Source: an uncultured Elusimicrobia bacterium (GTDB taxonomy: Bacteria > Elusimicrobiota > Elusimicrobia > Elusimicrobiales > UBA9959). From it: DNA of 33,157 bases. The stretch lies in contig CAIQNV010000133.1 of NCBI GenBank assembly GCA_903873295.1, forward strand, positions 1 to 33,157. Reading direction: 5' to 3'. The notes beneath the pieces were generated by a model. It was not told the DNA's origin. It worked only from the letters and a program-made list of their open reading frames with translations, and searched no databases. Shown here one piece after another: positions 1 to 33,157 of this stretch (position 1 is its first letter; every line of letters begins with the position of its first letter). The translations under genes and the position numbers were made by a program.

Positions 1-231
1 AGCCGCTTTGGGGAGGGGGGCCCCGCTTCGGGGGGAACCGCGCTGGGCTATGCCCGTGCCGTATCAAGAGCGATGCTCATCAGACGGCCAACGGTTCCTG
101 CGCGGCGGAATGGGCAACCCCATGCCCGGCCCTGCGCCGGCCTGTTCTTCGCGGCCGGATAGAGTACTGCCCCTATGCAAGACCGCTGGGCTTGCACGGG
201 GGCAGTGTGTCAGCTCAGGCTGCTGCCAAAC
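1..231. repeat. Hairpin-rich intergenic repeat, family 2, left copy
   Basis: No gene is supported here; this is the DNA downstream of ygeW. Positions 1-16, 23-43 and 90-112 are exact reverse complements of 12751-12766, 12596-12616 and 12573-12595. Positions 114-132 are an exact direct match to 12772-12790. The arms GGAACCG (34-40) and CGGTTCC (92-98) also occur in the other copy, but there they enclose 5 nt and here about 51 nt. The extra stretch contains two small perfect hairpins, GGGC-TAT-GCCC at 45-55 and GAGC-GAT-GCTC at 68-78. The shared blocks are seen directly. That this is a dispersed structured repeat is inference. The window edge may cut it. Confidence 0.6.
166..206 (-). other. Two-step hairpin just downstream of ygeW
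   Basis: ACTGCCCC (166-173) pairs perfectly with GGGGCAGT (199-206). After a 2x2 internal loop, TGCAAG (176-181) pairs with CTTGCA (191-196) around a 9-nt loop. The hairpin lies 26 nt beyond the ygeW stop on the transcribed strand, so it may end the transcript or protect its 3' end. No T-run follows it on the minus strand, so it is not a textbook intrinsic terminator. Confidence 0.4.
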
Positions 232-1422
232 CTAAACAACGCGTTTCTCACCGGCCTTATACAGCGCTTTCAGCACTTCCGCGGGATCCTTTTTGGTGCA
301 GGCGGTCATCATGGCCGCTATGATGAAGGGCTTGTAGCCGGCTTCTTTGTAGGTGCCGATGCGGTACTTCTCGAACACCTTCGCGGAGACCTCGCCCTGC
401 TTGCAGGAGACGTCGGTGATGTCGGCGGGCAGGCAGTGCAGGTACAGGCCCTCGCCGCCTTTCGTGGCTTTCATCTTCTTCGCGTCGCATTCCCAATCGG
501 TGTGTTTGGCGTTCTGCGCCAGGCATTCCTTCTCGAGGTCCTTGAGGCCGGGGTGATCGTTCTTCTCGAGCAACTGCGTGCGGCGCTCCATAACTTTGTA
601 AGGAGCCCAGCTCTTCGGATATACGATATCCGCGTCCTTGAACGCGCTCTCCATGCTGTTGGAGACTTTGAAGGAGCCGCCCGACTTGGCGGCGTTGGCC
701 TGGGCCACCTTAATGGTCTCGGGCAGCAGGTCGTAGCCTTCGGGGTGGGCCAGTTCGACGTTCATGCCGTAGCGGGTCATCAGGCAGATGACGCCCTGCG
801 GGACGGAAAGGGGCTTGCCATAGCTCGGTGAGTAGGCCCAGGTCATGGCTATCTTTTTCCCCTTCAGCTTGTCGAAACCGCCGAAATGGTTCTTTATGAA
901 GAGCATGTCCGACATGCTCTGCGTCGGGTGGTCCAGGTCGCACTGGAGGTTCACGACGGCCGGGCGCTGGTTCAGCACGCCGTTCTTGAAGCCGTCGTCC
1001 AGGGCTTCGGCCACCTCCCGCATATAGGTATGCCCTTTGCCGATGAACATGTCGTCCCTGATGCCTATGGCCTCGGTCAGGAAGGAGATCATATTGGCGG
1101 TTTCGCGCACGGTCTCGCCGTGGGCTATCTGCGACTTGCCCTCGTCGAGGTCCTGCACCGCGAGGCCGAGCAAATTGCAGGCGGAGGCGAAAGAGAAGCG
1201 GGTGCGGGTGGAATTGTCGCGGAAGTTGGAGACGGCGAGGCCGGTCTTGAACATGTCGACGGAGATGTTCTTCGCGTGCAGCTCTTTGAGCAGCTCGGCG
1301 ATAAGGAACACGGCTTTCAGCTCCTCGTCGGACTTTTCCCAGGTCAGCAGGAAGTCTTTGCCGTGCATGTCTACGCCTAGTTTCTCAAGCTCGATCAAAG
1401 ACTTCGCGATATCGATGGCCAT
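232..1422 (-). CDS. ygeW: Knotted carbamoyltransferase YgeW
   Basis: This cytoplasmic protein of the aspartate/ornithine carbamoyltransferase superfamily is 396 aa, the same length I recall for E. coli YgeW, and resembles it from end to end. The carbamoyl-phosphate loop STRTR lies at residues 71-75, HPTQ at 165-168, and HCLPAD at 329-334 near the second-substrate site. The family carries the knotted fold; its physiological substrate is not settled, and in E. coli the gene sits in a purine/amidohydrolase cluster. No such neighbours (ygeX, ygeY, dihydropyrimidinase, carbamate kinase) occur here, so it appears to be monocistronic. The start is supported by GGAG at 1431-1434, 8 nt upstream, and by a promoter further upstream. 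Ornithine carbamoyltransferase itself is less likely, because the insertions and the C-terminus follow YgeW. Confidence 0.93.
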   Translation of the reverse strand: MAIDIAKSLIELEKLGVDMHGKDFLLTWEKSDEELKAVFLIAELLKELHAKNISVDMFKTGLAVSNFRDNSTRTRFSFASACNLLGLAVQDLDEGKSQIAHGETVRETANMISFLTEAIGIRDDMFIGKGHTYMREVAEALDDGFKNGVLNQRPAVVNLQCDLDHPTQSMSDMLFIKNHFGGFDKLKGKKIAMTWAYSPSYGKPLSVPQGVICLMTRYGMNVELAHPEGYDLLPETIKVAQANAAKSGGSFKVSNSMESAFKDADIVYPKSWAPYKVMERRTQLLEKNDHPGLKDLEKECLAQNAKHTDWECDAKKMKATKGGEGLYLHCLPADITDVSCKQGEVSAKVFEKYRIGTYKEAGYKPFIIAAMMTACTKKDPAEVLKALYKAGEKRVV

Positions 1423-1459
1423 TGTTTTGTCTCCAGCTGATGATTTAAGCGACCACTCA

Positions 1460-1489
1460 ATTAAATGTCTTTCTCCGTCTTATTGTCAA
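1460..1489 (-). promoter_or_regulatory. Sigma70-type promoter of ygeW
   Basis: On the minus strand a perfect TTGACA (1484-1489) is followed, after 18 nt, by TTTAAT (1460-1465), a 5/6 match to the -10 consensus. Transcription would start near 1453 and give a leader of about 30 nt before the ygeW ATG. Confidence 0.65.
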
Positions 1490-1504
1490 GACGAGAGCGC
1501 CGCA

Positions 1505-1632
1505 GGGGCCGTCCCGGGGCCGGAACGCAAAACGCGGTCGGCCACACCGTGGCCTCCCTCATCTCTCGCCCTCGGCGCTATGCAAGCCTCGGGCTCAAGA
1601 AGGTTTTGCTAACCCGGCCCCGAGCCGGCCCC
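1505..1632 (-). ncRNA. Structured intergenic element, family 1, copy A
   Basis: A 98-nt core (1520-1617) is the reverse complement of the core at 6783-6880 with 91/98 identities and no gaps. Flanking arms 1505-1523 and 1614-1632 pair at 17 of 19 positions, although their sequence differs from the arms of copy B. On the minus strand the core can form GCAAAAC/GTTTTGC, a GGCCAC/GTGGCC hairpin, and a GCCC/GGGC plus GGC/GCC double stem separated by a tandem GA/GA internal loop. It sits between the divergent ygeW and hxsB genes, just upstream of the ygeW -35 box. Whether it is transcribed is unknown. It could instead be a miniature mobile element. The minus strand is chosen as sense because its one non-compensated change keeps pairing only as G-U on that strand. 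Confidence 0.6.
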
Positions 1633-1698
1633 AGGGATTTCTCTTGCGGGGGGCGTTCCTTCCAGTCGGGATATTTTTATATGATATTCAGACCGTAA

Positions 1699-3102
1699 AT
1701 GAAAAAACAGGACAACGCTCCCTCGTATTTTAACTGGCGCCGCCTCAAGACCGGCGTGCTGGTTACCGGCGACATGGGCGGCTGGGCCCTGCTGAAGCCG
1801 GCCGAGTTCTCCCTGTTCGCCGCTGGCAAACTTAAAAGCGGCCCGGCGTTCCGGGAGCTGGAAGGGGCCGGTTTTTTCCGCTCCCGCCTGGATTTCGACT
1901 CCATGTTCAGCAATTGGCGCGACTCCAACGAATACCTGCGCCTCGGGCCCGGGCTGCATATCATGGTGCTGACGCAGAAATGCAACCACCGCTGCGTCTA
2001 CTGCCAGGCCGGCTCGGGCGCCGGTAAGAATATGAGCCTCGCCACGGCCCGCCGCGCCGTGGATTTCGCTTTCAGCGCCCCGGTGGGCGGCCTTACGCTA
2101 GAGTTCCAGGGCGGCGAGCCGCTCCTGAACTGGCCCGCCCTGAAAGAAACCTCCATTTATGCGCGGAAAAAAGCGGCGGAGACCGGCAAGGAGCTGGCCC
2201 TGGCGCTGGTCTCGAATTTCAGCCTCATGGACGCCGGGAAAGCGGATTTTATAGTCGAGAACGACATCTCCCTCTGCACTTCGCTCGACGGACCGGCCGG
2301 GCTGCATAACGCCAACCGTAAATATTCCGGCGGTGACTCCCACGCGGGCGCGGTAAAGTGGATAAAATATTTCCAGGAGCGGCGCGGCGTCGAACCCCCC
2401 GGCGGGCCCAGCGCGCTGCTGACCGTCACGCGGGCTTCGCTCGGCCGCGCCCGCGAAATAGTGGACGAGTACGCCCGCCTTAAACTGCCTTACGTTTTCC
2501 TCCGGCCCCTTTCGCCCATGGGCCACGCCCTGAGGCGCTGGGAGGAGATAGGCTATACGCCGGAGGAATTCCTGAAATTTTACCGGGAGGGGCTCGACCG
2601 CGTTCTGGAGCTGAACCGGCGCGGCGTGGCAATAAAAGAAAAAACCGCTTTCCTGCTGGTAAAAAAAATACTCGGCTCCCAGGACAATAAGTACGTGGAC
2701 CTGCGCTGCCCCTGCGGGGCCGGGCTCGGCCAGCTGGCCTACGATTGCGACGGAGCGGTTTATACCTGCGACGAGGGGCGCATGCTCGCCCGCGACGGGG
2801 ACCGCTCCTTCCTGCTGGGCAGCGCGCTGAAAGACACCTACGGCGGGGTTATAAACTCGGAGCCGGTCAAAGCCTGCGCCATTGCCTCCAGCCTGGACCT
2901 GCAGCCCTTTTGCGCGCGCTGCGCTTACAGGCCTTTCTGCGGCGCCTGCCCGGCCTACAACCGGGCCGCGCAGGGCGGCTTTTGGGGCTCAATGCCTTCG
3001 AACGGGCGCTGCCGGGCGCTCAGGGGGATCTTTGACTATATTTTCGAGAAGCTGTCTGAAAAGCCTGTTTTGGAAGTGTTCGAAAAGTGGCTGGCCAGCT
3101 GA
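1699..3102 (+). CDS. hxsB: His-Xaa-Ser system radical SAM/SPASM maturase HxsB
   Basis: This 467-aa radical SAM peptide maturase matches what I know of HxsB across its length: an N-terminal peptide-recognition-like region, YLRLGPGLHI at the domain entry, CNHRCVYC (C95, C99, C102) for the catalytic 4Fe-4S cluster, EFQGGEPLLNW, TSLDGPAGLHNANR, and FLRPLSPMG. A C-terminal SPASM region has C337, C339, C357, C405, C408, C414, C417 and C438 for auxiliary clusters. HxsB acts with the His-Xaa-Ser repeat peptide HxsA; the installed modification is not known to me. The HGS-repeat precursor lies 1.25 kb downstream on the same strand. An ATG at 1681 is closed by TAA, so 1699 is the first usable start; its ribosome-binding site is weak. 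HxsC and HxsD are not found in the window. Confidence 0.9.
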   Translation: MKKQDNAPSYFNWRRLKTGVLVTGDMGGWALLKPAEFSLFAAGKLKSGPAFRELEGAGFFRSRLDFDSMFSNWRDSNEYLRLGPGLHIMVLTQKCNHRCVYCQAGSGAGKNMSLATARRAVDFAFSAPVGGLTLEFQGGEPLLNWPALKETSIYARKKAAETGKELALALVSNFSLMDAGKADFIVENDISLCTSLDGPAGLHNANRKYSGGDSHAGAVKWIKYFQERRGVEPPGGPSALLTVTRASLGRAREIVDEYARLKLPYVFLRPLSPMGHALRRWEEIGYTPEEFLKFYREGLDRVLELNRRGVAIKEKTAFLLVKKILGSQDNKYVDLRCPCGAGLGQLAYDCDGAVYTCDEGRMLARDGDRSFLLGSALKDTYGGVINSEPVKACAIASSLDLQPFCARCAYRPFCGACPAYNRAAQGGFWGSMPSNGRCRALRGIFDYIFEKLSEKPVLEVFEKWLAS

Positions 3103-3139
3103 GCTGCGGATGGCGGGGCGGGCGGGCGCCTGCGCAGGC

Positions 3140-3168
3140 TTGAAAAGAGACGTTTTTTGTGGTACAAC
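3140..3168 (+). promoter_or_regulatory. Candidate promoter for the 3224-6766 genes
   Basis: TTGAAA (3140-3145) and TACAAC (3163-3168) are separated by 17 nt in the 121-bp gap after hxsB. The -35 matches 5/6 and the -10 matches 4/6. It could give the precursor peptide genes transcription independent of hxsB. This is a pattern match only. Confidence 0.35.
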
Positions 3169-3223
3169 ATAGCATGCGCCTTCCAGCTAGTCTCAGGGAA
3201 GGCTGGGGAGTGGTATTTAAATC

Positions 3224-4339
3224 ATGAAAAAAATAATGATAGGCGTGGTAGTTTTGCTGGCGGCGGCCCTGATCGGCCTGAAATATTTTGCCGCAAAAAA
3301 GCAGGCGGACGTGACCCGGCCCGCCGCTCCGGCCGAGTCCGAGCAGCAGGGCGTGGCGCTGCCCGCCGCCTCTACCAGTTATGTGATCCCTAATACCGCG
3401 GTCACTTATACGCCGGTGCAGGCTACCGGCAGCTACGAGCTGCTGACCCTGCCCGCCGACGCGCTGGCCCTCAAGGGCGCCTGCGAGGGCGGGTCTCCCA
3501 AAGAGATAATGGCGAACCACGGCAAAACCTGGGGTTACTCCACCGGCCGCCGCAACTCCTTCGAGCCGAAAAAGACGCAGGAGATGTACAACTATATCTG
3601 GGAATACTACGCCTGCCTGGCAGCGTCGCGCCAGGACAATGCGGTCTGCAGCGAGCTTCCCGGCGACGTCGTGAAGGACGGCGTGAAGTTCGGCGTCCCG
3701 ATGAATATCTCCGGCGCCCTTCTGAGCCCGATGGCCCAGTGCCGGGAAAAGACCGTGATCTTCCTGTTCAAGGCTTATGTCGCCGGCAAATCCAAAGACC
3801 AGCAGAACTGCATGGACTATGTGAACGAATGGGACGCTGAGAACCTGTCCAGGATCTCCCCTCCCGAGTTCTGCGAGGCGGCGGGGCAGGGTCCGGAAAA
3901 AGCTTTGGCCTATGTCAAGCTGAAGATGCCGAACGTCTACCCTATGGCGGAGAAGATGCTGGCTTTTTCAAAGAAAGTCTGCGGCTCCGATTCCGGATGC
4001 CTCTCCAACAATGAATTATGGGAAGGCATAAAGAACGGGATCCCGGATAAATGCCCCGCCGCCTACCGGCCGAACTGCGCCGCCCTGGCGCAGAAGGACC
4101 CTGCGCCCTGCCTTAGCGTGCTTTCCGAGATGTCTAAGAAATATTGCACCTACTACAAAGAGCTGACCAAGCATGGCGGCGGCTACGCCGGCGTCACGCC
4201 CGAAGAGGTCAAGGATAACCTGAAGCTGGCGGCGAAGAAAAAAGCGGAGGAGGACGCTCTCCGCAAGCAGGAGGAGAATTCCACCAAACAGATCAACGAG
4301 CGCGTGCGCAAGCTGATAGGCAAGAGCAAGGGCGAATAG
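3224..4339 (+). CDS. Cys-rich exported or membrane-anchored protein of the hxs locus
   Basis: This 371-aa protein belongs to no family I recognise. Residues 1-20 form a signal peptide or uncleaved anchor (two lysines, then a hydrophobic stretch), so the rest should lie outside the cytoplasm. A Pro/Ala-rich linker follows. The body contains twelve cysteines, mostly 20-50 residues apart, including a CGSDSGC pair, which suggests disulphides. The last 60 residues are rich in Lys, Glu and Ala and could form a coiled coil. It ends 16 nt before the HGS-repeat precursor and is probably co-transcribed with it. Location suggests a partner, carrier or surface target of the modified peptide, but this is inference. 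The start has GGGGAG about 13 nt upstream, which is a loose spacing. Confidence 0.75.
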   Translation: MKKIMIGVVVLLAAALIGLKYFAAKKQADVTRPAAPAESEQQGVALPAASTSYVIPNTAVTYTPVQATGSYELLTLPADALALKGACEGGSPKEIMANHGKTWGYSTGRRNSFEPKKTQEMYNYIWEYYACLAASRQDNAVCSELPGDVVKDGVKFGVPMNISGALLSPMAQCREKTVIFLFKAYVAGKSKDQQNCMDYVNEWDAENLSRISPPEFCEAAGQGPEKALAYVKLKMPNVYPMAEKMLAFSKKVCGSDSGCLSNNELWEGIKNGIPDKCPAAYRPNCAALAQKDPAPCLSVLSEMSKKYCTYYKELTKHGGGYAGVTPEEVKDNLKLAAKKKAEEDALRKQEENSTKQINERVRKLIGKSKGE

Positions 4340-4355
4340 TCGAGGCGGTAAATTT

Positions 4356-4682
4356 ATGAAAAAGACAACTTCAAAACTGAAAAAAAACATCCGCATGTTC
4401 CTCAGCAGCGAGGAAGGCAAGATGCTGGACGCGGATATCGTGAAAACCGGCCTGGCACTGGGCATACTCGGCACGGTCATGATCGAGCAGGCGTCGGCGC
4501 AGGTCCACTCCAATTATTTCACCACTAACGCCCATGTCAGCCACCAGAGCCACGGCTCGCACGGTTCGCACGGCAGCCACGGTTCCCACGCCTCGCACGG
4601 CAGCCACGGTTCGCACGGCAGCCACGGCTCGCACGGTTCGCACGGCAGCCACGGCAGCCACGGCAGCCATGGCTCTTATTGA
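4356..4682 (+). CDS. hxsA: His-Gly-Ser repeat precursor peptide, HxsA-like
   Basis: This 108-aa putative RiPP precursor has a basic start and a leader-like segment (FLSSEEGKMLDADIVKTGLA, residues 15-34), then a hydrophobic Gly/Ala/Leu stretch to about residue 48. A short spacer follows. Residues 63-107 are 15 uninterrupted His-Xaa-Ser triplets: HQS, four HGS, HAS, nine HGS. It ends in a single Tyr. This is the architecture of HxsA peptides that pair with HxsB. The hydrophobic stretch may be part of the leader or an export signal. GAGG at 4346-4349 or nearby supports the ATG, and the next gene begins 6 nt after the stop. I am confident of the HxsA class, less so that it is orthologous to any named HxsA subfamily. 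Confidence 0.85.
   Translation: MKKTTSKLKKNIRMFLSSEEGKMLDADIVKTGLALGILGTVMIEQASAQVHSNYFTTNAHVSHQSHGSHGSHGSHGSHASHGSHGSHGSHGSHGSHGSHGSHGSHGSY
4542..4676 (+). repeat. Tandem 9-bp repeats encoding (His-Xaa-Ser)15
   Basis: Fifteen in-frame 9-bp units of the form CAC-GGN-Ser cover residues 63-107 of the precursor. Synonymous codons are mixed: Gly is GGC or GGT, and Ser is TCG, AGC, TCC or TCT, from both serine codon families. Only the second and sixth units change the middle residue or depart from HGS (HQS is the first unit, HAS the sixth). Confidence 0.9.
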
Positions 4683-4688
4683 TAACTA

Positions 4689-5804
4689 GTGCCCGGACGA
4701 CGCGTTTTTTACCTTCATAGCCCCTCAGGGGATATCGGTCATGCCGTACACCTGCTGCGGCTGCTGGCGGAACTTAAAAAAACCCGCGGCAGCCGCAGTT
4801 TAATTTTCCTGCGCGCCCCGTCCGTTTATCCATACAAGCTTTTTGAAAAATTCGGGAGGGTGGTCCGGCTTCCCGCCGCTCCTTCCGCCGCTTCCGGCCG
4901 CCGCCTCGCTTCGCTGCTGTCGAAGTTCCGGCCCTCGTCGCTGACGACCGAGTTCTTCCCTTTCGGCCGGGCAGAGTGCCGGCCGGAAGCAGGGCCCGTG
5001 CTGAAGGCGGCTTCGGCCTGCGGGGCGAAAATTTTCGCCAGCGTTCCAATGCCATATTTCACCGCCTCCGAGCGGGGCATTAAGGAAATGCTTGAAGTCT
5101 GCGCCCGCTACGATAAGATCCTGGTCCACAGCCCGGAAGGCGCCGACCTCCCTTATATGGCGAAAGCCGTAAGCCTGGAGCGGCGCGTCAGCCCGGCGGC
5201 TTTCCTTTCCGTTTTCAGAGGACTGCGCGACAAGATAGTGTTTACCGGCTACCTGCTTCCCGGCCCGGGTAAGAGCGTAAAAAAAGAGAGCTTCGTGCTG
5301 GTCACGCGCGGCGGCGGTTCCACCTCAGACGTGTTCTTTGAGGCCGCGATAAAGGCGGCTTCCCTTGTCGACAGCCCTTTCCTGTTTGTGGCAGGGCCGG
5401 CCACATCACGCCGGAAGCTGGTAAATTTCAGGCGGCTGGCGGCGGCCGGAGGGGGGAAGGCTGAAGTGATACGCAGTTCGGCCCGCATGCCTGACCTTAT
5501 TTCCCGGGCTGCCGTCTGCGTTTCTACCGCCGGCGGTTCCGTTTATGAAATGCTGGCCCTGCGGAAAAAAATGGTGCTGGTCCCTTTCTGCGGCGACAAA
5601 GGCCGCGAGCATTCCGACCAGCTCGCCCGCGCCTGGCTGATGAGGGACCTGGCGGGAGCGTCCCTGCTCCTGCCCGGCGACCTTGCGCCGGAAAAGATCG
5701 CGGCCGCGGTCCGGGAGCGGCTGACGAGGCCTCTCAAAATTTCAAGGCGCGTAAAACCCGCCTGGTTCCGCGGCGCGGAAAGGGCGGCGGCTATGATCTC
5801 ATGA
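4689..5804 (+). CDS. MurG/GT28-like GT-B glycosyltransferase
   Basis: This 371-aa cytoplasmic protein has the layout of a two-domain GT-B glycosyltransferase. The N-terminus carries a strand and Gly-containing acceptor loop (HSPSGDIGHAVHLL, residues 10-23). The C-terminal half has VTRGGGSTSDVFFEA, like the MurG GGS loop. Near residues 276-288 is CVSTAGGSVYEM, and then VLVPF with a following EHSDQLARA helix, the usual nucleotide-sugar site with its conserved Glu. GTG at 4689 is the only plausible start, because TAA at 4683-4685 closes the frame upstream. It lies 6 nt after the precursor stop and its own stop overlaps the next ATG, so translation is coupled to both. Coupling to an HxsA-type precursor suggests that it may glycosylate the Ser-rich peptide. 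A role in envelope glycans remains possible. Confidence 0.8.
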   Translation: MPGRRVFYLHSPSGDIGHAVHLLRLLAELKKTRGSRSLIFLRAPSVYPYKLFEKFGRVVRLPAAPSAASGRRLASLLSKFRPSSLTTEFFPFGRAECRPEAGPVLKAASACGAKIFASVPMPYFTASERGIKEMLEVCARYDKILVHSPEGADLPYMAKAVSLERRVSPAAFLSVFRGLRDKIVFTGYLLPGPGKSVKKESFVLVTRGGGSTSDVFFEAAIKAASLVDSPFLFVAGPATSRRKLVNFRRLAAAGGGKAEVIRSSARMPDLISRAAVCVSTAGGSVYEMLALRKKMVLVPFCGDKGREHSDQLARAWLMRDLAGASLLLPGDLAPEKIAAAVRERLTRPLKISRRVKPAWFRGAERAAAMIS

Positions 5805-6766
5805 CCGAAACAGTGATGATGGAACTTACCTGGCGCTGCAATGCGGCCTGCGCTTTCTGCTATCTGGGCGGGACGGGGCGCCTTAACAGCCGCGGGCCGG
5901 AGCTTAAGGACCCGGAAATAAAAACTTTTATGCGCCGCTTCGACCCCGGCACGCGGTTCTATTTCAGCGGCGGCGAGCCTTTTCTGCGGAAGGATATTTT
6001 TGAAATATTGGCTTACGCGGCCGCGCGCGGCTTCAATTGGGGCGTGAACACGAACGGCCTCGCGCTTGATGCCGCTAAAGTAAAAAGGCTGCTGGCCCTG
6101 AAGCCGGCCTATCTCATCTTTTCGCTCCACGGCCCCGCCGCCGTTCACGACCGGCTGCTGGGCTTAAAAGGCGCGCATAAAAAACTGCTGGCTAACCTGA
6201 GGCTGGCGGCGGAATTTAAAACACCGGGAACCGAGATAATGACCAACTGCGTGATAAACGCGGCCAACGCGGCCCTGCTGCCCGCAGTTTACCTGGACGC
6301 GGCCCGCGCCGGGGCCGACAGGGCGGTGTTCGAACAGCTGCAATTCGTGAAAAAGAAAGAGGCCTTCCGCGCCGGGCTTGCCCCGGCCGAAGTAATTACC
6401 CCGGCCCTGGAAGGCTACAGCCTGGACATTCGCGCGCTGGCGGCTTCGATCAAAAAAATAAAAGCGCTGCGCGGGGCTTTCGGGACCCATTTCGAGCTGA
6501 GGCCGGATTTTACGGCCGCGCAGTTGGAGCGTTATTATAACGGGCTGCTGAAACCTTCAGGGAAGTGTCCCGGTCTGCTCTCTACCGTCAACGTGGAGCC
6601 CGACGGGCGGATACGGACCTGCGTGCTGTACGCCGCGCCCGCCGGAGGAGTTGAGGATTTTGACCGCGCGGCCGTGTTGAGGGTTAAGCGCCGGCTGGTA
6701 AAAGGCGGCCTGCCGCAGGCCTGCGCCCGCTGCTGCCATCGCTTTAAAATTAAGCGTATATTCTGA
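5801..6766 (+). CDS. Radical SAM protein with twitch/SPASM-like C-terminus
   Basis: This 321-aa radical SAM enzyme carries CNAACAFC (C13, C17, C20) and SGGEP (56-60), followed by VNTNGLAL and SLHGPAAVHDRL, as in the SPASM/twitch class. Near the C-terminus are CPGLLS, the EPDGRIRTCVLY strand and CARCC, enough cysteines for an auxiliary cluster, but the region is shorter than a full SPASM domain. ATG overlaps the upstream stop (ATGA, 5801-5804). It is not HxsC as I know that family, which has a different TGGEPTL region. It may be a second maturase for the HGS-repeat peptide, standing in for HxsC. The stop codon touches the structured element beginning at 6767. Confidence 0.82.
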   Translation: MTETVMMELTWRCNAACAFCYLGGTGRLNSRGPELKDPEIKTFMRRFDPGTRFYFSGGEPFLRKDIFEILAYAAARGFNWGVNTNGLALDAAKVKRLLALKPAYLIFSLHGPAAVHDRLLGLKGAHKKLLANLRLAAEFKTPGTEIMTNCVINAANAALLPAVYLDAARAGADRAVFEQLQFVKKKEAFRAGLAPAEVITPALEGYSLDIRALAASIKKIKALRGAFGTHFELRPDFTAAQLERYYNGLLKPSGKCPGLLSTVNVEPDGRIRTCVLYAAPAGGVEDFDRAAVLRVKRRLVKGGLPQACARCCHRFKIKRIF

Positions 6767-6896
6767 GCGGTTGCCCGGGTGACCGGGTTAGCAAAACCTT
6801 CTTGAGGACGAGGGTTGCATAGCCCCGAGTCCGAGAGATGAGGAAGGCCACGGTGTGGCCGACCGCGTTTTGCGTTCCGGTCACCCGGGCAACCGC
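6767..6896 (+). ncRNA. Structured intergenic element, family 1, copy B
   Basis: A perfect 20-bp inverted repeat (6767-6786 with 6877-6896) encloses the conserved core. Inside it, GCAAAAC (6791-6797) pairs with GTTTTGC (6867-6873), CTTC (6798-6801) with GAAG (6843-6846), GGCCAC (6846-6851) with GTGGCC (6855-6860), GGAC (6806-6809) with GTCC (6829-6832), and GGG (6812-6814) with CCC (6824-6826). A symmetric GA/GA loop (6810-6811, 6827-6828) separates the last two stems and TTGCATAGC caps them. It begins right after the upstream stop and ends 12 nt before the stop of the convergent gene, so it may also act as a 3'-end or terminator structure. I do not recognise it as a known RNA family. Confidence 0.65.
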
Positions 6897-6908
6897 TGCA
6901 GGGTATAT

Positions 6909-7619
6909 CTATTTAGCTTTAAGTATTTCAGAAGGCAGAGAGAAGCGGGCGAGGCCGCGGGTTTCCAGCTTCTTCAGGAAAGAAACATAATCGGCGAATA
7001 TTTTTAAGTCCTTGCCTTTGATGTCGGCGTGGTGGAAATAGATGCCGGCCGGCTTGTGGCCTTCCCGCAGCTCCGCGAGCGTCCGCGACCTAAGCAGACT
7101 TAAAGACAGCCGGTGCGGCTTTAATTCCAGATCATATTCGTTCACCGTCACCCGCGTGCCAAGGAAAACAGGGGCGCCGGCCTGAGCGCTTTTCAGCCGG
7201 CGGCTGGCGGAAATGCCTTTAAAGCCGAGCCTGGCGAGAGCCTTCAGGGTGTCCTCATTGTAGACGTGGAAAGGCGGCACGAAAACCGGCTTTGAGAGTT
7301 TGCCGAACAACTTAGCCATCAGCTTTTTCCCGGCGGCGATATCTGCCCGCTGCATTCCGTAAGAGCGCGAGGGGCCGAACTCGTGTTTAAGATATTTGTT
7401 GCCGGAATGCTCAGCGTGACGGAAGCCGTGCTGCAAAGCCTCCAGCCGCGTACCGCCGGCGGCTTCGCCCCGGAAGAAAGCGGCCAGTCCGGCCCCGGCA
7501 AGCGCCGGGATGACGGCATAGGACACAGGCAGGTCCGCCGCCTTGAGCAGTTTGAAAACGCGCAGGAAAGCCGGGTCCGGCTTTATTACGTCGTCGCAGC
7601 GCAGGAAAAATGTCTTCAT
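6909..7619 (-). CDS. CE4-like polysaccharide deacetylase family protein
   Basis: This 236-aa protein has the NodB-homology plan in short form: RCDDV with D9 and D10 (catalytic base and metal Asp positions), QHGFRHAEHS with H64 and H68 spaced as the metal-binding H-x3-H (H71 is a further His), FVPPFHVYN in place of the RPP motif, and IYFHHADI for the late catalytic His. These are metal-dependent de-N-acetylases of glycans, although some members have other amide substrates. No signal peptide is seen, so it may act in the cytoplasm on a precursor. ATG at 7619 is preferred over an in-frame start at 7718, because the extra 33 residues are basic and unlike the family and because ATG overlaps the upstream stop (ATGA). 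It is the last gene of the minus-strand train. Confidence 0.7.
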   Translation of the reverse strand: MKTFFLRCDDVIKPDPAFLRVFKLLKAADLPVSYAVIPALAGAGLAAFFRGEAAGGTRLEALQHGFRHAEHSGNKYLKHEFGPSRSYGMQRADIAAGKKLMAKLFGKLSKPVFVPPFHVYNEDTLKALARLGFKGISASRRLKSAQAGAPVFLGTRVTVNEYDLELKPHRLSLSLLRSRTLAELREGHKPAGIYFHHADIKGKDLKIFADYVSFLKKLETRGLARFSLPSEILKAK

Positions 7620-8917
7620 CTGGACATCCACGGGTCGGCGCCGAAAACGGAGCCGGCGGCTTCGGCCTGGAAGCGGCTGCCGCCGAGGCAGACAGGAAGC
7701 ATTGAGCAGCGCTTGCACTGTAACGGGAGCCAGGCCGCTTTACGGGTTTTTTTCAGGAAGGAATGTTTCCAGGCGCCCGTGAGCGTGCCGCCCAGGAATT
7801 CTTTGGAGGGATAGCTGGGCTTGTAGCTCCCGGAGGCGTCCAGGACCAGGCGGGTCCAGCCGTCGTCGAAACGCGCGCCCAGCGCGAAGGGCCTGGCCGC
7901 GGCCGGCAGGCAGCAGAGCGGGACGGGATTTGCCAGCACGGCCCGCGCGCAGCCGGTTTTCTGGGCTGCCGTTCTTTTAGCGAGCTCGATGAAGTCCCTT
8001 CTTGTTATCTTGAACTCCGGCGCGGCGGCGAGGGCTTCCGTCGTCATCATCGGGCGATAAAGCTCCCAGCTGTCGAAGCCGAGAGCGGTTACGGCTTTAT
8101 GCCAGCGGGCAAATTCTTTAACGAGCGGTTTCGAAACCACGGTCCCCGCCCTTACTACCTCTACGCCCGCGGTCCGCAGCCGCTTTATGGACGCCGTCTT
8201 AAGCCCGAAGAGACCGGCCCTGCCTGAGCCTGCCGCATGGCCCGCTTCGTCCACGCCAGGCAGGGAGACCAGGGCATTGTCTATAAGCCCGGCCAGCGCG
8301 CGCGCCCTCGCCGGAGTGAAAAGCACGGCGTTGGTGTTTAAAAGCGTGTAGAAATTAAGCTTGCGCGCGAGGCGCAGAAGTTTTTCAAGGCCGGGGTGAA
8401 GCAGCGGCTCGCCGCCGGTAAAGCGGACGTTTTTAACTCCGAGCGCGGCGGCCTCGCGCAGAGCTTTTTCAGCCGCTCTGACCGGCAGCTCTTCGCCGCT
8501 CCGCCCGAAACAGGCCCGGCAGGCCAGATTGCAGTTCTTGTTCAGCTCGATTACAAGTTCGGCGGGGGCGGGCAATACCGGTTTTAAAAGCCCGGCGGCG
8601 CCTGTCCAGGTTTTATTGAGCCCGGGGCAGCGCCCGTCAAGCGCGCAGCTGCGGCAGGCGGGTATATGCTTAAAAGACCCTTTCACGCCCAGCGGCCAGG
8701 TAAAATGCTCGAAAGCGTCAGGCATCAGGCAGGCCGGGGCGCGGCTTACGGTTATTATGAAATTATTCTCAAGCCCCGCCAGCAGCGGATAGAGAATGAT
8801 CCGCGCGGCTTCCGGCGCGGCGCCGGGCGCAAATAAAATTTTCAACGCCCGGGCCCGGAGGTCCAGGTCCGGCTCAAGGCCGCTCTCGGCCGCGGCGCGC
8901 AGGAGTTCTTCAAGCAT
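7616..8917 (-). CDS. Radical SAM/SPASM protein with extra N-terminal Cys region
   Basis: This 433-aa protein has a catalytic radical SAM motif CNLACRAC (C129, C133, C136), FTGGEPLLHPG, TLLNTNA, and a C-terminal CKRCSMLPVC Cys pattern typical of SPASM auxiliary-cluster binding. Unusually, residues 60-100 already contain PACLMP and then C88-x2-C91-x5-C97-P-G-L, which looks like the C-terminal tail of a different radical SAM/SPASM protein. The gene may therefore descend from a partial tandem duplication or fusion. It overlaps the upstream radical SAM gene by 8 bp and the downstream deacetylase by 4 bp. Likely role: peptide or sugar modification coupled to the neighbouring CE4 enzymes; the substrate is unknown. 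Confidence 0.82.
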   Translation of the reverse strand: MLEELLRAAAESGLEPDLDLRARALKILFAPGAAPEAARIILYPLLAGLENNFIITVSRAPACLMPDAFEHFTWPLGVKGSFKHIPACRSCALDGRCPGLNKTWTGAAGLLKPVLPAPAELVIELNKNCNLACRACFGRSGEELPVRAAEKALREAAALGVKNVRFTGGEPLLHPGLEKLLRLARKLNFYTLLNTNAVLFTPARARALAGLIDNALVSLPGVDEAGHAAGSGRAGLFGLKTASIKRLRTAGVEVVRAGTVVSKPLVKEFARWHKAVTALGFDSWELYRPMMTTEALAAAPEFKITRRDFIELAKRTAAQKTGCARAVLANPVPLCCLPAAARPFALGARFDDGWTRLVLDASGSYKPSYPSKEFLGGTLTGAWKHSFLKKTRKAAWLPLQCKRCSMLPVCLGGSRFQAEAAGSVFGADPWMSR

Positions 8918-10061
8918 TGTTTAAGCTCCAGAAATAATTTCCGCCCTTGAAAGAGCGCTTTACGAGGCCTTTTTTTACCAGGGCTGACCCTGTGATCATG
9001 ACATTAGCGCCGTCGGCGCAGTCATAGCAGAGCGGCACTCCCTTGGCCGCCAGCAGTATAGCGGCGGTGCTAAGGAGCTTCCCGCCGCGCAGTATTTCCA
9101 GAAAACATTTCTCATTGTTCGTGAAATAGGGCCCGGTTTTAGCGGACGCGGGCATGGGCTTGGTTTTTACAGGGGAAATCCCCTTCCAGCCGAAGATCCC
9201 GAGATAGTTGCCGTCTATGCCTCGGCATTTGGTTTTAAAGAAACAGCGCGCGCAGAGCGGGCCTTGTCGTCTGGCCGCGGCCGCCACGGAGTCCAGGTCC
9301 CGCTGCACGCCGTCGGCGGCCACTACCACCGTATTGAAGCGGTATAGTCCTGAGGCCCTTTGTTCGAAACCGGGCAGCAGACAGGGCGGGACGTTCAAAG
9401 CTTTAACTTCCCGGCCAAGGCCGGAATCTGAAGCCAGGCGCAGCGCTTTAACTATGTAAGGCGCGGCCTGCGGCAGGCTTACCCGCAGCCCGGCGGAGCG
9501 GGCCATCTCGCCCGTGTATATCGGGTAGATCAGGACAAAATTCGCAACGCCTTTATCCATAAAGAACCTGAGGCTTTCCGGCAGGGCGCGGTAGTTAGCC
9601 TTGGTTATCAGCAGGTTCACACCGACGGCCGCCCTGAGCTTCATTATGTTCGAAAGGCCGGCCAGGCTTTTTTTGAAAGCTCCCGGCTTGCCGACCAAAC
9701 GGTCATGCGTCTCCGGAAGATGGCTGGCGAAGGTGAATTTGCACACGGTGAGGCCGGCGCGCACCAGTTTAGCGGCTGTCGGTATCGAGGCAAGGCGCGC
9801 TCCGTTGGTCTGCAGCCGCACCGCTTTAAAGCCCACGCGGCGCGCGGCTTTTACCAACTGCGGCAGGTCGGGGCGCAGAAGGGCTTCGCCGCCGGAAAAG
9901 CCCAGCCTTTTGAACCCGGCGCGTTTCGCGGTGTAAATATGTTTCACGGCTGCGGCGGCGGGCATGAAGGCCGACGGCTCGAAGTCGGCCTGCGAACAAA
10001 AAACGCAGCCGAGGTCGCAGGCGTGGTTGAGTATTATTTCGCAGCAGTCTCTTTTCTTCAT
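8910..10061 (-). CDS. Radical SAM/SPASM protein with winged-helix-like C-terminus
   Basis: This 383-aa protein contains CDLGCVFC (C15, C19, C22) and SGGEALLRPDL (a GGEA variant of GGEP), then RLQTNG and PPCLLP with C227. The SPASM-like C270-x2-C273-x5-C279 is followed by RGIDGNYLGIFGW. After about residue 305 a separate 75-residue tail (LRGGKLLSTAAILLAAKGV then ALVKKGLVKRS) resembles a small winged-helix domain, which is inferred from residue pattern only. It begins 2 nt after the upstream deacetylase stop without a visible Shine-Dalgarno, suggesting translational reinitiation. The radical SAM/SPASM assignment is firm; the substrate is unknown. Confidence 0.84.
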   Translation of the reverse strand: MKKRDCCEIILNHACDLGCVFCSQADFEPSAFMPAAAAVKHIYTAKRAGFKRLGFSGGEALLRPDLPQLVKAARRVGFKAVRLQTNGARLASIPTAAKLVRAGLTVCKFTFASHLPETHDRLVGKPGAFKKSLAGLSNIMKLRAAVGVNLLITKANYRALPESLRFFMDKGVANFVLIYPIYTGEMARSAGLRVSLPQAAPYIVKALRLASDSGLGREVKALNVPPCLLPGFEQRASGLYRFNTVVVAADGVQRDLDSVAAAARRQGPLCARCFFKTKCRGIDGNYLGIFGWKGISPVKTKPMPASAKTGPYFTNNEKCFLEILRGGKLLSTAAILLAAKGVPLCYDCADGANVMITGSALVKKGLVKRSFKGGNYFWSLNNA

Positions 10062-10063
10062 TG

Positions 10064-10936
10064 CTATGCGGGTGTCGCCTCGGCGCCCTCTTGCGCTATT
10101 TCGGGGGCCGGATCGCCGGATGGGCAGCAGTTTATGATATCCCGTACCGGGGCCCAGCTGAATTCTTCAAGCAGCGCTCCGACCTTAAGCGGCACGCTGC
10201 CTATATTGTAGTATTGCACGGCCCGCTTGTAAAAAGGCAAAGGTTCCGGCGGGGCGGCGTCGAACTCCCAGGTATGGAAGTAAAGCAGGGCCGGCCTGCC
10301 GGAGGCATTGAGCGCGGCGGTTCTCTTTCTAAGGAACCCGGGGGAGGCCCAGCGAAGGAAGGTCCCTCCCAGGAAAGGCAGGCTGAGCCCCGCGAATTTA
10401 AAAACCGAAGGAGGGAACTCGATCAGGCCGGGGATCGCCTCGTAAGGGAGGGCAGGGGCCGCAGTGAAGCCGGACGGATAGAGGCTTGAGTCGTAGGAGA
10501 ACCCGGCCGCCTTTATGAGCGGCAGAAATTCCCCCGCGCGGCCTTTCAATGACCAGGTCGGGGAGCGGTAGCCCAGCGGGGCGGTGCCGGTAATTTTCTC
10601 GATAATCTCGCGCGAGGCCCTGAGGTCGGAGGAAAATTCCGCGGGCGTCAGGCGCCACAGCGACCTGTGCGCGTGGCCGTGGCTGGCTATTTCGTGGCCG
10701 CGCCCGGCTATCGCCCGGATCTCCTCCGGGTAACGGGCCGCCAACTCGCCCAGGATAAAAAAAGTGGCTTTTACTCCGCGCCTGTCGAGCAGGGCCAGGA
10801 TATCTTCGAGATTGCGGCTAAAAAAACTTTTGTGCGGAGCGGGGGAGCGCGAAAAAAGTACCGTGTCGTGCCATTCCTCGGCGTCGACGGTCAAGGCGTT
10901 GAGCGTACGCGTCCCGGCGCTTCGTTTCGCTGTCAC
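10064..10936 (-). CDS. Polysaccharide deacetylase, XrtA/PEP-CTERM-locus type
   Basis: This 290-aa CE4 enzyme has NALTVDAEEWHD at 13-24 (D18 as base/metal residue), ATFFILGELA, GHEIASHGHAH with H86 and H90 for the metal, GYRSPTWSLK for motif 3, and LLYFHTWEF for the late His. The VDAEEW start and HEIASHGH wording match the deacetylases found in exosortase-associated exopolysaccharide loci, which de-N-acetylate polysaccharide. No exosortase is visible here. The start is GTG at 10936, overlapping the upstream stop as GTGA. No clear signal peptide is present. The Pro/Glu/Ala-rich tail after about residue 270 appears unstructured. Confidence 0.85.
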   Translation of the reverse strand: MTAKRSAGTRTLNALTVDAEEWHDTVLFSRSPAPHKSFFSRNLEDILALLDRRGVKATFFILGELAARYPEEIRAIAGRGHEIASHGHAHRSLWRLTPAEFSSDLRASREIIEKITGTAPLGYRSPTWSLKGRAGEFLPLIKAAGFSYDSSLYPSGFTAAPALPYEAIPGLIEFPPSVFKFAGLSLPFLGGTFLRWASPGFLRKRTAALNASGRPALLYFHTWEFDAAPPEPLPFYKRAVQYYNIGSVPLKVGALLEEFSWAPVRDIINCCPSGDPAPEIAQEGAEATPA

Positions 10937-11625
10937 GCTTTCCTGAGGAAGGTTTCCACCGTCCTGCGTATTAGCCGGTGCTTCACCGGCCGGTTCGGGG
11001 TGAAATAAGCGTTGCCTATCATGTAAAGGTCCTCGCCCAGCACCTTAGGGTTTCTCAGTTTTACCGGGGCGCCGCAGACGCGCGCGCAGGGGGCGGAGTT
11101 GAAAGCCTTCATGTGCGGGCAGTAGCGGGAGGTGGAGCGGAATCTGTAGGGGCCGTGATAATGGATAGCGCCCTTGAAGCCCGACAACTGTTTTAGCACG
11201 GGCTCGCAGTCCGCCTCCGCCGCTTTTATGCCGTACTCACGGCAGAAGGAGTTGAGGAAGGGCTTGTCCATGCGGGCTATTTCCCAGACGATAAGCCTGC
11301 CCAGTACCGGCCGCGCCTTCCCGCGGTACTTGTCCTGCAGTATCTGCAGCAGGCCCCAGTCGTTCACTACTATCTCGAAATCTTTTTGTCTGCCTAAATA
11401 TTTTTTTAGCAGGTCCGCGGCGCGCCCGAGGCCGCGCTCGCTCATTATGGAAGTGACGGTGACCACGCGGCCGTGGAAAATAGCGGCCAGTCTTTTGTAG
11501 TCGGCCGGGGACGGCAGCCTGTTCTCGCAGAATTCCCCGCCCAGGTAAACGGCGTCGTAGCCTTTCAGCCGTTCCGCCGTGACCAGCGGGATCTCAGAGG
11601 GTGCTAAAAGTATAGTTCTTTCCAT
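10933..11625 (-). CDS. UbiV-like U32-family partner protein, copy a
   Basis: This 230-aa protein resembles the UbiV branch of peptidase U32: GYDAVYLGGEFCENRLPS near residues 22-38, EIVVNDWG at 84-91, and a C-terminal Cys group. C33, C169, C180 and C184 match the order and approximate spacing of the four UbiV cysteines that hold a 4Fe-4S cluster (E. coli C39, C180, C193, C197, from memory). It is shorter than UbiV. It overlaps the U32 gene at 11594 by 32 bp. The same overlap style recurs in copy b, which confirms this start. UbiU/UbiV are oxygen-independent hydroxylases of ubiquinone synthesis and related U32 pairs modify RNA, so an Fe-S hydroxylase is likely. The substrate here is unknown and no UbiT-like gene is seen. 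Confidence 0.68.
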   Translation of the reverse strand: MERTILLAPSEIPLVTAERLKGYDAVYLGGEFCENRLPSPADYKRLAAIFHGRVVTVTSIMSERGLGRAADLLKKYLGRQKDFEIVVNDWGLLQILQDKYRGKARPVLGRLIVWEIARMDKPFLNSFCREYGIKAAEADCEPVLKQLSGFKGAIHYHGPYRFRSTSRYCPHMKAFNSAPCARVCGAPVKLRNPKVLGEDLYMIGNAYFTPNRPVKHRLIRRTVETFLRKA

Positions 11626-12493
11626 AGTTCTGGGCTTTCACGGCCGCCCGCGCGCCTTCGTAAAGGAAAAGTTCTTTGGAGATTCCCTTCTCCAGCAGCT
11701 TCGTGATGTAGACCGTAGTATTGAACACCTGGATCACTTCTTCTATATTGGGGCCGCGCGCGACCTTCATCATATCGGCGCCAAGATGGTAAATATCGTA
11801 AAGCGTGGACAGCAGCCAGCGCGTGTCGGGCATCGGCATCCTGAACTTCTCTCCGTCGGGCCGGAGCAGGTCCGACTGGCAGGTGAACGGGCGCGGCGCT
11901 TTGCCCGGCACTATTTCCTGGCCGCAGGGGCACCACATCGAGCAGAGCGGGTTCAGGTTCGTCTCGTAGAAAAGCGGCAGGCAGAAGATCTCTATCTCCA
12001 CGCCTTTTCTGTTCCTGAAGAGCGGCGCGGCTTCCTCCGGCGTGATCTGCTGGGGCAGCACCACTCGCGAGATCCCGCGGTCCCTGAAAAAACCCAGCGC
12101 GCCGCTGTTGAAGCAGAGCGCCAGGGTGCTGAGAGTGAAATGGGTCTTTAGGCCTTTCTTCCGGAAATAATCCAGGATGGCCAGGTCCCTGATTATCACG
12201 CCGTCGATGCCGCGCTCCACCAGGACGGCCGCGGCTTTAGCGGCTTTGGGGAAATCTTTATGGGGGAAGATGTCGTTGGCGACGAGGAAAGCCTTTTTTC
12301 CGAGGGAATGGGCGATGTCTATGGTGCGATGGATATCTTCCAGCGAGCCGAAATTCTCGGCTTTGACGCCGTGGTTGGGAACAGCCGGTATGCCGCAATA
12401 AACTTCGTCGGCCCCGCGGGTGAGGAAATATTCGGCTTCCTTGAAATTGCGCACTCCGACGGTAAGGCCCAGGCGCTTTCCGGTTTTCTTCAT
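11594..12493 (-). CDS. Peptidase U32 family protein, copy a
   Basis: This 299-aa protein has a U32 TIM-barrel-type start: VGVRNFKEAEYFLTRGADEVYCG, KKAFLVANDI, DGVIIRDLAIL, and TLSTLALCFNSGAL. Cysteines C171, C184, C188 and C205 are shared in position with the paralogue at 13471 and are candidates for a 4Fe-4S cluster as in UbiU. C190 is extra. Despite the family name, characterised U32 proteins of this type are hydroxylases or hydroxylase-like RNA/quinone modifiers rather than proteases. AGGAAGA at 12501-12507 sits 7 nt before the ATG, so it starts afresh after a 334-bp gap. The stop lies inside the coding start of the UbiV-like partner, and the two probably act as a heterodimer. Confidence 0.8.
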   Translation of the reverse strand: MKKTGKRLGLTVGVRNFKEAEYFLTRGADEVYCGIPAVPNHGVKAENFGSLEDIHRTIDIAHSLGKKAFLVANDIFPHKDFPKAAKAAAVLVERGIDGVIIRDLAILDYFRKKGLKTHFTLSTLALCFNSGALGFFRDRGISRVVLPQQITPEEAAPLFRNRKGVEIEIFCLPLFYETNLNPLCSMWCPCGQEIVPGKAPRPFTCQSDLLRPDGEKFRMPMPDTRWLLSTLYDIYHLGADMMKVARGPNIEEVIQVFNTTVYITKLLEKGISKELFLYEGARAAVKAQNYGKNYTFSTL

Positions 12494-12827
12494 AAAAAAC
12501 TCTTCCTGCCTATATGATACTAAAATGGGGCTTCCGGGTTTAGCATGAGGACGTGCCGGTCATGGGATCGCTCATTCCGCCGCGCAGGAACCGTTGCGCG
12601 GTTCCCCCCGAAGCGGCGCCAGCCACGCATAAACCGCATAGCGGTTTTGCGCGGTCCCGGCTCGGCGGTTTTGCTTACGTTAAAAACCGCCAACGCCCTT
12701 GCGGCCCGGACGCGAAGCAGATTTATGCTTGGCTCTAAAGCCGGGCCTCACCTCCCCAAAGCGGCTCCAGAGCAACCCCATGCCCGGCCCGCGTTGTTTT
12801 ACCTTCGGCGGGCCCACTAAAATCAGT
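12494..12827. repeat. 334-bp gap with family 2 repeats and a branched fold
   Basis: No gene is supported. 12573-12616 and 12751-12766 are reverse complements of blocks at the left window end, and 12772-12790 is a direct copy of 114-132. GGAACCG and CGGTTCC near 12588-12607 form a tight hairpin. Between them and 12751 lies a branched palindrome: 12621-12633 pairs with 12722-12734 (12/13), enclosing AAACCGC-ATA-GCGGTTT (12631-12647) and a perfect 9-bp stem GGCGGTTTT/AAAACCGCC (12664-12672, 12683-12691). It splits two otherwise overlapping gene trains on the minus strand, so it could attenuate or stabilise transcript. No protein signature of a mobile element is present. Confidence 0.6.
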
Positions 12828-13508
12828 CTAGGCCGGGCCCGAGCCGGCCGGCCTGAATACCTGCCTGGCAGCGGAAGCCGGAACTTTTTTCGTCTGCTTG
12901 GAAAAATAGGCGTTGGCGGCCAGGAAGAGGTCCTGGCCCAGCTGGCGGTTGGTTAATTTAAGCGTGCGTCCGGCGCAGGAAAGGGCGCAGGCGGCCCTGA
13001 AATGGTTCTCGAAGGGGCAATAGGTGGTGACGGCTCTGAAAACATAGCCGCCGTGCCAGGAGACTCCAAGCCCCAGCCGCTTCGCCGCTTCCGCCAGGTC
13101 GGGGCGGTCCGCTTCCCCGCGCAGGATATTGTGCCGCCGTATAAAATCTTTGGCCCATGCCGGGGCCAGCAGGGCCAGCTCCCGCATCATCAGCCTGCCG
13201 GCTGAAATTTTCAGGCCGCGCTGCGTTCTAAGGAAGCCCGCGAAGCCCCAGTCGTTCACCACCACTTCCGCCAGCAGGGAGCGGTTCTTCCTGACGAAGC
13301 GCTCCCAGCCGCCCAGCGCTTTGTCCGTCATGAGCGGGGTGGCGAGGATAAAATTCCCTGCGGCTCCGGCCAGCGCGGCGGCGGCTTTAGCGGAGGGGAG
13401 TTCGTTCTGGCAGAATTCCGACCCGGTCATGACCGCGTCGAAACCAGCCAGCGCCTTCGGGCCGGCTTGTTCAGCCTGCCAGGGACTTAAGAGTAAAACT
13501 TTTTCCAT
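12828..13508 (-). CDS. UbiV-like U32-family partner protein, copy b
   Basis: This 226-aa paralogue of the protein at 10933 shares LLLxP at the start, FDAVMTGSEFCQNELPS, EVVVNDWGF, a late TYCPFENHF...CALSC group, and LGQDLFLAANAYF. C33, C164, C174 and C178 repeat the four-Cys arrangement of copy a and of UbiV, which suggests a 4Fe-4S cluster. It overlaps the U32 gene at 13471 by 38 bp. The Ala/Pro-rich tail differs from copy a and may be dispensable. The product probably pairs with the 13471 protein; the target of the reaction is unknown. Confidence 0.66.
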   Translation of the reverse strand: MEKVLLLSPWQAEQAGPKALAGFDAVMTGSEFCQNELPSAKAAAALAGAAGNFILATPLMTDKALGGWERFVRKNRSLLAEVVVNDWGFAGFLRTQRGLKISAGRLMMRELALLAPAWAKDFIRRHNILRGEADRPDLAEAAKRLGLGVSWHGGYVFRAVTTYCPFENHFRAACALSCAGRTLKLTNRQLGQDLFLAANAYFSKQTKKVPASAARQVFRPAGSGPA

Positions 13509-14349
13509 ATTGCATCGGCTTCGCGTCTATGCGCAGGCCCTCGTGTATAAAGAGCTTGCGGGAAACGCCTTTCTCCAGCAGCTTCACCAGCAGCCTCACT
13601 TTCTGGAACAGATCTATCTCGCGCAGGATATTCGGCCAGCGCGCCACTTTGGCGTGGCCCGCCCCGAGGTGATAATAGTCGTAGAAAGCGCCGAACATAT
13701 ATTCCGGCGGCGGCATGGGCATGCGGAAAATATCTTTGCCGCAGGCATAGGGGAGCAGGCAGGTGAAATCGGTGAATTTTTTGCTGAAATTCTCGCTGGT
13801 CTGCGGGCAGGGCAGAGTGCAGAGGGAATCCAGGTTCACGCCGTAATAGAGCGCCTGGCAGAAAACCTCGGTGTCCAGCCCGTAGCGGTTTTTGATGAGC
13901 CGCTCCGCGTTCTCGGGCATCAGCTGCATTGGCAGCACGAGGCGCGAAAGCCCAAGCTTTGCGAAAAAGCCGAGAGTCTTAGAGTTGAAGCAGTTCGCCA
14001 GCGTGCTGAGCGTGAAATAAAATTTGAATTTTTTCTTCTTGAAATAAGTCAGCAGGGCGGGGTCGCGCAAGATGGCTCCGTCCGCGCCCATATCTTTGAG
14101 CGCAGCCAGCGTCCGGAGAGTTTCGGGGTGCTCAGCTTCCCGCACCAGCTCGTTCACGGCGACGAAAACTTTTTTCCCGGCGCGGTGGGCCAGCTCCAGG
14201 ACGGGCCTGAGGTCTTCGGGGCCGGAAAAATTCTCCCTTGGCAGTCTGTTATTGCGAAGGCTGACCAGGCCGCAATAGACCTCGTCCGCCCCGTTGGCGA
14301 GGAAGTATTCCGCTTCTTTGCGCGATTTAACGCCCGCGGTTATTTTCAT
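13471..14349 (-). CDS. Peptidase U32 family protein, copy b
   Basis: This 292-aa paralogue of the 11594 protein starts at the conserved barrel segment (ITAGVKSRKEAEYF, GADEVYCG, GADGAILRDPALL, TLSTLANCFNSKTLGF). C164, C177, C181 and C197 align with four cysteines of copy a; C203 is extra. Both copies keep RMPMP and the later YHLGA-KVARxPNI stretch, which marks a shared subfamily. ATG overlaps the stop of the methyltransferase (ATGA). As with copy a, an Fe-S hydroxylase-type role with its UbiV-like partner is more likely than proteolysis. Confidence 0.8.
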   Translation of the reverse strand: MKITAGVKSRKEAEYFLANGADEVYCGLVSLRNNRLPRENFSGPEDLRPVLELAHRAGKKVFVAVNELVREAEHPETLRTLAALKDMGADGAILRDPALLTYFKKKKFKFYFTLSTLANCFNSKTLGFFAKLGLSRLVLPMQLMPENAERLIKNRYGLDTEVFCQALYYGVNLDSLCTLPCPQTSENFSKKFTDFTCLLPYACGKDIFRMPMPPPEYMFGAFYDYYHLGAGHAKVARWPNILREIDLFQKVRLLVKLLEKGVSRKLFIHEGLRIDAKPMQYGKSFTLKSLAG

Positions 14350-15206
14350 CCGGCCCTCGAGCAGACGCAGACCGTGTTTCCCAGCCCCAGCAGGGTGTCG
14401 GCTTTCGTGAGGCGCGCCGCGAGCGACAGCGCGCGCACCCAGGCGGGCAGTTTTCTTTTAAGCGTAAGCGAAAGTCTGTCCTCGTCTCCGGCAATACTGG
14501 TCTGCTCCAGGCTCTCCGCGCGCAGTCCGGCCTCACGGAGAAGGCGGCGGAGCGACGCTGGCGTGAAAAAATTGATATGCCCGTGGTGCAGCGGGCTGCC
14601 TTTATAAAGGCCGAGGGCCTTGCGGACCTTCGCGCGCAGGCCCAGCAGCGATTCATCGGGGACCTCCAGGTAGACCTTGCCGCCTTCGGCGAGCGAAAGT
14701 GTTGCTTTCCTCAGGAATTCAAGCGGCTTGGGCGCGAACTGAAGCACGTCCACGGCCACCAGCAGGTCGAAGCGGCCGTGGTGCTCCGGGCCCGGCAGCG
14801 GGCCGTTCTCCACCCTGCCGGCCAAATTTTTAAAATTATCTAGCAGGCAGCCGTAAAAGACCGGCGAGGCCTCAAAGCCCAGATACGCTCCCGAGGCCGC
14901 CGCTAAATGAGAGGCCAGGCAGCCCAATCCCGCGCCCAGCTCAAGGACCTTCAGCTTTGAAAGCTCTCCGCCGGTCAGGCGCTTTATGCGCTCCGCCCGG
15001 CGCCCGTCCACGCGCAGGCGCGCCTCCAGAAAGCCGGGCTCGGCAAGCCTGTCTATGCATTTGTCCCCGCAGGCGGCGCAGGCGGCCGCGCAGCCGCTGT
15101 AAGGCTCCCTGTACATGAAGCCGCAGCCCGGGCATTTCATGATGTCGCTGTCCTGCGAGCGTAAAAAAAATTCGGGGCGGTCCCCGCCGCAGAGTTCGCA
15201 GGTCAT
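14346..15206 (-). CDS. Class I SAM-dependent methyltransferase with N-terminal zinc ribbon
   Basis: This 286-aa protein starts with C3-x2-C6 and C25-x2-C28, the zinc-ribbon layout common to small-molecule and sugar C-methyltransferases. A second Cys cluster follows (C39, C43, C46, C50). The SAM-binding motif I is VLELGAGLG (87-95), followed by LGFEASP (acidic loop), FDLLVAVDVLQFAPKP and GGKVYLEVPD, as in Methyltransf_23-type enzymes. HHGHINFFTPASLRRLL after the core is typical of that group. Both ends overlap neighbours by 4 bp, so it belongs with the SDR and U32 genes. The acceptor is unknown. Confidence 0.85.
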   Translation of the reverse strand: MTCELCGGDRPEFFLRSQDSDIMKCPGCGFMYREPYSGCAAACAACGDKCIDRLAEPGFLEARLRVDGRRAERIKRLTGGELSKLKVLELGAGLGCLASHLAAASGAYLGFEASPVFYGCLLDNFKNLAGRVENGPLPGPEHHGRFDLLVAVDVLQFAPKPLEFLRKATLSLAEGGKVYLEVPDESLLGLRAKVRKALGLYKGSPLHHGHINFFTPASLRRLLREAGLRAESLEQTSIAGDEDRLSLTLKRKLPAWVRALSLAARLTKADTLLGLGNTVCVCSRAG

Positions 15207-15937
15207 GGTTTGGCTTTCCAGCGGGGCGCGCGCCGCATAAAAGGTTTCAGCAGGAGGTAATGCCAGCGCGCCAGCTTTTCATGGAGGAAGTCCGGCAGGT
15301 TCCGGTAGACGGCGGCCAGCAGCCGCCAATAGCCGGGGATATAGGCGCTGCGCCGTTTCTTCATTATGGCCGTGAACATCTTCCTGCCCGCCCCGCTGCC
15401 TTCGCCGATATAGGCGGGGATTATATTGGTGACGGAAATGTCCGCCCCGGCCAGCGCCGCGTTCTGCCGCAGGCCCTCCAGGTAATTGAACAGGAAGGCT
15501 TTGGAGGCGTTGTAGGCCGGACAGCGCGCGTTGCCGCGGATCCCGCCTATGGAGGAGACGCAGGCGAGCCGGCCGCCGCCGTTCTTCCGGAAATAGGAAT
15601 AGGCCGCGTTCAGCGCGGCGGCGCAGCCGGCGGCGTTGACCGCTATCACCTTTTCCTCCGCGGCCCAATCGGCGTCGGGGTCGTCCGCGTAGAGCCCGGC
15701 GCAGACCGCCACCGCGTCGGCGCCGCCCAGCCCGGCTATCAGCGCCTCTGCCGCGGCGCGGGCGTCCGGGGCCGAAACATCCAGCTTTACCGCGCGCGCT
15801 GCGGGGAAGGCCGCAGAGAAATATTGCAGCGCCTCGTCGCGCACGCCGGTGACCGAAGTCTCCCAGCCCGCGGCGATGAATTCGGCGGCCAGGACCCTGC
15901 CCAGCCCGGAAGTGCCTCCGATTATAAGCGCTTTCAT
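15203..15937 (-). CDS. Short-chain dehydrogenase/reductase
   Basis: This 244-aa classical SDR has the nucleotide-binding turn GGTSGLG (7-13), KLDVS (acidic position after strand 3), N101, S128/S129 and the catalytic Y142-x3-K146 (AYNASK). It would reduce or oxidise a carbonyl/hydroxyl with NAD(P)(H) in the cytoplasm. An Arg/Lys-rich C-terminal segment (KKRRSAYIPGYWRLLAAVYRN) could contact a membrane, as in lipid or polyketide-related SDRs. It is the first gene of the minus-strand train and diverges from the epimerase at 16027 with 89 bp between them. No Shine-Dalgarno is evident before the ATG. Confidence 0.88.
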   Translation of the reverse strand: MKALIIGGTSGLGRVLAAEFIAAGWETSVTGVRDEALQYFSAAFPAARAVKLDVSAPDARAAAEALIAGLGGADAVAVCAGLYADDPDADWAAEEKVIAVNAAGCAAALNAAYSYFRKNGGGRLACVSSIGGIRGNARCPAYNASKAFLFNYLEGLRQNAALAGADISVTNIIPAYIGEGSGAGRKMFTAIMKKRRSAYIPGYWRLLAAVYRNLPDFLHEKLARWHYLLLKPFMRRAPRWKAKP

Positions 15938-15990
15938 ATGGTTGATTCTATAAAATTAGCGGCGTCAAAAGTTACACTTCGCTAAAATAC

Positions 15991-15996
15991 TATAAT
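15991..15996 (+). promoter_or_regulatory. Candidate -10 box for the 16027 operon
   Basis: A perfect TATAAT lies 31 nt upstream of the 16027 ATG in the AT-rich divergent spacer. No good -35 is found at 16-18 nt, so it may rely on an activator or another sigma factor. AGGAAGG at 16014-16020, 6 nt before the ATG, is a strong ribosome-binding site. Confidence 0.45.
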
Positions 15997-16026
15997 TTAC
16001 AAGTTGGGCCTTCAGGAAGGAATAAT

Positions 16027-17028
16027 ATGGGAATCACGCTTGTAACCGGGGCCGCCGGGTTTATCGGCTCGCACCTGACCGAAGCGCTGGTAAGATCGGG
16101 CCGGAAAGTGCGCGCTCTGGTGCAGGAAGACAGCCGCCACCTGGAGTTCATAAAGAAACTGAGCGTCGAGCTGGTTTACTGCGACCTTCTGGACAAGAGC
16201 GGCCTGGAGAAGGCGATGGACGGGGTGGACGAGGTCTTCCATCTGGCGGCCGTGGTGCGCCCGCGGAAATGGTTCTACTCCAGGGCCGGGCTTTTCAAGG
16301 AACTGGACAAGGTGAACCACGAGGGCACCCGCAACCTGGCCGATCTGGCCGGGGGGCGCGTAAAAAATTTCGTTTATTACAGCAGCATAGCCGCCGCCGG
16401 GGTCAGGCCGTTCGTGGACGAGACCAGCGGCGCGCGGCCGGAGACCGAATACGGGAGCAGCAAGCGCAACGGCGAGCTTTATCTTCTGGACCTGCACAGA
16501 AAATCGGGTTTCCCGGTAAAGATAGTGCGCCCTGGCACCGTGTACGGACCCGGGAACCTGCATATGAGTCTGGTTTTCAACTTCCTGAAATTCTCTTTTT
16601 TCCCGTTCTTCGGCAAAGGGAACAATTCGCTGCCGTTCATTTACGTCGACAATATGATCGACGCCACGCTGCTGGTGGCGGAGAAGGCTCCTTCCGGCGA
16701 AACCTATTTCGTAGTCGAGGACCCGATGAGCATGAGGGAGTTTTTCGGCGGCCTGGCCGCGGGCATAGGCAGGAGGCTGAGCGGCTTTTACGTGCCGATG
16801 TGGCTGATCTATCCCGGCTTTTTCCTGAAGGAGGTCATAGAGCGGCTGTTCTTCTTCAGGTTTTTTCCGCTGCGCATGGATATACGGCTCGCTACCGCCA
16901 AAGTGGCCTGCGGCGACTGGGTCTGCGGCAATCAGAAGATAAAAGACCTGGGCTGGAAGCCCGCCGTGGGCCGCGAAGAGAGCCTGCTCAGGACCGCGCG
17001 CTGGTACGCCGACAATAACCTGGTCTGA
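16027..17028 (+). CDS. NAD-dependent epimerase/dehydratase, 3-beta-HSD-like
   Basis: This 333-aa extended SDR has the Rossmann loop G8-x2-G11-x2-G14 (GAAGFIG), YCDLLD after strand 3, FHLAAVVRP, YYSSIAA with S119/S120, and the catalytic Y142-x3-K146 (YGSSK). KIVRPGTVYGPG follows, as usual. The hydrophobic C-terminal part (MWLIYPGFFLKEVIERLFFFRFF) suggests a membrane-associated or lipid-type substrate, in line with the 3-beta-HSD branch, although nucleotide-sugar substrates cannot be excluded. It leads the long plus-strand operon, and the next ATG lies one base after the stop. Confidence 0.85.
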   Translation: MGITLVTGAAGFIGSHLTEALVRSGRKVRALVQEDSRHLEFIKKLSVELVYCDLLDKSGLEKAMDGVDEVFHLAAVVRPRKWFYSRAGLFKELDKVNHEGTRNLADLAGGRVKNFVYYSSIAAAGVRPFVDETSGARPETEYGSSKRNGELYLLDLHRKSGFPVKIVRPGTVYGPGNLHMSLVFNFLKFSFFPFFGKGNNSLPFIYVDNMIDATLLVAEKAPSGETYFVVEDPMSMREFFGGLAAGIGRRLSGFYVPMWLIYPGFFLKEVIERLFFFRFFPLRMDIRLATAKVACGDWVCGNQKIKDLGWKPAVGREESLLRTARWYADNNLV

Positions 17029-17029
17029 T

Positions 17030-18034
17030 ATGTATTTCGAAGCCACCCTGAAAGATAAAGCCCTGAAGTTCTTCAGGCTGGTTTCACGGCGCTACGCCTT
17101 TCCCCCGCGCGACATCACTATAGAGGTTTCCACCAACTGCGGCCAGGGCTGCGCCGTCTGCTTCAGGGAGCCGCTGGGCGTATCCCCGGCCGACATGGAC
17201 CTGGGGCTTTTTTTAAAAGTTCTGGGAGCCATCGCATCGGCCTTTCCCGGCGGGCAGCCCGAATATCTCAACTTTGTCGGGCTCGGAGAGCCTTTCTGCA
17301 ACCCGGAACTGGGCCGCATGCTGCGCCTGGCCCGCGAGACTTTTCCCGGGACCTGCCTGAACGTTTCCACCAGCCTTTCCGTCCTTGACCGGAAAGCTTT
17401 CGCTTCCCTTGTCGAAGAAGGGTTGATAAACCGCCTGAGCGTTTCATTGGACAGCCTTGAGACCGGCAAGGATTTTCACCCCTTTTCGGAGGAGCTGCTC
17501 GCGAACTTCACTTTTCTGAAAGAAGTGAAACCCCGCGGGAAGAATTTCAAGGTCCGCGTGCAGACGCTTATTACCTCGGCTGAACGAGTCACGGCGGCGG
17601 TTAATTTCGCGGCCGTCATGGCGGCGGACGAGATCCAGCTTATGCGGGTGGACCTGCACGCTTTCGGCGGAAAGGCGCCCGTTTCCAGGCCGCCGCTCGA
17701 AGAAGAGCGGGCCATAGTCAGGTCCGCCATGGCGCTGGCCGCCAGGCGCGGCCTGCGCTGCCGGAATAATAATCTTTATAACGCTTTCATGGACATCGCC
17801 TCCGGGCTGGACAAGTTCTGCCTGACCACGGACGACCATGTCTTTATAGACGCGGAAGGGAATGTTCTGCCCTGTTTTTACCTGCGGAAAGTAAAACTCG
17901 GGAACCTGGCCGTCCAGACCCTGGCGGAGATAACGGAGCAGAAGCGCGCCATGGACTTTTACGGGCGGCAGGCGGAATTGTGCCGGGGCTGCGATATTTA
18001 CAAGAAAGAGCACTGCGGAGGCGAGGGCGCGTGA
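17030..18034 (+). CDS. Radical SAM/SPASM protein
   Basis: This 334-aa protein has CGQGCAVC (C37, C41, C44) for the catalytic cluster, GLGEPF (84-89) in the GGEP position, and SVSLDSLE. Its C-terminal SPASM-like region includes FCLTTDDHVFIDAEGNVLPCFY and LCRGCDIYKKEHC. These residues imply a 5'-deoxyadenosyl radical enzyme with at least one auxiliary cluster. It sits between the epimerase and four cobalamin-type radical SAM genes. The stop overlaps the next start as GTGA. Its role is probably to modify the same pathway intermediate; the substrate is not identifiable. Confidence 0.86.
   Translation: MYFEATLKDKALKFFRLVSRRYAFPPRDITIEVSTNCGQGCAVCFREPLGVSPADMDLGLFLKVLGAIASAFPGGQPEYLNFVGLGEPFCNPELGRMLRLARETFPGTCLNVSTSLSVLDRKAFASLVEEGLINRLSVSLDSLETGKDFHPFSEELLANFTFLKEVKPRGKNFKVRVQTLITSAERVTAAVNFAAVMAADEIQLMRVDLHAFGGKAPVSRPPLEEERAIVRSAMALAARRGLRCRNNNLYNAFMDIASGLDKFCLTTDDHVFIDAEGNVLPCFYLRKVKLGNLAVQTLAEITEQKRAMDFYGRQAELCRGCDIYKKEHCGGEGA
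18017..18021 (+). promoter_or_regulatory. Ribosome-binding site that fixes the 18031 GTG start
   Basis: GGAGG lies 9 nt before GTG at 18031, which opens a reading (VKILLVHPPQ) matching the start of the paralogues at 19440 and 20827. An in-frame ATG at 17980 would add 17 unrelated basic residues. Confidence 0.7.
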
Positions 18035-19443
18035 AAATACTGCTCGTTCATCCCCCGCAGGAGCTCGGGCCCGCGCAGCGGAGCCTCGAAAATATCATGC
18101 CGCCGCTGAGCCTGATGTATCTGGCTTCCTCCCTGCAGAAGGCCGGGCACGAGGTTAAAATACTTGATCTTTACGCCGAGCCGCTGCCGCCCGCGCAGGC
18201 TTTGGAAGAGATGCTTCGCTTTAAGCCGGAGCTGGCCGGCTTCTCCACCTATCCCGGCAGCATGGACGAGGCTTACTCGCTTGTAAAAGCCCTCAGGGCC
18301 GCGGCGCCGGGAGTTTTTATCGTCCTGGGCGGGCTCTACGCGAGCTACCTGCCCGAGATAGCTCTTTCGCAGTGCCCGGCCGACGCGGTCGTTCTGGGCG
18401 AGGGTGAGGCGGCCCTGGCGGAATTGGCCGCGGCTGTCGGCGGCGGCGGGGAACTGACAAAGGTGGCCGGTCTGTGCTGCCGTAAAGCCGGCTCGACGTT
18501 CCGCACCGCACCCCGCGCCGTCAGTCCTGAAATAGATTCCCTGCCCTGGCCCGCCTATGACCTTATAAATTTCGACGCCTACCGCCTGCCGCCCACCCGC
18601 GCGGTCACCGGCGGCAGGGTCTCCTCGGTGCTCTCCGCCCGGGGCTGCAATTTCAACTGCAGTTTCTGCAGCCACCATTACGGCTATTTCTGCCGGGTGC
18701 GCTCCAGGCGGCCGGAGGAAGTGGTAAAAGAAATGCGCCACGTGGCCGAAAAATACGGCGTGAAGGAGTTCCGCTTCGAGGACTGCGCTTTTACCGCCGA
18801 GCCGGAGCGCGCGAAAAAGATCTGCGCCCTGCTTAAGGAAAACCTGCCGGGCCTGGCCTGGAACTGCGACGTGCGCGCGGACACGGCTTCCGAAGAGCTT
18901 TTCTCCGCTATGCGGGAGGCGGGCTGCCGCCGGGTCTTCCTGGGCGTGGAGACCGGCTCTCAGAAGATGCTGGGCGAGCTGGGCGCCAATAAAGACATAC
19001 GCCTTGACCAGGTGCGCGAGACCGTGAAGCTGGCTAAAAAGCACGGCCTGCGCATAAACTGCTCTTTCGTCCTGGGCCTGCCCGGCGAGACCCGCGAAAC
19101 AGCGCTGGAGAGCCTGGCTTTCGCGCTGGAGCTGGACCCCGACTACGCCATGTTCTCAGTGCTCATGCCGGTGGTAGGTTCAAGGATCTTCGACCAGGCT
19201 GTGAAAGAGGGTAAGATAGACCCCGTTACCTACCGTGGGGGGCATTACCTTTCCACCTATTCCGACCCCAAAGAAGTGGTGGAGGTGTGCGGCCTTAAGG
19301 CCGCCGAGCTGACGGAGCTGATGCGGCAGTTCAATAAAAAATTCTATTCCCGGCCCGGCTACGCCCTGCGGCGCCTGGCCGCCGTCCGCTCCCTGGCCGA
19401 GTTTAAGAGCCTGGCCTGGGGCGCGCTGCACATTTTCAAATGA
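18031..19443 (+). CDS. Cobalamin-binding-type radical SAM protein, paralogue 1
   Basis: This 470-aa class B-type enzyme has an N-terminal cobalamin-binding-like Rossmann domain (ILLVHPPQ, GHEVKILDLYAE, PELAGFSTY, VLGGLYASYLPE, VLGEGE), without the DxHxxG histidine of classical B12 folds. The radical SAM core follows with C206, C210 and C213 (CNFNCSFC), FEDCAFT, WNCDVRAD and LGVETGSQ. Such enzymes usually methylate or rearrange unactivated carbons. It is closely similar to the 20827 protein: both share CSHHYGY directly after the cluster motif and TASEELF-AM--AGCRRV. The stop overlaps the next ATG (ATGA). Confidence 0.87.
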   Translation: MKILLVHPPQELGPAQRSLENIMPPLSLMYLASSLQKAGHEVKILDLYAEPLPPAQALEEMLRFKPELAGFSTYPGSMDEAYSLVKALRAAAPGVFIVLGGLYASYLPEIALSQCPADAVVLGEGEAALAELAAAVGGGGELTKVAGLCCRKAGSTFRTAPRAVSPEIDSLPWPAYDLINFDAYRLPPTRAVTGGRVSSVLSARGCNFNCSFCSHHYGYFCRVRSRRPEEVVKEMRHVAEKYGVKEFRFEDCAFTAEPERAKKICALLKENLPGLAWNCDVRADTASEELFSAMREAGCRRVFLGVETGSQKMLGELGANKDIRLDQVRETVKLAKKHGLRINCSFVLGLPGETRETALESLAFALELDPDYAMFSVLMPVVGSRIFDQAVKEGKIDPVTYRGGHYLSTYSDPKEVVEVCGLKAAELTELMRQFNKKFYSRPGYALRRLAAVRSLAEFKSLAWGALHIFK

Positions 19444-20825
19444 AAGTCCTGCTTGTAAACCCGCCGCACTCCTTTTCTCCGGAGAACCCTCTGGCCCGGG
19501 CCGGACTTTGCCTGCCGCCCCTCGGGCTGCTCAGCATAGCCGCTTATTTACGGCGGGAGATTCCCGGAACAACGATAAAAGTCATAGACTGGCCCGGCGC
19601 GAAAATGACGTCCGAAAACTTCGCGCGCGAGGTGTCCGCCTTTGCTCCTGACGCGGCGGGGATAAGCGTTTATACGGGCACTTTTACTGCCTCCGTTTCA
19701 GCCGCCGCCGCCATAAAGAAGATCTGCCCCGGCTGCTTTGTCGCGGCCGGGGGCCACCACGCCACCGCCCGCCCCGGGCAATGCCTGGAAAAAGGTTTTG
19801 ACGCCGTGGTGCTAGGGGAGGGGGAAAAAACTTTCTGCGAACTGGTAAAAAGGCTGGCCGGCGGCGCGCCGCTTCAGGGGCTGCCGGGCCTTATGCTCGA
19901 ACCCGGCGGGCCAGCGACAAGACCGGAGCCGCTGGACATGGACCTGCTCCCGTTCCCCGCCCGCGACCTGCTGGACCTGTCGGTTTACCGCCCGGCTCTC
20001 TTCGGATACCGGCGCCTGCCGGTGACCAGCATGGTCACCTCCCGCGGCTGCCCTTTCTCCTGCGGTTTCTGCTCAAAAAGCGTTTTCGGCTCCGTTTACC
20101 GGGCGCAAAGCCCGGCCCGGGTCATGGCGGAAATAAAGGAGCTGGTTGAAAATCACGGAGTAAAAGAGCTCAGTTTTCAGGACGACACCTTCACCGCCGA
20201 CCGCGAAAGGATAATGAAGCTTAGCGCCCTGATAAAAGAAAGCGGGCTGGACCTTACCTGGTCCTGCATGACCAGGGTGGACCTGGCCGATCCGGAATTG
20301 CTGGCCGTTATGCGCGGGGCCGGCTGTTTTTCAATAGCTTTCGGCATTGACGGCTCCAGCGACGGCGCCTGCGGCCTTATGCTTAAAGGCTTCGAGCTTG
20401 CCAGGGCTAAAGACGCCGTGGCCTATGCCCGGGCCGCCGGGATAGAGACCCGCGGTTACTATATCTTCGGCTATCCCGGCGAGACCTTGCCGTCGATGGA
20501 GGCCTCGCTGGCGCGGATACTTGAAATAAACACCGACCATGTCTTCTTCGCCTTCGCCCACCCTTTCTTCGACACGGAACTTTATAAGGAAGCCAAAGAA
20601 AAAGGCCTGCTTGAAGTTACAGATGAGGAACTGCTGGACAGCCATGACAATTCCGAACCGCTCATAAAAGTTCCCGGCGCCTCTCGCGAAGAGCTGGTGA
20701 AATTTTATAAGCGGGCCTACCTGAAATACTACCTGAGGCCGGCGCCGCTGCTGCGCCGTCTCGTTTCGCCGCGCGGCTTGGCCGATTCCTTTAAGGCGCT
20801 GCTATATTTCGTAAGATGGTATTGA
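19440..20825 (+). CDS. Cobalamin-binding-type radical SAM protein
   Basis: This 461-aa protein has the same two-domain plan: VLLVNPPHSFSP, CLPPLGLLSIAAYL, AGISVYTG, AAGGHHATARP and VLGEGEKTF in the cobalamin-type domain, then C204, C208 and C211 (CPFSCGFC), SFQDDTFTAD, WSCMTRVD and FGIDGSS. The GGHHATARP and DDTF wording is that of the BchE/HpnJ-like B12-radical SAM group. It is more distant from its neighbours than they are from each other, so it probably catalyses a different step. It is separated from the 20827 gene by a single base. Confidence 0.87.
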   Translation: MKVLLVNPPHSFSPENPLARAGLCLPPLGLLSIAAYLRREIPGTTIKVIDWPGAKMTSENFAREVSAFAPDAAGISVYTGTFTASVSAAAAIKKICPGCFVAAGGHHATARPGQCLEKGFDAVVLGEGEKTFCELVKRLAGGAPLQGLPGLMLEPGGPATRPEPLDMDLLPFPARDLLDLSVYRPALFGYRRLPVTSMVTSRGCPFSCGFCSKSVFGSVYRAQSPARVMAEIKELVENHGVKELSFQDDTFTADRERIMKLSALIKESGLDLTWSCMTRVDLADPELLAVMRGAGCFSIAFGIDGSSDGACGLMLKGFELARAKDAVAYARAAGIETRGYYIFGYPGETLPSMEASLARILEINTDHVFFAFAHPFFDTELYKEAKEKGLLEVTDEELLDSHDNSEPLIKVPGASREELVKFYKRAYLKYYLRPAPLLRRLVSPRGLADSFKALLYFVRWY

Positions 20826-20826
20826 A

Positions 20827-22302
20827 ATGAAAGTACTGCTTGTCTCTCCGGCGCTGCGCAATATGGACGTGTACCAGGTACGCGCGCGCGGGTGCATGCC
20901 GCCGCTGAACCTGATGTATATGGCTTCGGTGCTGCTGCGCGGCGGGCACGAGGTGAGGATAATAGATCTTTACGCCGAGGGCCTGTCCGAAGAGGAATTC
21001 CTCGCCCGCGCGCGGGCGTTCGGCCCGGAGCTGGCCGGCTTCGCGGCTTATACCGCAAGCTTCGACATGGCCGCCGCCGGGGCGCGGCTGCTTAAAAATA
21101 ATTTCCCCGGCCTTAAGACCGTTGCGGGCGGCATACATGCCAGCTACCTGCCGGCCGCCTCCCTTAAAAGCGGGGACTTCGATTTCGTCGTGGTCGGAGA
21201 AGGCGAAATGACCATGCTGGAGCTGGCCGATAAGCTGGCGAAGAAAGAGGCGGTATCTTCCGTGGCCGGCCTTGCTTACCTGAAGGACGGCAAGGCCTTT
21301 GCCACGGCCGTTCGGCCGCTTATCGAAGACCTTGACGCTCTCCCCCTGCCGGCTTACCAACTGGTGGACCTTTCTAAATATTACCTCGGGATAACCCGCG
21401 CCGTCAGTACCGCGCCGGCGGCTTCCGTGCTTACGATGCGCGGCTGCCCGTATAAGTGCACTTTCTGCAGCCACCATTACGGCTACGGCGGCCGCCTCCG
21501 CAAGCGCGGCCCCGCTGACGTTGTGGCGGAGATGAAAACACTTTACGGCGAGAACGGCGTAAGGGAATTTCAGTTCGAAGATCCCTCTTTCACCTGCGAT
21601 CCCGCCCATGTGAAGGAGCTCTGCCGGCTGATAGTGGAACAAGGCCTGAAAATTTCCTGGAACTGCAATGTGCGCGCGAACACCGCATCCGAAGAATTGT
21701 TCGCCGCTATGGCCGCCGCGGGCTGCCGGAGGGTTTTGCTCGGCGTGGAGTCCGGCTCGCAGGAGATGCTGGACCGGATGAAGAAAGGTATAACTGTTGA
21801 AGCGGTGCGGCGCACCGTGGCGCTGGCTAAAAAATACAGGATGCGCGTCAACGCGGCCTTTATACTGGGCACGCCGGGTGAAACTTTGGAGACCGCGGCG
21901 CAGACCAACGCTCTCGCCCTGGAGCTGGACCCGGATTATGTGATGTTCTCGGTCTATATCCCCAGCCCCGGCGGGGAACTCTTCGACAATCTGGCCGCCG
22001 AGGGAAAGCTGGACCTGGACAAGGTTTACGGCGCTGACTATATAACGGTTTATTCGGAGCGTGAGCCCATGGTGGAACTGAGCTCCGTGCCGGCGGCCAG
22101 GCTGCTGGCCCTGATGGAAGAATATACGCGCGGCTTTTACCTGCGCCCCCGGTATATCTTCAAGCGGCTGAAAACGCTGGCGCTGCCAGGCGAGATAAAG
22201 CGGGTGCTCTGGGGCGTGGCGCTGATCTTCAGCCACAGGTTAAAAAGCCTGGGAGGGAAGCTGGCCGGGCGCAAAGAAAATGAGAACAGCTGGACATATT
22301 AG
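20827..22302 (+). CDS. Cobalamin-binding-type radical SAM protein, paralogue 2
   Basis: This 491-aa protein is a near relative of the 18031 product: MPPLNLMYMASVLLRGGHEVRIIDLYAE, AGGIHASYLP, VVGEGEMTM, then C207, C211 and C214 (CPYKCTFC) followed by SHHYGY, FEDPSFTCD, WNCNVRAN and LGVESGSQEM. Both sit on either side of the 19440 gene, so one duplicated and diverged. The C-terminal tail (FSHRLKSLGGKLAGRK) is basic and could touch a membrane. It overlaps the next gene by 23 bp. Expected chemistry is methylation or C-C bond formation at an unactivated carbon; the substrate is unknown. Confidence 0.87.
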   Translation: MKVLLVSPALRNMDVYQVRARGCMPPLNLMYMASVLLRGGHEVRIIDLYAEGLSEEEFLARARAFGPELAGFAAYTASFDMAAAGARLLKNNFPGLKTVAGGIHASYLPAASLKSGDFDFVVVGEGEMTMLELADKLAKKEAVSSVAGLAYLKDGKAFATAVRPLIEDLDALPLPAYQLVDLSKYYLGITRAVSTAPAASVLTMRGCPYKCTFCSHHYGYGGRLRKRGPADVVAEMKTLYGENGVREFQFEDPSFTCDPAHVKELCRLIVEQGLKISWNCNVRANTASEELFAAMAAAGCRRVLLGVESGSQEMLDRMKKGITVEAVRRTVALAKKYRMRVNAAFILGTPGETLETAAQTNALALELDPDYVMFSVYIPSPGGELFDNLAAEGKLDLDKVYGADYITVYSEREPMVELSSVPAARLLALMEEYTRGFYLRPRYIFKRLKTLALPGEIKRVLWGVALIFSHRLKSLGGKLAGRKENENSWTY

Positions 22303-23260
22303 AAGGCTCTTCCTGCTCTACAGGATCTTCGCCCGGCGCGCCGGGCTTAAACTGCTGCCGCGCCTCGCCGTCTTCGCCTTCAGGCGCTATCTGCAGGGCA
22401 GGAAGGTCCCTCTGACGGTGATGATAGCCGTTACCTGCCGCTGCCAGTGCGACTGCGCGCACTGTTCGGCCAGCGGGCTGTCCGATAACGGAGCCGAGCT
22501 GGCGACCGGCGAGATAAAAAAAATTCTGGAGGAGGCGCGCGCTATCGGCTCGCCGAAGGTCGGCTTTACCGGCGGCGAGCCGCTGCTGCGTCAGGATATT
22601 CTTGAGCTTACGGCTTATGCCTCCTCGTCCGGCCTCAGCGTTTCGATCGATACCAACGGCCTGCTGCTGGACGAGAAAATGGCCCGCGGGCTCAAAGGCG
22701 CGGGCGTTTCCAATATCAATGTCAGCCTTGATTCTTCGGACGCCCGCCGGCATGACCGCCTGCGCAGCTCCCCTGGTTGTTTTGAGGCCGCGGTGAAAGC
22801 TGTCGAAGTCTGCGCGTCGCTGGATATTCCCTGCGTGGTCTCCACCTATCTCACCGACATGGCGGTGGCCGAAGGCCGGCTGGATTCGCTTATAAGCCTG
22901 GCCCGCTCGTCGGGAGCTTCGGCCGTGCGCGCCCTTTTCCCCATTTACACCGGCAAGCTCGGAAACAGGCGCCGCGATCTGCTTTCGGCGGAGCACAAGC
23001 GCCTCTTCTTCGAAAAATACGCCGATCCCGGCTTCGTCTATTCCGAAAGCCCGCTTTACGATTATCTCGCTGGCGGAGTGCAGTGCACCGCGCAGAAAAG
23101 GATAAGCGTCTACGTGGGAGCCGACGGCGGGGTGCGCAGCTGTTACGTCTCAAAAGTTTCCCTGGGCAATGTCAGGGACGGCGGGCTGGCCGCTATTCTT
23201 GAGCGCAGCGGCTATTTCACCGCGGGCGCCGGGCCGGGCCTGGATTGCGGGGCCTGCTGA
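22280..23260 (+). CDS. Radical SAM protein with short SPASM-like tail
   Basis: This 326-aa protein has a basic, hydrophobic N-terminus (to about residue 50) and then TCRCQCDCAHC, in which C55, C59 and C62 form the catalytic CxxxCxxC and C53 and C57 are extra. FTGGEPLLRQD, SIDTNGLLL and VSLDSSDARRHDRLR follow. The C-terminus has VYVGADGGVRSCYVSKVSLGN and stops right after DCGAC, so the final Cys group of a full SPASM domain is missing. The start lies within the upstream gene. The stop and next start share a base (TGATG). Confidence 0.83.
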   Translation: MRTAGHIRRLFLLYRIFARRAGLKLLPRLAVFAFRRYLQGRKVPLTVMIAVTCRCQCDCAHCSASGLSDNGAELATGEIKKILEEARAIGSPKVGFTGGEPLLRQDILELTAYASSSGLSVSIDTNGLLLDEKMARGLKGAGVSNINVSLDSSDARRHDRLRSSPGCFEAAVKAVEVCASLDIPCVVSTYLTDMAVAEGRLDSLISLARSSGASAVRALFPIYTGKLGNRRRDLLSAEHKRLFFEKYADPGFVYSESPLYDYLAGGVQCTAQKRISVYVGADGGVRSCYVSKVSLGNVRDGGLAAILERSGYFTAGAGPGLDCGAC

Positions 23261-24675
23261 TGAAAAAGCGAGTAGCTCTTATCTGGCCGCGCGGGCTTGA
23301 GCCCGCCTATGCCCTGCCGCTGCCTTATGCCTCTATAGTTTCAAACACTCCGCCGGAGCTTTGCGAGTTCAGGCTTTTCGACCTGGCCCTGGACCAAAGC
23401 GGCCCGGAGGAACTCGGCCGGAAAATAGCGGAATTCAAGCCGGATATTATAGGCGTCACTTCCTACGGCATGAATTTCCGCCAGGCCCTCGGGGCAGCGC
23501 GCGCCGCGAAGGCTGCCGCCCCTGAGGCGGCAGTAGTCGCCGGCGGCCCTCATCCCAGCGCCTGGGCCCGCGGAGTTCTTAAACACCCGGAGATAGATTT
23601 TGTGCTTAAAGGCGAGGCGGACTTCGCCTTCGGCGATCTCGTAAAAGAATTAAGCGCGCTTTCCCCGGACTGGACAAGCGTGCCCGGCCTCGCCCGCAGG
23701 GAAGGCGGGAAGGTGGTCGAAGCCCCGGCCGCCGTAGTGGAAAACCTGGATTCGCTGGCCCTGCCCGATTACCGCTTTATACGCCTGGAGGAATACCTGC
23801 GCCGCGGCTACCGGCTTTTCTCCGACAGCCGCCCGAGCGCGCCCATCCAGACCACGCGCGGCTGCCCGGGAACCTGCGCTTTCTGCGGAGTGGCCGCGAT
23901 GAACGGCAGGCGCGTCAGGCGGTTCAGCACGGCCTACTCCATGCGCTGGATAGAGGCGCTGCACGCGGAGTTCGGCATACAGTGGTTCAATATCATAGAC
24001 GATAATTTTACCAATGAGCCGGAGCACGCCCGCGCTTTCTGCGAGGCGGCCCTGCGCCTCGACATCCCGGGGCTGCGCTTCGGCACCCCCAACGGCATAC
24101 GCATGCAGCGCGGCGACGCGGATCTGTGGCGGCTGATGAAAAAAGCCGGGTGGGAGCATCTGGTGGTGGCGCCTGAAAGCGGTTCGGCAAAAGTGCTGGA
24201 GCTGATGGACAAAGGCCTCGCGCCGGCCGAAATGGCCCCTATAATCAGGGATATCAGAGCGGCCGGCCTCAGGCTGAGGGGTTTCTTTATTGTCGGCTAC
24301 CCGGGTGAAACCCGGGCCGACCTGGCCGAGACGCTGGCCCTTATAAAGCGCGGAGGCTTCGATTATACCGAGCTGCTTTTTTTTCAGCCCATCCCCGGGA
24401 CGGCCGCTTTTGAAAAGCTCGTGGCGGAGGGGGAGATAGGCGAGGACTTCCTGCCGTCCAGCTTTTCCTTCGGCGAGCGGGCCTATGTTTCCAAAGAGCT
24501 GGCGGACGTGAATTTCCCGCTGCTGTTCTTTAAGGTTAAGCTGGGCGAGGCGTTCAGGAACCCGCGCAATCTGCTGCGTCTTATCGGCCGCACCGACCCC
24601 TGGGCTACGGCCCGCAAGCTGGCCGGCTTGTTCGTTAACATGCTCCGCCACAAGAAGGCGCGCGGGTCTATATGA
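23260..24675 (+). CDS. Cobalamin-binding-type radical SAM protein
   Basis: This 471-aa protein starts MKKRVALIWPRG. The N-terminal cobalamin-like domain has FRLFDLAL, PDIIGVTSYG, VVAGGPHPSAW and LKGEADFAF. The core has C202, C206 and C209 (CPGTCAFC), NIIDDNFT, GTPNGIRMQ, APESGS and FFIVGYPGET. The start is ATG at 23260, fused to the previous stop; an in-frame TTG at 23245 is less likely. DDNFTNEP and the late ELLFFQPIPGT loop place it in the same broad group as hopanoid, tetrapyrrole and peptidyl B12-radical SAM enzymes, without identifying the substrate. The stop overlaps the start of the DUF4421-like gene. Confidence 0.87.
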   Translation: MKKRVALIWPRGLEPAYALPLPYASIVSNTPPELCEFRLFDLALDQSGPEELGRKIAEFKPDIIGVTSYGMNFRQALGAARAAKAAAPEAAVVAGGPHPSAWARGVLKHPEIDFVLKGEADFAFGDLVKELSALSPDWTSVPGLARREGGKVVEAPAAVVENLDSLALPDYRFIRLEEYLRRGYRLFSDSRPSAPIQTTRGCPGTCAFCGVAAMNGRRVRRFSTAYSMRWIEALHAEFGIQWFNIIDDNFTNEPEHARAFCEAALRLDIPGLRFGTPNGIRMQRGDADLWRLMKKAGWEHLVVAPESGSAKVLELMDKGLAPAEMAPIIRDIRAAGLRLRGFFIVGYPGETRADLAETLALIKRGGFDYTELLFFQPIPGTAAFEKLVAEGEIGEDFLPSSFSFGERAYVSKELADVNFPLLFFKVKLGEAFRNPRNLLRLIGRTDPWATARKLAGLFVNMLRHKKARGSI

Positions 24676-25583
24676 AGACACCCGCTTTAGTCTTCTTGTC
24701 CGCCCTGATCTTCAGCGCTGGTTCCGTTTGCCGGGCGGCCGACAGCTCCGGCGCCGGCGTCAGGGTCTCGGTCCAGGGCGAGGGCACCCAACTGGCGTTT
24801 TCCTTCCTGGATAATAACAGCCCGAAGACCCTCGATTTTATCCCGAATAATCCCGTTATGATCAGGGTAGGCGTACAATATAAAGATCTCGGCGCATCGT
24901 ACGGTTCCGGCGCCGGGAGCCAGGATAAGCGTTACCAAGTTTCCTCGACCTGCAGGGACCTTCAGTTGTTTTATTACACCGCCCGCTTCGGCGGGGACCT
25001 ATATTACCAGGCTTACAAAGGATATTATGTGGACGCCGCGCCCGGCCTGCCTGAGGGCCTTTATCCGGGCCTGAAAACCCGGACCTATACCGGCAATCTG
25101 TATTACAAGATCGGGGGCAGCGCGGACCTGTCCGCGTTCAACGCCGCCCTGACGCCGGAAAAGCGTTCCAAATATCTTCTGTTCGCCATCGCCAGCCTTT
25201 CCGACCGCTCAATTTCCTCCGATAAACCCCTTGTCCCGCCCGCCTATCGCCGGACGTTCCCTGATCTTATCCCGCTGAAGCGCTTTCACGCCGTCAACCC
25301 GAGCCTGTCGGCGGGTCTCCTGGCGCCTGTTTCCTGGGGCCGCGTCTATTTAAATTCCTCCCTGAGCGCAGGTCTGGGTCTTCCGCTGCTCCAGACAAAT
25401 ATCGGCCTTAAGCCGTCCTATTCGGTCAAAGTGAACCTGAAGATTAAAACCGGTTATGAGGGCAGGCGGTTCAGCTATGGCCTGGTCGCGACCGGCGACG
25501 GGGACGCCATAGTAATGGCTAATGACCAAACCGTATTGTTTACCTCCATGGGGGCGAACGTGTTCATGGCGGTCAAGTTTTAA
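24672..25583 (+). CDS. Outer-membrane beta-barrel-like protein, DUF4421-like
   Basis: This 303-aa protein has a signal peptide (MKTPALVFLSALIFSAGSVCRAADS, cleavage probably after ARA-like CRAA near residue 23). The mature part is rich in alternating aromatic strands: MIRVGVQYKDLGASYG, LQLFYYTARFGGDLYYQAYKGYYVD, YTGNLYYKIGG. It ends with a C-terminal Phe, which is typical of outer-membrane barrels. The GDLYYQ-YKGYY stretch recalls DUF4421. It overlaps the preceding radical SAM gene by ATGA, so it belongs to the operon. It might house or export the product or anchor an envelope lipid. The family has no established activity known to me. Confidence 0.7.
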   Translation: MKTPALVFLSALIFSAGSVCRAADSSGAGVRVSVQGEGTQLAFSFLDNNSPKTLDFIPNNPVMIRVGVQYKDLGASYGSGAGSQDKRYQVSSTCRDLQLFYYTARFGGDLYYQAYKGYYVDAAPGLPEGLYPGLKTRTYTGNLYYKIGGSADLSAFNAALTPEKRSKYLLFAIASLSDRSISSDKPLVPPAYRRTFPDLIPLKRFHAVNPSLSAGLLAPVSWGRVYLNSSLSAGLGLPLLQTNIGLKPSYSVKVNLKIKTGYEGRRFSYGLVATGDGDAIVMANDQTVLFTSMGANVFMAVKF

Positions 25584-25623
25584 CCCGGGGAATCGGGACT
25601 AAACCGCCGTACTCCGAAGATCT

Positions 25624-26148
25624 ATGCAGAAATACTATAAAGTGGAAATGGACCGGACGCTGAAGCTTACTACGCGCGCGGTCTGGCTGGTGCTGGCGCT
25701 CCCTCCGGCGGCGATGTCCGTGCACTGGTACCTGAGCCGCAACCGTCCCGGCGAGGCGCCCCGGCCCTTTGCGATAGCCGGCGTCGCGCTTTTAGTCGCC
25801 GCTATAGCGTATTTCACGCGCTGCCTGGCGCCGCGCGGCTTCGCTTTGAACGACATCGAGCTTGTTGTCGACCGCGCTCTGCGCCCCGTGAAAATCCCTT
25901 TAAGCCCGGTTACGGAGGTGCGCAGGCTGGAAGACGGGGAAATAAAGGGAACGCTGCGCACAATGGGCGCCAGCGGATTTTACGGGCACTACGGCTGGTT
26001 CTGGAATTCGAAGCTGGGGAAATTCCGGCTGTACTCCGGCAGATTTAAGGATCTGGTGCTGTTGCGTGCGGATCGAACTGTTTTCGTGCTGGGCCCGGAA
26101 GACCCGGAAGGTTTCATCGCCGACCTGCGCGCGCTGACGCGCCGCTGA
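25624..26148 (+). CDS. Two-helix membrane protein with bacterial PH-like domain
   Basis: This 174-aa protein has two membrane helices, about residues 18-36 and 48-67, then a cytoplasmic beta domain. GFYGHYGWFWNSKLGKFRLY is the signature wording of the bPH_6 (PF10882) group, and DLVLLRADRTVFVLGPEDPEGFIADL completes the fold. It follows the DUF4421-like gene by 40 bp and is the last gene of the plus-strand run, ending 76 bp before a convergent gene. Its function is unknown. Such domains often sit in membrane regulators or transporters. Confidence 0.75.
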   Translation: MQKYYKVEMDRTLKLTTRAVWLVLALPPAAMSVHWYLSRNRPGEAPRPFAIAGVALLVAAIAYFTRCLAPRGFALNDIELVVDRALRPVKIPLSPVTEVRRLEDGEIKGTLRTMGASGFYGHYGWFWNSKLGKFRLYSGRFKDLVLLRADRTVFVLGPEDPEGFIADLRALTRR

Positions 26149-26224
26149 CCGCGCGGCGCCTCTTTGCGGCCGAACCGCCGCCAGAAAAGAGAATTCCCGG
26201 CGAATATGGTCCCCTGCGCGAGAG

Positions 26225-27511
26225 CTACTGCAGGTGATTGCTCCCTGAAAACAAGGCCTCAAAATTATATGCGTCCGAATTAAGGGCAGAATCGGAGCCG
26301 TAAGAATCGAAGGAGCCGAATTCTATTCCTCCATCGTCGGTCTCCAGCTCCGCGATAAGCTTCGCGCCCTCATACAGCTTCACGTTGATGCGGCCCGTCA
26401 GCGCTTCATAATCGTTATACATTTTCCCCTGCGGCGTCATGAACTGAAGCAGAAGAAACTTCTCCCGGGGAGCGTGCGCCGAGATCTCTATCCGCTCCTG
26501 CCATTTATTGCTCGCCGAAACTTCCCACTTGCCGAAATTAACGTCGATCTTTACGGGATCCCCGCTGGTCGGCCGGAAAAGATATTCGCGCCCCTTATGG
26601 CGGAGGCCTATCGTGACTGTTTTCATGAAACCGATGCCGGGGAAGACGCGCGGCTGTCCTCCGCCCGCCGCCAGTATCGTGCCGGGCGAATTTCTAAAAT
26701 TATTGGACACCAGCCAGGCCCACCATTTAGGGAAGCTCCTGCCCCAGTTGCGGTCCTGGTAGGCGGGCGCGCCGTTCAAGGTAATGATCCTGCCCCGGTA
26801 GTTTATCGTTCCGCTCATCCGGGCCCCGGCCTGGGCGGGATACCAGAAAATATTGGAGACCCAGTCCTGGGACATCGCCCAGCCCATAAGGTTGGCTCCC
26901 CAGTCCTTTTTCAGGGTCAGGTCCCAGGAGATCCCGCCGCCGTCCGGCGCCGGGAGGCGGCCTTTAAGTTTCCTGTCGGTCGCGACATTGTCGCCTATCC
27001 TGACATAGGTGGAATTCGAGCTCGCGGAGAAGTCCGCTACCTTGAACGTCCGGTCGAAAGTCGAATGGTCGCCGAAGCTGCCGGCGCTGACATAGGCCCG
27101 CGACACGGCGTTGGTCTGGGTTGTGTCCCACGGGTTTACCACGCCGTAGCAAAAATAGAAGGAGTCATTGGTCCCCGGCAGCACGACTTTGTAGTACCAC
27201 CACTCGTACCAATCGCCCCGGTCGTCCGGGTTCCAGACCAGCGCGTTGTATCTGTCCTCCGGGCCGCGGAAACCCCCCGCTCCCTGAGCCGGCTGTATCG
27301 GCGGTGTCAGCTCCGCGCCGGGGTAAAAATACGGTTCGCCCGCCGGAGGAGGGGTCATTCCTCCGCCGGCCGCGGGAAGAGCGGCGGCGGATATGGAATT
27401 CAGGCGGAGGGGATCAAGGACGAACGGCTGTTCCGCCGCGCAAAAGGCGGCGGAAGAGAAAAATAAAATAGCGGCGATAGATCTTATCATCGGGTTATTA
27501 TACAAATTCAC
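26225..27511 (-). CDS. Exported tocopherol-cyclase-like protein
   Basis: This 428-aa protein has an N-terminal signal (hydrophobic AAILFFSSAAFCAA) and a long beta-rich region resembling the tocopherol cyclase/AttH lipocalin-like fold: DWYEWWYYKVVLPGTNDSFY, WDLTLKKDWG, GRIITLNGAPAYQDRNWG, and a late FGKWEVSASNKWQE. In plants and cyanobacteria that family closes the chromanol ring; bacterial exported relatives have no assigned reaction I can name. GTG at 27511 overlaps the kinase stop (GTGA). An in-frame ATG at 27490 would shorten it by seven residues without harming the signal peptide. Neither has a clear ribosome-binding site. Confidence 0.72.
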   Translation of the reverse strand: MNLYNNPMIRSIAAILFFSSAAFCAAEQPFVLDPLRLNSISAAALPAAGGGMTPPPAGEPYFYPGAELTPPIQPAQGAGGFRGPEDRYNALVWNPDDRGDWYEWWYYKVVLPGTNDSFYFCYGVVNPWDTTQTNAVSRAYVSAGSFGDHSTFDRTFKVADFSASSNSTYVRIGDNVATDRKLKGRLPAPDGGGISWDLTLKKDWGANLMGWAMSQDWVSNIFWYPAQAGARMSGTINYRGRIITLNGAPAYQDRNWGRSFPKWWAWLVSNNFRNSPGTILAAGGGQPRVFPGIGFMKTVTIGLRHKGREYLFRPTSGDPVKIDVNFGKWEVSASNKWQERIEISAHAPREKFLLLQFMTPQGKMYNDYEALTGRINVKLYEGAKLIAELETDDGGIEFGSFDSYGSDSALNSDAYNFEALFSGSNHLQ

Positions 27512-29469
27512 CGCGGCTGCCCAGGTACGGGCAGCGTAAAATGGAAGGCCGATCCTTTTCCCGCTTCCGACTCCGCCCAGATCTGCCCGCCATGGGCCTG
27601 TATTATTTCTTTGGAGATCGCCAGCCCGAGCCCGGTGCCGCCTATTTTTCGCTCGCTCTCGCTCCCCAACTGCTCGAAAGGCTGGAAAAGTTTAGGCAGG
27701 TCTTCGGCCTGAATGCCGTGGCCCGTATCCCGGACCGCGACATGCAGCGTGTCGCGTTCAGGGAAGACGTGAACGGTTATAATTCCTTTTTCAGTATGCG
27801 CTATCGCGTTGCTCAGAAGGTTAGTAAGCACCTGCACTATCTTATCCTGGTCGAACCCGGCTTTTGGCAGGCCGGCCGGCATGTTTACCGTTAACTCCAG
27901 CCCTTTCTTTTTCGCCATCAGGCCCATTAGCCGGGTCGTGGTGCGGACCAGGCCGCCGATATCGTTTTCGCGGATATTGAAGGGCATTCTGCCTGTCGCC
28001 ATTTTCTGGAAATCCAGGACGTCGTTGATCAGGCGGCCAAGCCGGTCGGTATTGTCGCGCACGAGCCCGAGCAGGTTCTTATGCTCGGCGCTTAAGTCGG
28101 CCTCTTCCTCCAGGATCAAACTGACGCCCAGCGTAATGGCTGTCAGCGGGCTTCTCAGCTCGTGGGAAACCATGGAGGCGAATTTAAATTTCGCTTCCGC
28201 GGCCTCTTTTATCGTCAGCTCCGCCTGCTTGTGCGCGGTGATATCCTCTATCATGCACAGGTGGCGCGGATGCGCCTTGTCCTCGGCCTGCGCCTTAACG
28301 ACCGTCATCCGGAGCCAGACGGCGGCCCCGTCGGGATGGAGGTAGCGCTTCTCCATCTGAAATCCGTTTATCTTCCCGGCAGTCAGCAGCTCCATGTTGT
28401 CGGGCCCCGTCCGGGAATCGTCCGGGTGCGCGAGGCTCATCCAGCTGGTCTGTACGATCTCATGTATCGGTCTGCCTACTATTTTGGCGAACATGGGGTT
28501 AACTTCATGGATATTCCCCGTCAGGGAATCGATCAGGGCGATACCCAGGGGCGCTTCCATGAACAATTTCCTGAAACATTCCTCGCTGTCCCGCAGCGCC
28601 TCCTCCGTAAGCTTCTGGCCGGTGATGTCATGAAAGGACCACACGCGGCCCACGACGGCCGACCCGACTACCTGGGGCTGGGAATACCGGAGGAAAGTGC
28701 GGCCGTCCGCGAACTCCAATTGATCCGTGCCTGACCTGTCCGGGTGGGCATACAGCTCTTTGACTTTGGCGAGGAACTCCTCCGGGCGCGCCAGCTGCGG
28801 GAGAACCGCGTTCAGCAAGGCCTCATCAAGCTGCCGGGCGGAGCGAAGCTTCTTGGGAATGCGCCACATCGTGATGAATTTATTGTTCCAGAGCTTTACG
28901 CGCCCGTCCAGGTCCACCACAAGAATGCCGCTGACGGTCGACTCAAGAGCGGCGTTAAGCAGGGACAGGGAGGACGCCATGGCCTCGTCCGCCCGCTTGC
29001 GCCCGGTAATGTCGCTCAGCACCGCGCGGCACACGGGCGCGCAGCCGGCCTCTCGCGCGATGGTTGTGTCCATCCGCGCCCAGAATTGCGTTCCGTCTTT
29101 TCTCGCCAGCCTTAATTCGCACATCTGCGGTCTGCCGGTTTTAAAGAGGTTTTTTTGGTGCAGATGATAGATGCTCCGGTCTTCTTTGATGATGAACCGG
29201 GAGAGCGGCTGTTTTACCGGCGCGCTCCGGGCCAGGCCCAGCCGGGCCGAGAAGGTAAGATTGGCTTCCAGGAGCAGTCCCTTTTTGCTCACGGTGCAAT
29301 AGGCCAGCGGGGCCCTGTCATAAAGCGCGAAATAGCGCGTCCGCGCGGCGGCCAGCTCCTCCCGCTCACCGAGCAGTTCATCGTTCTGTATTTCAAGTCT
29401 TGTCTGGCGGGCCAGCGCCTTGCGGAGCAGCCTGCGCGCGCCTTCGGATCCGCTGATATATTTTTTCAT
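27508..29469 (-). CDS. Sensor histidine kinase with three PAS domains
   Basis: This 653-aa protein shows no transmembrane segment, so it senses in the cytoplasm. An N-terminal coiled coil leads into PAS 1 (about 45-160), PAS 2 (about 170-290) and PAS 3 (about 300-420), each ending in a D-I-T-x-x-K/R PAC signature. The DHp domain has FASMVSHELRSPL with phospho-acceptor H436. The ATPase domain has QVLTNLLSNAIAHT (N box), VRDTGHGI (G1), and GGTGLGLAI (G2). No receiver or response regulator is encoded nearby, so it is an orphan kinase in this window. ATG at 29469 is chosen over an in-frame TTG at 29529 because a G-rich tract (AGGGGGCGG) lies just before it. Confidence 0.92.
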   Translation of the reverse strand: MKKYISGSEGARRLLRKALARQTRLEIQNDELLGEREELAAARTRYFALYDRAPLAYCTVSKKGLLLEANLTFSARLGLARSAPVKQPLSRFIIKEDRSIYHLHQKNLFKTGRPQMCELRLARKDGTQFWARMDTTIAREAGCAPVCRAVLSDITGRKRADEAMASSLSLLNAALESTVSGILVVDLDGRVKLWNNKFITMWRIPKKLRSARQLDEALLNAVLPQLARPEEFLAKVKELYAHPDRSGTDQLEFADGRTFLRYSQPQVVGSAVVGRVWSFHDITGQKLTEEALRDSEECFRKLFMEAPLGIALIDSLTGNIHEVNPMFAKIVGRPIHEIVQTSWMSLAHPDDSRTGPDNMELLTAGKINGFQMEKRYLHPDGAAVWLRMTVVKAQAEDKAHPRHLCMIEDITAHKQAELTIKEAAEAKFKFASMVSHELRSPLTAITLGVSLILEEEADLSAEHKNLLGLVRDNTDRLGRLINDVLDFQKMATGRMPFNIRENDIGGLVRTTTRLMGLMAKKKGLELTVNMPAGLPKAGFDQDKIVQVLTNLLSNAIAHTEKGIITVHVFPERDTLHVAVRDTGHGIQAEDLPKLFQPFEQLGSESERKIGGTGLGLAISKEIIQAHGGQIWAESEAGKGSAFHFTLPVPGQPR

Positions 29470-29576
29470 TAGCCGCCCCCTGCCCCTGTTCCTGAAATGC
29501 CGGTCTGCACCGTTATCAGAAGACCTCAATATGATATAAAATTTTTGTCGGACGGGCCCGGAGGGGCGCCCGCGGC

Positions 29577-30629
29577 TTATTTACCGGCGTGGCGGCGCAG
29601 CAGGGGGCCGGCCGCTTTAAGCAGGGACAGCGGCGCGAATCTGAGAAGCAGGCTGGGCAGGGCGAAGCGCCCCTGCGCCGGGTCCAACCCGGGGTCCTTC
29701 CCCTCTTTGTAAACCCGGAAATAATAGCGTATCGGAATTTCTTTCCCGGCCCATTTCTTTTTGTGCTCATAGACCCCGGAGCCGGGGCGGGTGCGCATGA
29801 AGTCGTAGCGGCGCAGGCCTTCGCGGCAGGCCAGGCGTATGGTCTCGTCAAAAAGCTTTATCTTCGGAAAAAAAGTCTCGAATTCCGGCAGGCCGGCGTT
29901 AACGTCGGCGAAAAAAGTCCCGTCAAATTCAAGGGCGAAAAGCAGAGCGGCGGGCTTGCCGTCTACGGAGGCTATGAAAAGCCGCCCCAGTCCCGCCCTC
30001 ATTAAATGCCTGAAATGCTCGGCCGGCAGCGGCGGCGAGCCGAAAGACCGCATCTGTTGCAGGTAGATGTTATAAACCGGGGTGAATTCCGCCGGCTCGC
30101 GAGTCTCCCTGACGGTGACGAACTTGTCGGCTTTGCGCAGATTTTTTATGAGGTTAATATGGAACTTCCCGCGCAGAGTTTCATAAGGGAGGGCGGTATC
30201 CAGGACCAGTCGCAGATAAGGCGCTTTAGCAAGAAAACGGCCGTCCGGCGGCCCTTCCGGAAAGAGCGCGTCGGCGCCGCGCAGTTCCGCATAATCGGCC
30301 CCGGTTTCCGCGGCCAGCGAATCAAGACATGAAACCAGCGAGTCCCTGAGGGCGGCCGGCTCTTCCGGCCGAAGGGCAGTTCCGGGGCTGAGCCACAAGC
30401 CCGCTTCGTCCGAGAACGGCATGGAGATGAGCCGGGTCCCGAAAAGGGCTGAGCGCACCACTGCGCAGCAGAAACCGCCTATAGCCGAGGAATCCCTTCT
30501 AATTAAAAAGTACCGCAGTTCATAGTGGTAAATTTCCCGGCACAAGCCGCTCCAGGCGGAAATGCAGGAATACGCCGCTCCCGGCTCCTGCGGCGGATCA
30601 AGCGGGGAGCACGGCTCAAGCTTTATCAC
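29577..30629 (-). CDS. FemAB/GNAT-like acyl- or aminoacyl-transferase
   Basis: This 350-aa protein has a duplicated GNAT-like layout with an N-terminal GNAT-style half and a C-terminal half containing NLIKNLRKADKF, YLQQMRSFGSPPLPAEHFRHL, LFIASVDGKPAALLFALEFDG and YDFMRTRPGSGVYEHKKKWAG. This is the wording of the FemAB-related proteins found in exosortase/PEP-CTERM-type loci and of Acetyltransf_6. FemAB relatives attach amino acids to cell-wall precursors; these remote forms have unknown acceptors. ATG overlaps the upstream epimerase stop (ATGA). A hydrophobic tail (LLLRFAPLSLLKAAGPLLRR) may associate with membrane. Confidence 0.78.
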   Translation of the reverse strand: MIKLEPCSPLDPPQEPGAAYSCISAWSGLCREIYHYELRYFLIRRDSSAIGGFCCAVVRSALFGTRLISMPFSDEAGLWLSPGTALRPEEPAALRDSLVSCLDSLAAETGADYAELRGADALFPEGPPDGRFLAKAPYLRLVLDTALPYETLRGKFHINLIKNLRKADKFVTVRETREPAEFTPVYNIYLQQMRSFGSPPLPAEHFRHLMRAGLGRLFIASVDGKPAALLFALEFDGTFFADVNAGLPEFETFFPKIKLFDETIRLACREGLRRYDFMRTRPGSGVYEHKKKWAGKEIPIRYYFRVYKEGKDPGLDPAQGRFALPSLLLRFAPLSLLKAAGPLLRRHAGK

Positions 30630-31612
30630 GGCTTTACCTCCAGCGCCGCCGCCAGGCCTTTTTTCATCGGGACAGCCGGGCGCCAGCCCAGGGCTTTAAG
30701 ACCGGCGGCGTCGTGCGACCAGCTCGCGCAGGCTTCGCGCAGGCGGGCGCTGTCCGCGCCCATGAAGCCCGGCAGATAAAGGCCAGCCAGGCGCAGCAGG
30801 CAGTCCAGCGGAACTGAAACAGCTTCTAATAAGCTCGCCGGGAGGCCGAGCAATACCGGTTCTTTCCCGAGCAGCGAACCGATAAGGAAAAGGAGCTCCC
30901 GCACGCTCAGCGAACCTTCGCTTATGTTCAGGGCGGCCCCGCTTTCGGCCCTCTCCGCGGCGAGCAGCGCGGCGTCCAGCAGGTTTTCCAGAAAGCACAC
31001 CGAAATCCTGTTCTCTCCTTTCCCCGGCACTACGACCGCGCCGCGCCGCACCGAGCGGAACAGCGGGGCCCAGCCCGGGGCGCCGGCGCCGTAAATCATC
31101 GCAGGGCGCAGAATTATGTGCTCAAGCCCCGTGCCCCGCGCCGCTTCTTTAAGTGCGGTTTCTCCGGCCTGTTTGGACTTCCCGTAATAAGTCAGCGGGC
31201 GCGGTGCGGCTCCGTCGGTCAGGTCCTCTCCGGGGCCCAGCGCGGAGATCGAGCTGAAATAGATGAAGCGCTTTACGCCGGCCCGCGCCGCCGCCAGTGC
31301 CAGCCCGCCGGTGGCGCGGGCGTTCACCGCGCTGAAAGCCTCCTTCAGTTTCTTTCTTGAAACCAGGCCGCCCTCCGGCCTTACCAGCGCGGCCAGGTGC
31401 CAGACCCTGCTTACGCCGCGCACGGCGGCTTCAAGAGAGGCGCTGTCCAGCAGATCTCCCCGGATAATTTCAACGCCGGGCAGAGCCAGGCGCGAAACGT
31501 CGGAGCCGGGCCGCGCCAGGCAGCGCACCCGCAGGCCCGCGGCCGACAGGCGCTTCGTGAGGGCCAGACCTATGAAGCCGGTGGCTCCCGTGACCAGTAC
31601 TGTTTCAGCCAT
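30626..31612 (-). CDS. NAD-dependent epimerase/dehydratase
   Basis: This 328-aa extended SDR starts MAETVLVTGATGFIG (GxxGxxG at 9-15), with IIRGDLLD, WHLAALVRP, FIYFSSISALG and TYYGKSKQAGE, the last holding the catalytic Tyr-x3-Lys. HIILRPAMIYGAG follows. It is a homologue of the 16027 epimerase (shared HLAA-VRP and late ALGWRPAV), so the two may act on similar substrates. The start overlaps the upstream radical SAM gene by 8 bp and the stop overlaps the FemAB-like gene by 4 bp. Confidence 0.85.
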   Translation of the reverse strand: MAETVLVTGATGFIGLALTKRLSAAGLRVRCLARPGSDVSRLALPGVEIIRGDLLDSASLEAAVRGVSRVWHLAALVRPEGGLVSRKKLKEAFSAVNARATGGLALAAARAGVKRFIYFSSISALGPGEDLTDGAAPRPLTYYGKSKQAGETALKEAARGTGLEHIILRPAMIYGAGAPGWAPLFRSVRRGAVVVPGKGENRISVCFLENLLDAALLAAERAESGAALNISEGSLSVRELLFLIGSLLGKEPVLLGLPASLLEAVSVPLDCLLRLAGLYLPGFMGADSARLREACASWSHDAAGLKALGWRPAVPMKKGLAAALEVKP

Positions 31613-33050
31613 TACCCCTCAGTTTAGCAAAGATGAAATGGGCGTACAGGCGCAGGAAACGCCCTGTGTGAAAGTCGCGGCGCGCGCGGCTGAAGATCCT
31701 GGAGATAACACGCAGGCCCGGTCCGCCGGCAAAAGAGAAAAGCCATGGCCGCGCGGCGAAAAAGCGCCTGGTGAAAGCGGGCAGGCGCGGCAGCAGCGTA
31801 AGCAAGGTAAAGAAGGCCCGCTGCCTGGCCGGAGCGAGGGGTGAATAGCCGGCGGGGCGCATCAGCCCCCCCGGCGCGGCCTCCCGCCCGGGGCAGCGCG
31901 CCGCGAGCGGCGTGCCCGGATAAAGGCGCAGAAAAAAAACCTCGTTGTGGTCGGGGGTGTTCGCGGCGTAAAAAGCCGCCAGCGCCGCCAGTTCGGCCTC
32001 GCTTTCGTCAGGCAGGTCCAGGATATTGTCGCAGGTGACGTAGATCCCGGCGTCCTTAAGCGCCTTGATTGCCGCGGCGATGTCGGCGTTGGCGGCCCGC
32101 CTGCCTAGCAGGTCAGCGCGGCGGGCTTCGTCAAAGCGCTGTACGCCCAGTTGCACCTTGAAGCAGCCGGCCGCCGCCAGGGCCGCCGCTTCGCCGGCCA
32201 AGCGGCCGTCCGGGAAGGCGAAACAGGAGAAAGGTACTCCGACGCGCGCTTTATAGAGCGGCAGGAATTTTTTCAGCCAGGCGGGATCGGAGTTGAACAC
32301 CTCGTCGGTAAAATGCACGAAGCCCGGCCCTCCGGTCTTTAGCGCCCCTTCAAGCTCAAGTAGCACGTTCTCGGGGCCGCGCCGCCGCAGGCAGGGCACG
32401 CCCGACCGGCGGTAAAGCTCCCTGTAGACGCTGTTGCAGCAGTAGGCGCAGCTGTGCGGACAGCCGCGCGAGGAGGAGATCAGATAGCCCACGGAAAAGA
32501 CGGGAGCCGCGCCGGAAAAAAGTTTTTTATCGGGAAAGGGCAGGGCGTCGAGGTCCGGCGGCGGCGACGGCGGCGGCCCTTTTATAACCGCGCCGCCCTG
32601 TTTTGCCCAGACTCCGGCCGGCAGCGGCCCGCCGCCTACGATGAAGGCCGCCAGCGCCGGCAGGGCCGAATCTCCCTCTCCGAGGCAGATGAAATCCACG
32701 CAGTCCTCCGCTATCACGGCGTCTGGAACGCTGGAAGGATGTATGCCGCCGAACACTATTTTCGTTCCGGTCCGCTTTTTTATTTCGCGCGCCAGGTCCA
32801 GCGCCCAGGAATAAGTATCGGCAAAAACTGAGAAGCCCGCCAGGTCCGGCTTCAGGGCTTCGACCTTGCGCAGTACCTCCTCTCTATAGCTGAAGCGGCG
32901 GGCCAGGAAGGCAGAGCGCCAGAACCCGGCCTCGTCGAAAAGGCAGGGGTCGATCACAAGGCCGGTCTCATGCCCCGCCGCTTTGAGAGATGCCGATAGA
33001 TACTCTATCCCAAGACTCTCATACCCGTTATGCACAAAAACAATTTTCAT
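31605..33050 (-). CDS. Cobalamin-binding-type radical SAM protein
   Basis: This 481-aa protein has an N-terminal cobalamin-like domain (KIVFVHNGYESLGIEYLSA, PDLAGFSVFADTY, VFGGIHPSSVPD, CLGEGDSAL) and a core with C197, C201 and C204 (CPHSCAYC), FTDEVFNSD, FPDGRL and LGVQRFDE. It is the fifth of this class here but is encoded on the other strand, with an epimerase and a FemAB-like gene. The ATG at 33050 is preferred to a TTG one codon earlier. The C-terminal 80 residues are basic and hydrophobic. Upstream DNA is short and repetitive, so its promoter is not visible. Confidence 0.85.
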   Translation of the reverse strand: MKIVFVHNGYESLGIEYLSASLKAAGHETGLVIDPCLFDEAGFWRSAFLARRFSYREEVLRKVEALKPDLAGFSVFADTYSWALDLAREIKKRTGTKIVFGGIHPSSVPDAVIAEDCVDFICLGEGDSALPALAAFIVGGGPLPAGVWAKQGGAVIKGPPPSPPPDLDALPFPDKKLFSGAAPVFSVGYLISSSRGCPHSCAYCCNSVYRELYRRSGVPCLRRRGPENVLLELEGALKTGGPGFVHFTDEVFNSDPAWLKKFLPLYKARVGVPFSCFAFPDGRLAGEAAALAAAGCFKVQLGVQRFDEARRADLLGRRAANADIAAAIKALKDAGIYVTCDNILDLPDESEAELAALAAFYAANTPDHNEVFFLRLYPGTPLAARCPGREAAPGGLMRPAGYSPLAPARQRAFFTLLTLLPRLPAFTRRFFAARPWLFSFAGGPGLRVISRIFSRARRDFHTGRFLRLYAHFIFAKLRGNG

Positions 33051-33157
33051 CAAATCTTTTTATATCCCCGCTGGCCGGAATTTTATTTCGGAGGGGTGGC
33101 AGGGGTGTGGCCTCGCGCACCCTTTGCGGAAGGGGGGGGCCCCAGCCTGATTATCCC
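33051..33157. other. Right-edge noncoding DNA
   Basis: No gene or clear promoter is supported. GGGTGTG and CGCACCC (33099-33120 region) form an imperfect hairpin, and a G/C-rich tract (GGGGGGGGCCCC) resembles the tract near 11-24 at the other end of the window. The likeness is too loose to call a repeat copy. Confidence 0.3.

Follow-up and report, generated by a model that had tools for sequence, protein, structure and literature searches.

A His-Xaa-Ser-type peptide locus of Elusimicrobiota with a putative glycosyltransferase and an additional radical SAM gene

Results

Genes of the locus

The window, by which we mean the whole 33,157-nucleotide stretch analysed (contig CAIQNV010000133.1 of assembly GCA_903873295.1, from an uncultured Elusimicrobia bacterium), carries a forward-strand run of genes that ends in a glycosyltransferase-like gene (GT) and a radical SAM gene (rS1), and a convergent block on the reverse strand:

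1699-3102, forward: HxsB, SPASM-type radical SAM maturase (TIGR03978, 432.7 bits; cut-off 370)
3224-4339, forward: Cys-rich protein, exported or anchored in the membrane (12 Cys; hydrophobic segment at the N-terminus)
4356-4682, forward: HGS-repeat precursor, HxsA4 (NF038313, 71.3 bits; cut-off 55)
4689-5804, forward: GT, GT-B-fold glycosyltransferase (PF04101, 26.5 bits; gathering threshold 22)
5801-6766, forward: rS1, radical SAM protein with a twitch-type auxiliary cluster motif (PF04055, 60.4 bits)
6909-7718, reverse: DUF2334/polysaccharide-deacetylase-like protein, convergent block (PF10096, 40.3 bits; PF01522, 25.4 bits; both above gathering)
7616-8917, reverse: rS2, radical SAM protein, convergent block (PF04055, 59.7 bits)
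8910-10061, reverse: rS3, radical SAM protein nearest the HxsC4 and HxsC models (NF038332, 95.0 bits; TIGR03977, 68.6 bits)
10064-10936, reverse: polysaccharide deacetylase, relative of the XrtA-system type, convergent block (PF01522, 79.9 bits; TIGR03006, 183.6 bits, cut-off 276.2)
10933-12493, reverse: U32-peptidase-like pair, UbiU-like 11594-12493 (PF01136, 58.0 bits) and its partner 10933-11625

The Cys-rich gene ends 16 nt before the precursor begins, GT starts with GTG 6 nt past the precursor stop, and the start of rS1 overlaps the end of GT through ATGA. An earlier, sequence-only reading of the window had given these spacings, named HxsB and the HGS-repeat precursor, and called rS1 a different radical SAM protein, all of which our searches bear out. 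HxsB has a CxxxCxxC motif at residue 95 and CX9-15GX4C at 337, and scores 28-38 bits on the cyclophane maturase models GrrM/OscB, YhhB, FxsB and AmcB (cut-offs 310-445). In rS1, CxxxCxxC lies at 13, a CX9-15GX4C stretch at 256 and CX2C at 308. We rejected an identification of rS1 as HxsC, given 39.1 bits on HxsC4 and the absence of TIGR03977 from the best 25 of its 61 NCBIfam matches. On the mycofactocin radical SAM model, rS1 and rS2 reach 46 and 49 bits (cut-off 265). The Cys-rich protein has 12 Cys that are invariant among 15 aligned sequences and an N-terminal hydrophobic segment by hydropathy; it matches no NCBIfam or Pfam family at E 0.1, and its single match to known structures (E 0.012) is to a designed protein.

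Elsewhere the window encodes an epimerase resembling HpnA and a FemAB-like protein of the XrtA-associated kind. A promoter scan gave six promoter-like sites against 1.2 expected, every one intragenic, a terminator scan gave nine against 8.3 (chance level), and an Rfam search gave no match. A transposable hxs cassette bounded by flanking inverted repeats was also considered and rejected, the repeat occurring at at least 46 places genome-wide.

The HGS-repeat precursor

The precursor has 108 residues and consists of a leader with FLSSEEGK, a hydrophobic segment, 16 HxS triads and a C-terminal Tyr; the triads present the triceptide core motif (aromatic-x-X3). Leader (motif FLxSEEGK) and repeat are kept across the genomes of the relatives compared, and the Ser residues of the 16 triads in the window are encoded by AGC eight times and by TCN eight times. 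This indicates that selection acts on the protein and that the repeat is not a product of chance. Within the triads, His and Ser are retained and the central position is variable, being G in 667 of 908, in a set retrieved with a search pattern biased towards H-x-S/T. From the precursor counts we dropped L059 (the same region as L127) and listed apart 14 rows outside the first leader pattern; the tabulation of leaders and triads also leaves out L097, with its broken repeat frame, and one antisense match in L140.

All 20 GT-linked precursors end in GSY. The terminal Tyr was nevertheless rejected as a GT-specific mark, and GT is dispensable: ten of 30 Tyr-ending precursors, one of them clipped by a contig end, have no GT seen downstream.

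Co-occurrence across the phylum

GT homologues are present in 19 of 340 phylum genomes, and all 19 carry HxsB (hypergeometric 3.7e-12, with genomes counted as if unrelated). Nineteen of the 20 GT genes have an HGS open reading frame upstream on the same strand, and at 18 of the 20 places GT is the next recognised gene after the precursor; G107 has a GT with no adjoining precursor. Our searches turned up no GT homologue apart from hxs genes. Likewise, all 16 rS1 orthologues above 400 bits stand directly behind a GT, the places of both genes deriving from searches of all 340 genomes. The co-occurrence that the sequence-only reading had proposed to check thus holds for GT with HxsB and for strong rS1 orthologues with GT. 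At 15 of 18 loci, the named relatives are Elusimicrobia MAGs.

More broadly, HxsA4 (E 1e-5) is matched in 85 genomes, and HxsB (E 1e-60) is present in 83 of these. The genome of the window has one HxsA4 match, and exactly one was found in 15 of the 19 GT genomes. Copy numbers from the phylum searches are lower bounds, as the best 4-6 candidates per genome were scored, and in these searches the absence of rS1 or HxsC4 is less firm than a presence would be. Many loci in the phylum have HxsB and an HGS precursor but no GT. GT and rS1 are jointly missing from related loci in G142 and G112; the G112 locus also lacks HxsB in the stretch read. Among the three closest pairs for each of GT, rS1 and HxsB, dN/dS was 0.07-0.28. 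Judged from gene content and order, these observations support the view that GT, rS1, HxsB, the HGS precursor and the Cys-rich protein form one conserved, co-occurring unit.

The convergent block is a frequent neighbour. Of the GT loci, 18 continue rightward for more than 1.95 kb; rS2 and rS3 both have tblastn matches at the same 17 of these 18, and the DUF2334/deacetylase-like gene at 15; the radical SAM labels here denote best tblastn matches, with orthology not proven, and most neighbourhood regions were picked for an hxsB or HGS match, which makes neighbour counts within them a biased sample. The radical SAM and deacetylase genes are probably part of the Hxs-type system. The U32-peptidase-like pair is patchy among relatives, and its membership of the block is possible but uncertain.

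A second locus with HxsC-like and HxsD-like genes

On the window contig HxsD (TIGR03976) is without a match at E 0.001, and HxsC (TIGR03977) is over its cut-off in none of 59 family genomes, so that the earlier statement that HxsC and HxsD are not found is right for the hxsB-to-rS1 interval. HxsD does pass its cut-off in 11 of the 59, and HxsC4 at E 1e-60 was found in none of the 340 phylum genomes among the best six or fewer candidates per genome, in a search whose control was also without a match and which therefore carries little weight.

The same genome holds, on contig C73, a second hxsB with one HxsC-like gene (149.8 bits; 147.8 bits on TIGR03977, cut-off 267.9) and two HxsD-like genes (26.7 and 21.2 bits, cut-off 50), and no HGS precursor lies beside this hxsB. 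A second HxsC-like gene lies on C106, where the 14 kb read contain neither hxsB nor an HGS repeat. The sequence-only reading had named hxsC and hxsD elsewhere in the genome beside another precursor as evidence against it; HxsC-like and HxsD-like genes do exist elsewhere, but without the precursor. The window-type and C73-type loci are on separate contigs in G000, whereas eight relatives have both hxsB genes on one contig, 11.5-20.7 kb apart. The C73-type locus lacks an HGS repeat in ten of 11 examined genomes that also have a window-type locus, G140 retaining a precursor there. A tblastn search of 16 clade members, with the proteins of C73 as queries, found no HxsD-like gene at 700 nt or less from the window-type HxsB. 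G124 and G102, in turn, have the order HxsD-HxsB-HxsD-Cys-HGS-GT in a single locus.

The putative glycosyltransferase

GT had been described as MurG-like, which stands at the superfamily level, through PF04101 at its gathering threshold and a GT-B fold, but not for the murG equivalog (TIGR01133, 22.3 bits; cut-off 250.25). PF04101 is matched by 11 of 17 aligned homologues. A structural model built from an alignment of 17 sequences (20 GT places being known) reached pLDDT 90, compared with 40 for a single-sequence fold, and its PDB matches are GT-B proteins, including MurG 7d1i at E 3.5e-10; searched as a sequence profile against solved structures, GT gave ribonuclease E as best match (E 0.048) and MurG 7d1i at E 0.15. 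Foldseek matches of the predicted model include UDP-sugar 2-epimerases alongside glycosyltransferases. Invariant in the alignment are His18, E287 and D310-Q311, which we take to resemble transferase motifs. Glycosylation of the peptide by GT is plausible.

Discussion

Alternative readings

With UDP-GlcNAc 2-epimerase family structures among the top Foldseek matches, the GT-B protein might epimerise nucleotide sugars instead of transferring a sugar. The PF04101 matches and the invariant residues of its homologues speak for a transferase, and the GTRPE/TERPE motifs characteristic of the epimerases are absent from GT, which leaves this reading a slim chance indeed. The high His content and simple repeat of the HGS protein could also suit a His-rich surface protein that mainly binds metal, with other substrates for the radical SAM enzymes and GT; the conserved RiPP-like leader and H-x-S spacing, and the near-constant company of HxsA4 matches and HxsB, argue against this, and we regard it as highly improbable.

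The proposal that GT and rS1 substitute for HxsC and HxsD in a self-contained variant system draws on the lack of HxsD-like genes near the window-type HxsB in the clade members. The HxsD-like and HxsC-like genes in the same genome speak against it, as do G124 and G102, where HxsD-like genes flank HxsB in the very gene run that contains GT, and we consider it very unlikely. A further reading, which we regard as unlikely, is that GT, the deacetylases and rS1-rS3 make an envelope glycan modified by de-N-acetylation and radical rearrangement, with the HGS protein as a non-covalent or separately matured partner and the peptide left alone by GT. The two deacetylase-like genes of the convergent block and the HpnA-like and FemAB-like genes of the window fit such a pathway, and twitch radical SAM enzymes also have small molecules among their substrates. 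Against it stand the position of GT directly after the precursor at nearly all its places, the occurrence of strong rS1 orthologues only behind GT, and the lack of GT homologues apart from hxs genes.

Relation to known systems

The His-Xaa-Ser (Hxs) system is reportedly associated with Haft and Basu. The window locus resembles the HxsABCD system in having HxsB and a precursor over the HxsA4 cut-off, and differs in having no HxsC or HxsD over cut-off, the divergent C73 forms lying below it, and in adding GT, rS1, the Cys-rich protein and the convergent radical SAM and deacetylase genes. HxsC4 is the best named model for both the C73 gene rSa (157.4 bits) and rS3, and neither reaches its cut-off of 500; rS3 is likewise below the 267.9 of HxsC. 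The sequence-only reading had suggested that the pathway may be previously undescribed. This calls for qualification, since the precursor passes an existing NCBIfam family and many HxsB/HGS loci of the phylum have no GT. The accessible text of PMC9062424 names the His-Xaa-Ser (Hxs) system, and our literature search, within such text, found no paper giving the chemistry of an Hxs system.

According to PMC7491314, mycofactocin is a radical SAM RiPP glycosylated by MftF, and is to that extent a precedent for a ribosomal peptide matured jointly by a glycosyltransferase and a radical SAM enzyme; it differs in its precursor, in its redox-cofactor product and in the low scores of rS1 and rS2 on its radical SAM model. 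Triceptides with His cyclophanes (HaaB, ScaB, YhhB) and radical SAM i/i+2 crosslinks of the types His(C2)-Cbeta(Ala) and Phe(C4)-Cbeta(Ser) are reported in PMC11002830. An aromatic residue i joined to i+2 would fit the H-x-S of the window precursor, whereas HxsB falls below the related maturase models.

Proposed pathway and significance

Genomic evidence places the leader/H-x-S precursor, HxsB, the exported 12-Cys protein, GT and rS1 in a conserved unit beside the convergent block, and puts HxsD-like and HxsC-like genes at a second locus with its own hxsB and no HGS precursor. The system appears to be a decorated version of a peptide system that is known but chemically uncharacterised. The reading we favour, with about an even chance of being right, sees in this Elusimicrobiota locus a split RiPP system of the His-Xaa-Ser type, equipped with a GT-rS1 tailoring cassette, in which the HGS peptide would be crosslinked and glycosylated. 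The precursor leader would recruit HxsB, and the HxsD-like and HxsC-like proteins of C73, judging from gene content, may act in trans. HxsB would then modify each His-x-Ser triad, most plausibly by an i to i+2 His(C2)-Cbeta(Ser) crosslink, by analogy with radical SAM enzymes acting on His-x-Ala. GT and rS1 would subsequently tailor the peptide, GT perhaps attaching a sugar to Ser hydroxyls or the terminal Tyr, and the deacetylases with rS2 and rS3 may alter that sugar. The mature peptide would be exported, with the Cys-rich protein as a likely envelope partner.

An extended form of this proposal, which we think unlikely in its entirety, is a glycosylated structural RiPP on the Elusimicrobiota surface: a His-x-Ser rod crosslinked by HxsB and several other radical SAM enzymes, decorated by GT and trimmed by deacetylases, with the U32 enzymes perhaps introducing hydroxyl groups independently of oxygen, and with cooperation in trans between Hxs loci that have a precursor and those that lack one.

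The locus offers a compact, testable version of the Hxs system, with a short precursor, one HxsB and a two-gene cassette that is missing in some close relatives, and G124 is a natural case in which HxsD-like genes belong to the same single locus. HGS precursors with a common leader and an aromatic end, found phylum-wide, give a comparative handle on substrate recognition. If GT does act on the peptide, glycosylation would be added to the radical SAM repeat RiPPs.

Gene content of the operon and of the facing block

The window is a complete contig (C133) of a 3.49-Mb genome (here G000; 157 contigs, 90% complete) and holds the following genes.

Operon and convergent block
1699-3102, plus strand: hxsB (TIGR03978, 432.7 bits; cut-off 370)
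3224-4339, plus strand: Cys-rich protein gene, ending 16 nt before the precursor
4356-4682, plus strand: HGS precursor, a leader with His-x-Ser triad repeats (NF038313 HxsA4, 71.3 bits; cut-off 55)
4689-5804, plus strand: GT, a glycosyltransferase-like gene 6 nt after the precursor (PF04101, 26.5 bits)
5801-6766, plus strand: rS1, a radical SAM gene in ATGA overlap with GT
Convergent block, minus strand: DUF2334 deacetylase-like gene, radical SAM genes rS2 (7616-8917) and rS3 (8910-10061), relative of an XrtA-type deacetylase, U32-like pair

All spacings given in the sequence-only reading were confirmed, and its HxsB and HGS-repeat precursor both pass their models. The PF04101 match of GT barely exceeds gathering (22); rS1, among the matches listed, fell short of every curated equivalog cut-off. 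The rS1 protein carries CxxxCxxC, and the arrangement of its Cys residues at 256-274 and 308-311 is one that we liken to a twitch auxiliary-cluster domain signature. Inverted copies of a ~105-bp repeat lie on either side of the operon (1517-1621 and 6783-6880); as a cassette boundary this repeat was rejected, since it occurs in at least 46 places in the genome and is therefore an interspersed repeat.

The conserved unit is larger than first described, in that the convergent block, whose genes overlap or abut one another, faces the operon. Both rS2 and rS3, the latter nearest to the HxsC4 and HxsC models, are present in 17 of the 18 GT loci whose right-hand sequence extends beyond 1.95 kb (the exception being G131:C2), and the DUF2334 gene in 15 of these 18. 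Two tandem U32-like gene pairs (10933-14349, minus strand) adjoin the radical SAM genes, and similar pairs were found near many hxs loci read in relatives. U32-type proteins have been linked to tRNA hydroxylation and to hydroxylation steps of a quinone pathway that does not need O2; a role for them at this locus would be a guess. A further stretch of the window (15203-33053) is rich in radical SAM genes, at least four of B12-binding type (HpnJ/BchE-like and others), and also encodes an HpnA-like epimerase and an XrtA-type FemAB-like protein.

Fold of the probable glycosyltransferase

Gene content, coupling and conservation were established, and the GT fold by way of a predicted model. An AlphaFold model built from 17 sequences (pLDDT 90, pTM 0.88) matched GT-B proteins in Foldseek (CalG4, E 1.6e-11; MurG, E 3.5e-10), with relatives of UDP-GlcNAc 2-epimerase scoring alike with GT-B transferases. 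The invariant residues His18, E287, D310 and Q311 fall within GDIGH, GGxxYE and DQ elements, which we take to be transferase-like, and the epimerase motifs GTRPE/TERPE are absent from the sequence; for both reasons we favour a transferase over an epimerase.

Co-occurrence across the phylum

Among 340 genomes of the phylum, HxsB exceeded its cut-off in 90 (92 at E 1e-60) and HxsA4 in 79 (85 at E 1e-5). HxsB (E 1e-60) was found in 83 of the 85 HxsA4-positive genomes (E 1e-5); G233 and G297, outside the 92, have weak HxsA4 matches. GT homologues (E 1e-6) occur in 19 genomes at 20 places, copy numbers being lower bounds, and all 19 carry HxsB (hypergeometric 3.7e-12, relatedness ignored). The proposed co-occurrence thus held, with GT confined to HxsB genomes and beside an HGS precursor at most places. 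At 16 of the 20, GT follows the precursor, with 7-49 nt separating the last sense codon from the point where the tblastn hit begins (the window value, so counted, is 10). A precursor also lies upstream of GT in G102 and G124, with no other recognised gene between (about a quarter kb in G124); at G131:C2 another radical SAM gene separates GT from two precursors upstream, at distances of 1.6 and 2.5 kb, and in G107 GT follows HxsB without an intervening precursor.

Every rS1 orthologue above 400 bits (n = 16) lies directly behind GT, and rS1, whose absence is less firm than its presence, is missing at the GT places of G159, G131:C2, G102 (1.9 kb available) and G140 (contig end). Neither gene was found in G142 or G112, in the genomes or related loci. 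The G142 locus retains HxsB, Cys-rich, HGS, rS2 and rS3 genes, and that of G112 the same genes except HxsB, which was not seen within the stretch read. GT and rS1 thus act like an accessory cassette, added to a core that comprises HxsB, the Cys-rich protein, the precursor, rS2 and rS3. In G113, a genome without GT, the contig stops 194 nt past the repeat. For the three closest pairs among 10 loci, dN/dS was 0.07-0.28 for GT, 0.17-0.19 for rS1, 0.13-0.21 for HxsB and 0.16-0.48 for the Cys-rich protein.

At E 1e-40, a second rS1-like gene (145-181 bits; G000:C147:39470-40441 and relatives) was detected at 15 places, every one of them in a genome with GT; in relatives it often lies at the far end of the convergent block, and in G000 on another contig.

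A second hxsB locus and its possible origin

The sequence-only reading had GT and rS1 replacing HxsC and HxsD. This was not borne out: divergent HxsC-like and HxsD-like genes are present in the same genome, on contig C73. There, a second hxsB (477 bits) is accompanied by two HxsD-like genes (hmmscan scores of 26.0 and 22.2 bits against a cut-off of 50), HxsC4-like (157 bits) and HxsC-like (150 bits; HxsC cut-off 267.9) radical SAM genes, and a Cys-rich homologue with 30% identity to the window protein and the same 12 Cys. C73 carries no HGS repeat, the single HxsA4 match in G000 being the window's. C73-type loci likewise contain no HGS repeat in G150, G143, G149, G130, G142, G126, G139, G157 and G131, all of which, like G000, have a window-type locus; that of G140, the eleventh genome examined, retains one ending RGGWC. 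Exactly one HxsA4 match was found in 15 of the 19 GT genomes, G124 and G102 included.

In G150, G143, G149, G142, G126, G139, G157 and G131 the two hxsB genes are separated by 11.5-20.7 kb of a single contig and adjoin a gene that by eye resembles ornithine carbamoyltransferase. Since those of G000 are on separate contigs, we only infer their linkage there. G124 and G102 have one gene run comprising HxsD1, HxsB, HxsD2, Cys-rich, HGS precursor and GT. In a tree of 101 HxsB proteins (quick method), the window type forms a clade of 16 (support 97), 14 with GT and all lacking HxsD-like hits within 700 nt of HxsB; the neighbouring clade (27 proteins; support 90, not starred) unites C73-type proteins with those of G124 and G102. 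The simplest reading would be a duplication, after which one copy lost HxsD and the other the precursor.

Also on C73, a membrane ORF (L009 147-1301) has by eye the look of a prepilin peptidase, with no match at E 0.1 in Pfam or NCBIfam; such an ORF usually adjoins the HxsC-like gene in relatives. Upstream of HxsD1 lies a surface-type protein gene with a TTYYPAPYG motif (L009 6640-7425), which recurs in many of the HxsD-bearing loci read. Contig C106 carries an orphan HxsC-like radical SAM gene (L159 5822-6715) beside an ORF resembling by eye a papain-type protease, with neither hxsB nor HGS repeat within the 14 kb read.

The precursor and its possible modification

A leader motif, in most cases F[LF]xSEEGK with a hydrophobic stretch behind it, is present in 59 of 60 HxS-repeat ORFs from the fetched loci, the remaining one being an antisense artefact. 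The middle position is variable across the 908 triads (G 667, A 79, S 72, V 31, Q 20, others). Ser occupies position three in 880 of them, under a search pattern biased towards Ser. C-terminal ends are HGSY (29), GGWC (16), HGQW (7), HFSF (3), HGAW (2), GSGY (1) and NPRC (1). All 20 GT-linked precursors end in HGSY, and no GT was seen at any of the 16 GGWC-type loci. An aromatic residue (Y, W or F) occupies one of the last two positions in 58 of 59 HGS precursors (window and L042-L140); the aromatic end is perhaps a processing or modification site.

The leader would guide HxsB to act at each H-x-S triad. According to PMC11002830, SPASM/twitch radical SAM enzymes join residues i and i+2 through His(C2)-Cbeta(Ala) and Phe(C4)-Cbeta(Ser) bonds, and by analogy with these a His-Ser bond within the HGS triad would be reasonable, although HxsB does not reach the models of those enzymes. 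The position of GT supports its possible action on the HGS peptide. Mycofactocin offers a precedent for a glycosyltransferase in a radical SAM RiPP pathway (PMC7491314).

A literature search by title and abstract start found no description of this locus; PMC9062424 assigns HxsB and HxsC a putative maturase role on the motif described by Haft and Basu. The sequence-only interpretation is right in part, though not on a replacement of HxsC and HxsD. The locus is a real and conserved variant, restricted to one lineage, of a known type of system whose chemistry is uncharacterised.
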